A DNA stretch of 64,000 nucleotides from Hemileia vastatrix (Eukaryota; Basidiomycota; Pucciniomycetes; Pucciniales; Zaghouaniaceae), in the NCBI GenBank assembly GCA_030280995.1, contig JASXTE010000012.1, forward strand, positions 7,539,001 through 7,603,000, read 5' to 3'. Positions 1 to 64,000 of this stretch are shown in pieces. Made by a program: the position numbers and the translations under genes. Under the pieces are notes generated by a model. The model had not been told where the DNA came from. It did not search any database and saw nothing but the letters and a program-made list of their open reading frames with translations. Position 1 is the stretch's first letter. Every line of letters starts with the position of its first letter.

Positions 1-2623
1 TTTTTGATGGAGAAGCAGGATATGGTTTTTTCTTAAGGGAAGGAGGAATATCACTCAAATTACAGGATAAGGTAATTTTCATCTCTTCCTGAACAATTCC
101 CAAGACATGAGAACCATGAGCAAAAGCCATAGGGAAAGAGGTAATAGAGGCAACAATAGAATCCTTTTGTTCATCAGTCAAATGATCACCAAAAGAAGCG
201 GTATTTATTTCATGTAATAAATCATCCATTTCAGTTGTTGTTCTACCTTTACATTGGGTCAGTGAGTTACAAGATTTCAACAAATGCCCAGAAGGTTTAG
301 GAGAAGAAATTTTGAATTTTCTTTTCCCATTTATTCCTAAGGTAAAGCAATTATTTGCTGGGTCCAGTTTCACACCAAACATGGTCAAAATATCATTTCC
401 CATAATAAACCAATTACTCAAATTATCATTTTTCATGACAACAAATTCACAAATAGCTCTGACAAAACCACCATTATATTTGAAGAATACAGAGGTTTTG
501 TATTTGCCAATAGGAAATAAGGTAGAACCATACCCTCTCCATTTTTCAGAAGTTATAGGCAATAATTTACTCAAATATTCCTTATCCACTGAAGCCAAAG
601 CTTTTTCAGATACTACACTTCCTCCAGCACCAGAATCAAGAACTACATCAACATTTTTACCATTAATGATAACAGGTGCCTTTAAAGGGGATATAGGAAT
701 AGAATTGTTAGTAATATCTCTAATTATCTCAGCATTTTCTACTGAAGATAAATTCAATACACAATCTTCAGATATATTATTTAAATAATGGACATCATGT
801 TCCAACATTAAAACATCTTTAACAGATTCATTGTCATAGGAGATATTACTTTCACAGTCACTGGAAGAATTATTGACATCAAGTTCAAGTTCATCAGTGT
901 CTTCATTTTGTTCAACAAGATGAATTTTCTTGTCACAAACATGACCCTTCTGCCACGGTTTGTTACATTTATAACAAGTATTTGTTGCATATTTTTTAGG
1001 TGCAACTGGGGCAGAGGGTTTACCAGATTTTTCTGGGAGCTTTATAGAAGGTTTATTCTGATCATTATAAGATTTACTAAGGTAATTCTTTGGTTCATAT
1101 CTATGGTTGAGTAGTACTTCATTACAGATATTAATGAAAGAAGAATTTTCCCTTACATGCTCAGTTCTAGCAACAATCAAATCCCTAAGAGAATTTGGTA
1201 ATTTATACAAGATTTTATCTCTCCAAATATCATAATCCATCTTTGGATCAATTGCTCTAAGGATTTTAGTTATTTTCATCAGAAAAACAATGGGCTTTTC
1301 AACAGAGGAGGATACATATCTAGTATTCTCATACAGTCTCTGCTGAGCTAACCTGAATTTTGAACCACCAAATTGATTCTCAATCAAGGATTTCCAATCA
1401 TTCCATGTATAATGATTGTTATCTAAGAGGACAGATTCATACCACATCAAGGCTACATTGGAAAATGAAGAAATTAGCTTAGAAACAATTTCCTCATCAG
1501 GTAGTTTATAAGATCTCTTTAAATTATCAATTCTCTGGATAAAGTGTTGCCAATCAGAGGAAGAATCACCATCAAAGGTAGGATATTGGTCTAATTTAGG
1601 CCAATTTTTCTGACTACTGGGATGGTCCACTTTTTGGTTTGAATTATTCATTAGTAATAATTCCTGAAGTTTAGCCAGGTGTTCAGAAATTTCATTATTT
1701 ACAGAAACAGCTGGTGCATGACTATCACAAGATTTTTTGCTAGTAGCAAAAGATTTTACAGACTCATTGTCAGTTTGTTTAATGGTTGAAATATGAGGAA
1801 GAAAGGATGAACTTTGTTCAGGTTTTTTTCCTTTATTTTTATGCAGCTTACTGGCAGAAATCTCATTTAATTCATTATTGATGGTTAAGGTTGAGAACTT
1901 TTCCTGTAGGTCAGACACATAGTTTCTTATTCTTGGAACTTCAGACATCTGGTCATTCACTTTTGCAAGAGATAGAACATTTCTGTCCTCAGAAACTGAG
2001 TGTTTGGTACTTAGTGCATGGAAGTCATTTTTTAGTTTCTTCAACTCATTTTGTAGAGATTTTATTTCATTTTTGAATGAATAATTTTCCTCAATAAGGG
2101 GTTTCAATTCACTCAATGTTTTATGCAGACTGATATTTCTATCTGAGATAGCTCTATGGTCACTTCTTATTTGTTTTTGTTGACTAAGAACAATATTCAA
2201 GGTTTCTTTGATTTTTAAATAAGCTGTATCTTGTACAGAAGAACTCACTTTACATTGCAAGTGTAAATTATTTAATCCATCATTTTCATGGATTAACACA
2301 TCTCTCACATGTTTGTCTTTCACAATATTAAAATCAAGGGTATCTTTCAATATTTCCTCAGAAGTTTTTTCAATTAAGTTATAGATTTCAGGGGGAACAG
2401 AATCATTTTTAATTGCAAGAGAAGGATTAATTAAAGATGTAGAAGTTAAATGTAAAGGTTCATCAAATGACAATTTGCTAATTACATCAATAGGGCTACT
2501 AGTTACAGGAAGCTGTCTTTTAACAGGTTTAACTGTTCTTTCACCATGTTCAATAATATTACCTGCAGAAGAAGATTTATTAGAAAACATACCCAAGTGA
2601 CTATCAACCAAATTACTTACCAT
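1..2623 (-). CDS. gypsy ORF-B: gag-pol polyprotein, 5' part (partial)
   Basis: The frame opens at an ATG in a CCATGG context (2623-2621) and I see no stop before the window edge, about 874 codons. Residues 1 to about 330 are hydrophilic with heptad-like stretches, probably coiled coil. A capsid-like region follows (about 340-500, with DWQHFIQRIDNL). A zinc-knuckle variant CYKCNKPWQKGHVC lies at about residues 550-563 and the aspartic protease motif LDSGAGGS near residue 660. The reverse transcriptase begins at the edge (DIPPSLKKKPYPASPSK). The protease glycine is intact here, whereas the nested relative has a stop there. The ATG overlaps the end of ORF-A. The uninterrupted frame suggests this copy is younger or still functional; that needs the missing 3' half. 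Confidence 0.9.
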   Translation of the reverse strand, partial: MVSNLVDSHLGMFSNKSSSAGNIIEHGERTVKPVKRQLPVTSSPIDVISKLSFDEPLHLTSTSLINPSLAIKNDSVPPEIYNLIEKTSEEILKDTLDFNIVKDKHVRDVLIHENDGLNNLHLQCKVSSSVQDTAYLKIKETLNIVLSQQKQIRSDHRAISDRNISLHKTLSELKPLIEENYSFKNEIKSLQNELKKLKNDFHALSTKHSVSEDRNVLSLAKVNDQMSEVPRIRNYVSDLQEKFSTLTINNELNEISASKLHKNKGKKPEQSSSFLPHISTIKQTDNESVKSFATSKKSCDSHAPAVSVNNEISEHLAKLQELLLMNNSNQKVDHPSSQKNWPKLDQYPTFDGDSSSDWQHFIQRIDNLKRSYKLPDEEIVSKLISSFSNVALMWYESVLLDNNHYTWNDWKSLIENQFGGSKFRLAQQRLYENTRYVSSSVEKPIVFLMKITKILRAIDPKMDYDIWRDKILYKLPNSLRDLIVARTEHVRENSSFINICNEVLLNHRYEPKNYLSKSYNDQNKPSIKLPEKSGKPSAPVAPKKYATNTCYKCNKPWQKGHVCDKKIHLVEQNEDTDELELDVNNSSSDCESNISYDNESVKDVLMLEHDVHYLNNISEDCVLNLSSVENAEIIRDITNNSIPISPLKAPVIINGKNVDVVLDSGAGGSVVSEKALASVDKEYLSKLLPITSEKWRGYGSTLFPIGKYKTSVFFKYNGGFVRAICEFVVMKNDNLSNWFIMGNDILTMFGVKLDPANNCFTLGINGKRKFKISSPKPSGHLLKSCNSLTQCKGRTTTEMDDLLHEINTASFGDHLTDEQKDSIVASITSFPMAFAHGSHVLGIVQEEMKITLSCNLSDIPPSLKKKPYPASPSK

Positions 2624-3298
2624 GGCAGAGGAGGAAACTTCCCCTGGGACTGGGTTTGGGATTGTGCTTGGGCTTTCTTTCTCCTGCTTTGTTGGTAGGG
2701 ATGAGGAGGTGGATGGAAATTGGGTGTTCTGGATGGGCCAGGCTGATGATGAGGAGGGTGTTGCACATTCTGTTGGTAGTGACTCATTAGATAATCCCAT
2801 TTCCATTGCTCTACTTCCATAGTATTTGGATTTTGGATGGTTGAGCTGGGTGGCTGTGAAGGTTGAGCCTGAAATTGAAGCTGATTGGGAGGCAATTGAG
2901 GAGGGGCCTGGGCCTGAATCTGGTTCCTGAGTTCTTGGACCTGATCCCACAATGTGTCTACCTTTGCTTTGTACGTCATATTTTCTGTCTTCAACTCTTT
3001 TATATGACTGGAGAGGTTGCTGATTTGTTGTGGCAGAGGAAGCTTTTTTATTTTGAAGCCTTTTGGAAGACCTTCTTGAGGCACTAGAGGCTTTACTTCC
3101 TTCTGTGGTACTGGGGGAAGGGGGTTTGGTTTGTTTGCATTTCCTGTCATTTCCACATCCTGCAGTATGAGAATTCTTTGTGTTAGCATAAGATTTTTTA
3201 TGACCAACTTTAGAAGAACTTACAGTGTCAGCATCATAGTCAATTTCTATCTCATCCACTTGCATGTTATCCATTTTTTCTGTCAAATTGTTGGACAT
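2617..3298 (-). CDS. gypsy ORF-A: small Pro/Gln-rich gag-like protein, one intron
   Basis: The proposed start is the ATG at 3298-3296. Exon 1 (3298-3224, 25 codons) holds an acidic peptide with MQVDEIEIDYDAD. A 64 bp intron (3223-3160) has donor GTAAGT, an internal TGCTAAC branch-like site and acceptor CTGCAG. Exon 2 (3159-2617) continues in phase with DVEMTG, a predicted coiled coil and a Pro/Gln-rich tail (HHQPGPSRTPNFHPPPHPY) ending in KFPPLPW and TAA. The nested relative keeps the same exon 1 length, the same 64 bp intron length and both splice sites, which supports the intron. The function is probably structural or nucleic-acid binding; I do not recognise a named domain. Its stop lies just downstream of the ORF-B start codon in another frame. 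Confidence 0.72.
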
Positions 3299-4008
3299 AC
3301 TAGTGGGAAGATTAATATTTTACTTTGTACTTTATAAAAAAAATAATCAAAGTTAGTCAATAATTTGCTCCAAATAATATAAAAAAAATTTTTTAATTAA
3401 TTAAATTATAGAAAAAATAACTTTCAATATAAAGTAATAATTAAAAAATTAATTTTTTTTTTAAAAAAAAAAAAATGGATTGCAAGTTTAAATTGGGAAT
3501 AACAAGTTAGTTAATTCAACCAATTAATTACCAATATTAAATATGGCAATATATTGGGACTAAGCACAATGTACTTTTAAGTCAACCAAAAATTAACAAT
3601 AATTAATAATAAAAAAAAAATTAAATTAATAATTCAATTTGTATTAATAATAATGTCAATTCTTCTAGGACTAAGAGGATTTAACACTCTATAATGGTCA
3701 ACTAGGAAAAAAAAAAAAAATTTTTAAAAATTGAACACTTACACTCAGTGAATCAGCAATTAAGCCACAATCACTGTTATTGCAATAAAAATATAGTAAT
3801 ATGAGTGAGAGGCGCAAAGGTGAACTTACTATAGTGATCGAAAAATCACTTCAAAATAATATAAAAATTAATATTATATAAACCTAATATGTCGAACCCA
3901 AGTTCGAAACACAGTCGCGGCAAAAGTTTCGTTTTGCTAGGTGGTCCGTGCGTTTTGTCGTCCGTTGCCAGGCTTCGATCGTCGTCGTCGTTTGGAAAGG
4001 CCCTCAGT
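3299..4008 (-). other. 5' leader of gypsy copy 1
   Basis: This untranslated stretch lies between the 5' LTR and ORF-A. It is AT-rich with homopolymer A/T runs. A CGATCACTATAGTAAGTTC segment (about 3823-3841, minus strand) is preserved in the relative as CGATCACTACTGTAAGTC and includes a GTAAGT donor-like site, so the leader may also be spliced. The primer-binding region next to the LTR is diverged (CTGAGGGCC) compared with TGGGGACCC in the relative. Confidence 0.55.
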
Positions 4009-5149
4009 TGTCGGCCGGTCGTCTAGAAGAAGGAGAAAATAGAAGAAGGAATGAGAGGAGGAGAAGGAGGAAAAAAGTATGGGTAATAAAAAAAATAAAA
4101 TTTAATAAAATTATTTAATTTATTGAGAGAAAAACAACGATAAGTGAGCTGGGAGGTGACAACAACTTGGTTTTATTAATATTAATATTATTTAAGTAAG
4201 AGTTCTGCGCGGCAACCAAAATAATTACTATCAGACTTAGAGCAACCTTTAAATTGTTATATAAAATTTTAATTAGAATTTTATTACTAATAAAAAGAAT
4301 ATAAACGTAATATAAAAATTGTATTTCAATTGTTGAGTGTATAATAAGTGATAAGGCTACAGGGGATTATCCAAGGCCCTTTTATAGGCAATGGGTCCTC
4401 TGAAGCGCTACTATATCAGTAAATACAATGATTAGAAAGGAATAAAACAAATATATCAAAAAGAGTAAATGAAACATAACAATATAGAGAAAAACATGAA
4501 ACAATTAATTAAAAGCCCAATTAAGAATCCAATTTCCCCGCCATTAATCCCCAAATCAGTAAGTGACAATAGTAAATAACTAAACAAGAGTGGAAACATA
4601 GGAACTATGAGAAATATAATTCCCAACAGATGGTCCATCCTGATTAGAGGACATTTTAAGTGAAACAAAAAATAATTTGACGCAACAAAACAATCAATTA
4701 ATCTCAATTTAGTTCAAATTAATTTATTTTTTTTTTCTAACACAATTAAGGGTCAAAAGAAGCGTCCTTAATAATTGTTTAGTGTCATATGAGAGGTATT
4801 AGTTAATATATAAATTTAAGTAATTAATTTAAATATATTATAAATCAAATTTACACTTGTAATTATAATATATGTTTTTTAATTAATTAAATATAAATTT
4901 ATAATTATTAAATATATAAAAATGCGCCATTATTTGTAGAATATATTATATTATGCTCAATTTAATTGTATATAAAAATATATATAACCAATAAATTTAA
5001 TGTAACATTTGTATATAATAAAATTCTTATATAATTTCATTATGTAATAAAATATTAAGTTATATTCATTAAATACAAGTTTTACCCACTCTTTAAGGTT
5101 TTATAATTTATATATCATTTACTGGACTCCTGGAATAGCCTGGCTGACA
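4009..5149 (-). repeat. 5' LTR of gypsy copy 1
   Basis: On the plus strand the 1141 bp repeat begins TGTCGGCCGGTCGTCTAG and ends AGCCTGGCTGACA, the same ends as the LTRs at 22014 and 29908. It sits upstream of the leader of a minus-strand element, so it is the 5' LTR and should hold its promoter. The interior is AT-rich and strongly diverged from the 1192 bp LTRs. Confidence 0.9.
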
Positions 5150-5885
5150 GGAGGGGTGAGTGAAAGATGGTGTAAAATAAATAAAAAATAAAAAATTTAA
5201 ATAATATGTGAAATTTTGCTAAACCAGATGTATGGAATCTGTATTTTAGCATTGGATATCTATTCAATAGTCATAAAAAAAGTTCCTCACCAAATTTTTC
5301 TCATTTAGCTCAATTCTGCTTTGAATTAGATTTAATAAAGGCTATTTGTAAACATCTTGTAAGACAGAAATATTTTTGGTTGGGTGCTCCCTTGAGCACC
5401 CATAATGAGTCACTCTAGCAGATACAGCTAAAATTTTGTTGGCCTGCATCCAATTACTCTGAAGTTCATTGGGTTAGCACTTTTTTCTCTGATGAGTGTT
5501 TTTAGTTTGGCAGTAAGACAGAAATCAGGGCTTGTTTTTTCATAGCAGGATTGGTTAGACTTTTTGCATGAATGACATCATCTTGTGCTTGGACAAAAAA
5601 TGCTAAACAACATTCCAAAATGGTTTCTTTCACATCTGATCTTAGTTTAGTTACTTTGCTTACTGGTTTCCTCATCCACAATAATGCCTTTTCCCCTATT
5701 TGAACCCCCCTTATCAAGCATAGGTTCCACTCAGGATGAAATTTTATATTTGGATGATGCATTTCAATACTTAATATTTTTTTCTTCAAAAGAGAATAGT
5801 AAAACATTTAGTTTTTACAAAAATCTTTTAATATGGGGAAATCATATCATATATAAGGACCATAAATTTTTCAGGCTAATAACAC
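5150..5885. other. Spacer with a short perfect hairpin
   Basis: This stretch separates the LTR from the hairpin-repeat array. It holds a perfect 8-bp stem with a 4-nt loop at 5382-5401 (GGGTGCTC, CCTT, GAGCACCC) and one short minus-strand reading frame described separately. I see no transposon end here, so the left boundary of element A is unknown. Confidence 0.5.
5502..5807 (-). CDS. Unrecognised 101-aa protein fragment
   Basis: The frame reads as ordinary globular protein sequence rather than low complexity, with motifs such as FHPEWNLCLIRGVQ, KLRSDVKETILECCLAFFVQ and NPAMKKQALISVLLPN. I do not recognise a family. The apparent ATG (5807) follows a lysine-rich stretch and may not be the true start; an upstream exon is possible. 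It lies left of the hairpin-repeat array and the TET-like pseudogene and could be a third gene of element A, but nothing in view proves that. It could also be a chance frame. Confidence 0.35.
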   Translation of the reverse strand: MFYYSLLKKKILSIEMHHPNIKFHPEWNLCLIRGVQIGEKALLWMRKPVSKVTKLRSDVKETILECCLAFFVQAQDDVIHAKSLTNPAMKKQALISVLLPN

Positions 5886-6720
5886 TCACCTATACAAAGA
5901 ACCAAAGTCTCTGCAACTTGCAGAAACTTTGGTTCTCTCCCAGAAAGATTCTGCCTGGCTGGGAGTGAAAAAAATTATAAAAAAATAAATAAATAAACTC
6001 ACCTACACAAAAAACCAAAGTTGCTGCAACTAGCAGCCACTTTGGCTCTCACCCAGCCAGGTTCTGCCTGGCTGGGAGCAATCTTATGTAAAATAAAAAA
6101 AAAAAATTAAAAATAAAACACTGACCTATACAAAGAACTGAGGTTTCTGCAACTAGAAATGAATTCAGTTCTTTCCCAGGCAGGCTCTTCCTGGCTGAGA
6201 GTAATCTTACGTAAAAGAAAAAAAAGAAAAAAACTGAGCTATACAAAGAACCAAAGTTGCAGCAAATAGCAGCAACTTTTGTTCTCTCCCAGCCAGTCAC
6301 AACCTGGCTGGGAGAAATCTTATTTAAAATTAAAAAAAAAAACACTGACCTATACCAAGAACCAAACTCACTTCAACTAGCAGAAAATTTGGTTCTCTCC
6401 CAGCCAGGTTATGCCTGGCAGGGAGCAATCATATGTAAAATAAATAAATAAATAAAAAAAACAAAAAAAAGACCTATACAAGGAACCAAAGTCCCTACAA
6501 CTAGCAGAGACTTTGGTTCTCTTGCAGCCAGAAAGAAGCTGGCTGTTAGAGAACACAAAAAAAGTAAAAGAAAACGAATTAAAAAAAGAAAAAACAAAAA
6601 AAACACACCTATACAAAGAACCAAAGTTGCTGAAACTAGCAGAAATTTTGTTTTTCTCACAGACAGGAAGAAGCTGGCTGCAAGAGAACACAGAAAAAAG
6701 TAAAAAAAAAGAATTAAAAA
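5886..6720. repeat. Seven tandem units of about 110-135 bp, two hairpins per unit
   Basis: Units start with CTATACAAAGAACC-like sequence near 5892, 6003, 6125, 6240, 6351, 6475 and 6609. Each contains an imperfect palindrome built on ACCAAAGTTGCTG and its complement. The first six contain a second, GC-rich palindrome (fullest in the first units); the best is at 6052-6076, where CCCAGCCAGG and CCTGGCTGGG flank a 5-nt loop. Units are joined by A-rich linkers. The frames open across the array have no coding character. Similar hairpin-rich arrays are common as subterminal parts of DNA transposons. Confidence 0.85.
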
Positions 6721-7030
6721 ACAGCACCAAAAATTATTAGCACCACCAAAAAATACTGGACTCACCTTTAATAAAAAATTAAATAGCTCCTTTTTGTGGG
6801 GGAGGAAAATTTTTCATTTAAACTTACAGCTTTCATATATTTCAATTTTCAGAAATTTGAGAATTAATAATGTAAGCTCTTAAATATTTAAACTAATATA
6901 ACAGTTGTTCTTCCTTTAGGTCTTTATGGGGTTTTAAGTGGGGTTTATTAGTTGTATACCCCCCACCAACAAGAATTTTTGCTGGAAAATGTCTATGAGG
7001 GTTTTAATTGTTTTTTATTTTCAATTTAAA
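6721..7030. other. AT-rich spacer
   Basis: No gene, repeat or transposon end is recognised between the hairpin array and the TET-like pseudogene. A TATACCCCCCACC stretch near 6955 only loosely resembles the element termini. Confidence 0.4.
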
Positions 7031-8037
7031 GCAGATTTAGTATGACAAGAATCGGAAATGGGTTCCCAAATAAGAGCTCTTATTTCAGAAGGTAGGGGGA
7101 GGCCTGGAACAATGAGGTGGGAACAGATTTTGAAGAGGTTTGGTACCAAAACTATCCATTCCAGGAGGGTGTTACATCTCATGACCCTATCCCTGCATTC
7201 TCTGACTCTTACAACACTGGGACATATGGCATAGCTCATTTCTCACCAAAACCTTCAGTAAGTCAGCCTTCTAATTGTGAAATTCATTCATTGATTGTGA
7301 ATTCCTTTCCAATTGAAGAATTGAAGAGCTTTGGGATTTTGGAAGATTTCAAGAAATTTTGTGAATACCTAAGAATGTTGAGGCATAAAATAGAGACTAA
7401 TTCTGCTCATAAAAAAGGAGGTGGTGAGGGTAATATGTATTCTGCTTGGGAAAGAGCTGCTACCCCACATATATTTGACATCAGTAAGTAAATTTATTAT
7501 TTTTTAAACATTTTTAAAATTCATTATACTTATTAAATATCAAGTTCTTTATATAAATTTAATGATAGATGATGAAAAAGTACACAAAGCTTTAGGATTC
7601 ATCTTTTCTTTTTACACCTTTTTTTAAGCTTCTTTCTGCAAAGTACTATCATAACTCTCTGAAACTGGTGACTGAACTAGATCTTCCTTCTATGATGGTG
7701 TTAATTCTTTTGGAGGTAGCTTAAATTAGACTTTTGAGGATTCTCCCATTTCCCACACAAAGATTTGGATGTCAGTGGTATTATCCAGGGTGTTTAGTGG
7801 ATAACAACTTTAGATGGACTTTTGGATGAAGATTCTTGGAAGGAAGGCACACCTAGACAAAATGGAGGCCAATTTATCTTTCCAGAGCTCAAGTATATAG
7901 TGGAGTTTGAGAAGTGTGATGGTTTATGGGTGATTATTTGGCCTGCTAACAAACTATATCATCAAAATACTCCTGTAAAAGAGTTTGGTAACTTTACAAG
8001 GCTAGGTTATTAAATTCAAATCAGTAAAAGACTATCA
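7031..8037 (+). pseudogene. TET/JBP-like 2OG-Fe(II) oxygenase remnant (element A)
   Basis: Exon 1 (to about 7482) carries EAWNNEVGTDFEEVWYQNYP; a TAG at 7093 interrupts the frame upstream. The intron (about 7483-7569) has donor GTAAGT and acceptor ATAG, rejoining as FDINDEKVHKALGF. The frame then shifts several times. The iron-binding HxD is seen as HKDLD (HKD codons 7756-7764), then GGQFIFPELKYIVEF, the distal histidine in LYHQNTP (codon 7960-7962) and the 2OG-type arginine in FTRLG (codon 7999-8001). This order matches the TET/JBP family, which oxidises 5-methylcytosine in DNA. Stops at 7789-7791 and 8011-8013 break it. It faces the transposase at 8408-9593 tail to tail. It is a different subfamily from the copies at 57 and 63 kb. 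Confidence 0.72.
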
Positions 8038-8407
8038 AAATCTATTAGAACATTAAAAATTCTTATACCAGATGTTGTAATTCTGATTATATAAAAATGA
8101 ATGAAAAAGAAAAGGTAGAGTACTTGCATGATAGCTTTCTTCAAAAATTATTGGATAATAATTGTTGTTTAGAAATTTATAATTATTATTATTATCAAAA
8201 GGCATGTATATCACTAGAAAAATACATTTAATTTTATCAGACTGGGAAACTTAAATACATATAGATTGAGGGATACAAGAGGAGAGGAGGAAAAGGATAT
8301 GAGGGGTGAAAGAAAAAAGAATGAACAATATTAAAAAATTTAAAGGAGTTGTGCTGAGAAATGATGGATTGTGATTGGCATAATGATAGAGCGTATCCCA
8401 GTGGAAA
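8038..8407. other. Spacer between oxygenase and transposase remnants
   Basis: The two remnants converge on this AT-rich stretch. I see purine-rich sequence at 8275-8330 and nothing else that can be named. Confidence 0.4.
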
Positions 8408-9593
8408 TTAAGTTTTGTGAATCAAGGGGGGGAGAGCTGGTTCAGGTTCAGGATCTTCTTCTTCATAAAGGTCATACCACTCATCCTTCAAATGAGATAG
8501 GATATTATGGTGTATAATGCAAGTCATTATCCAATGATTCGCAGTTTTGATTTCCATTTTTTTTAAAAATTGGATTCTGAGTTCCCAGAGATTAAAAAAT
8601 CTTCCCTTTAAAATTGAAGTAGCTTGTTCAATTTTTACTCTGAATTGTGCAAGATGATAATTGAGAGTTGTTTTTGGGTCATTTTCTAAAGTTGCACCTT
8701 GAAAAGTAGGAATAATTTATTTTCCACTTGCATAAGCTGAGTATGCAAGGAGGTACTGAGATTTGTCAAAGTATTGGTGAAGATTTTGAGAAATCTTCAT
8801 TCTTTGGAACACAGAAGAGTCATGACATGAGCTGGAGCAGCCACTATGAAAAGCAATAAACATTCTGTTGATATCACACACAAGTTGAAAGGCAATAGAG
8901 TATCTAGAAAGAAGATAAAAATTTCATGAAGAGAAATTTAAGAACATTTTGAAGAAACCTTTTTCTGTGACAAAAATAATGGTTGCCATCATGGGAAGGC
9001 TTTTGGCTCAACAGTATAGTTTTATTATCAACAAAAACTACACATCAAGAGAAACATTCAGCTTGCATTACTTGAGAGTATTCAAGGTTCTCTTGTGGAG
9101 TTGGAAAAGCAAGTGTTTGAGACTTGAGAAAAAGGATAGAAATCATACAGTGCTTGGTGTATAATATGAGGGTACCATATCCTATTGTAAAGAGATTATC
9201 AAAACGTCTTACAGAAGCACCATTTCCATTAGAACCAAAGCAAAATAGTGCAACAGAAAGTTGAAAGGTAGGATTACCCTGTTTGTTATTGGAATTATTA
9301 TGGAAGATAGGATGATTGGAGATGAGTTGAGAAATTTTGAAAAAAGAATCAGGAGAAGTTCGAAAAATTTGTGTGAAGTTTAAATGAGGAATTACAAGAA
9401 TTGAGGAAAGATTATATCTGGGATCATGATAAAGATATGGCCCTCTTGGCTTGATGTAAGACTTTTTGGAAAGATAAGACATATAAGCTAAAGTGTCTTC
9501 CAAACCAGAGTTAGAATCAGAATAAGCAGCTCAATTTAAAGTGATAGAATTCATAGCTAAGTGAAGTTGCTTTCTAGTAGAGAGGTGCTTCAT
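8408..9593 (-). pseudogene. PIF/Harbinger-like DDE transposase (element A)
   Basis: The start MKHLSTRKQLH is shared with copies B and D. The frame continues through YLSKKSYIKPRGPYLYHDP and the RFGSNGNGASVRRFDNLF-like core, then VFVDNKTILLSQKPSHDGNHYF. An intron interrupts the core, after which LVCDINRMFIAFHSG, SCHDSSVFQRM, YLLAYSAYASGK and IEQATSILKGR follow, ending at TAA (8408-8410). The first catalytic Asp is present (codon 9029-9027) and the Glu is present, but the second Asp is Tyr (codon 8743-8741). A stop follows MNSITLN near the N terminus and others occur in the core. DDE transposases cut and join the element's ends in the nucleus; this copy should be inactive. Confidence 0.85.
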
Positions 9594-9859
9594 TATCTTT
9601 GGTAGAAGGTTTAGGTGATGAATGGGAAGTGGGAATTCACCACCCCATGAGCAGGTGGGGTGTGTAGATAGAAAAAGATGTTTTGTGTTTGCCACCAAAA
9701 TTAATAAGCATAGAGTGAAGAGAGACTTAAGGATGGAATATGCAATTTTAAGCCATGTGACTTTCTTACAAATTAATCATGGATGTGATGAGTTTGGGAT
9801 TAAGAATTAGGAATAGAAATTGGGGTATAAGAGGTGGGATAATTCATTGTGGTGCAATC

Positions 9860-9891
9860 CTTATCCACTGGACCTGGGGCTAGTGGATAAG
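9860..9891. repeat. Subterminal palindrome of element A
   Basis: This imperfect 32-bp palindrome is built from CTTATCCACTGGACCT and GGGGCTAGTGGATAAG. It has the same position relative to the right terminus as in elements B and C, and is a candidate binding site for the transposase or its Myb-like partner. Confidence 0.75.
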
Positions 9892-10659
9892 AATCTTCCA
9901 CATTTAATAGGGGGTATCAATGTTCAGGGATCCACAATTAAATTAATTGCGGATAAAAATCCTTATACCCCAATTAACTTCCGCAATTATTTTTGCTAAT
10001 AATTGGGTTATTAGACACTTTACATGTCAATGTTCACCTCTTATACGAAATTTTTCTACTTAATTTTTCATAACCACAACTTGGCCATCTATTATTCCTT
10101 ATCTTGTCCAGTCTGTTTGCTCATCTGCGCTCACACCAACTCTCAACAGCATTGTACTGGTCAGTTGTATTTTTGGCCGAGTTTCCTGTTTTGTCTTGAT
10201 TGGTCCCCAATCACTTCCTTCTCTTGCTGTATTTTATAGGCCCATTCTTTATAATAATTCCGCACTGTATCTCCAAAGCATTTACAAATTGTTGACAGCA
10301 TCTATTTGTTTAGGTTATAATCATCATCATTTTAATTTGGGCTCCTTTCTTGTCTCAGTTAATCAATGTGTTTTTCAAGAACAAAGAAGAAAAACCATGA
10401 ACAAAAAACAGTTATGACATGAATGATTGATGTAGCCTATAATTGTATAGTTTCATGTGTAAATAACATTAAGATATACTATTTACATAAAATCATGGAA
10501 ATCAAGCTCTATTTAAAATTTACATGGAAAAATATCTTCACCAAGCTCATAAGAACCATACAATTATGTTTTATATAATCAATTTTTTGTAACTTTTACT
10601 TAAATGTACAAACATACATAATTCATTAGTAGTAGATTAATTACAAAATCAGTGGGCTT

Positions 10660-11015
10660 ATTCAATTTTTCAAGTGGTAAAAGTGACTTATGCAAATTTT
10701 TAAGTGTTTCAAACAACTTAGACAAATTTACAAGTGGTAAGAGTGAATCAGACAAATGTTTGAATGTTGCGAGTGACTTAGACACATTTCCGAGTGGTGA
10801 GAGTGAATCAGACAAATTTTTGAGTTTTGCAAGTGACTTAGACACATTTCCAAGTGGTGAGAGTGAATCAGACAAATTTTTGAGTGTTGCAAGTGACTTA
10901 GACACATTTATGAGTGGTGAGGGTGACTCAGACAAATGTTTGAGTGTTGTGAGTGACTTTGACAAATTTACGAGTGGTGAGGGTGACTTGGACCAATCTT
11001 TGAGTGAGGTGTGCA
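10660..11015. repeat. 60-bp tandem repeat made of 30-bp half units
   Basis: Units alternate halves like GAGTGAATCAGACAAATTTT and AAGTGACTTAGACACATTT, just under six copies. Because the period is a multiple of three, the plus strand stays open (10652-11041, SGESESDKFLS-type acidic repeats) and so does the minus strand (10965-10600, LATLKNLSDSLSPLG-type repeats). Neither has independent support as protein. Confidence 0.88.
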
Positions 11016-11199
11016 GACAAAATTTTTATTTTAGGGCTTAAGAACAGAAATGTAGGTGTGTTATTCTCCAGAATGACATAAGCTCAGGATATGTGATTTG
11101 AAACCATGTGAATTGCTCATGGATGTGATGAGTTTGGGATCAGTAATTAGGAATGGAAATTGGGGTATAAGAAGTGGGATAATGCATTATCGTGGATTC

Positions 11200-11231
11200 C
11201 TTATCCACTAGCCCTGGGGCTAGTGGATAAG
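11200..11231. repeat. Subterminal palindrome of element C
   Basis: A 32-bp palindrome with CTTATCCACTAGCCCT and GGGGCTAGTGGATAAG, a single central mismatch, sits about 85 bp inside the right terminus. Confidence 0.85.
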
Positions 11232-11678
11232 AATCTTCCGCAATTAATAATGTCTGATCCCGGAAAAAAAAATTCCTGATCCCTAATTGCGGATCCCTGA
11301 ACATTGATACCCCCTAATAATGTCAGATGTGGAGAAAAAAATTCCTGGTCCCTAATTGCAGACCCCTGAACATTGATACCCTCAATTATGTATTTATGTG
11401 ACAGGAGAAAATGAACCTGGAGAGGGAAATTATAATATCAGTATTTTATTGGCAGGTAAATACTTTATGGTATAGATCTAAATACATTTTGTGGAATATA
11501 AACAGGAATATTTCCTTTGTGTAAGTGATTTGGTGTTTTTTTGGAAGCTGGGTTGTAATTTGTAAGTATGAGGTATACTAAAATTGGGTATTTTATGTTA
11601 TTTTCTGGATTCCTGAGCTGAAAATTAGAGTTCAGGGGAAGTGGCTATTATCATGAAATAGCCTTGGATTATCTCTAT

Positions 11679-11917
11679 CACTACTCAATATAGGGGGTTG
11701 AATTTCTAGCAAGTCCCCAACCTGAACTCAGATGGAACCCTAATGGAACTCAGACTGAACTCTACTTAGACACCCACCTGAAACTGTTCTGCTGAGTGGT
11801 GTTCATCCTGGATTTTATGGTTCCTTTGTCTATAGCTCAATGTGTGTTCAATCTGTGGTGAATTTGGGTCCAAGGTTGTGTACTTACTAGCAAGTCTACT
11901 CCCCATATTGTGTGGTG
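11679..11917. mobile_element. CACTA-ended MITE, copy 1
   Basis: The 239 bp element starts CACTACTCAATATAGGGGG and ends with the inverted form of CACCACACAATATGGGGAG. Next to each end is a CTAGCAAGT-type palindromic block (TTCTAGCAAGT left, ACTTACTAGCAAGT right). A second copy is at 53588-54050. The end sequence resembles the CACTA superfamily. The three flanking bases are TAT and TGT, so the target duplication is imperfect or the boundary is off by a base or two. No coding capacity. Confidence 0.68.
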
Positions 11918-13895
11918 TGTATTACATGTCTTGATGATATTTTTCATCTTCTTTGTTTTAAGGGCTCATTTGGGCATATTTCATTTTTCAAAAAACTGTT
12001 TAATTTTATTTTGCATTGTTTGGGCTATCCTTAATTTTTATGGTTAATTTTTTAGTACCATTTGATAAAGCTAATTTTTCTCTATGTTTCATGTACTGAA
12101 TATTTTTTAGCATATTTTTTGGTTTAAGTTGTTTTCTGTTGTTTTCATGGGTTTTAGGGGTTTTTCTGACAGTATTCTGGTTCAGGGAGGTTACCTGCCT
12201 CAACTGTAGCAGGCTGGGGAGTGCATTTAGAGGGTTTCTATGTAATTTTAGTGGCAGTATAGTCAATTTTGAAGGTGTAGTTTAGAGTTAAATATGGGTC
12301 TGTGTGTACATACTGAAGAAGACACTTTGGGGAAACTCTATTTATTATACAACCATCTGGTAATTAGATCACTGTTTCTCAGTCAGTTTTAACTGTTTTT
12401 AAGCCACAATTGGCTGTATTTGTGCAAGTTTAAGTCTTCATTTAATCACAACTCTTGTAAATGGTTTCTATGGTGTAGATTTGTAACCTGCATCAAGTAT
12501 AATTGCTGTTTTTCTGTGCAACAAGTGCACTGTGTTTTGGTCAATGGTGTAGATTGTTTCTGAATTTCAGGTTTGTTTTATTTTTAGTCATCTGGGCTAC
12601 TTTCTTGGCTTGTTAATCAGTAAAGAAGGTTATTCGAAGGGGTATTGTAAAGGTCTCTGATTTTCTGCAGCAAATTAATCTCACCTGGTATTTCTCAAAT
12701 GGACAGGGGTTTTTCTCTCAAGTTTTTCTCCAAATCCCTTTTTTAAAGTCTATAGCTAGTACTATAGGACTTTCTACAATCTGTATTTACATTTATACTC
12801 CTTTTTCTAGATCCTCCCCTATTTTTAGTTATTGAACATTTTTTCTACTCAGATAGTCCCAAATTTGTCCATCTGAGGAATTTTCTTGTTGAACTGAGGT
12901 CCAGAGAAAGCTAAATGAAATGTGTTATATTCTCTGAATAAAATAATAAACTGAAATTTTCAGTTGAAACTTGTATTTTTTGTTATTATTCTTATTAAAA
13001 GTATTGATTATATATCAGTTTTAATACTCAACAGTATTTCATTAACCCTCTCTGAAAAAAATGCCAGAACTTTCAACTTGATGGCTCATTAAGTGACAAT
13101 GCATGTGAGGCTATTCTTTCATAATTTTTATGATTGATTGTAGTGTTCTTTTAGTTTCTTGATGGTAGGAGGAAAGAGGGGTTGAATTTGACAATGGCAT
13201 CCCATGTTTTCTTGATGGTAATTTTATATTTTTTCAAATGTTCACAACAGCTTCTGATTTTTTTTCAGGAGTCCTATTGAAATCCTTTTATGTAGAAACA
13301 AGAAATTGATTTAGTTTTCAGAATTGGGAAATAAAAAGGCATGAATGTATACAAAAAATTAACCTCATCAACAATAGAAGAAATTATTTCACTAGTTATT
13401 CAATTTATATTTATATGTAGAAAGTTTGGTGCTTATTACTTCAATATATAGGTACAATATGATAAAAAAATATTGCAAAGAAAGTTTATCATCAACTTCA
13501 TTTAACTTCCTGAAATATAATTTTTCTTAAAATTTATTTAGTCTTATTATACCTGAAAGCAGAATTTAATTCAATTAATTTTTTCTTTCATATACTAAAG
13601 CTCAGTAAATATGTTATGGTCTATATTGTACGCATATATCAAAAAAGTGTTCTTGAATTTTTTATTGTAATCAAATATTTGACATCAAAAAATGAAGGTA
13701 TTGAAATTCTAGCCAGGCCCTTTCATATAGTGTTACACAGGGAGATTTCAATATATAATATGAAAAAAGGGACTAGAAAATTCCCCTTTCTTTCCTCCAT
13801 TACCTATTTATTTATTTTTATTTTTTTCTGTATGTTATTTTTTCACTTGAGTAATGTCTCAGAAATGTAAGTAATATTTATTGGTAAAATGAAAA
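11918..13895. other. No recognised gene
   Basis: This 2 kb is less A-rich than its surroundings and has T-rich, intron-like stretches on the plus strand. The minus-strand frame at 12266-12006 is basic and unrecognised and I do not accept it. I see no repeat, LTR or terminal inverted repeat. Confidence 0.4.
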
Positions 13896-14152
13896 ATGAA
13901 GTATTTATATCTTTCTTTATATTTTTCTTTAATTCCTGAAGCAGGTTTAAAAAGCTCAAGGGCACTCAAAAAAATTCTTACTCAGATTGGTATCCCTAAT
14001 TCTAAGGCTTCTTCAACTGCCTCTTTCATTGACTTCATGAAGCTTGTAATGGTAAAGTTCCAGAAACAAGATACTTTTATCCTTCACCAGCTGACATGGA
14101 ATTTTTTAACCTTATAATTCCTCCTTCATCTACTCCTCTTTCTCCTCCATCA
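13896..14152 (+). pseudogene. Short decayed coding stretch, possible HeH/LEM-like motif
   Basis: An intron-like segment (donor near 13867, acceptor CCTGAAGCAG near 13944) is followed by SSRALKKILTQIGIPNSKAS in one frame, then by EACNGKVPETRYFYPSPADM and a Pro/Ser-rich end (IPPSSTPLSPPS, stop near 14151) in the next frame. The first part resembles the helix-extension-helix or LEM-like motif seen in some fungal nuclear proteins and transposon proteins. A frameshift joins the two. The family call is weak; it may be the start of the transposase remnant further right. Confidence 0.3.
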
Positions 14153-16932
14153 TAATATTGCACAAACTTTGAAAATATAAAATAATCTCCATCTGGTCAT
14201 CAAAAAACAATTCCTCCAATTTTTTTACACTATCTGCCATCAATATTCTGCTACAGTGCACCTTCCACATTTGTGCTTTTCACAATATAAGGAGGACACT
14301 CAATGGAATCAAAATATTATCCAAAATTTGTCAAAACACTACTTCTATTCTTTCAAAAACAGGATATTTTAACATTACATCTTTGATAATTCAAAGTATT
14401 CTGAGAATTTTATGCCACTTGTTCTCAAAAGATGGCTCAAAAATCATCTTTAAAAATCCTCATCACCTGATTCCACATCTATCAGAAGGAAGAATATTAT
14501 GGAGAATAGGAGGAAATTGCGGCCAAAAACTTGATATATTTTTAACTTGATTCAATTATTTATTTTTAGTTGCACAGTTATAGGAAAAAAAACAGCCAAT
14601 AAAGTTCTTGATGAGGATCTTCTTTTTTACTTTATCATCCCTCTTACCACTCTGATACAGAAGATGATGATGATGAAAATCTTTGGAAATGAAGCTGGCT
14701 TGGAACTCTGATGAACTTTATAATTTTTACTCTCAGATAGATCAAATCACTTTTACAATTATGAGAGGATCCAAAAATTCTACTCCTATTTTAAAAATAT
14801 TGTTTCACTTAGAAAAGAGTCTTCTTTATTCTCAGAAATTAAATCTTGTCCCAGAAATCTTCCCCATGCTTTCTACAGTTTTAAAGCCTTAACTTCTTCA
14901 CAATTTTTATTGCTACAAAAAAGTCATTCATTTTAAATCCCTTCTCTTTTTCACTTAATTTAGTGCTTAGTTGATGAAAATTATTTAGAGAATTTTTTTA
15001 AATATGATTTTTTATACTTTATTATTTATTGAAATCCCAAAAAACTTGGTAATTTGTTTTGATTATATTCCAACCAGTTGTAATGTCCAACAGCAATCTT
15101 CCTTTTTATGCTCTAAATTTTCCTTCAGCCTAACAGAATATACTTTTTTATTTCAAAAAGTTAATAGAATACATATATGTTAATTAAAAAAAATTTAAAT
15201 GTAAGACACCCTTAACCCCTTCAATTTTTTTCTATGATCACTTCACCCATCCAACTTATGTATATCAACATTATCAAATTTCTAGCATATTTTCAATAAG
15301 CAAAAGCACCTTATTTACTAAATATCATTTATTTAATTCTTTATTTCATTGATATAATAAATGTAAATATTTTTATTTTTTTTTGTGGCTTTTTATATTT
15401 TTATCCTTAAATTTACCATGTTTTTACATTTAGTTAAAGGTTCTGGTGGCTAAATAATTTTAATTTTCATTACCATTTATAGAGTTTAATATATTTTACA
15501 GGAGACTTTAAACTATTTTTCCACACAATAAATCACTTAGTATATGTGAGAAAAACAAATACTGATTAAATTTTCAGTTATCTTGTAAAAATTATAAGAC
15601 ATATATCAAGGAAATCTTATAGATATTTTTTTTGGGGGTTAATGTTACTTACAAATATCAAAGTTTGAAAATTAGACATCTCCTCAGCTTCTTTTATCCT
15701 TTAGGTGATCTTTATTTAAATTTACTTTCACTTCAAACTAATTATTTCACATGAAACCTAATATTTGCTTTTTAAGTGCATATTTTACATACTGCATAGA
15801 AAATCAAAGTACATATGACAATTTAAAATATCTAACATATATTTCCAATCTTTCTTTCTACAACCAATATATAATATTATTTATTTTATATTCACTATTG
15901 CTTAAAATATGCCAACAAAATATGTTGTTTGCAAATTTTCTGAAATTGGTTGCAATGAGAAATGATTCACAAATGTGAATGGTGAGATAGAAAGGGGTAC
16001 TACAATGTTTTTGACAACATTTTAAAAACATCAAGAAAAAATTCAGCTTTTCAACAAGAAGAATAAATCAAAAGCAAATCCAGTTAATACTATCATTTCA
16101 CCTTTAATTTCATCCTCTTTACAACCTGAACCCCCTTCAGGACTCACTTCCCATAGCAAGAACTTTACAGAAAATTTTTACCCCTACTTCAGAGAGGGTA
16201 AGCAATTCAATTCTACTACCAATTTATGACTTTATGTCCCAATAAATTTTAATTTTACTAGCCATCCCTCTAGCATAAGCCACTCAATAAAAACTTTCAT
16301 GCAGAATCAAATTCTCAAATTATTTAAAAAAATTATTCTTCAAAAAAAAGTCCTTGAATCCAAAGATCACACTGATCAAACCCTCCAAATTTTCTCTTCT
16401 ATTACCTTCCCATTTATCACCATTACTTTTTTTATCCTTATTAAAATATCTCACAGATTTCTGGTGCAAAAAATAACTGAAAAGAAAATTAAAACACATA
16501 TTGAAGCAGAATTTTTAAAGATTTATCTAGTCTCTATTATTTTTCCAAACTCCAGAAAATTTATACAAGGTGCAAAAAAATTTGCCTCACAGAATTTTTA
16601 CAGTTCTTAAGAGGCTTTATCTCCATGCACCTCTAAACACATTAATCTGTTTTCCCAATCGCTTTGATAAATCTCTTAAAGACTACAACTGCAATAAAAC
16701 CCATTGTGGCCATATTTTAATCAGTGCCATACTCTCCAAGGGTAAGGATTTGTTTAGATGTAGCCACCCCTTGTTTAAGGAGAAAATTTATCATGCTTTA
16801 TCCTAAGTCCAGTTCAGACATCTACCACTCATTCTATAATATCTTAGCTTGCTTGTATCATTTCACTCACCCACATTGAGAAAAATCTAGACACTTCACT
16901 TAGAAGAACAACACATACTTGATGTAGAATGT
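14153..16932. other. AT-rich region with scattered decayed coding fragments
   Basis: There are short coding-like fragments, for example an acidic SDTEDDDDENLWK stretch near 14660-14690 and Pro/Ser-rich pieces near 16080-16200, in the same orientation as the transposase remnant to the right. They could be its N-terminal part, but frames change too often to assemble. No ends are found. Confidence 0.35.
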
Positions 16933-17680
16933 GTGATGTCTAGGATGGTTCAGTATGGAATGACTTCATATATTTCAGAGGAGATTATTTTACAAGTAAA
17001 AGTAGAAATCTTGTTTTCAGTTTTTATATTGATTGGTTTGATTTTTTTGGAAACAAAATTAGTGGTCATAGTCAAGTGTCATTTGGTTCTATTATTCCGA
17101 TCTCTAAATCTTCTACCTCATTTACAATATTATAGGAATCATGTCTTCCTGGAAGGAATCACACCTGGTCCCCAAGAAGCAAGTTTAGATAAGTTTAATC
17201 ATGTTATTACCCAAATTTTTAAAGAGCTTCAACTGTTGTGCAAAGGATGCTTTTTTTCAAAGATTTTTTGTCACCCTGAAAGCCAGTTAATACATGCTGA
17301 AATATTTCCATTGATTGGTTCCCTTCCTGATTCCCAGAAGTTCTCAGTATTATCCATCTATAGCCCCAATATTCCCCACTCTTTATGTCTCATCTCAAAA
17401 GCAGAAATGAAAGCTGAGAATTATTGTTATGAAATTCTATCACAGACTGATTCTCACCACCAAATTCAAGCTTTCAAGTGTAAAGATGCTTCTAGTGCTC
17501 AAGATAGGAATAAAATTTTCATAGTGAAAGTGTTTCATACTCTGCACTACTTGAGCTTCCATATTAGAAACCTGTTTCACTTACTGGAATTGAGTTAATG
17601 CACTTCTTACTTTTTGGAATGGCCAAAGACTATAGCAAAACATATCATGAGGACAATTTGGCATGTGAATTAATTTTTTT
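16933..17680 (+). pseudogene. Plavaka/CACTA-type transposase remnant
   Basis: One frame gives the block YFTSKSRNLVFSFYIDWFDF and GNKISGHSQVSFGSII (about 16970-17100). A shift near 17100 then gives LNLLPHLQYYRNHVFLEGIT, PGPQEASLDKFNHVITQIF and KELQLLCKGCFFS. The order 'DWFNPFGNK ... SLNLPPHLRY ... NMFLAGIIPGPKEPS' is diagnostic for the Plavaka group of CACTA-related transposases of basidiomycetes. After the stop at 17598 another frame gives LMHFLLFGMAKDYSKTYH, matching the usual MHxxxLG block. Several frameshifts and stops make it inactive. No terminal repeats are recognised. Confidence 0.75.
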
Positions 17681-19735
17681 TTAAAAAAAGAAAAACCTTT
17701 CAAAAAGGGGTTTTCACTATCTTTAATCTTATTCTTCCCAATCAAGTTTTCTCTCATTTTCTAGCTCCACCAATAATCCTTCTTTCTTTAAAGATTTAAA
17801 GAAAAAAATTATCGAAGCCCCCATCATTCACCCCAGATCCTTTATCTCAAGTCTCAAAAATAAGCAATAAAACAAAAAGTTCTGTTCAAGTTATGATTAC
17901 ACCTCTCAATAGAGACCAAAAGCAAAAACCATCACAGAAAAAAAAAAGGTCATGAGAAGCAAAAATTAGACTGTAAAACAACTACATCTCTGAAAATTTA
18001 CAAAAGTTAGGTTGGCCTATAAGTTCAGCTCAAACCTAAGTGGCTCTCATAATTTTGATTTATCTATAATTAGATAAGAAATTTTCTGAAAAAACTTTTG
18101 AAAATAATGCATTTCAAGAATCTTCTTTCTCTTTTAGACATAAAATTAGCTCAAAATAAGCTAAAACTCCATTTGATCTAACTACCAATTTATCTCTTTG
18201 ACAAATGGAACTGATAATTGCTCAAAAATGTATATAAAATACAATAATTCCTGTTTGGATCACACATATTCCACACAGTTTTGGAAATGCTGGTACAAAT
18301 ATCAAGGCAGAAGAATGGCTTGTGTTGTGAAAAATTTATTGTTTTCTGGCTTTGATCCCAGTTTGGGTTATTGAAAATTTTGAATGCTGAGAATAAAAAT
18401 TGATAAAGTGTCTTTCTCTTTTGGTATCAATAATAAACCTCTTTACCTCCTTGGAAATAAATGAAGATCAAATTTTATCTTTTCAAGAACAATTGAAATA
18501 GTATATGAAATGTCTTAAAGAATTTTGGCCCAATTTTGAAATAAACCAAATTTCCACTTGGTGCAACATTTTCTTGAAGTTCTCAAAAGATTTGAGCCAG
18601 AACCATCAATTTCAGCTTGGGAACATTATTGTATAAATGGGGTTTTGGGATCAATTTCAAATAACAAGAAGAAAAATTATGTTTATATATATATATATAT
18701 ATATTTACAATAGTTAAATGCAACTATTTTTTACCATTTTCAGATGAGATGGAAAAACCATAATGAAAAAATTATCTTTAACTGGAAAGCTAAAATCTCT
18801 TATGGAGAGGAGTGAAAATTTCTTGGATAAAAAATGAAAAAGGTCTTTGGTTTATAAAAAGGCAAAGAGGCTTCAAAATCATCTCAAATTTGTTGTGAAT
18901 ATTATAGTTTATGGATCAAATATATGAAGAAGATGGATGGAAAAAATAATTCTCCAATTTTTGTGGGAAAGATAAATTACCTAGCTAATCAGAATTTCTG
19001 CAAACTGAAAATATTTATATAAAAAACTTGATTCTTTATGGTAAAGATTTCTCATTATACTCTAAGCACAAGGAGAATGGTAATATTGAAATAAATCTTC
19101 AACTGGAAAAAAGGCAGGAGTTATCTTAAGTATGTGTCAGTCAACCACATTTCCAGGCCAAAACCTCATTTTAGTTGGTCTATATGACATTGTGGAGGAT
19201 AAATTTGAAAATATTTTTAAAAATCTGGATTTAGTGTCTTTTGGTGTTATGATAAATATTCAAAACTGTTAGTTATCCCTGATAAAGAAATCAGAGGACA
19301 TATTTTTAAAAAATATGATTCAAAATGGGTTTGGTAATGTTTTTTTTGAAAACTTTCTGTATGATATCATTAAAAAGTATAGCTGGTGATTATGATTCCA
19401 ATATTTAATGTTATTTTGGGAATATTATACTCTTTCTGACAGTCAAAAATAAATTATCTGCTGTTAATTCAGCTTACCAGATGAAGTTATTCATAAAGTA
19501 TCTAGATTGGACTCCCTGAATCATGTTATGACCAAAATTCCTAAAGTAAGCATCACTGGAATTACTACTGTGCTTACTCTGGGGGTAGTATTAGGGACAA
19601 AAAATGACTTACCTACTAGTCATATTTTTTTTACTCTTTTCCAGTACTTGTGACTCAAACACCATGGATATTAATTAAGCAAACACACAAAGCACTAGTG
19701 ATAGAAGAAGGCTCTCTTATGAGGAATATCAGAAG
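17681..19735. other. AT-rich region, probable decayed gag of the plus-strand gypsy
   Basis: A stretch near 18540-18640 reads FLEVLKRFEPEPSISAWEHYC in one frame, which looks like coding sequence, and lies upstream of a zinc knuckle of the same orientation. A short TA dinucleotide run is at about 18685-18703. No LTR for the older element was found. Confidence 0.35.
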
Positions 19736-20097
19736 TGTATGAACAAAGCTCCGTGTCTACAATGTGAAAATAGTGATCATTTAGCCAGAGATTGTAGAGG
19801 GAAAATAGGAGTTAGTGAAGTGGAAGATGGCACAGGAAAGGCACATGTAAAACACAGTACTTAGGAGTGTAGTTTGTGCCTTCCTTGAGTATATTAGAGG
19901 GAAAGGATAAGGTAGAATTATTAGAAGAATTATCAGTTTGTAAGCCACTTGAAGTAAATGATAATTGTATTATACTGAACTTATCTTTATTGAAATTTGA
20001 TTCCACAACAAATATACAAGCCCTTTTCAACTGTGAGGCCACAGATTGTTCTATTTTAAAAACATTTTTACAGAAAAATAAAAATAAAATGAAATAA
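19736..20097 (+). pseudogene. gag nucleocapsid/protease remnant of the old gypsy
   Basis: YQKCMNKAPCLQCENSDH and LARDC form a classical CX2CX4HX4C zinc knuckle used to bind RNA. Downstream SILEGKDKVELLEELSVCKP is in another frame. A VEADAFSD-like protease motif cannot be made out, although LTDSGAT-like sequence occurs near 20165. Frames are broken by stops and a shift. Confidence 0.6.
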
Positions 20098-20913
20098 TTG
20101 AAAAATCCCAGAAGTATAATTATGTTTGATGAATCACTAGGTGGGGGAGAAGAAAAAGAAAGTATTTCTTACAGATTCTGGTGCGACAGAAAGGAGACTC
20201 AATGCAAGGCATATGGGACAAGAGTGAAATACCAGTTGAAATGGTACTTGGGATGACATGGCTGAACCAATGTAACCCATGCATTGAGTGGATTGAAAAG
20301 AGGGCTCAAATGTGAAGGAAAGGAGAAAATGATGCTAAAGTATTGGCCCCCTGGATCCTTCAAGGGTCAAAAGTCTATCCCAGAGATTTATTCATCTGTT
20401 GTTTTTTAAACATCAATTAACTTTCCACCAGAACTGATTCTTTCTCTTGATTCTAAGCAGAAGTCTAGGGATGAAAAACTGAAAGAGAGTACCAAAGAGG
20501 ACCAAAAAGGGGAGGAAGTTCACCAAGAAGAGGAGAAATTGTAACCAAAAAGGGGAAAGGTGGTAGATGGAAGGGTGGATGACACAGATGAAGTATTGAA
20601 ACCCTGGTCCCTTCAAGGGTCAGGGGCCTCTACCAGAAGGTCTCCGGCTGTTTCACTATCATCAGTAAATGTTTCACAAAAACTGGAACTTTCTCTTGAT
20701 TCTGAGTTTTAGAACTTGGAGGGGGCACTTGAAGGAGAGGAGGAGCTGGAATGAAAATCAAAAGCATGGAATATATCTTCCAAGATTTTAGCCCAGGTTT
20801 ATTCCTCAAATCCAGAAAAAAGGTTATTCAAGAACCTTCCATCTCATAAACCATATGAGTTTGCCATTTATTTAATGCCAGCTTAAACTCCTCAATTTAG
20901 TCACATAATCCCA

Positions 20914-21437
20914 TTGTTAACCTTGGAGCCAACTGCACTAAAAGTGATTATTGATAAAAATTTAAAGAATGGTTTCATTAGAGAATCAAAATCTCCCTGG
21001 ATGGCCCCTATATTCATTGCAGGAAAACAGAATGGGTCATTGGGACCTTTCATGAATTTCAGAAGGTTAAATGAGCTGAAAGTAAAGAACATATATTTCC
21101 TGAAATTGAATGGTGTGCTTATTGATAGTTTCTAAGGTGAAGATATTCTCACATCCCTAGATCTTAGAGCAGATTACCACAATATATGTGTGAAGGAAAG
21201 AGACAAAAAAAACTGAAATTCTGCATGCTTTTTGGTCCATGTAATTTGACTTCCACTTTCCAAAATTTCATCAACAATATCTTCAGAGATAGAAAAGGTA
21301 TATATGTGGTAGTGTATCTTAAAAACATATTGATTTACTTCAGTTCAGTGGAGGAATACCAATTAAAAGTGAAAGACTTTCTGAAATTCTTGAAAGAGGC
21401 AAAAGTATGGTTAAAGCCTAAAAAATGTGTCTTTTGA
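20914..21437 (+). pseudogene. Reverse transcriptase remnant of the old gypsy
   Basis: Two frames carry the domain. The first has DKNLKNGFIRESKSPWMAPI, GSLGPFMNFRRLNELKVKN and then EDILTSLDLRADYHNI after a stop. The second has KLKFCMLFGPCNLTSTFQNF and VVYLKNILIYFSSVEEYQ. The catalytic YxDD is degenerate (YLKN), so both aspartates are lost, beyond repair by one change. GWLKPKKCVF closes the thumb-proximal block. Confidence 0.8.
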
Positions 21438-21699
21438 GTAAATAAAATCCTTTATCTAGGTATTATCATTTAAGAAGACAGGGCTCTAGTAGACCAGGAG
21501 AAAAAAAAAGAAGTAAAAAAAGTGGCCAACACCAGCATCAGTAAAAGACCTCCAGTAATTTTTAGGCTTCCAAAAATTTTTACTTTCACTTTATTAAAAT
21601 TTATTCTCAAATCTGCTGACCACTGAAGGACCTCACAAAATAGTAATCTAAATTTATATGGAAATGTAGCCAACAAGATGCTTTTTATTACCTGAAAAG

Positions 21700-22013
21700 G
21701 TAATTTGTGAAAGCCCCTATTTTTGTGATCACAGAATCACCAAAGCAATTTTTTCTGAAATGTGACTGCTCAGACTTTGCACTAGGCATGGTATTATACA
21801 AATACATTATGAAAAATGTCTTACACCCAGTAGAATATTTTCACATACACCATTGGATTCTGAATTGAACTAAAAAATATATGATGAAAATCTACTGGAA
21901 TTAGTAGAAGCTGAATGCACCTGGCTCCACTACTTGGAAGGAGGACCACACTGTTTGCAAGTTATTATTTATACAGATCCCAAAAACTTGGAAAAATTCC
22001 TGACCACAAAAAA
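21700..22013 (+). pseudogene. RNase H remnant (first half) of the old gypsy
   Basis: Frames read FFLKCDCSDFALGMVLYK, the block around the first catalytic Asp, then a decayed continuation to SKNLEKFLTTKK at the insertion point. The sequence resumes at 31100 with LTQMQACWEELLSSINFSV, the usual continuation of this region. This shows the position at which the younger gypsy inserted. Confidence 0.75.
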
Positions 22014-23205
22014 TGTTGGCCGGTAGTCTAGAAGAAGGTGAAAAAAAGATGGTAGAAGGGGAAATAAAGAGGAACTGAAATAAAGAAATATATAAAAAAT
22101 TTAAAGACTTTTAATAAAGATGGACAGGGATCAATGTGGTTAATAAAGTAAGTACAGTTTTATTCTCTCCGTTCAATTATCAACTATGAATACTAAAATA
22201 TTCTTATCACAACCTTTAATATTTTATTTTATTACTTAAATAGGCAGACGCGAAGTTTAAATAGTTGTAAATAAAATGAATTTTATAGTGTAATTAAAAA
22301 ATATGTTGAGTAGTAAGTGATGAGCATAAATGAAATAACACAAGGCCTTATATAGGCAAAGGGACCAATGAGGCGCTACCACTGAGTATATACAAAATAA
22401 TAACAGGATGAAACAAAAAGATAAAAGAAAATGATTGAAACATAACAATGGAGAGAAAAAGATGAAACAAGTAATTCAAATCCCAATTAAGAAAACAATT
22501 TTCACCCACCATTTCCCAAATCATTTAAGTAATATAGTGAGTAATTAAAAAATCTCTGAGACATGAGAACCATGTGAAAAAGTAATCAAATCAAGTATAA
22601 CAATATTTTTTATAGATTTTTTAAGTGAAGCAAATGGAATGTTTTGACGAAACAAAATATTGTAATCAATTTTTGTGTTAGTCTGTAGAAAATTAATAAA
22701 TTGTTTTGACTATGTAATAACTAGTTGAAACAAGTAATTAATTTTTCTACTGAACCAAATTTAGAATTTTAAATTTATTATAATTATTATAATGCATTTA
22801 ATATTCATCACAAATAAGGGTCAAAAAACAACGTCAATAATAATGGATAATTTTGAATATGAAAAAGGGTTCAATTATATATTTAATTTTAAAAATTAAT
22901 GTAATTACAATATAAGATAATTTAATAAGATATAATTATATTATCAACATGTAATTAATTAATTATTCATTAAATACACATAACACCTCTTTATATGGAA
23001 TATAATAATTATTTTAATGTATACTTAATTTATATGATAATAAATTTAGTATAAAATTTACTTTAATTATAAAATAATAATTTAATATAATTTATTATTT
23101 AATATAAATTTAATAAATATACATAAGCTGCAATTATTATGTCATTTATTAACTCCAATAAAATTGTATGTTTATTACTTGGCTCCTGGGACAGCCTGGC
23201 TGACA
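22014..23205 (-). repeat. 3' LTR of the nested gypsy
   Basis: On the plus strand the repeat begins TGTTGGCCGGTAGTCTAG and ends AGCCTGGCTGACA. It pairs with 29908-31099. It should hold the polyadenylation signals of the element. Confidence 0.95.
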
Positions 23206-23217
23206 CTCCCTCACTCC
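23206..23217 (-). other. Polypurine tract of the nested gypsy
   Basis: On the minus strand GGAGTGAGGGAG abuts the 3' LTR directly, the usual site for priming plus-strand DNA synthesis. Confidence 0.75.
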
Positions 23218-23239
23218 AAAAAAAACAATAAAAAAAATG

Positions 23240-23594
23240 CTATGATTTTTTCTTTTTATACTTTTTTAATAGAGTAGGAAGGTTTGAAATTTCTTTACCA
23301 GGTATCCATGCATCATATTCAGATGACTTATTTTTAAATCTCAATAAATACTCAGTACCTCTTTCAGAAGTGATAATTCTATCATTGATAATTTTTATCA
23401 ATTTCTGCAGTTTCTGTGACTTCCTGAGGGTTTTTCTTAGGTCTACCCCTTCTTTTTGGAAATAAGTCACTGTTGGAAGTATAAGGTTTTAACAGGGAAA
23501 TGGGGAAAACAGGATGTTTTCTATCATATGGAGAGTAAAACACAACTTCAAGTGCATTATCTCCAATCATTTTTTTCACAACAAAAGGGCCCAC
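23240..23594 (-). pseudogene. Integrase C-terminus with AT-hook-like motif and chromodomain-like end
   Basis: One frame gives VGPFVVKKMIGDNALEVVF-like SH3 sequence (start GPFVVKK), then KRRGRPKKNPQE, an AT-hook-like RGRP core. After a shift the other frame gives IINDRIITSERGTEYLLRFK and SSEYDAWIPGKEISNLPTLL, a chromodomain-like fold of the kind that guides chromovirus integration to marked chromatin. The frame ends at 23240 in a lysine-rich tail. Between 23595 and 23800 further integrase tail sequence is present with a stop. Confidence 0.75.
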
Positions 23595-23800
23595 AAAAGG
23601 ATCTTTTTATTTGTTGTTACCCTGTAAACTGAAGTGGACAGTAGATATCAACACTTCATCACCTTCTTTAAATGTGTGTTCTTTATGGGATTTATCCCAT
23701 CTTTTCTTCTCATATTCAAATGCTTTATCAATACAAGATTGAGCATGTTTTCTGCACAGTTATTGCATTTGAACAAAAGATTTGACACCAGGGTGTAATT

Positions 23801-24682
23801 CTAATTTAGGCAATTTACTATTGAGTATTTGAGCAGGAGTATGAGGACATAACCTAGCCAAAGCTCAAAAGGTTTCTTTTGAGTAACAGAGTGAACAGTG
23901 CTATTATAAGAAAATTCAAGACCAGGTAATAAGGTGACCCAGTCATGAGTAAATCTGTCATTGTCTTTATATTCTAATCCAAAGGCACAATACCTTCTAA
24001 TCATATCCTCTAGAGTTTGAATCATTCTTTCAGCTAGACCATCAGTTTGGGGATGGTGAGCAGTAGATAATTTTAATTCACAACCACATATATCCATTAG
24101 AGACATCCAGAATTCAGATGTAAATTTTGGATCTCTGTCAGATATAATAGCTCTAGTGAATCCAACTATATTGAACATATTACACCACCATAAGAAAGCC
24201 AAGTCTTTGGTGGAGACATCCTTATGGGTGGGGACAAATTTGCACATTTTAGTAAATCTATCCACTATTACCCAACAAGAATTATAATTTTCTTTACCTT
24301 CAATAGGAAGACAAGTGAAAAAATCCATATTAATGATTTGCCAGGGAGCATCAGGTGCTTCAATTTGCTGTAATAACCCTGCTCTCTCACCAGTCATTCT
24401 TTTAGATTTCTGGCATGAATCACAAGATTCAACATATAATTTTGCATCTTCAGACATATTAGCCCACCAAGCAGTGTTTTTGAGTCTAATCAGTGTCTTC
24501 TCAAGATCAAAATGACCAGCTAATATGTCATCATGACAAAGTTTGAGGATAATTTCTTTCATAGAAGGAGAAATTACAATTACATTAGTAAGCTTTCTTC
24601 TATAATAAATATATCCATCTTCAATAGAAAACTTTCCCTTAATTAAAGCATTCTGATATTTAGCAGGAAGAGTTTTAATCAA
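23801..24682 (-). pseudogene. Integrase of the nested gypsy
   Basis: The N-terminal zinc-binding region shows CHDDILAGHFDLEKTL and CDSCQKSKR. The core keeps all three catalytic acids: Asp in INMDFFTCLP, Asp in ISDRDPKFTSEFW and Glu in HHPQTDGLAERMIQTLE. FSYNSTVHSVTQKKPFELW follows. The frame is open for 293 codons and is left at WLGYVL, where a frameshift diverts it. The domain itself looks intact; the polyprotein does not. The apparent ATG is internal to the polyprotein. Confidence 0.9.
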
Positions 24683-24766
24683 TGCCTGAATAGAAGCATT
24701 TTTAGGATCATTTAAGATAGTAACTAATTTAATTAAATCAGAATCCTTATCATATGAATTTAGAAT

Positions 24767-25291
24767 TTATTTTAATAACTCTTTTTTTATATCAACTATA
24801 AATATACCATGGATATGAACAGTATCATCTTCAGGTACATAGGCAGGATTTGAGTCATTATTTGGCAGAGGCAATCTGGACAGCATATCAACATTGGAGT
24901 GAAAATTTCCAGCCCTATGGATAATTGTCATCCGTCCTCTGTATTCTTGAACAGCAAGTTGCCACCTGAACATATGTCTGTTAGGTGTTTTTAGGTTTAA
25001 GAGGGACTTCACTGCACTACAGTCAGTTACCAATTCAAACTTTTGGTCATATAGATAGTAATGAAGCTTCTCAAGAGCCCAAACAACTGCTAAGCACTCT
25101 AATTGAGTGGCACCATATTTCAATTCACTATTTCTCAAGGTTCTTGAAATATAACAAATTACAACCTCTGAGGATTTATCATTTATAATTTGTTTCTGGT
25201 GAAGGGAAGCACCCAGACCAACAAAGCTAGCATCTGTGTATAGGACAAAAGGTTTGTTGAAATCTTGAAGAGCCAATATAGGGGCTGTCAT
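24767..25291 (-). pseudogene. RNase H of the nested gypsy
   Basis: Motifs are KPFVLYTDASFVGLGASL (first Asp), GATQLECLAVVWALEKLH (Glu), FELVTDCSAVKSLL (second Asp) and HRAGNFHSNVDMLSR, where the usual NxxAD/NxxVD is retained. The frame ends at TAA (24767-24769) before integrase in the same polyprotein. Upstream, a stop (TGA near 25356) separates it from reverse transcriptase in the sequence LTKLT-stop-KDVAFLW. Confidence 0.9.
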
Positions 25292-25357
25292 TAAGCAACT
25301 TTTTAATGTATCAAAAGCTTTTTGACAGTCATTATTCCAGAGAAAGGCAACATCTTT

Positions 25358-26266
25358 TCAGGTCAGTTTTGTAAGAGGCAAGGCTATGAACTGATAATTT
25401 TTAATATATTGTCTATAATAGCCACACATACCCAAAAAACTTTGGATTTCTCTTACAGAAGTTGGTGCTTTCACATTTTGAATGGCAGCAACTTTGTTTT
25501 GGTCTACACAAATTTGTAAGCCTGACACAACATGGCCAAGGACTTTCAAGGATTTAAAACCAAATTTACACTTTTTTAAGGACAAGGTCATATTGATTTC
25601 ATCCATTTTTTGGAAAACTCTATTTAAGTGAATCATATGTTCATCAAAAGTTTTGGAAAAAATTATAATTTCATCAATATAAACCATGAGCCACCCTTCA
25701 ATTATTTCTTGATGGAAAGTGTTATCCATGACTTTTTGAAAAACTGAAGGAGAATTTTTAGGGCCAAATGGCATCCTAACATACTTATATATTCCCATAT
25801 GAGTAGCAATTAGTAAAAAACTTTGTGAATTTTTCTCAACAGGAATTTGATGATAACCTTTATTGCCATCCAGACAACTAATAAATTTTGCACCCTGTAA
25901 GGTAGCATGAATTGAATTAATTCTGGGCAAAGGATATATATCATCCACAGTATAAGTGTTTAATGCTCTGTAATCTCCACATAATCTATCCTTATCCTTT
26001 TCATAAGAAATAAAGACTGGGGATATGACACAATATTTTTGGGTGACATCCACTTTCTCAATAATATTCATTTTTAATAAGGTAGAAATATTATCCTCAA
26101 TATCCTTTCTTTTTGTTGGAGAAGCAGGATATGGTTTTTTCTTAAGACTAGGAGGAATATCACTCAAGTTAAAGGATAAAGTAATTTTAATTTCATCCTT
26201 AACAACTCGTAGGACATGAGAACCATGAGCAAAAGCCATAGGGAAAGAGGTAATTGAGGCAATCAT
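25358..26266 (-). pseudogene. Reverse transcriptase of the nested gypsy
   Basis: The 302-codon frame carries KDRLCGDYRALNTYTVDDIY, the block around the first catalytic Asp (ISCLDGNKGYHQIPV), RMPFGPKNSPSVFQKVMD, and the active-site box, which reads VYIDEIIIFS instead of the usual YIDD. The second box aspartate is thus Glu, a change likely to weaken or abolish catalysis. LGHVVSGLQI and IQSFLGMCGYYRQYIKNY complete the connection. A deletion relative to copy 1 has removed sequence between the protease-distal region and this ORF near 26260. Confidence 0.92.
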
Positions 26267-27362
26267 TTTCTGGGTCCAATTTCACTCCAAACATGGTTAA
26301 AATATCATTACCCATTATAAACCAATTGCTTAAATTATCATTTTTCATGACAACAAATTCACAAATAGCTCTGACAAAACCACCTTTATATTTGAAGAAT
26401 ACAGAGGTTTTGTATTTGCCAATAGGAATCAATGTAGAACCATACCCTCTCCATTTTTCAGAAGTTATAGGTAATAATTTACTCAAATAATCCTTATCTA
26501 CTGAAGCTAAAGCCTTTTCAGAGACTACACTTCTTCAAGCACCAGAGTCAAGAACTATATCAACATTTTTACCATCAATGATAACAGGTGCTTTCAAGGG
26601 GGATATGGCTATAGAATTGTTAGTAATATCTTTAATTATTTCAGCATTTTCCACTGAAGATAAATCCAATACACATTCTTCAGATATATTATCTAAATAA
26701 TGGACATCCTGTTCTAACATTAAAACATCTTTAACAGAGTCATTGCCATAGGAGATATTACTTTCACAATCACTAGAAGAATTATTGATATCAATTTCAG
26801 CTTCATCAGTGTCTTCATTTTGTTCAGCAAGATGAATTTTCTTGTCACAAACATGACCCTTTTGCCACGGTTTGTTACATTTATAACAAGTATTTTTTGC
26901 ATATTTTTTAGGTGCAACTGGGGCAGAGGGTTTACCAGATTTTTCTGGGAGATTTGTAGAAGGTTTATTCTGATCATTATAAGATTTACCAAGGTAATTC
27001 TTTGGTTCATATCTATGGTTGAGTAGTACCTCATTACAGATATTAATGAAAGAGGAATTTTCCCTTACATGCTCAGTTCTAGCGACAATCAAATCTCTAA
27101 GAGAATTTGGTAATTTATACAAGATTTTATCTCTCCAAATATCATAATCCATCTTTGGATCAATTGCTCTTAGGATTTTTGTTACTTTCATAAGAAAAAC
27201 AATGGTCTTTTCAACAGAGGATGATACATATCTAGTATTCTCATACAGTCTTTGCTGAGCTAACCTGAATTTTGAACCACCAAACTGATTCTCAATCAAG
27301 GATTTCCAATCATTCCAAGTATAATGATTGTTATCTAAAAGGACAGATTCATACCACATCAA
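26199..27362 (-). pseudogene. Capsid-like, zinc-knuckle and protease region of the nested gypsy
   Basis: From 27362 the frame has the capsid-like region (WKSLIENQFGGSKFRLAQQR), the zinc knuckle CYKCNKPWQKGHVC and an acidic linker, then the protease motif VLDSGA followed by TGA (26536). Copy 1 has GGSVV after DSGA, so a glycine codon has become a stop. The frame continues as SVVSEKALASVD into FIMGNDILTMFGVKLDPEN at about 26260, where it collides with the reverse transcriptase frame through a deletion. Confidence 0.88.
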
Positions 27363-27574
27363 GGCTAAATTGGAAAATAAAGAAATTAGCTTAGAAACAA
27401 TTTCCTCATCAGGTAGTTTATAAGATCTCTTTAACTTATCAATTCTTTGGATAAAGTGTTGCCAATCAGAAGAAGAATCACCATAAAGGTAGGATATTGG
27501 TCCAACTTAAGCCAATTTTTCTGACTACTGGGATGGTTCATTTTTTGGTTTGAATTATTCATCATTAATAATTC

Positions 27575-28534
27575 CTAAAGTTTAGCCAGGTGTTCAGAAA
27601 TTTCATTATTTACAGAAACAGCTGGTGCATGACCATCACAAGATTTTTTACTAGTAGCAGAAGATTTTACAGACTCATTGTCAGTTTGTTTAATGGTTGA
27701 AATATGAGGAAGAAAGGAGGAACTCTGCTCAGGTTCTTTTTCTTTATTTTTATGCAGCTTATGGACAGCATTCCCATTTATACCATTATTGATGGTTAAG
27801 GTTGAGAATTTTTCCTGCAGGTCAGACACATAGTTTCTTATCCTTGGAATTTCAGACATCTGGCCATTTACTTTTGCAAGAGATAAAACATTTCTGTCCT
27901 CAGAAACTGTGTGTTTGGCACTTAGTGCATGGAAATCATTCTTTAGCTTTTTAAACTCATTTTGTAGAGATTTTATTTCACTTTTTAATGAATAATTTTC
28001 TTCAATAAGGGGTTTCAATTCACTCAAGGTTTTATGTAGATTGATATTTTTATCTGAGATACCTCTATGGTCACTCCTTATTTGTTTTTGTTGGCTAAGA
28101 ACAATATTCAAGGTTTCTTTGATTTTAAAATAAGCTGTATCCTGTACAGAAGAACTTACTTTACATTGCAAGTGCAAATTATTTAATCTATAATTCTCAT
28201 GGATTAACACATCTCTCAAATGTTTGTCTTTCACAACATTAAAATCAAGGGTATCTTTCAATATTTCTTCAGAAGTTTTCTCAATTAAGGTATAGACTTC
28301 AGGGGAAACAGAATCATTCATAATTGCAAGAGAAGGATTAATTAAAGAAGTAGAAGTCAAATGTAAAGTTTCATCAAATGATAATTTGCTAATTACATTA
28401 ATAGGGCTACTAGTTGCAGGAAGCTGTCTTTTAACAGGTTTAACTGTTCTTTCACCATTCTCAATAATATTACCTGCAGAAGAAGACTTATTAGAAAAAA
28501 TTCCCAAGTGACTATCAACCAAATTACTTACCAT
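27575..28534 (-). pseudogene. Gag coiled-coil region (ORF-B start) of the nested gypsy
   Basis: ORF-B starts at the ATG 28534-28532, embedded in CCATGG and overlapping the ORF-A stop, as in copy 1. It is hydrophilic with coiled-coil-like runs such as SLKSEIKSLQNEFKKLKNDF. It ends at TAG after EHLAKL, where copy 1 has a Gln codon (CAG to TAG). A one-base loss near 27483 then shifts the frame before the capsid-like part. The same frame is also open upstream of the ATG to 28858. Confidence 0.82.
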
Positions 28535-29207
28535 GGCAGAGGAGGAAACTTCCACTGAGATTGAGTTTGGGATTGGGCTTGGGCCTTCTTTCTCCTGCCT
28601 TGTTGGTAAGGATGAGGAGGAGGATGGAAATTGGGTGTTCTGGATGGGCCAGGTTGATGATGAGGAGGATTTTGCACATTCTGCTGGTAGTGACTCATTG
28701 GATAATCCCATTTCCTTTGCTCTACTTCCAGAGTACTTTGATTTTGGGTGAAGGAGCTGGGGGGCTGCGAAGATTGAGCCTGAAACTGAGGCTGATTGGG
28801 AGGCAACTGAGGAGGGGCTGGGCCTGATTTTGGTTCCTGAGTTCCTGAACTTGATCACACAAGGTGTCTACTTTGCCTTGTATTTCATGTTTTCTGTCTT
28901 CAGTTCTTTGATGTGAATGGACAGATTGCTGATTTGCTGGGGCAGAATAAGTTTTTTTATTTTGAATCCTTTCGGAAGACCTTCTTGAGGTACTGGAGGT
29001 TTTACTTCCTTCTGTTGTGCTGGGGGAAGGGGGTTTGATTTGTTTACTTCTCCTGTCATTTCCACATCCTGAATTATGTGAATTTTTCTTGTTAGCATAA
29101 GATTTTTTATGTTAAAATTTAGAAGAACTCACATTATCAGCATCATAATCAATTTCAATTTCATCCACTTGCATGTTATCAATACTCTCAGCGAATTTGT
29201 TGGACAT
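28528..29207 (-). pseudogene. ORF-A of the nested gypsy, intron conserved, frameshifted
   Basis: Exon 1 is 29207-29133 (25 codons, MSNKFAESIDNMQVDEIEID), the intron is 29132-29069 (64 bp, donor GTGAGT, acceptor TTCAG) and exon 2 starts with DVEMTG. A single-base loss at KYKAK (about 28868) shifts the frame; the Pro/Gln-rich tail continues to KFPPLPW and TAA (28530-28528). Exon and intron lengths equal those of copy 1. Confidence 0.72.
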
Positions 29208-29907
29208 AATAGTGGGAAGATTAATTAATTTCTTAAAAAAAAAATTAATAAAATTCAGTTAATAATTTGCTCAAAATATTAAAAAAAAATTTTATTAATT
29301 AAATTATATAAAAAAAATTGTTTTTAATATAAAGTAATATTTATAAAAAAAATTAATAATATGGACTGAAAAGGAAAATTGGGAATAAACAATTAAGTTA
29401 TTTTCAACCAATTAATTAAATTTCCAAAATTAAATATGGCAATATATGGGAATAAGTACAAAGTACTATTTAAGTCAAACAAAATTAAACCAAAATTAAT
29501 AAAAAAAAATTAATTTAATAATTCAATTTTTATTAATAATAATGTTAATTTCTTCTAGGACTAAGAGGAATTCAACACTCTATAATGGTCAACTAGGAAA
29601 AAAAATTATATATAATAAATGAACACTTACACTCAGTGACTCAGCACAAGGCCACAATCACTGTTATTGCAGTAAAAAATCTAGTATAAGAGTTGATAGG
29701 AGAAAAGGTTGACTTACAGTAGTGATCGTTAAATCACCCACAAAAATATACAACTTTTAAGAATATATAAACTTAAAAGTTAGATCCCCGGTTCGATTCA
29801 CGTTCACGGAAAAAGTTCTACTTTTTGCGCAAGGTAGTCCATGCGTTATGACCTTCGTCCAAAAAGTCGTAAAAGTCAATCGTTGATTATTCAGAAGGGT
29901 CCCCAAT
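29208..29907 (-). other. Leader and primer-binding-like site of the nested gypsy
   Basis: Two bases inside the 5' LTR, the minus strand reads TGGGGACCC (29905-29897), which could pair with a tRNA 3' end carrying CCA; I cannot name the tRNA. The rest is AT-rich untranslated leader with a conserved CGATCACTACTGTAAGTC segment near 29729. Confidence 0.55.
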
Positions 29908-31099
29908 TGTCGGCCGGTCGTCTAGAAGAAGGTGAAAAAAGAAGGTAGAAGGGGAAATAAAGAGGAACTGAAATAAAGAAATATATAAAAAATTTAAAGA
30001 CTTTTAATAAAGATGGACAGGGATCAATGTGGTTAATAAAGTAAGTACAGTTTTATTCTCTCTGTTCAATTATCAACTATTAATACTAAAATATTCTTAT
30101 CACAACCTTTAATATTTTATTTTATTACTTAAATAGGCAGACGCGCAGTTTAAATAGTTGTAAATAAAATGAATTTTATAGTGTAATTAAAAAATATGTT
30201 GAGTAGTAAGTGATGAGCATAAATGAAATAACACAAGGCCTTTTATAGGCAAAGGGACCAATGAGGTGCTACCACTGAGTATATACAAAATAATAATAGG
30301 ATGAAACAAAAAGATAAAAGACTATAATTGAAACATAACAATGGAGAGAAAAAGATGAAACAAGTAATTAAAATCCCAATTAAGAAAATAATTTTCACAC
30401 CACCATTTCCCAAGTCATTTAATTAATATAGTGAGTAATTAAAAAATCTTTGAGACATGAGAACCATGTGAAAAAGTAATCAAATCAAGTATAACAATAT
30501 TTTTTATAGATTTTTTAAGTGAAGCAAATGGAATGTTTTGACGCAACAAAATATTGTAATCAATTTTTGTGTTAGTCTGTAGAAAATTAATAAATTGTTT
30601 TGACTATGTAATAACTAGTTGAAAAAAGTAATTAATTTTTCTACTGAACCAAATTTAGAATTTTAAATTTATTATAATTATTATAATGCATTTAATATTC
30701 ATCACAAATAAGGGTCAAAAAACAACGTCAATAATAATGGATAATTTTGAATATGAAAAAGGGTTCAATTATATATTTAATTTTAAAAATTAATGTAATT
30801 ACAATATAAGATAATTTAATAAGATATAATTATATTATCAACATGTAATTAATTAATTATTCATTAAATACACATAACGCCTCTTTATATGGAATATAAT
30901 AATTATTTTAATGTATACTTAATTTATATGATAATAAATTTAGTATAAAATTTATTTTAATTATAAAATAATATTTTAATATAATTTATTATGTAACATA
31001 AATTTAATAAATATACATAATCTGCAATTATTATGTCATTTATTAACTCCAATAAAATTGTATGTTTATTACTTGGCTCCTGGGACAGCCTGGCTGACA
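29908..31099 (-). repeat. 5' LTR of the nested gypsy
   Basis: The 1192 bp repeat begins TGTCGGCCGGTCGTCTAG on the plus strand and ends AGCCTGGCTGACA, followed by the AAAAA duplication. It should contain the promoter of the element. Confidence 0.95.
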
Positions 31100-32612
31100 A
31101 AAAAGCTGACACAAATGCAAGCATGCTGGGAAGAGCTTTTAAGTAGCATCAATTTTTCTGTTCAATTATGACCAGGAAAGAAAATTGGATAAACTGATTC
31201 ACTAATGAAACACCCTGACTTGCACACAGAAACAAACCAGTTACAAACTGTTGTCATTACTTTGCTGAGGGGGGATCTTTAAGAGGGGCTAATCCTATAT
31301 GAAGTGGAATTGGTGGAGGAGGATTTGATGGAATGGGTAAGGAGGGGGAAGAAAAAGAATGAGTGAGTGCAGGAGGTAGTGAAGGCATTCTTATCAAAGG
31401 GTGTCTTGGTAAGGAAAGGATTTGAGGAGTATCACTTGTAAGGGAAAGTGCTGTACTGAAATGGTAGGATAGTGGTACAAAATTATGAAGAGCTAAAGAG
31501 GAAGGTGATTAAATTAAGGCATGACTCTGCAATGGCAGGAAAACAAAGACCACTGAAGAAAGTTAAGCTGTTGAATATTACCTTTTACTGAAAGTCCATA
31601 AAGGCATAGTTCCAGTGCTGTTTAGCAGAATTTAACTCTTTTAAGAAGAAAAAATTTAGCCCAAAGGTGGCATCACTAGCCCCATTAAGTATCTCTGAGC
31701 AGCAACAATAGGAGCTCTCTTATGATATCATAATGGAGTTACCCAAGTTGAAAGGAAGGAATGCTATCCTCACAGTAGTTGACTGCTGAACCAAGATGAT
31801 GCACTTTTTCCCCACCACTACCAAAGTCATATCACAGGGTATTGCAGACTTAATGGTTGTACATTTCTGTAAGTTACATGGATCGCCTAACAGAATAGTA
31901 TCAGATTGTTGAAGTACTTTTTACTCTAAGTTACTTCAAGAAATGTATGAGCAACTAAATATTAATCCCATTGTGTCAAAAGCATGGAATACACAGACTG
32001 ATGGGAGATCTAAGATAGTGAATAAGCAATTGAAAAATAGTTATGCCATTTCATTAACTGTCAGAAAGAGAATTTTGTGCAGCTGCTACCATTAGATAAG
32101 TTCTCATACAATAACCAGACACATTCTTCAACAGTCATTTCATCTTTCTATTCTAACTATGGATGCCATCCAAAATTCTCAATTATTACCTCATAACATT
32201 GAAAGTTACAGGAGCTGAAGAAAAGATTTATAAAATACCAATTATATATCAAGATTTAGAAGTAGTGATCATATTATCTCAAAAGTAAATGAAGTGCTAT
32301 CATGATGAAGGGAAAACCCAGAACTAGGAACTACATGTAGGCTCTGAGGTTTGGCTAAGCTCACCATTCCTTTTTATATTACACCCAAGTGCTAAACTAG
32401 ATCAAAAGAAGGTGGGCCCATTTAATATCAAGCACAAAATATCTGACTCAGCATATGAATTAGAGCTACCAATTTCAACACCCAGTGTTCAATATTTCAT
32501 TACTCACAAAGTTCCAAGAAGATATAATACCAGGGCTCCCCAAAGAGCCACCAGCACTACACAGGGTAAAAAAATGACTACTTCTAGGAAATTAGTTTTT
32601 GATAAACCTTAG
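31100..32612 (+). pseudogene. RNase H end, integrase and C-terminus of the old gypsy
   Basis: After the nested element the frame resumes with QACWEELLSSINFSV and MKHPDLHTETNQ. Integrase traces follow in shifting frames: LMGDLR preceded by HGIHRL (the HPQTDG block), then FSYNNQTHSSTVISSFYSNY, the conserved region after the catalytic Glu. The last open piece (32412-32612) starts VGPFNIKHKISDSAYELELP, the SH3-like tail of gypsy integrases, and ends in a basic, Thr-rich stretch with stop at 32612. Stops and shifts are frequent. Confidence 0.7.
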
Positions 32613-34397
32613 AGTAACCCATGAAGTAATATTTAAGGAACCCTATAGTAGATTCTTGATCTTTTTACATTAATAATTCACCCTAGTATTTTGAATAATC
32701 TGAGAAATCAGAGTAGACAAAAACTCAATCAGAGAAAGTGTTTGAATGACAAAAGCTTTTCAATAACCAAAATTTAAAATTTTACTAAACCTCATGGCAA
32801 TTTCAAATAATTTTTTTACTCAAATTTCATAAATGTAGCTAAATAATTATTTAAATGGCTTAAATTATGAGGAAAAAATCCCTTAATGATACAATTTCCT
32901 ATTTAAAGTAACCTAGAAGATACTTCAAGTTAATTTATTCTACTTATTATATTTGAATTTAAATAGGTGTTTATTAATATAAATTATAGAAAGAAAAAAC
33001 ATAAGAGATTTTAAGCAACAATTACGCACAAAGTTCTATAAGTAAATTTTCTCAGTAATGTCAAAGTAGAATTTTGGATTTGATTTAAATCTGCAGTGAT
33101 TATTAAAATTAAGTCCAGCCACATAAAATGCTACAATTACATTGGAAACTTAAATTTATAAAATAAGTATATTTATATATTTTATCATCATAATAAGTCT
33201 TTACAAAACCAACAAACAATAATTTAATTTCATAAATTTAATGATATTAGAGCTATCTAAAATGTGCATATAAAAATATTTTGTTATTAATTCATAAGAA
33301 TTTGAAATATTTCTGACAAGTTAATTAAACAAACCATAATAGGGGGTATCAAAGTTTGAAATTTTCAATTATTCAAAAGTTACTTCATGAAAAAAATTAA
33401 ACTAAAGATTCAAAAATATATCTCATTAAGAAGGTACTTTCGTGGCACAATATTCCATATAAGAAAAACTAATCATAGTTCATTTGGTGGAAAAAAGATA
33501 TATTTTAATATGAAAGATTTCTAACTTTTATACCCCCTAATAAGTCTGCTTGTGAGTTATGTTTTCCATAAAAATAAAATAAGGTTATAAAAGCTGAATG
33601 TTTAAATAAAAAAAAGTCCCTCATATTAATAATGCAATTTTTATTTTCACAATGGAAGAACAAAGTAAAGTAAAAAAAATTTATTTTTTCATGCACACAA
33701 AAAGATTTTTTTATCAATTCATCATTTTTATTGAATTTTCTGTATAATATAACACAATTCACAAGAAAAATAAAATTATTTTACATGCAGGAAAATTTTA
33801 GCCCATAACAGGATTTCATACTTCAATAAATAATAGGGACCTTCTAGCAGGTTCCAAATTATTCTTCTGGAAATAAAAACAAGGCTTTACTAATATATCA
33901 AAATCATATTAGATCTAAGGGTTGAAATATATATTCATATGCAAAAATTAATTTTCAAGGTAATTGTTCAGGGTAAGATAAATTTTCACCCACAATTAAA
34001 GTAGAACAAAGCTCTTCAAGAGGTTCAATTGATGGTGGTACATCATTCAAGCAAAGTAATTAAAAAATTTAAGTCAAAAATATTAACAATAAGCTTTTAG
34101 TCTCTCATTAGAGCCCTAGAATAAAAATTTATTAATCTGTTATGAAATCTATTAAGACCATTTTAATTGTAAATATTTTATAAAAATTATTTACCATAAT
34201 TTCAAGAAAAAAAATTATTATGACTAAAATGAAGAATTTAGCTAAAAGTTTAATGTATATGAAATTATTAATATTTTTCAATATTCAAATTAATTTTGTT
34301 CATTTTTTTGATATCTCAGAAATTTTTTTTTTCAATATATCATTTAACCCCATTACAAAGTTCCTTTAAAGAGTTAAAAATCTGTCAAATTTATAAA
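32613..34397. other. AT-rich DNA with one MITE
   Basis: Apart from the MITE at 33341-33538 I see no gene or LTR here. It may include the lost 3' LTR of the old gypsy, but no paired repeat is visible. Confidence 0.4.
33341..33538. mobile_element. Harbinger-type MITE, copy a (198 bp)
   Basis: It starts AGGGGGTATCAAAGTTTGAA and ends with ATACCCCCT, flanked by AAT on both sides (33338-33340, 33539-33541). The family has four copies in the window; a GTGGCACAATATTCCATAT-like core is shared. Confidence 0.88.
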
Positions 34398-35955
34398 TAT
34401 TGGCCAGTTGTCTAGATGAGAGAGAAAAAGTAATTAAGAAGAAGAGGAAGGAGAAGAAGAGAAGAAGAGAAAAAGAGAAGAAGAAAGAAAATAGGAAGAT
34501 GAAAAAGAGAGAAAAAGGACAAAGAAAAATATAGGAATAAAGTTAAACAAGAAATTATATAAAATGGAAAAGGGGCCAACTGCTAATGGAGGATTTGAGG
34601 GATTTGTAATGACTTCTGAAGGAAGACTTTCTTTTAACTAATGTAATTAATTTTTTTTCTCACGCTGTGTAAGTATAAACTACTGATTAATAAATACCCT
34701 TATAGCAACCTCAATAATATAAAATTTTATCATTAAAAGGAACTATACGCCAAAATAAAAAAGAAATAAAATAAATAATTTTTTGTATTTAAAATATGGA
34801 TAAGTAATATAAGTGATGAGGATACAGGAAGCCACTGTAGGTCTTTATATGAGAAAAGGGTCCTCTGAAGCATCAAGTTAATTGTAATAAAAACATTAAA
34901 CAAAGTGTAACATAAAAGCAAACTATTTTAATTAAATGTAAGGGTAAGGGTGACAAAATTGACTAGAATATATGATTAAGAGCTCAAAAATCCACCAATT
35001 TAAACACAAAAAATTACAATCAAATTAGTGAGTAATTAAATAAAACTGAGAAAGCTAAAAAATAATTAATTAAGTTTAAAACATGTTTCATAACAATTTA
35101 ATAAATAGCCAACTTAAGTGAAACATAAAAACATACTATTTTAACACATAAAAATAGTGTAATTAATTATTTTATTATAAAACATGAGTGATTACCTTTT
35201 TTAAACTATTATTAATAGTTTAATAGTTAATTTAAGTCAAAAAAGTATTTATTGTAATAAGAAAACAAATTTTTAAAGTAAAAAATTAATACTTTTTAAT
35301 GAGGTGTTTTGAATTGTTTGATACTTTGATAAAAAATTATGAGTCAAGAAAGCACCCAATAATTATGGATTATAATATATGAATGGTATCATTTAATAGA
35401 GAGAATTAAAGTTAGAAATTTGTAAATATTTAAAAGTTATTTTACAACTCAAAACAGAAGCCACAAACTTGACATTAATTTCCTGTAAAAAGGTGTTTTT
35501 GGGGCACAGAATGCCATATTTTAAAAAATAATAATGGTTTATTTGGTAGAAAAAAAGGAATTATGAAAATGAAAGATTTATAACTTTGATACCCCCTAAT
35601 ATTTATATATAATTAATTAATTAATTATATTATAAGTTAAATTTATTACTTATCTTATTATAATATAAAACTATAATTAAATAATTAATATTTTATAATT
35701 ATTAAATACATGTAAGAATGCTAATAGTTTATAGAATATAATGTATTATATGATTATTTGATTGTAAATATAATTTATATAGTAATAAAATCTATATAAC
35801 TCTTATTTTATATTATATTATCATAGGTTTGTTATATGAATTTATCATTGAATATAATATTAATTTGTATACATAATATAAATAATTTTATGCCCTCTTT
35901 TAGGTCAAATAAATTAACATAGCATTGACTACAGTCCTGGTATAGATAGCTGAAA
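34398..35955 (-). repeat. Solo LTR related to the gypsy family, with a MITE inside
   Basis: It begins TATTGGCCAGTTGTCTAGA and ends TAGATAGCTGAAA, degenerate versions of the family ends. ATAAA is duplicated on both sides (34393-34397 and 35956-35960), which shows a complete LTR bounded by its original target duplication and hence recombination between LTRs. The insertion at 35398-35597 is later. Orientation is inferred from end similarity. Confidence 0.82.
35398..35597. mobile_element. Harbinger-type MITE, copy b (200 bp)
   Basis: Ends are AGAGAGAATTAAAGTTAG (decayed) and GATACCCCCT, with AAT at 35395-35397 and 35598-35600. It lies inside the solo LTR. Confidence 0.85.
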
Positions 35956-35960
35956 ATAAA

Positions 35961-38900
35961 AGTATTAATTTAAGCAATTTTTATTAAAATATAAAAAAAA
36001 AATTCCTTTTAAAAAAATAATTTTTTATTCAAAAAAAAACATAAAAAAAGGATGATTTTCCACTAGATCTAAAAGTACTTATGTTTTTACCCTACTTTCA
36101 CCCCTGAATAGATTTTCTTATCCCTTTTGTTGCCCCCACTGGGCCCCCAATAGGTCCAACCTGGGGCTGAAAAAAGTCTGACATTCTTTTAACTAAGTTT
36201 CCTTAACAATGTTTGACTTTCATAAAAAACATTCAATTCCCTGAGAACAGCTTTCAACTTGTTTATTTACTCACAAAATATAAAATTTCATTATATTTAG
36301 GACTTTTTGTTACTTTTTTACTTCACCTGATTCCCCATAATTATATAATTGGTTCATAAAACAATTTTGAAGAAACTACTCAACTGTTATTTAAAAATAA
36401 TTGTAAAACAATTATTTTGGAGAGACATTTATTATATCTTTTATTTTTTAATAAAAATACATATTTATTCTAAAATTCATTTCCCAAAAAAAAAATTAAA
36501 TCCTGTGTGACTCCTATCAAAATTAAATAATACTATTACATAATTTTTTTGCTAAAACCTTGTGTAGAAAGACTCTTACAGTAACCTTGCTGTAAGCAGA
36601 ATCCAAGGGAGTGAGATAAGCCTAAGAAAACCCTTTCACTTTAAAATTAATAAAAAGTTTTCAATAATCTAGGCTAAAATGTCTACTTTATAATAAGATT
36701 ACTTGTTGACCAATTATATCTGATGGTTTTGAGATGAATAGAATCTGTGTTCTTAAAAAATTTACTGAAATACAACAAAAAATTGCACCAGAGATATGAT
36801 ATTTATATAAAGGAATTTATATATTTTTATGAAGATTTTCTTTAATTAACGGATGTTAAATATGAGTCCCTGGAGTTGAGAGCTTTCTAATGATATCCTA
36901 TAAGTTTTTTTTATTTAATGTTATGTAAAATATTTGTAGTGCTATGTAGAATTTTTATAATTTTAAGGGTATTACAAATTGTATAATGTTATGTAAAATG
37001 AAGGTTTTTATGAATAATAATGTCTGTGTATATCTTTTTATATGGACTAATTTTGATTCTAAAGCCTTTTTATGTATATTCAAGTCACATGTCTCCTTTT
37101 TCCTTCAGGAGCTCATCTGGAGTTTGTTTGGAGTTTCATGGAGTTTGTACAGAGTTTTTCCAGTCCTTTGGATTCAATTAGAACTATAAAACTGTAATAA
37201 AAGATCTATAAGATTTATACATAAAATAGATACATCTAGAGGAAGTTTCCACCAATTATTTTTGTCTGTGAATCCCTATTCACAAATCTTAAAATCATTA
37301 AATTTGAGTAATTTATTATAAATTGAAAAAAATTAAAAATACTTAATAAAATAATTAAAAGTATAAAAAAAATATTAATAACTCCCATAAAATTTCAAAT
37401 ACTTCTTAGGCTTCCTGAATTTTATTTGTATATATTTTCAAGCCCATAAAAATTTTTCTTGACAATGAATTAATTACTTCATCTGATGCATTATTTTGAC
37501 CAAAAATCTGCCATAAACCAACCATTTTCTTTATGATAAGATTATTCTAATATTAAATAACTTTGTAATTCTTCATAATAAATTTCCAATAAAAGATTTT
37601 CAACAATATTTATCTCCATACTAATGCTTAGAATTCCACATCCTCCCTTCAATGAAGAATATTCCCATTCTTAAATTTTGCATATTTGATTGATCAGTTA
37701 TTCATCTCCTCTTCATCCACGTCAACAATCATCTCCAACTTCTTCAATCACCAAATTTCCCTTTCCGTTAATGAACTTTCAACTTTATCTTTATCATCAT
37801 TTTTTCAAAGTATTTATGTATTCCCTGAAAATTATTTTCCAAATACAAGGTCCCTTGCCTAATTTCAAATCCTGGCTTCCCTGGAAGAACTTCCTGTGAT
37901 CTCTGAATGCTAAAAAAAATTAAATTTATCTGTCCTATAATTCCTTACAGAGCCAATGTCTACACAGGCATAGAAGCTTTACCTGATCCTACTATCACCA
38001 ATAAAAGATTATCCATAATTACAATTATCTTCAGAAAAATCAATTCCAAAAAAGCTTCATCATTCAAAAAACTTAATCCTGATCATGAGCTACCTCACCC
38101 TTCTCAAGATTCCAATCCTATTATTCCAGTTCCTCCTATAAGTTTTTTTGAAACTATTTTTCCTGGCTCAAAATGTTTTTCCATCATTTGATATCCATTA
38201 ACCCTCCATACTGTTTCTTCCATCCCCTTGAATTTAAGCTATTAAAATAACCAATACTAATGATTTTGGCTGGGTACAAAACTGTTGTATTAATCATTAT
38301 CCAAAGTTTCATATATATCTCTTTTTAGACTTTTGTCATGTATGAAAAAAAAAATTTAAATTATTTTCAAGAAAATCCAGCTAATAATAATTCAGATATT
38401 GACAAGAGAATATAACTAATGCAATGTTTTGATGTTGATTGAGAAAATTTAAAAGAGATTATTTGTTTTGATTGTTCTTCTCTATCTTTAAAGTTTTGAA
38501 TCTTTAGTGCTTTTAAAACATGTTTTCTGCTTGATCGTGTCTTCTTTCAGAACTTTCTTAATAAAACTTAAATAAACCATATTTGTCTACTGATTCTTCC
38601 ACTACTGAGAACAACATTTGAATCTCTTCAGACTCCCCTCTACTATTCTCTTTATGGCAAAGCATGAGAGAGTAGGCTCTACATCTACTGAGATGAATAT
38701 ATTAATTTAATTCTGACCTTAAGGTCCTCCAAGCTTCATTCAACATAACCCAACATGAGCCACACAACCATTCTAACTACCTAATTCACCTTCAAAAGAT
38801 TCAGAATCACAACATTCAAAAAAATATAACCCTTTAAACCACTTCAAATAAAATAACTGTCAGAGCTTTTCATATTTATCCAGACTTTTTTATCCACTCT

Positions 38901-41074
38901 ATTTCTATCCTATACATGTGTCTATCTCTCTCACTCTATCATACAATGTGTCAGTGTATCTAGTATATAAGTATGATTTAATAGTATTTATTAATGGTCC
39001 TACTACTTATTGATAAATGATTTAGTGATTAAACCTCAGGGGAAGACTAATAAAATAGTTATACTCAAATAAAACTCACAATACTTGGATTTAAATGCGT
39101 GCTAGTGGTGGAAAATAGATGAATATAATATAGTTATAGCTTATATAAAGATAATATCAATTTATAAAGGCTTTATAATATATTTCTAAATGATAATGAT
39201 TGTGTTATAATGTTTATTTGAAGTGTAGTAATTAAGTGATGTCCATTAACCTGACAAATCCTTCCTTACTTATACCAAAATCCACTGGAGTGCACAGACC
39301 TTCAATCCAGATGATGTCACTGCTATCCCCAGCAATTACAGCACTGTGAGGGCCCATCACCTCCCCATGGCGTCCACTTCAAGAAGATTCAACACCCAGA
39401 CCTCCAGTAAGGACCTTCCATCACAATTAATGATAACATAGACCCATACCATAAATAGAAAATCCAGATAAAAGCGGATACCATAAAGAAACAAGTAAAA
39501 TAACTCATCCAAAGAGAATATAATGAAACACAAAGCATATAAAGGAAAAAAATGAAATTTAAAAGCCCCCAATAACATCCCCAAGTATCCATATTAACCC
39601 AGCAATGACCTCCTAACCCATAAATCCGTGAACATTCATCCAAGGAAGCAGATTAAGTTGTCCAAACTGAGTGTATGTGCCTGAAATAGATGTATATGCT
39701 TCTTTAGGAACTGTGAGTTCACTGGATACTTCCATATGACCTAAAATAAGCAGAAAAACAAATTTTATAGGCTATTAAGAGGCTGAAACCCACTTATAGA
39801 CCTAAATATACATAATATACTGCATATTTCACTGAATATGAGATTTATGTATACATATAAGCTTATGTATGTCAATAATTACTTAATATCACTTAAGATA
39901 GATATATTATGACTCCATTAACACCTTAATAAGTATTATTAGGCTATGGATAAGCTATTTAAACTACTATAATCTATATAATAGAGTAATAATTATATAT
40001 ATATGTAATATAATCATATATATTATTGCTTTAACCTTATTTTTAAGATATAAGCTTAATGTACTTAATGTTATCTTATTTTAAGTATAAGAAATACTCA
40101 GTCATAGGGATATCTAGGCTGAAACAATGCCTCTAAACTCTTCATTAGTGTAGGGAGATCCATATCCATCTTTAAAATCTTCTCCAATAACACTCTGAAT
40201 CTACTATTTTTCTCATTCCATGAATAAACTTTTGACCACCTTTATAAGAAATCTCCATTTTCTAAAGTTTAGCATAAAAAATTTCCATCAATCATTATAA
40301 TTTTTGAATTATTAATTATTCAGATTGAGTCCTGATGAACAAGTGATAAATTCAAAGATTGAATTTAAAAAACAAATAGATTAAAATTTCAAGTTTAAAT
40401 TCAAATAGGACCAAACATATAATTGATTTTCAGTTTAAGCTCTTGGTAGATCAGCCTTCTGTAAATATTTTATTAAATAGTACAAATAATGATTGATTAG
40501 TTAGTTTATGTTTATGGTGGACCAAATAATGAGGATTTACCATTTTAAGGTCTTAGTGGATTAAACATTTAATCAATATAACACTGCTACTACAGTCTTG
40601 AGCCCAAATTTTTTGACAAGCCCTTTTTTCCAGGTTCCAACCTCTTAACCAGTGTCTCTTCAATCATAACTTCAACTTTTAAACATGTCTAAAACCAACT
40701 TTGTTTCCTCCATGATCAAGCTTGCAACTACTGTGCATTCACTCATGGAGACTGTATTTTCGCAATTAACTTGAAGAGACGCACATATAATAAAACCTGC
40801 TTTATCTGTTTTGAGAATAAAATGACCTACCATCAAATTTTTGCTCTTTTCCTATACCTAACACCAGCTTTGTTTCTTCCTGCAATACATCTTGACAGCT
40901 TTCTACTTCTAAATATAATACAACCAACAATCCTCCTCCTTTTAGCCCCTCAGACTACCTAAAAATTTTCTCTGATTACAAATCTATGGAACCCATCCAA
41001 CCACCTTCAACTCCAGCTGTTCCATATCTACAATTTAGGCTTGCTTCTTCTCCTTCCAGGACTCCAACTTCTTC
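35961..41074. other. Region without a recognised gene
   Basis: Coding-like but unidentified pieces on the plus strand include 37690-38191 (Pro/Ser-rich, for example PLPNFKSWLPWKNF and VYTGIEALPDPTITNKRL) and a Cys-rich stretch near 40720-40830 (CNYCAFTHGDC, then CFICFENKM), which may be a decayed zinc-binding transposon protein. A possible solo LTR at 38858-40126 is described separately. Elsewhere the DNA is AT-rich. Confidence 0.35.
38858..40126. repeat. Possible old solo LTR
   Basis: The left edge is TGTCAGAGC and the right edge reads ACTCAGTCATAGGGATATCTAG then GCTGAAACA, very like the right end of the solo LTR at 48975-50461. No matching target duplication is seen and the interiors are not obviously alike, so this is only a candidate. 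Confidence 0.35.
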
Positions 41075-41079
41075 TATAG

Positions 41080-41510
41080 TATTGAAATAAGAATGAATTT
41101 TATAATATTAAAGTGAATATATATATTTCTAATTCTCTAACTAACTAAAACTAAGATACAAGAGGGGGGGCTATTTATACAGATGCCCTATCCATTGATG
41201 CGTGTGTCCCCCAATCTGTTGTTCATAACATTCCATGATGCAAATTGCCTTTTGTGTACAATGCATTTTATTTGTCTTTGTCTTTCTTCTTTCTATCTTT
41301 TGTAGCTTTTTCTCATTCTAAAAAGCCATTTGCTTGTAGCACTTTCTTTTCCTAATGTTGTTCCTTTCTTTTGTAAGTATAATTGATTCTGCTTTTCTTA
41401 AACTTTTGGTTTCATTATTATGTTGAATGGAATGAATATTAGATTTACTTTTAGTATCTTTTGAATGTGAAAAGTGGATAAGCGTGAGGTTTGCTTTTCC
41501 TAGCTCAACA
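41080..41510 (-). repeat. 3' LTR of the copia element
   Basis: It runs from TATTGAAATAAGAATG to CCTAGCTCAACA and matches 45620-46052. The terminal TG is missing compared with the other copy. A purine tract (GGAAGGGAGAG on the minus strand, 41521-41511) abuts it inside. Confidence 0.92.
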
Positions 41511-42286
41511 CTCTCCCTTCCACTTGTCATTTCAATAGAGCTTTCTGAAAATAAGCCTAGTAATCTGATAAAGTAGTTATGCTTTACTCTGTCTAAACCT
41601 TTAGTAAAAATATCTGCTACCATCTCTTGTGTTGGGACATAGGTAATCATGATTTCTTTATTTTTAATTAAGTCTCGAATGTAGTTGTAATGTACATTAA
41701 TGTGTTTTGTTCTGGAGTGATATTGACTATTTTTTACCATTTCCATGGCACTCTGGTTATCTGAGAACAATTGAATTGGACCAATAATTTTTAGTCCTAG
41801 GTCATTAATAATTTTTCTATACCATTGTGCTTCTTGTGATGCTGATAGATATCCTCTAAATTCGGCCTCTGTAGACAATATTCTAACCGCCCCTAGTTGT
41901 TTACTGCACCATGATACACAGAATCCCCAGATTTGGAATACATAACCACTCTAAGATCTTCTTTTTAAGTCTTCGGCATAACTTGAATCCATGTAGCCAA
42001 TGAGGTTATTGCTTTCATCATTTTTAAACAGTATTCCTAAATCTTGGGTCCCTTTTAAATATCTTAATACTCTTTTAAAGGGTATCCAGTGTGAGTTATT
42101 TGATTTTTCAAGAAACTGTGATATAACACTTACTGCAAACAATATGTCAGGTCTTGTACATTGTGCTTGATAGTTTAATGACCCCACAGCTGCTCTATAG
42201 TCTAAGTTCTTTTCTTTAAATACTTCATGTTCTTCATCAGTTGCGCTCTCAAGTGTTATATTTGTTTGTATTGGTGTACCAACCAT
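41318..42286 (-). pseudogene. copia RNase H and end of pol
   Basis: From 42286 the frame reads KNLDYRAAVGSLNYQAQCTR and PDILFAVSVISQFLEK, then YMDSSYAEDLKRRS with the first catalytic Asp. After a stop (about 41950) the frame resumes as LSTEAEFRGYLSASQEAQWY (Glu), IQLFSDNQSAMEMVKN (Asp) and SRTKHINVHYNYIRDLI, standard copia RNase H. The C-terminus extends into the 3' LTR with a stop at 41318. The enzyme would remove RNA from the replication hybrid. Confidence 0.9.
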
Positions 42287-42355
42287 TTTTCCATCTTCTA
42301 GTCAATACTTTTCTATCAAACTTTTTGTGTAGTGTTGTTGAGATTAGACAATCTC

Positions 42356-43759
42356 TCACTTATTTCCATATATGATCTTTATTCCCAAGATATGACTTGC
42401 TACTCCCAAGTCCTTGATTTTGAAATTGTTACTTAATTCTTTAATAATTTGGTCAGAATCTTTGCCAATTAATATGAGATTGTCTACCCATGCAAATACT
42501 AGTTGTCCATGTTTTGATATAAGCAGACATGGGTCTGCATCACTTATCCAATAACCTTTGCTTATAAACCATTCAGTCATTGTATTGTACCAACCTCTGG
42601 CAGCTTGTTTTAATCCGTATAGTGATTTTTTTAATTTTATTAGGTGGTCTTTGGGATTCTTGATTAATTCATTGACTATTTCACTTGATCAGACTTCTTG
42701 TTTTGTTTCTTTTATCCAGTCTATGAATCCTTCTGGTATGTTTATATATACTGATTCTGATTCATCTAGTTTTGTATTTAAGTATACTGTCACAAAATCT
42801 ACCTGTCTAGGTTTTAAGCCTCTTTTTACAGAATAATTAAGTATGAATCTTAGCATACTAACTTTTCCAGTTGGAGAAAAGGTTTCATTGTAGTCTATCC
42901 CATTTCTTTGTTTATACCCTTTTGCTACACACCTTGCTTTATATCTTTCTAGTTTTCCATCTGAATTGAATTTCTTTGTTAGAACCCATCTTGTATTTAT
43001 GATATTTTTCTCTTTACTTTTGTCCTTTTTCTTAATGATTTCGAAGACCCCATTTTCAATGATAGAGTCAATCTTGAAAAATATAGCCTTTTTCCACTGA
43101 TTCCACTCATTTGTCTCTTGTGCCTTTTTAAAACTGTCTGGGATGTATTTGTTTTCCATTATAAATGATTGTAGTGCCATCTTTGATTCTTCATCATCTC
43201 CTTCTTGGCTTATTTGTCTTATTTCTTCATTTTTGTTTTGTTCTTTTATTCTTTCACTTCTTCTTAGCTCAATTCTTTCTTTACATGTTTCTTTCTGTTT
43301 TCCTTTATCTATTGCATTTTCTGTCTCTTTGATATTTTCTTCTCTTTTTCCATTATTGTTTAAATCACTATTTTTTTCTTCATAAATTATCAATCCTGGG
43401 TTTGTTTCTTCTTCTGGTTTTCTTTTAACATCTCTTGACCTGATTATCTTTCCTGTTTGTTTATTCCAGATTCTATATGTATTTAGTCCTTCTTCAAAGC
43501 CAACTATTACCCCCTCTAAACATCGTGGATCCAGCTTTCCAAGATGTTTATAATGATGTACGCTATAAAATATTTTGCTCCCAAATGTAAGAATTTTGTC
43601 TTTTCTTGGGTCTTTTCCCCAAAACATTTTAAATGAGTTTTTGTTATCAAAATAATTATGTAATGTTCCTGCAAATGTTACTGCTTCTCCCCATAAATAT
43701 TTTGGTAGTTTTTCACTGATCAACATTGTTCTTGTTTTTTCTATGATTGTCCTATTCAT
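42356..43759 (-). pseudogene. copia integrase end and reverse transcriptase
   Basis: From 43759 the frame holds the end of integrase (MNRTIIEKTRTMLISEKLPK, YLWGEAVTFAGTLHNY) and a charged linker, then reverse transcriptase: NTRWVLTKKFNSDGKLERYK, ARCVAKGYKQRNGIDYNETF and VDFVTVYLNTKLDESESVY. A stop at 42689-42691 interrupts; after it come LIKLKKSLYGLKQAARGWYN and the active-site box, read as FAWVDNLILIG where YVDD is usual. The second Asp is Asn, which should destroy catalysis. Confidence 0.9.
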
Positions 43760-43909
43760 TCTTTCTGCAATCCCATTATTCTGAGGTGTATTAGGAGTTG
43801 TAGTAATATTAATTATTCCTTTTTCTTGTAGCCAACTTCATAAATTATTGTTGATAAATTCTTTACCTCCATCACTTATTAGTCTCTTTACACTTACTTG
43901 TTTTTGATT

Positions 43910-44455
43910 CTATATTAAATTAATTACTTCTTTGATCTTTTCGCCTGCATCATTTTTATTGGCTAAGCACCTTATCCAGACAAACCTAGTTTCTGTGTCT
44001 GCTACCATTAGAATGTATCTTGACTTTCCTATAGATATTGGTTCAACTGGTCCTATAAGATCTACTGAAATTTCTTCACCTGGAATATTAGTTTTTTCTC
44101 TATTGGCTTTAAATGGTTTTCTAGATAATTTTCCTTTGATGCAAGCCTCACATTTTACCCCGTCCCCCATATGTCCTCCTGGACAATGTTCTTCCATACT
44201 TAGGTGCGCTGATTTTTCATCTTTATATAGATTTGCAAAGGGAAGTCTAGACTTTACTTCTCCATCAAACACAATTTTATTTTTTAGTAACACTTCAAAT
44301 CCTTTTTTATAACTAACTACTTGAGCTCCCTTTCTCCACAACAAATTTTGCAATATTAAACAAAAAGGTAAATCTGGTACAAGAAAAAGCATCTTTAAAT
44401 GTAAGTTTACAATCTTTTGAGAATAATACCACATCTCCTTTTCCTCTAATATCAA
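43910..44455 (-). pseudogene. copia integrase N-terminal and core domain
   Basis: The zinc-binding region reads HLSMEEHCPGGHMGDGVKCE and ACIKGKLSRKPF. The core begins ISVDLIGPVEPISIGKSRYI with the first catalytic Asp. After the TAA at 43910-43912 the frame continues as VKRLISDGGKEFINNNL (second Asp), stops again, and reaches GIAERMNRTI with the Glu at about 43760. All three catalytic acids are present but the frame is broken. Confidence 0.88.
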
Positions 44456-44522
44456 CGATTCTCCCTACTTCTCCTATCACAAATTTTCCATCCCATTCTG
44501 AAAGATTAACAAAATTCCCTTT

Positions 44523-45497
44523 TTAGTTGAACATATGATCGGAGGACCTGGAGTCAAGCAAAATCTGATGGATGGGTTTGGAGGAGTGATCAGCTACTAA
44601 TGTACTAATACCTACAAACGTAATATGACTATTAGTACATACATTAAATTTGGGGCTTTTCATATCACTGTCATATGGGTTGTCCTCATAATTAGAAAAT
44701 GTTTCTTCAGCAAAGATTCTACTCTTGTCATCTTCACTGGTTAGATCAATACATGTTCTTTTCAATCTACTATTTGAACTGCTGTCATCAGGTCTCTCGC
44801 TGTTCCCTCTTTTATTTTATGATCTGACCCATGTAGTGAATGCTACATTATTTTCTTCTTTGTCATGATTAGCTGTTGACACATTCTTAGGTGGAGCAAA
44901 TTTATAGTTTGACCAAATCTTTCTACACTCTCTTGCAGAGTGTCCAAAGTTTCCACAATTGTAGCATTTCATGGTTTTCTTGTTTGTAATTAGTGCTACA
45001 TTTTCTTCTTTCCTAGTCTTGAATTGGAGTTTGTCTTTTTCTAGATTCTTTAGGATATCCTCTACTTCGGGAAACTCTGCATCGGTGGTCATGATATGAA
45101 CTAGGGAGTTAAACTCCTTTGGTAGCTTTCTAAAGACAAGAAGAGATACTATTTTATTATTGAATTTGAGTCCAGTGGCTCTTAATCTGAAGATGGCGGC
45201 CCTAATGTCTTTGACAAAGTCTGCAGTGTTCTTTTACTCTATGTCTATAAGGTTTCCTAACGCCAAAATCTGATGATGAGAATTATCTCCAGCATATTTT
45301 GACTTAAACAAATTCCACAGTTTTATCCCGTCTCCTTCATGATCTAGCATCTCGTTACTGGCAATGGCCAGGTGTTCTTTGTCTAAGTGCCTTATAATTA
45401 AGTAGTAGATCTTCCTTTTCTTTTCATTGTCAACTGTTTTGGTTTCTCTTTTAACTTTTCCGAGAAGACCTAGATTATCAAATTTGGCCTTCATCAT
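44523..45497 (-). pseudogene. copia gag, zinc knuckle and protease
   Basis: Gag begins MMKAKFDNLGLLGKVKRET and is interrupted after ALGNLIDIE (45234). It continues to the classical zinc knuckle CYNCGNFGHSARECRK (about 44960). A stop at 44817 precedes a second piece with the protease box HQILLDSRSSDHMFN; the usual DSGAS is DSRSS, so the catalytic turn is altered. It ends with TAG at 44523. Gag would form particles and the protease would process it. Confidence 0.85.
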
Positions 45498-45619
45498 GGT
45501 GGACCAAGAAACATAGTTGTGAGATTTTAATACATATCAGTTACTAATATTACTACTTTGATTATCATTCATTTTTAATGAGCTATTCTAGGGTCAGTTA
45601 CCAAGGATGGTACTGATAA

Positions 45620-46052
45620 TGTATTGAAATAATAATTAATTTTATAATATTAAAGTGAATATATATATTTCTAATTCTCTAACTAACTAAAACTAAGATA
45701 CAAGAGGGGGGCTATCTATACAGATGCCTTATCCATTGATGCGTGTGTCCCCCAATCCATCATTCATAACATTCCATGACCCAAATTGCCTTTTGTGTAC
45801 AATGCCTTTTATTTGTCTTTGTCTTTCTTCTTTCTATCTTTTGTAGCTTTTTCTCATTCTCAAAAGCCATTTTCTCGTAGCACTTTCTTTTCCTAATGTT
45901 GTTTCTTTCTTTTGTAAGTATAATTGATTCTTCTTTTTCTTGAACTTTTGGTTTCATTATTATGTTGAATAGAATGAATATTAGATTTACTTTTAGTATC
46001 TTTTGAATGTGAAAAGTGGATAAGCGTGAGGTTTGCTTTTCCTAGCTCAACA
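45620..46052 (-). repeat. 5' LTR of the copia element
   Basis: It runs from TGTATTGAAATAATAAT to CCTAGCTCAACA with the terminal TG and CA intact, followed by TATAG. Confidence 0.93.
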
Positions 46053-46057
46053 TATAG

Positions 46058-46904
46058 CTATGATTAATCCTCCTTCAGTTAAAACAGTCCTTATTATCTC
46101 TCCATCTCCTTCAATCTATTCTCATTGCTCTACCAGAAGCCTAATTAATAAATGACCTATATACAGAAGCCTTCTACTTTCTTCCCACTCTTCCAAACCA
46201 TTTAAAAGACCAAAACCCCCCAGTTCCTACTCTCCAACCTCCAAGAGAATATCCACTCCATCCAAAAACATTTCCATCACAAACAAATACCATATGACAA
46301 AAATTATCAACTTTTTTTCCTTCTTTCTCAACGAAAAATATTTACCCAGTCAGGTTTTTGATTTTTGTCTGAATAGTGTTGATTCTGGTAGGATCTCTAT
46401 AGCTAATTTCTATTTATGCTTGATTCTTGATTATTTATTAATGCTGTTATTCAGACTCCTCTGGCCCTTCCTATCCATAACCAGATTATCATCTACCTGA
46501 TTCAGCTACTAAATTTACACAAGTTCCCCACAATCAGATCAGTAGCAAAATCTTTCCAGCTTTCAAAAAAATTATAGCATGTTATAGAAGTTACCCTCCT
46601 AAAGACAGAGAAGAATTCAATATGAGAGAACATGTTTTAAGGGAACCTTTCAAAATATCAAAATAGCTTCAGCACCATTAAGATCACCAAATTAAATCAG
46701 CAAAAAAGCCTCCTAGGCCCAAATCTCCAAAGTCTTCAAACAAAGCTTTTTTTTAAAAAGACTAGCTTCCTTGAATTCTTCTTCCTCCTTGTTAGTTTTA
46801 TGTTCTGGGTTAATTAGAATTTATAATAAGAGCTTTAAAAAAATAATTTTTTTTAAATATATTATTATTATTTTTGTTTATTATTATTTTTTATTCTTCT
46901 TCTT
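46058..46904. other. Flank of the copia insertion, no recognised gene
   Basis: The sequence is Pro/Ser/Leu-rich in plus-strand frames (PSPSPSIYS-like) and continuous with the DNA left of 41075. It may be part of an old transposon gene but no family is recognised. AT-rich sequence leads into the microsatellite. Confidence 0.35.
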
Positions 46905-47162
46905 TTCTTTCTTTTCTTTCTTTTTTTTCTTTTCTTTCTTTTCTTTCTTTTCTTTCTTTTCTTTCTTTTCTTTCTTTTCTTTCTTTTCTTTCTTTTCTTT
47001 CTTTTCTTTCTTTTCTTTCTTTTCTTTCTTTTCTTTCTTTTCTTTCTTTTCTTTCTTTTCTTTCTTTTCTTTCTTTTCTTTCTTTTCTTTCTTTTCTTTC
47101 TTTTCTTTCTTTTCTTTCTTTTCTTTCTTTTCTTTCTTTTCTTTCTTTTCTTTCTTTCTTTC
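46905..47162. repeat. 9-bp microsatellite (CTTTCTTTT)n
   Basis: About 27 nearly perfect copies of a 9-nt unit. Because nine is a multiple of three, long Phe/Ser/Leu frames remain open in it; these are artefacts. Confidence 0.97.
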
Positions 47163-47994
47163 CTTCTTTTTTTTTGAGTTTTAATAAAATTTGAAAAAAA
47201 AAATAAAATAAAAAATTAGTTTGAAATAAATTTTTATTAAATAAAATTTGAATTTAAAAATAAAATAAAATTTTAAAGATGTCCCCCAGCCATTTGATGA
47301 GCCATACCCCCGACACCATACCCACATCCAAGTGCATCTTGATGTGGGATACACCATAAATAAATTTGAAAATTAAACATAAATAAATGTGAAAATATGA
47401 ATCACATGAAATAAAAAAAATGAGAAATGATCCCTGGCTGGGCTCTCTCCACTTTGTAAAAATGATTGGAGACCATCAGTGGGCCTTAACCCCAAACAAA
47501 TTAATTATAAATAAAATTTAAAAGTTTGAAACATCATAAAAAATTCAAAACATAAACTTCAAGCATAAAATATTAAAATTAAGAATAAAAAATAAATAGA
47601 TAAATAAAATATTCTTGAATCCTTCATTTGAATCAGTGTATTTGGTTGAAATTTTAATAGTCCAGTTTATAGTCTTAGAGGATTACCTATATAGCAAAAG
47701 CAAAGCCAGGATTCAAATAGAAACAGGGAAACTATGTTAACAAACATTGTGGGGTAATTGTGTATAGAGAAGACAGCCCAACCATAACCCCTAACCTTTC
47801 CAATATTTAATTTACAAGGCTCCCCTGTGAACACTTCTGCCAAAATTAATTACACTCAAACAAAAATCTTCACCATAAAAGTTTAAAATTAAATTTTAAC
47901 CCATTTCTTTTTTCATAATGATAGTAAATATTTTTATCCTCATTTCTAAAATTTTTTTTGCAATAATAGTTGGTAGTTAATTGTCATTTCAGAG
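47163..47994. other. No recognised gene
   Basis: A slightly GC-richer stretch at 47281-47345 (CCCCCAGCCATTTGATGAGCC) and AT-rich sequence; nothing else is recognised. Confidence 0.35.
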
Positions 47995-48450
47995 TTAGAA
48001 TTTGGCACTGCTGGTGCCTCTATGATAGAGCTCCTTCACTTGACTGGCTGCTACCCACTTCTTTAACAGTACTCCATCCAACTCTTCTAACACATTCACA
48101 GGGGGAAAAAGTGTGAAATAGATATCAAGTTCAGTTTTTTTGGTCTCAGGGCAGGATTCTAGGTCTATTCTATGAAGTAACCCTGTTTCAACAAAATGAG
48201 AGTGACCCTTGTCATTCTCACATTTTTTTTTCTGACATTGAGTACCTTCCTTCTGGTGCCTTTTCCCACTCTTCTCTCATCCATTGTGAGTTTTTCTACT
48301 TTAGCTCTCTATACTCCCTTCTCTTCTTCCTGACTTCCCTAATATCCTACTTTTACTTCTTCTCTCTCCCCTCACACTGCCTCTGTCTTTCTCCCTGATG
48401 CTTCACTACCCTTCATCTATCATACTTCTTTCTTTCATTGTTTTTTTTCT
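47995..48450 (-). pseudogene. Unrecognised decayed coding stretch
   Basis: From about 48260 down to a TAA at 47997-47995, an uninterrupted frame of roughly 85 codons without ATG reads ENDKGHSHFVETGLLHRIDL, then ESCPETKKTELDIYFTLFPP and LEELDGVLLKKWVAASQVKE. Just upstream, in the neighbouring frame, QWMREEWEKAPEGRYSMSEK leads to a run of nine A's, where a one-base slip would join the two. A charged, REYRELK-like stretch precedes it, then a polypurine tract. The composition is clearly protein-like. I do not recognise the family; it might be a transposon-associated gene or a dead host gene. Confidence 0.5.
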
Positions 48451-48974
48451 CTACACCATCTTTCTCTTTATCTTAAACAATTATCATCTCTCCTATACAC
48501 ATTCATAAATCCACCTTTGGTAATAAAATAGAAATCAAAAATAATTTGCATCAAAATTAATAGCAATGAATATGCCTAAAAATAATAGACTAACACACCA
48601 TAAGCTACATGATTATTGGACATGTACAATTGCATGAAGAGTTCTTTTTCATAAGTTTTAAAGATTCCCAAGTAAACTTTATTAAAAAAAATGAAGTGCC
48701 AAAAACACTGAGCTATGTCATGCTCAATTTGAAGTCATTCAACATAAAAACACTATTACCTTAGGAGTTTGGAAGACTAAAGGCTGTTATCTATAAAAAA
48801 ACATTAGATACTAAATGTGTGTAAAGAAACCAATTATTTTCTGCATTTATGATCTACATTTTCAATTAAAAAGTAGGGGAAACTTGCATCAACCAAGCTG
48901 CTCACTGAAAAATCATCAACAATTAAATTTTACATCATTTTTGTCCCCCCTTGTAATAGTTAAAAGTCAAAATT

Positions 48975-50461
48975 TGTCAGGCTGAGGTCAAGTACAGAGA
49001 CGTGAACTAGCTTGAATGGTCAGTTTTATAGAACATCTTAATGGTCCTATATGAATACTTTAGTACAAATCCAATAAGTATTAAAATATAACTCAATATA
49101 AGGGTCTCAGTAATTTTAATCTCACTAATTATATATGGCTTACAATCTTATAGTTGGTAGAAAAAAAGATTTAATAAATTCAGATACCATTAAAAGTCTT
49201 ATAAGTATAATTGATATGTATTGTAATTGTATTGGTTATATGTTTAATTGTAATGATAAAGAATGTAGAAAACAAGACCAAAAACCCCCTCCTTTTATAC
49301 ACAATAACTTCCCCAAAGAACCCCTTGATTTACCAGCTCTATACATGATTAATCAAGCCTTATTCCAAGTAATAGACATGTTCAACAATATAAATAGTGA
49401 ACAATAACATAATTAGAAGCATATCACCCACCAAAATCCTGCAGTAATAGGGATAATTCATCAAAAATAAAGAATAAGCAAAAAAGAGAGTATATGCATG
49501 TGATACATTTAAAATAAAAGACTAAAAGAGAAAATTAAGATTAATTTTTACTCTATACTAAGGGGGATTAACAGTAGAAATAATGGGGCTAATCATGACA
49601 TTATACTACGTGAAATCCCCATGAAAAATAACCAAAATTGACTGAGAAACCACTTGAAACCCCAAAAAAGGGTGTGAGATGTGGGGTAGCTACATGCAGT
49701 CCTTGGCAGGCACTTTCACGGGTAAATCAATGACTAATTTAGGCAAATTTTAAGCATGGTAGTGAGTTAAAGTGCCAAGATTGAGGTTATTAATGAAATT
49801 AGTGCATATAATAAGGGTCAATGCATTTATAATTAAGCTAGGACACTAAATAAGCACCTGTTGCCTATTTTAGTGTGTTTCCCCACAGTGGGAATAGAAT
49901 TTGGGGGAATTATAGTGTGAAAAAGCTAACTTTACTAAAAATGAAGCTATTCACAAGGGAAAAATGCAGGTAGTATGTGCCCAGTACACAGATTTCTGGC
50001 ATAAAAAACACCAAATTTGAAAAGTGTTATTTTTATGCATTTGAGTAGCCAAATAAATAACTCCAATTAAGAAAAATTGATCTGTCAAAGACCACTTTTA
50101 ATATTATTAAATTTATAGCACATATAGTCAACTTTTAAGTGATTTAAAGTGCATTTCTTGTTTTTCATGTAAAATAATGAAAACAACAGCTTTAAGTCTA
50201 CTTAAAAATTATATAGCCTTATATTTAAGGTTCTTAAGATTATCCTAAAATGTCCCAACTTAATATTAAGTACAAAAGACTTATAAAAGGTGGATATATG
50301 CATGTATATAAGGTGTTATAATGGCATATTTTTTATTTTATCATAAATTTACTTAAGTATACTATTTGTGTACTCTAATTTATTGCTCCCATGTATAGTC
50401 CATGTGTTTAACATAACTTAAAAGTACTTTTTACTCAGTCCAGGGGATATCCAGGCTGACA
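48975..50461. repeat. Solo LTR with AAATT target duplication
   Basis: The 1487 bp sequence starts TGTCAGGCTGAGG and ends GATATCCAGGCTGACA. AAATT is found immediately on both sides (48970-48974 and 50462-50466). There is no recognisable polyprotein inside. The frame at 49135-49407 (Cys-rich, CNCIGYMFNCNDKEC) is inside the LTR and unrecognised. The last 60 bp resemble the right end of the candidate at 38858-40126 and more loosely the gypsy LTR ends. Confidence 0.85.
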
Positions 50462-50529
50462 AAATTTATGACGGAAAATGTACATTTCTCTAGCCCAACA
50501 TATCTATTCAATATGCAACATGATATTGA

Positions 50530-51960
50530 ACATCCAACTGTTGCCCTCTAAGTGTATTCAAAAAATGTATCAAATAAAAGAAAACCAATCAATATTAAAA
50601 GACAATCATAAAATAAGTGTAAAGAAAATATAACAAAAAATTTATAAAATTCATGAAAATCATTATCTTCATCAAATACATTAAATTAAAAAAAAAAACG
50701 TCAAAAATATCATAGAACTCAAAAAAAAATTTAAATTAATAAAAAAACAAACAATCAAAAAAATTTAGTAAAATGTATGAAACCATATAAATTTAAAAAA
50801 TCATAATGATAACAAAAAAATAAAAAAAATAAATAATAAAAAAAATCAAAATAAAAAATAAAAAATAAAAAAATCAAAAAAAATCATATACATCATATAA
50901 ATCATAAAAATCATAAAAGAATAAAAATTATTTATATAATTAAAATCATAAAAATAATTTAAATCATTTAATCATAAAAATCATACAAATTAACAAAAAT
51001 TAAAAAAAATCTTAAGAATCAAAAATTTCAAAAGGGTCATTAAAATTAAACATTTTTAAAAAAAATTAATAAGTTTATAAAATTCATAAAAATAAAGAAA
51101 TAAAATATTAGTAATTATTGTTATTATAAAAGTTTTTTAAATTAATAAAGTGAATACATCTTATAAATGGTATAAATCTTTAAAACATAAATAGATCTAA
51201 AAATTTTAAAAATCATAAAAATCACAAAAATTATAAAATTCAAAAAAATTTCAAGATCATAATATAAACCCTAAAAATAATAAAAATCAAAAACTTCAAA
51301 ATAAATCATCATAAAATAATAAAAATAAATAAATAAATAAATTTGAATAATCAAAATCTAAAAAATAATTAAAAATTCATTAAAATTATTAAATGAATTT
51401 TTTTAAAAAATTAGAATGAATTATCAAAATCATTAAACTATAAAATTCACCTAATTGATTGAAAATTGAAAATTCATAAAATTATTCAAAATTATAAATG
51501 TCAAAAAATAAAAAGCCATAACAAAAGCAAAAAAGTAAAAATATAAATTTTTTTTCAAGGATTATTTAGTAAAAAAAATTAGAAAGCTAAATAAATCATA
51601 ATAGTTTTAAAGTTCAAAGAGAATATTTATATCAAATGAATCTTAAAAGCTATGATAACTATAGAAACTTAAGGAATAAAAAATCACATTTAAAAAAAAT
51701 TATAGAATGATATACATAAATTAAAAATTATCAAGAAAATAATTTTGTGTGTAACAAATTACTTTCAAAAAAAGTAATAATTTCTTCCAAGTAATTACTA
51801 ATATTAAAATTGTAGGATAAATAAAACCATAATATTATAATTATCAAAATTAGTTGAGAAAACCAAATTAATAAAAGAAAAACAACAAAATGGAAAAATT
51901 ATAAAAATATAGAACTTAAAAATTAAAAATATAAATTTCAGAAGGATAAGGTCTAATGAA
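50530..51960. repeat. A-rich low-complexity tract
   Basis: The plus strand is dominated by A with recurring ATCATAAAAATCATAAA-type words and very little G. The order of words is irregular, so it is not a simple tandem repeat. No gene is possible here. Confidence 0.85.
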
Positions 51961-52147
51961 GGTTTAAATTTTCTTTCATGTCAAATAATAAGTAGTCCCA
52001 TATGTATTAAATTTTTTCAGTAGATCATTAAAAAAGTGGTATTTATAAGGGTCAAATAAATAATCAATATATTCAGTTTTTAATTTTATTATAATAGCCC
52101 AAGCTTACAGGTGATAGAGAAATATCAATCATAAAATTTAAAGTAAT

Positions 52148-53532
52148 TTTCAGCCGGTTATCTAGAAGTTAAAAGAAACTTCAGAAGAAAAAGGAGAAGA
52201 AGATGAATATAAGTAAAGTGGAAAAAAAGGATTAAAACAACACCTGAGAAAGAAAGTAAGGGTTTATAAATAACTATTGAGTGTGAGGTTTTATTTAATC
52301 AAGTGAGTAATTTTTAACACTCTGCTTATAAAATACCAAAACTAAATGATTGAACTGCTCTTAAAGCAACCTTTTTATATAGATATATTTCAAAATTTTA
52401 GTAGTAATTTAAAACACTATAATAAAATTTCTAGAAATATATGTATGAATGTAATAACAATTGTAATTGATAAAATGCAAGGTAGTGTAATTAATGCAGA
52501 CTAAAAGGGGAGAAACCAAAGCCTTTACATAGGAAAATGAGGCCCTCTGATATATTATTAGATGTGTATACAGAGTAAAAAATATATACCAAATGAAAAT
52601 TAAGTTTAACAAAGAATATGAGGTTGCCATGTAACAATTTACTAAAACAGAAATAAAAAAACTCAATGTATCAACCTTTTAAACAATGAAAAAATGTAAT
52701 ATATTAAGTAGGATACTATTTTGGTATAAAACAAGAGAATGTAACTATATTAATTTCAAACCAGTTTACACCATTTTTAATTTTATTAAAAAATCAGATT
52801 TAGTGAAACATATAAATTATACAATTTGTGACGTACAGAATTTATATACTTAGTTAATTTAGTATAAAACATAATAAATTAAGTAAGTTAAACTAATTTT
52901 ATTAGTATAATAGTTATTGAAATAAAAAAGTAATTATTTTAATAAAATCACTAAGTATTAAAATAAAATCTTTCACTTGTTCAATTAACTTGAAGACACA
53001 ATTTTGAATCAAAAAGGCATCCAATAATTATTGGTTGTAAGATATGTTTTTTTAATTTTTAAATATATTTATTTATTTAATTACATTATAAGGTTAATTT
53101 ATTTCTTATAATAATAATATAAATTTTTAATTAATTAATTATTAATTTATAAAAATTAAATTAACTAAAATGCACAAATGTTTATAGAATAGAATATATA
53201 TTAGAGGGTATCAAAGTTAGAAATCTTTCATTTCAAAATACCTCTTTTCTCCACCAAATCAACCATGATTATTTTTTAAAATATGCCATATTGTGCCCTA
53301 AAAGCCCCTTTTTTCTGAGAATTGATGTTGAGTTTGTGGCTTCCTTTTTTTGTTGTGAAATACCTTTTAAAGAGTTACAAATTTCTAACATTGATACCCC
53401 CTATTATGTGTATTTAAAGGTATATACAATTTATATAATAATAAAGTCAATATAAAATTTCTTTTAATTATATTTTTATATAGTTTTATTTTTCAAAATA
53501 ATGTTAATTTGTATAAATTATTTACCTACATT
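52148..53532 (-). repeat. LTR of the gypsy family, interrupted by element D
   Basis: The left edge TTTCAGCCGGTTATCTAGAAG matches the family start TGTCGGCCGGTCGTCTAGAAG. The right part is missing because element D (with B inside) is inserted at 53533; the remainder must lie beyond the window. A MITE at 53203-53402 is inserted in it. Confidence 0.65.
53203..53402. mobile_element. Harbinger-type MITE, copy c (200 bp)
   Basis: It starts AGAGGGTATCAAAGTTAG and ends TAACATTGATACCCCCT, with ATT at 53200-53202 and 53403-53405. The core CCACCAAATCAACCATGATT is shared with copy d. Confidence 0.92.
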
Positions 53533-53587
53533 AGGGGGTACCAGTGTTTTGAGATCTGCAATTAGGGATCAGGAATTTTTTTCCATA

Positions 53588-54050
53588 CACCACACAATAG
53601 GGGGTATCAAAGTTAGAAATCTTCCATTTCAAATAACCTCTCTTTTCCACCAAATCAACCATGATTGTTTTTTAAGGTATGCCATCTTGTGCCCACAAAA
53701 ACATCTTTTTACTGAGAATTAATGTCATGCTTGTGGCTTTATTTTTGTGCTGTGAAATACCTTTTAAATAATTACACATTTCTAACTTTGATACCCCCTA
53801 ATATAGGGGTGGACTTGCTAGCAAGTCTGCAACCTTGGACCCAAACTCACCACAGATTGAACACACATTGAGCTATTAACAAAGGAGCCATACAATCAGG
53901 GATGAATACCACTCATCAGAACATTTTAGGTGGGTGTTCAAGTAGAGTTCAGTATGGGTTTAATATGATTTCAGTCTGAGTTCCATATGAGTTCCATCTG
54001 AGTTCAGGTTGGGGACTTGCTAGCAAGTTCACCCCCTATATTGCGTAGTG
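53588..54050. mobile_element. CACTA-ended MITE, copy 2, with a Harbinger MITE inside
   Basis: The right end is the inverse of CACTACGCAATATAGGGGG and the left end is CACCACACAAT, interrupted by MITE copy d, then ATAGGGGTGGACTTGCTAG. ACTTGCTAGCAAGT palindromes lie inside both ends. The interior matches copy 1 in inverted orientation (GAACTCAG-type words). Confidence 0.7.
53599..53799. mobile_element. Harbinger-type MITE, copy d (201 bp)
   Basis: It starts AGGGGGTATCAAAGTTAGAA and ends ATACCCCCT, with AAT at 53596-53598 and 53800-53802. It is inserted into the first bases of the CACTA-ended MITE. Confidence 0.93.
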
Positions 54051-54081
54051 TGGGATCAGAAATTATTAATTGCAGAAGATT

Positions 54082-54113
54082 CTTATCCACTAGCCCCAGG
54101 GCTAGCAGATAAG
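54082..54113. repeat. Subterminal palindrome of element D
   Basis: CTTATCCACTAGCCCC and AGGGCTAGCAGATAAG form a 32-bp palindrome with a few mismatches, 12 bp from the insertion point of element B. Confidence 0.75.
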
Positions 54114-54124
54114 GAATCCAAAAT

Positions 54125-54156
54125 AGGGGGTATCAATGTTTACCGATCCGCAATTA
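54125..54156 (+). repeat. Left terminal inverted repeat of element B
   Basis: AGGGGGTATCAATGTT is shared exactly with the other end; similarity then weakens (TACCGATCCGCAATTA against CAGAGATCTGCAATTA). The first 180 bp are conserved with element C and include a CCGCAATTATTTTTGC block. Confidence 0.9.
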
Positions 54157-54492
54157 AATAATTTGCGGAAAATAATCTGCATACCCCAATTATCTTCCGC
54201 AATTATTTTTGCTAATAATTGGGTTATTAGAAACTTTACGTGTCAATGTTCACCTCTTATCCAGAATTTTTTTACTCAATTTTTCATAACCACATCTTGG
54301 ACAACTTTCTGTCATAACCACATCTTGACCTACTTTCTGCCATAACCACATCAGGGACTAGTCTCTGGATATGGCTTCTGCCTTTCTTCACACTCACATT
54401 CTCATCCCATCCTGTCCATTCTATCTGCTCAGAAACCCTCACCATCTCATCTGCTTGTTTCTGCTCCTTTTCATCTTCATTTATATTTTAAC

Positions 54493-55895
54493 ATGCCTTG
54501 TTGTCCTAGATCTTCTCAAAGGCAGCCATCACCCAGTTGTTCTTCAAATCCCACTACTCCCTCTTTCCCCCACTCAGCGGAGAAATCCAAGACCGTTCAA
54601 TTAAAAAAAGATTATCATCTCATTCTCATCAACTGGCTTAAAACCAAATCTAACTATGATTTATGTTTTGGTACTGAGTATTCAACTAACGTAGGATGGC
54701 CCCCAGAATCAAAAGTTAATGGCTATCTTTTAATGGCAAATGAATTACCGAATAAGACCAAGGGAAGGATTGATCTTTTGCCTAAAAAGATGTCTGAACA
54801 CTTCAAGCATTACCCAGCCAAATACAAGAAGGCAAAGGCTCTTTCATCTTCCACTGGTTTTGGGGTTACCGACATTGATATAACTAAGGGTATCAAATCC
54901 ATAGACAATAAACTTGAATCTTTATGTCCTTACTTTAAAGAGATGGATGCAATTTTTAAAGAGCAAGCCAATGTTAATCCTGTAAACATGTTGGATGGAG
55001 AAGATCCTATCTCCAAACATGATGTTGAAGCAAATCTTTTCCCATCCTCTTCCTCCACTCAAGCCTCCCCTCATTTAATGAGACAAATCTAGATAGCTTT
55101 TCTGTAGATCCTATTGGTGATTTAACCCAACCAAATCTAACTCAGGTCTGTTTCTTTTTTCTTTTTTCTTATCATTTCTATTTTTTATTTACTTATCTTT
55201 TTCTTATTTCTTAAAAGGCTGATGAACAAACCCAGGATCCTCAATCAACTGAGTCTGAAGGTAGTAACAATGATGAGGAAGAAAATATGAACTTGAACAA
55301 GAAGCGTAGGGCTTCATGTAGCCTAAATTTCCACTCACAAAGAAGAAAAAAAAGTGATACTTCATCACAAACCCGTTTTTTCTCTATGGAAGAATTTTTA
55401 GAGAAATTTGATGCTGGTAAGTGATACCATACCTCTTATTACTTCACTCTACTTTTCTTCTACTTTATATTAATTTTTATTACCACTCTAGAACAAGTAG
55501 AAATTTCTAAAGAGACTCTAAGCTTTGAAAATAAGAAGTATGAGCTCTCTTTAAGGAGGGATGATAGTCTACAAGATTTGGAAGAGAGGAAGTACAAGCT
55601 CTTTTTACGGAAGAATGATTGGGCCCAAGATTTGGAGGAGAGGAAGTACAAGCTCTCTTTACAGAAGGATGGTCAGGCCCAATATTTGGAGGAGAAGAAG
55701 TTTGAGTTAACTCTAAGTATTGAAAAATCAAAAAAAGAGGAGAAAACACTAAAACATCAAAACCTATTAGAGCAGATGAAATATAAGTTTGATCATGAAG
55801 AAAATTCCAAAAAGAAAGATTTCTTGATAGAATGTGTTAAAGCTAATAAATCTGTTGAGGAAATTGAACGTTTAAAGAAATTGTTGTATGACTAG
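54493..55895 (+). pseudogene. Myb/SANT-like transposon accessory protein with coiled-coil tail
   Basis: Exon 1 (54493-55145) has a Ser/Pro-rich start, then KDYHLILINWLKTKSNYD, STNVGWPPESKVNGYLLMAN and KALSSSTGFGVTDIDITKGI, ending around LCPYFKEMDAIF. This pattern is typical of the Myb/SANT-like DNA-binding proteins carried by fungal transposons. Introns at 55146-55217 and 55417-55491 have GT/AG ends. Exon 2 has a basic stretch (NLNKKRRAS, SQRRKK). Exon 3 holds four YKLSL-type heptad repeats (LEERKYKLFLRKND), a coiled coil, ending LLYD and TAG. A one-base shift within TCTTCCTCCACTCAAGCC (about 55040) is needed to join exon 1 to the rest, so the copy is probably broken. It likely recognises transposon ends with the transposase. 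Confidence 0.75.
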
Positions 55896-56063
55896 TTTGT
55901 TTTATTTCTCTCACACTTCAACTGTTCATATTTATTTGTACGTAAAATTTACAATAATTTCCTGTATTTCATTACTCTATCAATCATTACTTGAATTTTC
56001 ATATTTTAATGTTAAATATTCTTTTTTTAAATAAAATTTTCATGTCTCTTTTAAAAATTTGAC

Positions 56064-56480
56064 AATCCCCCACCCCTGGATTTTTTTGAAGTAAGGGGTG
56101 GGTATCACCAAAATTCTTTCATGTCATGAATCTTGAAAGTCTTATATGAAACTTTGGCTTTACTACCCCCTACATTTTACCGGTCTCCCCAAAATTCTTA
56201 CATGTCAAGAATTTCACAAGTCTTATAAGAAATTTTGGCAAAACCCCCCAAGGATTTTATTGAAGTAAGGGACAGGTATCACCAAAAATTTTTCACCAAA
56301 ATATTTACAAGTCAAATAAATTCTATATCTGTTTTAAAAAATTGGCAATACTCTCCCCTGAATTTTGTTGAAGCAAGGGGTGGGTATCACCAAAATTTTT
56401 CTAAGTCATCAATTTCACATGTCAAATTTGAAAATTTGGCAATACCCCCCCTGCATTTTATTGAATTAAGGGGTGGAAGT
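56064..56480. repeat. Four to five tandem units of about 75-110 bp
   Basis: Each unit has CCCCC(A/T)-type sequence, TTTTATTGAAGTAAGGGG-like sequence, GGTATCACCAAAATT and CATGTCA-AATTTCACA. The last unit begins the block that is repeated in inverted orientation at the window end, after the TET remnant of element D. Confidence 0.82.
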
Positions 56481-56775
56481 CATCTAAATTTAATATAATT
56501 ACATAAATTATCAAAAAATATCTAATATATATCAATTTCCCTAGTTTAAAGTAATGACAATTCCTCAAGCCAAAATGCAGATCAAATCTAGAAACAAAAG
56601 TTTGGGACTTTCCACAGGTGTAGGCTAGAGGAACCCCATGAAACAAATAAACGTTATCATGATTACCTGTTATACAACCAATAGTTGTTGGCTCATCACT
56701 TTACTTGAGCGAATTGATATATAAAAAATATTTATTAAAAATTTATGAAAAAATATAAATTTTTTGATGACAACT

Positions 56776-58123
56776 CTAATCCCCATACTTTTTGGATCTA
56801 GATAAAGTTTTTTTAAATAGATTAACTTTACCTTCTTTCTTTACCTTGTTGATTCTTTGAATCAACTTATGACTGATTTGAAATGAGCAACCAAAATGTG
56901 TTAAATCTTGACAGGATTCCAAACCAGGAGGAGCTTTGGTCGTTTGATGATTATCCTTAGAAGAATTCCAAATAGTTTCGATGATACCATTTCCCAAACC
57001 AAAATCAATGATGCACCAGTGGTCTGGAAAATATAAACCATGTCCTTTGATTTTAGCTGGAGATGGTATTGGTTGGCCAGTTATCGGATTGATATATGAG
57101 AATATACCAAAAGTAAGAAAATTGGTGTCATTCCTATCAATATGAATCCTATTGTGTAATCCAGAATGAGTGATAATAACTTTAGAAAATAAAAGATATT
57201 TGTGGCTCATATCTTCCCATTTGGAGTCACACCAATTCAGTATTCCAACTTTGGTTGCAAGTTCATGATTTTTTTCAAATGCTTTATTACAGAGCTTTTT
57301 GAGTCCAAGAGCAAGAAAAGAGTTAAATGAAGGTAGAGTGTCCCATAAGCAAAAATCTTCATCTTTTTGAGCTTTATTGATATTCTTGAGCAATGAATAT
57401 ATGCCTATATAAATGAAATAAGTGAAATGATATTAAGAATGGAAAAAAATTATTAGACATACCAAGAGAATATCCTTTAACAAAACCAGGTCTCCAACCA
57501 AATACAATCATGATACCACCCAAAAAATTCGTATTCCTTATACGTAACCAAACCAAAGCCATTTGATAAAGAGTTATGATAAGATTTGATAGTTGATTAA
57601 AAGATTCATCTTTTACACCATCAAATGAATGAACTTCTAAAATGATTTGAGCCTTATAAGTATTACTGATAACTGCAAAAACTCAATCATCACCAAATTC
57701 GGTTAGATATTTGATATCTTCTGGTAATTTTTTCAGATATTGATTTTTTTTATCTACTTTAGTTTTATGAAAAAAAATGTTTGGGATATGACGAAAATAA
57801 CTTTCACAGAGAATTTTTTTTTTCAGATATCTTTTCTTCTGATGAGACTGATTATCTTTAATTTTTTTTTTCAGATATCTTAACTTCTGATGAGACTGAT
57901 TATCTTCAATTTTTTTGGATCATTTAGAAGATGAAACTTTTTTTTTCAGATATCTTTTATTCTGATGAGACTGATTATCATTAATTTTTTTTGATGATTT
58001 AGAAGATGATTGTATTGAAGTTGATTTTGAAGAAGATTATAGAGATGGTAAAGATGAAGATGATTAAGAGGATAAAGATGAAGATGATAGAGAAGTAAGG
58101 GGTGAATCTGAATAAGAAGACAT
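56776..58123 (-). pseudogene. TET/JBP-like 2OG-Fe(II) oxygenase (element B)
   Basis: From the ATG at 58123 come a Ser-rich start, three basic repeats, then YLKKLPEDIKYLTEFGDD and NTYKAQIILEVHSFDGVKDE. A 58 bp intron (57462-57405) has GTATGT and ATAG ends and rejoins as KGYSLGIYSLLKNI. Catalytic parts are HIDRNDTNFLTFG (HxD codons 57144-57136), GHGLYFPDHWCIIDFGLGNG, the distal His in KDNHQTTKAP and CQDLTHFGCSFQI, where the arginine expected to hold 2-oxoglutarate appears to be His. The C-terminus is RSKKYGD and TAG (56778-56776). Stops at about 58066, 58033 and 57687 break the frame. The family oxidises 5-methylcytosine; this copy should be inactive. Confidence 0.75.
57816..57993 (-). repeat. 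Three tandem repeats encoding a basic motif
   Basis: About 60-75 bp units containing TTTCAGATATCTTTTCTTCT on the plus strand. On the minus strand each encodes DNQSHQKKRYLKKK with small changes, a possible nuclear-localisation or DNA-binding segment of the oxygenase. Confidence 0.85.
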
Positions 58124-58611
58124 TTATTTGATCTGAAAAAAATTTAAATGTCAAAAAAAAATTCAACATATATTTTTTAAAAAAAAGTCACGTAATAATA
58201 TCTTTAAAAATAAAATTTAAAGCAATATTATTTTTAAAAAAAAAAATATTTAAAAGAAAAAAATTTAAAAATTTTCAGTAAAAATTTAAAAAAAAAAATA
58301 CAAAAGAAAACCTGAAGTTTGATTATAAAAAACCTTCACAGAAAATCCTGTCAAATTAATAAAAAAATAAAAATAAAAATCTGTAAAAGAAGAATCAGAA
58401 CAAATAAAATTAAAAAAAATAAATTCAGTAAAATTATTTGTAAGAAAATTTAAAAATTAATGTCTAAACCTTTTTTATTTTGTAATTTACAGGGAAAGAC
58501 CTTAACAGAATGTAATAGTTTTTTTTTCTAAAATTCTGCCAAAAAAAAAAAAAAAAAATACAAAAAACAAATTTTTAGTATGTTTTTTTAGAAAGTAGGT
58601 AACCTCTCTTT

Positions 58612-59250
58612 AACTCCCATAAAATCCCCCTTTCCCCCCTTTATTTCTCTTAAATACCCTATAAAATCCCTCCCTCCTTGCCTCAAAATGCCCCTCAAAT
58701 CCCCTCCTTTCCTGCCTCAAAATCCCCCTGAAACCCCCTCCTTAATTGCCTCAAAACTCCCCAAACTCCCCCCATTCCACCCCTCCTTATATGCCCCAAA
58801 CCCCCCCATTTAGGTCCCCTCCCCCCCTTCTTTTTAACGAACAATCACTAGCAATTGTTCATTAAGTAATTGAATTGGTAGCAATTTGTTTACTTAACAA
58901 ACAATCATTAGCAATAGTTTGTTAGCGATTGTTTGTTAAGAAGGAGGGGGGGTAGAGGTGGCTAAAGGGGAGTGGACCTAAAAGGGGGGAAGGGGGGTTT
59001 TGAGATGGGTAAAGAGAGGAGAAGGGGGGAGAGTTAAGGCACCTAAAGAGAGGGGAAGGGGGGGTTCTGAGGCGCCTAAAGAGAGGGGAAGGGGAGGGTC
59101 ATGAGGCGCCTAAAGAGGGGGGAAAGGGGGGATTTGGGACAGGCAAGGAGGGTGAAATAAGGGGGTCTTGACGAAGGTAAAGAGAGGGGAGAAGGAATGA
59201 CTTGAGGCAGGTAAAGAGATAGGAAAAGGGGTGAAATGAGGCAGCTAAAG
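58612..59250. repeat. Large C-rich / G-rich inverted repeat
   Basis: The left arm (58612-58836) is C-rich with CCCCTCAAATCCCCTCC-like words and the right arm (58935-59250) is G-rich with AAAGAGAGGGGAAGGGGGG-like words recurring about every 30-60 bp. Between the arms are AT palindromes (AACAATCACTAGCAATTGTT and similar). The plus strand could fold into a long hairpin and the G-rich arm holds many runs of four or more G. It separates the transposase from the oxygenase gene. No coding capacity is seen. Confidence 0.85.
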
Positions 59251-59888
59251 AGGGTGAAGGAGAGAAAAAAAAGAAAAAAAAAGAGAAAAAAAATTTAGTC
59301 TAACCTTGAAAATAAAAAAAAGGACTTACAAAAAAAAAAAACCAAAAAAAAAAACCAAAAAAAAACCAAAAAAAAAAAAAAAAACAAACAAAAAAAAAAG
59401 CAAAAAAAAAAAAATCATGATTAGCAAATAAAAAACAAGAAAAAAGAAAAAAAAAGACTTACCTGGTGAGTTGAGTTGAGAAAATAAAAGTAACAAAAAT
59501 ATTTGAGTGATGTTTGAGGAGATGATGAAAAGGATATGAGTGATGAATGATAAAAAAAATCACTGACAAAATATGCGATTTCAGAAAATATGTGATTTCA
59601 TGTAGAGCTGGTAAAAGAAAACCAATAAGCCATCCAAAAAAAAGATCTTCACCATAAATTCCAAAAAAAAAATGAATATGCCACAAACCAAAATACCAAA
59701 CCAAGTGAATGAAGTACACAAACAGGACATTTGGAGAGTAAAAAAAAAATTTAAAAGGGTGGTGAAGAGAAATGTTGGAGAGTAATAGGCATAATGACAG
59801 AGCATATGCTGGTTGAATGAATGTTTTGTGATTCAAGGGAGGGGAGAGCCGGTGCTGGTTCAGGATCCTCTTCTTCATAAAGATCATT
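59251..59888 (-). other. Former transposase C-terminus and transcribed spacer
   Basis: The minus strand after the premature stop still encodes NDLYEEEDPEP and similar sequence as in copy A. Further on, CCAG-GTAAGTC at 59466-59456 is a consensus splice donor that is preserved in element D (62272-62281), so this stretch may be a leader exon of the oxygenase gene. A-rich homopolymers fill 59270-59450. Confidence 0.45.
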
Positions 59889-61012
59889 TCACTCATCCTT
59901 TAAATCAGCTAGGATATTGTGCAGTATAATGCAAGTCATGATCTGATGATTTTCAGTTTTGATCTCCAATTTTTTTTGAAATTGGATTCTGAGCTCCTGA
60001 AGACTAGAAATTTGTCCCTTTAATATACCTATAGCATTTTCAATTTGTACTCTTGATTGGGAAAGGTGATAATTAAAGGCAATTTTGGGGTCATTTTCTA
60101 AGGTTGCACCACGGAAAGAAGGTATAATGTACTTCCCACTTGCATATGCTGAGTCTGCAAGGAGGTACTGAGATTCATCAAAGTATGAGTCAGGGGTTTG
60201 AGAAATCCTCATTCTTTGGAAGACGGAAGAGTCATGACATGAGCCAGGGCAGCACACTATGAAAAGCAATAAGTTTTTTATTGACATCTCATACAAGTTG
60301 AACGGCAATAGAGTATCTAGAAAGAAGATAAAAAGTTAGTTTATGAAGGATGAGAAATTGGAGAAGATTTTGAAGAAACCTTTTTTTGCAATCAAAATAA
60401 TGGTTGCCATCATGAGAAGGCTTTTGACTCAAAGGTATAGTTGTGCCATAAACAAATCCTACACAGCCAGGGAAACCTTCAGCTTGCATTACTTGAGAGG
60501 ATTCAAGTTGCTGTTCTGGAGTTGGCCAAGAAAGTGTTTGAGACTTGAGGGAAAGGATAGCAATCATACAGCTCTTGGTGTATAATATCAAGGTACCATA
60601 TCCTATGTTAAAGAGATTATCCAAACGTCTTACAGCAGCACTGTTTCCATTTTAGCCAAAGCGACATAGCGCAACAGCAAGTTGGATGGCAGGATTACGC
60701 TGTTTGTAATGGAAATTTTATGAAAGATAGGATGATCGGAGATGAGTTGATAAAGTTTGAAGAAAGAATAGGGAGAAGTTCTAAAAGGTGGGTGAAGTTT
60801 AAATGAGGAATTTTGAGAATGGAGGCCAGATCATATTGGGGATCATGATAAAGATTTGGCCCCCTGGTGATGATGTAACACTTTTTGGAAAGAAAACACA
60901 TATAAACTAAAGCATCTTCTAAATCAGAGTCAGATTTATAGTAAAGAACTAAAAGAAAAGTAATAGCATTCATTGTTGAGTGAAGTAGCTTCCTAGTAGA
61001 GAGGTGTTTCAT
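59889..61012 (-). pseudogene. PIF/Harbinger-like DDE transposase (element B)
   Basis: The start is MKHLSTRKLLHSTMNA. RGPNLYHDPQYDLASILKIP follows, then a frameshift, LDNLFNIGYGTLILYTK-like core, and GCVGFVYGTTIPLSQKPSHD, where the first catalytic Asp is Tyr (codon 60450-60448). An intron near 60388-60320 separates YFDCKK from YSIAVQLV. The C-terminal frame has CCPGSCHDSSVFQRM, LLADSAYASGKYIIPSFRG (second Asp, 60155-60153) and RVQIENAIGILKGQ (Glu). A one-base insertion before CCPGS and a TGA at LKDE (Trp in copy A) complete the damage. It would move this family's elements if intact. Confidence 0.88.
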
Positions 61013-61275
61013 TGTTGCCGGTGGAAGAGTTATGTGATGAGGGAAGTGGGAATTCACTGCCAAATGTGCAGTTGGGGTGTGTAGATAGAAAAAAACTTAA
61101 GTGTTCCCCAAAAAAATTAAGTAGCATAGAGTGAGGAAAGACTTAAGGATGACATCAGCAATTATGAGTCATGTGACTTTCTTGCAAATCCATCATGGAT
61201 GAGATGAGTTTGGGATCAGGAAATAGGAATGGAAATTGGGGTATAAGAGGCCGGATATTGCATTATTGTGGATTC

Positions 61276-61307
61276 CTTATCCACTAGCCCCGGGGCTAGT
61301 GGATAAG
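61276..61307. repeat. Perfect 32-bp subterminal palindrome of element B
   Basis: CTTATCCACTAGCCCC is followed directly by its exact reverse complement, with no loop. It lies 84 bp inside the right terminus, at the same place as in elements A, C and D. Confidence 0.95.
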
Positions 61308-61359
61308 AATCTTCCAAAATTAATAATGTCTGATCCCGGAAAAAAAAATTCCTGATCCC

Positions 61360-61391
61360 TAATTGCAGATCTCTGAACATTGATACCCCCT
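61360..61391 (-). repeat. Right terminal inverted repeat of element B
   Basis: The inverse of AGGGGGTATCAATGTTCAGA, followed by AAT and the resumed element D. Confidence 0.9.
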
Positions 61392-61730
61392 AATAATGCA
61401 TTATCTCATCTGTTATACCTCAATTTCAGTTCCTAATTCCTGATCCCAAACTCATCACATCCATGATTGAATTGTAAGCAAGACACATGACATAAAATTG
61501 CAGATACCATCCTTATGTATCTCATCACTCTGTTATACTTGATTTTGGTGGAAAATATATAAATAATTTTCTCATATTTATGTGTCTCTCAACTCTATGA
61601 TACTTAATTTTTGTGGAAAACACATAACATTTTTTTCTGTCTACACACCCCATCTACTCATTCGGTGGAAAATTAACACTTCCCATTCATCACCTAAACC
61701 TTCTTTTAACAAATTTTTCTACCAAAAATA

Positions 61731-61988
61731 ATGAAGCACCTCTCTACTAGGAAGCAACTTCACAAAGCTATGAATACTAACACTTTAGTTTTATCCACTG
61801 ACTCTGACTCTGACTCTGTGTTGGAGACAATTTATCTTATATGTCTTTTCCATGATCTTTATGGAGAAGAGGATCCCAGAACTGCACCAGCTCTCTCCTC
61901 CCTTGAATCAAAAAACATTCTTTCCACCAGCATATGCTCTTTAATTATGTCAACCACCCTCCAACATTTTGAAACACAACTACTCTAA
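61731..61988 (+). pseudogene. Internally deleted transposase of element D
   Basis: The start MKHLSTRKQLHKAMNT matches copies A and B. After SDSDSVLETIYLICLF the frame jumps directly to HDLYGEEDPRTAPALSSLES, the C-terminal tail, so about 1 kb with the whole catalytic core is missing while the frame stays open. The stop is at 61986-61988. It cannot catalyse anything. Confidence 0.85.
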
Positions 61989-63199
61989 TTTTTTTCATAC
62001 TCTCCAAATGTTCAACATCTGTGCTTTATTTACTTGGTTTGGTATTTTTGTTTTTTTAATATTCATTTTTTATTTTGAATTTATGCTGAATGTCTCTTTT
62101 TTGGATGTCTCATTTGTTTTCATTCACCAGCTCAACATGAAATCACATATTTTTTGCGATTGCATAATTTTTCACTGTTTCTTTTTTTCATTCATCCCTC
62201 ATATCCTTTTCACCTTCTCCTCCAAAATCCCTTAAATAATTTGGGTTCATTTATTTTCTCATCTCAACTCTCCAGGTAAGTCATTTTATTCTTTTTTTAA
62301 TTTTTTAATTGCTAATTTTAATTTTTTTTGTTTTTTTTCTATTTTTTTATTTTTTGTATCTAAATATTTTTGTAAGTGTTTATTTTTGATTTAAATTTTA
62401 AAATAAAATTTTTTTTTCTCTCCCTCTTTAATTTCTTTTTTAGCTCCATCAACCAACTCTTTATCCCTCCTTGGCATGGTCATCATCCCCCGTTTCTTCT
62501 ATTTCACTTTTTTTTGGCTCCATGTCATTAAAACACTTACATTGCAGATTATTTATGCATTTCATTTACTTGATATTCAATCTCTCCCAAATTCCAACAT
62601 CAATCTTTCTCACTCTAATTTTCCTACTTTTCAATCAAGGTAAGTTTCATCTCCTTTTTTCATACCTATATGATATCTCATTCCTTCTATAAAAACTTTA
62701 TACTTAAATATATGTATGACTCTTATCTGGATAACAGTGAACTTATTAAACTCCTCTTGTTGTCATCTCCATTTACACCTTTTTCAGTTTTTGTAAAATT
62801 TTAAAAATAAGAATTGGAATTAGGGTTAGGTTCATTTAAATCTAATTTCCTTTTAAATTAAATTTTGCTGAAGGCTCCTTTTCATTTCCCACAAACATAT
62901 TTTAATTTGGTTCAGTGGTTGCTGAGATATTGACTGTTAAAGTTGAGCCTTTCTTTCCCAATTTAATTTTTTTTTCATGTTTTTATGTAACAAATTAGAG
63001 TTATGTGTATTAAAATCATATTTAATTTAACTGAAGATTCTTCTGAAGCCTATATTTAATCTCCCATAACCAGATTTTAATTAGGTTCATTGGTTGCCCA
63101 GATATTTACTTTTAAAGTTGAGCCTTTTTTTCCAAATATCACATAATTTATTTTGTGTTTTTATATTTCACACAATTAGAGAATAAGGCTTCTAAAACT
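61989..63199 (+). other. Spacer of element D with conserved splice sites and a tandem duplication
   Basis: Sequence to 62280 matches B's post-transposase spacer, including the CCAG-GTAAGTC donor (62272-62281). An acceptor-like TTTTTTAG (about 62443) leads to a Ser-rich piece (AWSSSPVSSISLF) like the oxygenase N-terminus in B, followed by CAAG-GTAAGT at 62635-62644. At about 62850-63170 a 165 bp segment is present twice in tandem (GGTTCAGTGGTTGCTGAGAT, GTTAAAGTTGAGCC). B's large inverted repeat is absent here. Confidence 0.45.
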
Positions 63200-63720
63200 C
63201 TTATCTGATAATCATCTAGGATTTTTTCTCCCAAATCTTAGGATCACTCAATAATTTCTTGGACAATTTCTTGAAAGAATTGCATTCTGGTTTTTATAAC
63301 AAGATTTATACTGATAATAATGAAACCAATTATCTTAATTTGGGGAATTTCTCTTACATTGGTCCTATTACTTGACAACCTATTCCTTCCCCAGCTAAAA
63401 TAAAAGTTCATGGGTTATATTTTCTGGGCCACAGCTGTATAATAAAATTTGTATTGGGAACTGGAATCATCAAAACTATTTGGAACTCTTCTCAGGATAA
63501 TCACCAAATGACCAAAGCTCCACCTGGCTTGGAATCTTGTCAAGAGTTCACAAATTTCGGATGTTCTTTTCAAATCAGTCAAAACTTAATCCACCAAATA
63601 AACAAGGTAAAAAAATTAAGTAAATTTAACAGATATAAAAAAACTTTATTTAGTTCAAAAAAGTATGGGGATGAGTATAGTCATCAAATATTTTTAAATT
63701 TTTTCATAAATTTTTTATAA
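63200..63720 (+). pseudogene. TET/JBP-like oxygenase remnant (element D)
   Basis: The frame reads FLDNFLKELHSGFYNKIYTD, NETNYLNLGNFSYIGPIT, then a stop, then QPIPSPAKIKVHGLYFLG and FVLGTGIIKTIWNSSQDNHQ, TKAPPGLESCQEFTNFGCSF, ending near RYKKTLFSSKKYGDEYS. It is closely related to the copy in element B. The first iron ligand of HxD is Tyr (YTD, codons 63307-63315), the expected 2OG arginine is Asn (FTNFG), and N-terminal parts are missing, so it is inactive. It follows the transposase remnant in the same order and orientation as in B. Confidence 0.75.
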
Positions 63721-64000
63721 ATAGCTCTTATAATTTAAATTCCTAAAATAAAGTAATGGTCCAATGACCCTGTGTTGTATAAATGGGAATCATGACAACA
63801 TTTATTTGTTTCATGAGGTTCATCAGCCTACACTTGTGGAAAGTCCCAAACATTTACTTCTAGATGTATCCACATTTTGGCTAGAGGAGTTTTCATTACT
63901 TTATACTAGGGAAATTGATATATATTAGTTGTTTATATATTAATTTATGTAATTATATTAAATTTCGGTGATTTTCACCCCTACTTCAATAAAATGCAGG
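63721..64000 (+). repeat. Inverted copy of 56447-56720 at the window end
   Basis: From 63740 on, sequence is the inverse of the block after the oxygenase in element B (GGAAAGTCCCAAAC, TTAGGGGTGG/TTCACCCCT-like, TTCAATAAAATGCAGG). It marks the continuation of element D beyond the window. Confidence 0.85.

Follow-up and report, generated by a model that had tools for sequence, protein, structure and literature searches.

In Arabidopsis, transposons encode their own relief from methylation silencing, as is proposed for the family described here, through systems that contain no oxygenase and work by a different mechanism. KDZ transposons reportedly carry TET/JBP genes, as Iyer and co-workers are said to have found in 2014, and transposons of the PIF/Harbinger group usually insert at the target triplet TWA. 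Oxygenase-bearing Harbinger elements, named “PHISTA”, were described in December 2025 by Kojima in 15 families from six rust species (PMC12730594); they are defined there by TA duplications and by having no Myb/SANT protein, and an anti-silencing role of the oxygenase was already proposed. As summarised in the same paper, Nuwa elements encode a transposase and a Myb/SANT protein, both Nuwa and canonical PIF/Harbinger elements make 3-bp duplications, and KDZ transposons belong to another transposase superfamily with duplications of 7-8 bp (PMC12730594). An earlier note on the present DNA had taken oxygenase cargo on a Harbinger element to be undescribed, a claim that Kojima's families (PMC12730594) overturn.

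The family analysed here has in common with the PHISTA elements of Puccinia and Austropuccinia a Harbinger-type DDE transposase, a TET/JBP-like oxygenase, a third protein and rust hosts. It differs from their description in its duplication, which is a 3-bp A(A/T)T at four empty sites rather than TA, in a third protein whose relatives bear a weak resemblance to Myb/SANT, where PHISTA is said to have no such protein, and in the replacement of the oxygenase within one backbone; it is a variant of the PHISTA kind that calls both the TA duplication and the absence of Myb/SANT into question. The DDE_Tnp_4 transposase and the 3-bp duplication are shared with canonical PIF/Harbinger elements and Nuwa, and the second protein may likewise be Myb/SANT-like, whereas the extra third gene, for the oxygenase, and the target A(A/T)T set the family apart from both. 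With KDZ transposons it shares the oxygenase cargo and its proposed role, but a PF13359 transposase and a 3-bp duplication place it outside that group.

The window, by which is meant the whole stretch of 64,000 nucleotides that was analysed, contains a Harbinger-type transposon of 7,267 bp at 54125-61391 (subfamily A; the inner element). Its left terminal inverted repeat (54125-54156, plus strand, about 32 nt) is 88% complementary to the right one (61360-61391, minus strand; inverted pair I12), AAT target site duplications lie at 54122-54124 and 61392-61394, and the corresponding empty site is found in a paralogous copy. The ends read AGGGGGTATCAATGTT at 54125-54140 and the reverse complement of AGGGGGTATCAATGTT at 61376-61391; with up to two mismatches this terminal 16-mer has 13 occurrences in the window, counting those in MITEs, where a first-order Markov model (40 runs) predicts 0.075 per 64 kb. 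The reading of 54125-61391 as one Harbinger-type transposon, made in the earlier note, is borne out by the matching ends, the AAT duplication and the three genes between them, which include those for DDE_Tnp_4 and PF20515. The same note had called the element complete; this is true of its structure but not of its coding power, as all three genes of the inner copy are broken, and every copy read has at least one broken gene. Assignment to PIF/Harbinger is based on the DDE_Tnp_4 transposase (PF13359, 3.6e-15 in the inner copy, 59889-60335, minus strand), and the terminal inverted repeats and the target duplication of 3 bp that characterise the group are also present. An Rfam scan of the window gave no match.

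The transposase gene (59889-61012, minus strand) has an inferred intron at 60317-60379, two frame changes and two stops; the third gene (54493-55895, plus strand) has one frame change and two inferred GT-AG introns, the lesions in both having been judged by eye against the subfamily-B copies. The Tet-like 2OG-Fe(II) oxygenase gene occupies 56776-58123 on the minus strand, with an inferred intron at 57405-57462; its PF20515 match, on the minus strand at 56776-57432, scores 89.4 bits against a cut-off of 27 (4.3e-25). It is interrupted by a stop at 57683-57685, just upstream of the catalytic part, and by more stops nearer the start. The iron-binding residues are retained in the inner copy (HxD, as HID, and the downstream H) and in the copy c07 (HTD and H); both subfamily-B oxygenases have HxN in place of HxD, one of them (B21) also lacks the downstream H, and the outer copy described below has YxD. 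The named relatives of the oxygenase are Austropuccinia psidii proteins, and those of the third protein come from the same species. Searching proteins with the oxygenase sequence alone found no match, and solved-structure searches with the oxygenase and with a third-protein profile returned chance-level matches only; structure prediction gave no usable model, the mean pLDDT being 34.7 for the oxygenase exon and 38.6 for the third protein. A search of the same genome with PF12851 gave 0 matches and is uninformative, since its 14 control genomes gave none either.

The third protein consists of an N-terminal part with weakly Myb/SANT-like relatives and of C-terminal charged repeats. Among the seven third proteins scanned, three gave Myb/SANT-type matches, none of which reached its curated cut-off: a subfamily-B copy matched PF13837 at 0.0027, P0003 matched the same profile at 0.29, and P0008 matched PF12776 at 0.0045. 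Support for the Myb-like partner claimed for this element is weak, with no such match in the window's own copy, where a Pfam scan of the left-hand gene (54346-55092, plus strand) gave no match of its own.

The inner element is nested within an older copy of the same family in reverse orientation, which runs from 53533 to C103:7605085, is flanked by ATT on both sides and retains remains of all three genes. The parts of this outer copy are 53533-53582 and 54052-54124 on the left and, on the right, 61392 to extended position 66085. Its right-hand end (53533-54121, minus strand; ATT at 53530-53532) contains a MITE at 53599-53799 and, at 53806-54035, a further small element with inverted repeats. 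The remainder (61395-64000, minus strand) includes a transposase remnant, detected by blastn only, and runs past the window to the left end at C103:7605085. Of the oxygenase the C-terminal part alone is left (63283-63720; PF20515 16.1 bits, below the cut-off). Position 53533 was also considered as the left partner of the end at 61391 and was rejected, because the outer reversed copy ends there.

Subfamily B is represented by two complete copies, B13 (C103:15999043-16005846) and B21 (C103:28006260-28012856), each with all three genes and with PF13359 matches of 2.5e-24 and 8.7e-25, respectively; together with the inner and outer copies this gives four complete copies that hold all three genes, and in the inner copy, B13 and B21 both PF20515 and PF13359 are above cut-off. 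Nine copies were seen with both ends (five full-length, two deleted, plus c06 and c07): six hold this oxygenase or part of it, one has a different PF20515 gene, and two, short and deleted, have none. It had been proposed that the oxygenase is part of the element, the contrary outcome named beforehand being that other copies lack the gene and that its edges show an independent insertion, and the six of nine uphold the proposal. An independent insertion was rejected on the inverted pairs and the position of the gene: only two inverted pairs among the 25 longest of the 242 listed bracket it (I11 and I19), these are 92-97% A+T and 71-77% complementary and neither resembles transposon ends, and B13, B21 and the outer copy all have the oxygenase in the position it occupies in the inner element.

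The dN/dS ratios show past purifying selection on all three genes. Between subfamilies, where dN/dS values are rough because synonymous divergence is near saturation, the ratio for the oxygenase exon is 0.09 for the inner copy against B21 (95% 0.05-0.16) and 0.12 against B13 (0.06-0.19), that for the C-terminal part of the transposase 0.19 and 0.12, and that for the third gene 0.14 and 0.18; dN in these comparisons is lowest for the oxygenase (0.12-0.14), the transposase part reaching 0.25-0.26 and the third gene about 0.35. Between the inner and outer copies the ratio is 0.15 (0.07-0.29) for the oxygenase exon and 0.40 (0.25-0.63) for the third gene, and the recent pair of the inner copy and c07 gives 0.49 (0.23-1.00), as expected after insertion. 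The genome is depleted in CpG: over 21 sampled stretches the observed/expected ratio is 0.21 for CpG and 0.89 for GpC, TCG being the most depleted.

The data as a whole are best explained, we think fairly probably, by a three-gene family of PIF/Harbinger type, very probably of a rust, whose oxygenase counters methylation of the element's DNA. Ends of the form 5'-AGGGGGT...ACCCCCT-3' would be recognised by the DDE transposase together with the third protein, likely a DNA-binding partner, and the element would insert at A(A/T)T, which would be duplicated. The Tet-like Fe(II)/2-oxoglutarate oxygenase would then oxidise methylated cytosine on or near the element's DNA; through this oxidation the element's genes would stay expressed, and its CpG sites escape mutation, for long enough to transpose. 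The substrate of the enzyme, the demethylation and the partner role of the third protein are what we infer from the sequence. Self-carried relief from silencing would fit both the selection and the CpG depletion; an oxygenase kept under selection during multiplication is what the anti-silencing idea predicts of the sequence, and the raw sequence supports a transposon that kept a Tet-like oxygenase under selection while it was multiplying. Alternatively, the oxygenase could serve the element otherwise, for example by marking DNA (as 5hmC, or by 6mA oxidation as in CcTET) for the transposase or repair proteins, or by guarding only against methylation-driven mutation; further substrates and 5hmC as a mark are discussed by Kojima (PMC12730594), and the depletion of CpG, above all TCG, points to a possible strong mutation pressure on the target. 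We regard such a role as unlikely.

The family also seems to exchange oxygenase genes among its copies. One copy with the subfamily-A backbone, running from L002:2386 (C103:7532386) to window position 11384, has a different PF20515 gene on the opposite strand, a piece of which lies mid-copy at 7798-8010 (plus strand; 7.2e-9, 36.4 bits, cut-off 27). Its transposase side (8333-9908, plus strand) matches 5620-7201 of the inner element at 82%, with PF13359 at 20.7 bits, under the cut-off of 24.8, and an internally deleted copy of 1,407 bp with an AAT duplication has inserted into it at 9909-11315. In two further copies the histories of oxygenase and backbone are mixed. For the outer copy, differences at third codon positions number 48 of 111 in the oxygenase and 43 of 193 in the third gene (p about 1.5e-4, Fisher test). 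The oxygenase might accordingly be seen as a hitch-hiker that was captured by the element, or inserted into it, and does nothing for it, as TET genes do move among transposon superfamilies (Kojima 2025, PMC12730594), another PF20515 gene occupies its place in one copy, and its history in the outer copy differs from that of the backbone. We consider this rather improbable: the oxygenase shows the lowest amino-acid divergence of the three genes between subfamilies, its exchange for another PF20515 gene instead of plain loss argues for use, and a gene that selection maintained for long (dN/dS 0.09-0.12 between subfamilies) was not a dead passenger. The copies that share a backbone but differ in their oxygenase form a natural series, which could allow a direct comparison of how the cargo affects methylation and mutation.

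Paralogous empty sites provide a clean means of settling how such elements insert. At all four (those of the inner copy, the short copy at 9909-11315, B13 and B21) a 3-bp AAT duplication aligns ungapped at the junction, whereas reading the duplication as TA opens a 3-base gap, and a TA duplication was rejected on these sites. Furthermore, AAT or ATT directly precedes 20 of the 23 termini that match AGGGGGT[AG][TC]CA (from the sampled loci except L001 and from the window, MITEs included). That this is an ordinary PHISTA element with a TA duplication, the AAT being a coincidence of A+T-rich flanks, is very improbable in the face of the gap at the four empty sites and the 20 termini, even though gene content and host group are the same and a T precedes 22 of the 23 ends, which start with A, so that nearly every filled site could be taken to have a TA duplication. 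With ends of the form A...T and a target A(A/T)T, T followed by A would stand at either end of a filled site, which would then look like a TA duplication. It is a serious possibility, put forward tentatively, that PHISTA is an ordinary 3-bp Harbinger and not a separate TA lineage, and that its backbone of transposase and divergent Myb/SANT partner is a platform which exchanges Tet-like oxygenases, nearly always keeping one. Three end pairs do not match in their flanking triplets (TTT/ATT in the copy ending at 11384, AAT/AAA in the short copy in L006 and AAT/ATT in c07), and the other 10 of the 13 pairs, MITEs included, have matching duplications.

The window covers positions 7539001-7603000 of contig C103 (JASXTE010000012.1), part of a 747.6 Mb assembly in 791 contigs. 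The Harbinger-type element was located at window positions 54125-61391; it is 7,267 bp long, bounded by inverted termini (AGGGGGTATCAATGTT) and flanked by duplicated AAT. Within it lie a third gene on the plus strand (54493-55895) and, on the minus strand, the oxygenase (56776-58123; PF20515, 4.3e-25) and transposase (59889-61012; PF13359, 3.6e-15) genes, bearing out the claim of the earlier note that one element holds both termini, the AAT duplication and three genes. The terminal 16-mer, with up to 2 mismatches, has 13 matches in the window against 0.075 expected per 64 kb, so the ends are not explained by chance. It is clear that the element is real, and its structure is strongly supported; in this copy the frames of all three genes are broken. 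Tandem repeats of roughly 100 bp lie downstream of the oxygenase (56054-56470), as in further copies, a G-rich tandem block lies mid-element (58977-59265), and a near-perfect palindrome around CTAGCCCCGGGGCTAG, just inward of the right end (61271-61311), is possibly a protein-binding or hairpin site.

Twenty evenly spaced 10-kb stretches of C103 were sampled, together with L002, a non-random stretch that adjoins the window. Element matches were present in 6 of the 21 (L002, L006, L007, L012, L013 and L021; 5 of the 20 evenly spaced), L012 having a fragment only; none was found in the one stretch of another contig searched (L027, contig C50). A second subfamily, B, has ends AGGGGGTGTCAGTTCTGG and gave, after small extensions, two complete copies, B13 (C103:15999043-16005846; 6,804 bp) and B21 (C103:28006260-28012856; 6,597 bp), each with AAT either side and with the third gene, PF20515 and PF13359. 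Shortened B copies were also seen: one (L006:236-4225) has pieces of all three genes, and another, c07 (C103:6997707-7001437, L026:707 to L007:1437), has a reversed oxygenase piece and part of the transposase. Nine copies in the window and sampled C103 loci have both ends; the oxygenase is absent from two short ones, window 9909-11315 and L006:5797-7296. The three genes occur together in the inner copy, the outer copy around it (oxygenase in part only), B13 and B21, which is strong evidence for their co-residence. MITEs of about 200 bp (window 33341-33538, 53203-53402 and 53599-53799; L007:5327-5527), with ends like AGGGGGTATCAAAGTT, close to those of the element, are each flanked by a matching pair of AAT or ATT triplets and were probably mobilised by a related transposase.

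The third protein had been described as a Myb-like partner. The window's own version gave no Pfam match at the thresholds used, but 3 of 7 third proteins scanned scored, under the curated cut-offs, against two different Myb/SANT-like families: PF13837 in B21 (0.0027) and P0003 (0.29) and PF12776 in the relative P0008 (0.0045), which hints at such a partner. P0003, an unnamed ENA protein, is its best relative (1.1e-61); the best named relative is an Austropuccinia psidii protein (1.4e-22), and the sole relative found with the oxygenase profile (4.3e-13) is likewise from A. psidii, which makes a rust fungus the very probable host.

Nesting was read from the blastn matches of the element to the window and to the sequence that continues it. 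The inner element, AAT duplication included, is inserted into an older, reversed copy of its own family, which starts at 53533 and whose remainder runs from 61392 to C103:7605085, with ATT at both outer borders. The third gene, the C-terminal part of the oxygenase and transposase remnants are recognisable in this outer copy; about 890 bp of its central part are unmatched in the inner copy, and its left part holds two small inverted-repeat elements, one of which (53806-54035) has 30-nt inverted arms (GGGGTGGACTTGCTAGCAAGTC...). A second nest (8333-11384) has a deleted 1,407-bp copy (9909-11315) within another copy.

Since filled sites read T|AGGGGG...CCCCCT|A, a TA duplication can be read nearly always. 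For four insertions a paralogous site without the insertion was available for comparison. The empty sites of the inner copy and of the short copy at 9909-11315 lie within copies of their own family, while B13 and B21 interrupt related copies of one flanking repeat at different positions, so that each serves as the other's empty site. In all four alignments a 3-bp AAT duplication leaves the junction ungapped, whereas a TA duplication needs a 3-base gap. Furthermore, the triplet before the terminus AGGGGGT[AG][TC]CA (n=23, from the window, without its continuation, and the sampled loci, MITEs included) was AAT in 11, ATT in 9, TTT in 2 and GAC in 1, and end pairs matched in 10 of 13 (nine copies and four MITEs); the mismatched pairs, TTT/ATT, AAT/AAA and AAT/ATT, speak against a 3-bp duplication. 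Together the evidence for it is strong.

Oxygenase cargo on a Harbinger element had been thought not to be a standard description. It is already covered by Kojima 2025 (PMC12730594), where seven transposon lineages of Pucciniomycetes are reported to carry TET/JBP genes. They include PHISTA, 15 Harbinger families found in A. psidii and five Puccinia species, which have TA duplications and whose third protein lacks a Myb/SANT domain. Escape from methylation silencing is also proposed there, so that the earlier idea was already published. The element here differs from PHISTA, as so described, in its 3-bp AAT duplication, seen at four empty sites. In searches of the open-licence literature, the broadest of them covered by 12 listed of 8,373 matches, no earlier report of a 3-bp duplication in TET-bearing Harbinger elements was found.

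Comparison of the inner copy with B21 and B13 gave dN/dS (95% ranges in brackets) of 0.09 (0.05-0.16) and 0.12 (0.06-0.19) for the oxygenase exon (185-186 codons), 0.19 and 0.12 for the C-terminal part of the transposase, and 0.14 and 0.18 for the third gene, where dS is near saturation; the oxygenase has the lowest dN of the three between subfamilies. Inner against outer, the values are 0.15 (0.07-0.29) for the oxygenase, over 111 codons of the outer copy, and 0.40 for the third gene. These ratios argue strongly for past selection. In the recent pair of inner copy and c07, the oxygenase value is 0.49 (0.23-1.00), as post-insertion decay would give. The iron-binding H-x-D and downstream H are kept in both of these; B13 and B21 (L013:1582-2058, L024:3-449) have HTN, that is HxN for HxD, and the motif is YTD in the outer copy; B21 lacks the downstream H too. 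From its codon context, CpG loss would explain HTN, which the two B copies may share either by common descent or by parallel CpG loss. For CpG, the observed/expected ratio is 0.09 for the outer and 0.22 for the inner copy, 0.27 for B13 and 0.37 for B21; it is 0.13 for the window as a whole and 0.21 over 21 sampled stretches, where TCG is the most depleted context. As TCG hypermutation is cited for Pucciniomycotina (Kojima 2025, PMC12730594), this depletion would fit methylation-linked mutation.

Third-position differences between outer and inner copies are 43/193 in the third gene and 48/111 in the oxygenase (Fisher p about 1.5e-4), and at these positions the two oxygenases lie as far apart as each does from subfamily B. 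The copy that runs from L002:2386 to window 11384 has a backbone like that of the inner copy (third-position differences to it: third gene 0.21, transposase 0.25), and different sequence of about 4 kb, a young Gypsy set aside, replaces inner-element positions 1827 to 5379; within it is a distant PF20515 gene on the opposite strand (window 7798-8010; 7.2e-9, 36.4 bits). The ends of c07 are of subfamily B, 96% identical to B21 over 351 bp, and they enclose an inverted segment with an oxygenase of subfamily A, 93% identical to the inner copy and 79% to B21. Alternatively, the copy ending at 11384 and c07 could each have arisen when one element inserted into another and a deletion came later. As single cases, the three moderately favour exchange of the oxygenase between copies. 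The young Ty3/Gypsy element (L002:4954 to window 5149) inside the copy ending at 11384 has terminal repeats of 1,144 bp, 99.8% identical, a 2,062-residue open reading frame and, apparently, GGAGG either side; Gypsy-type (integrase, RVT_1) and Copia-type (RVT_2) remains lie at window 23804-28867 and 41321-44464.
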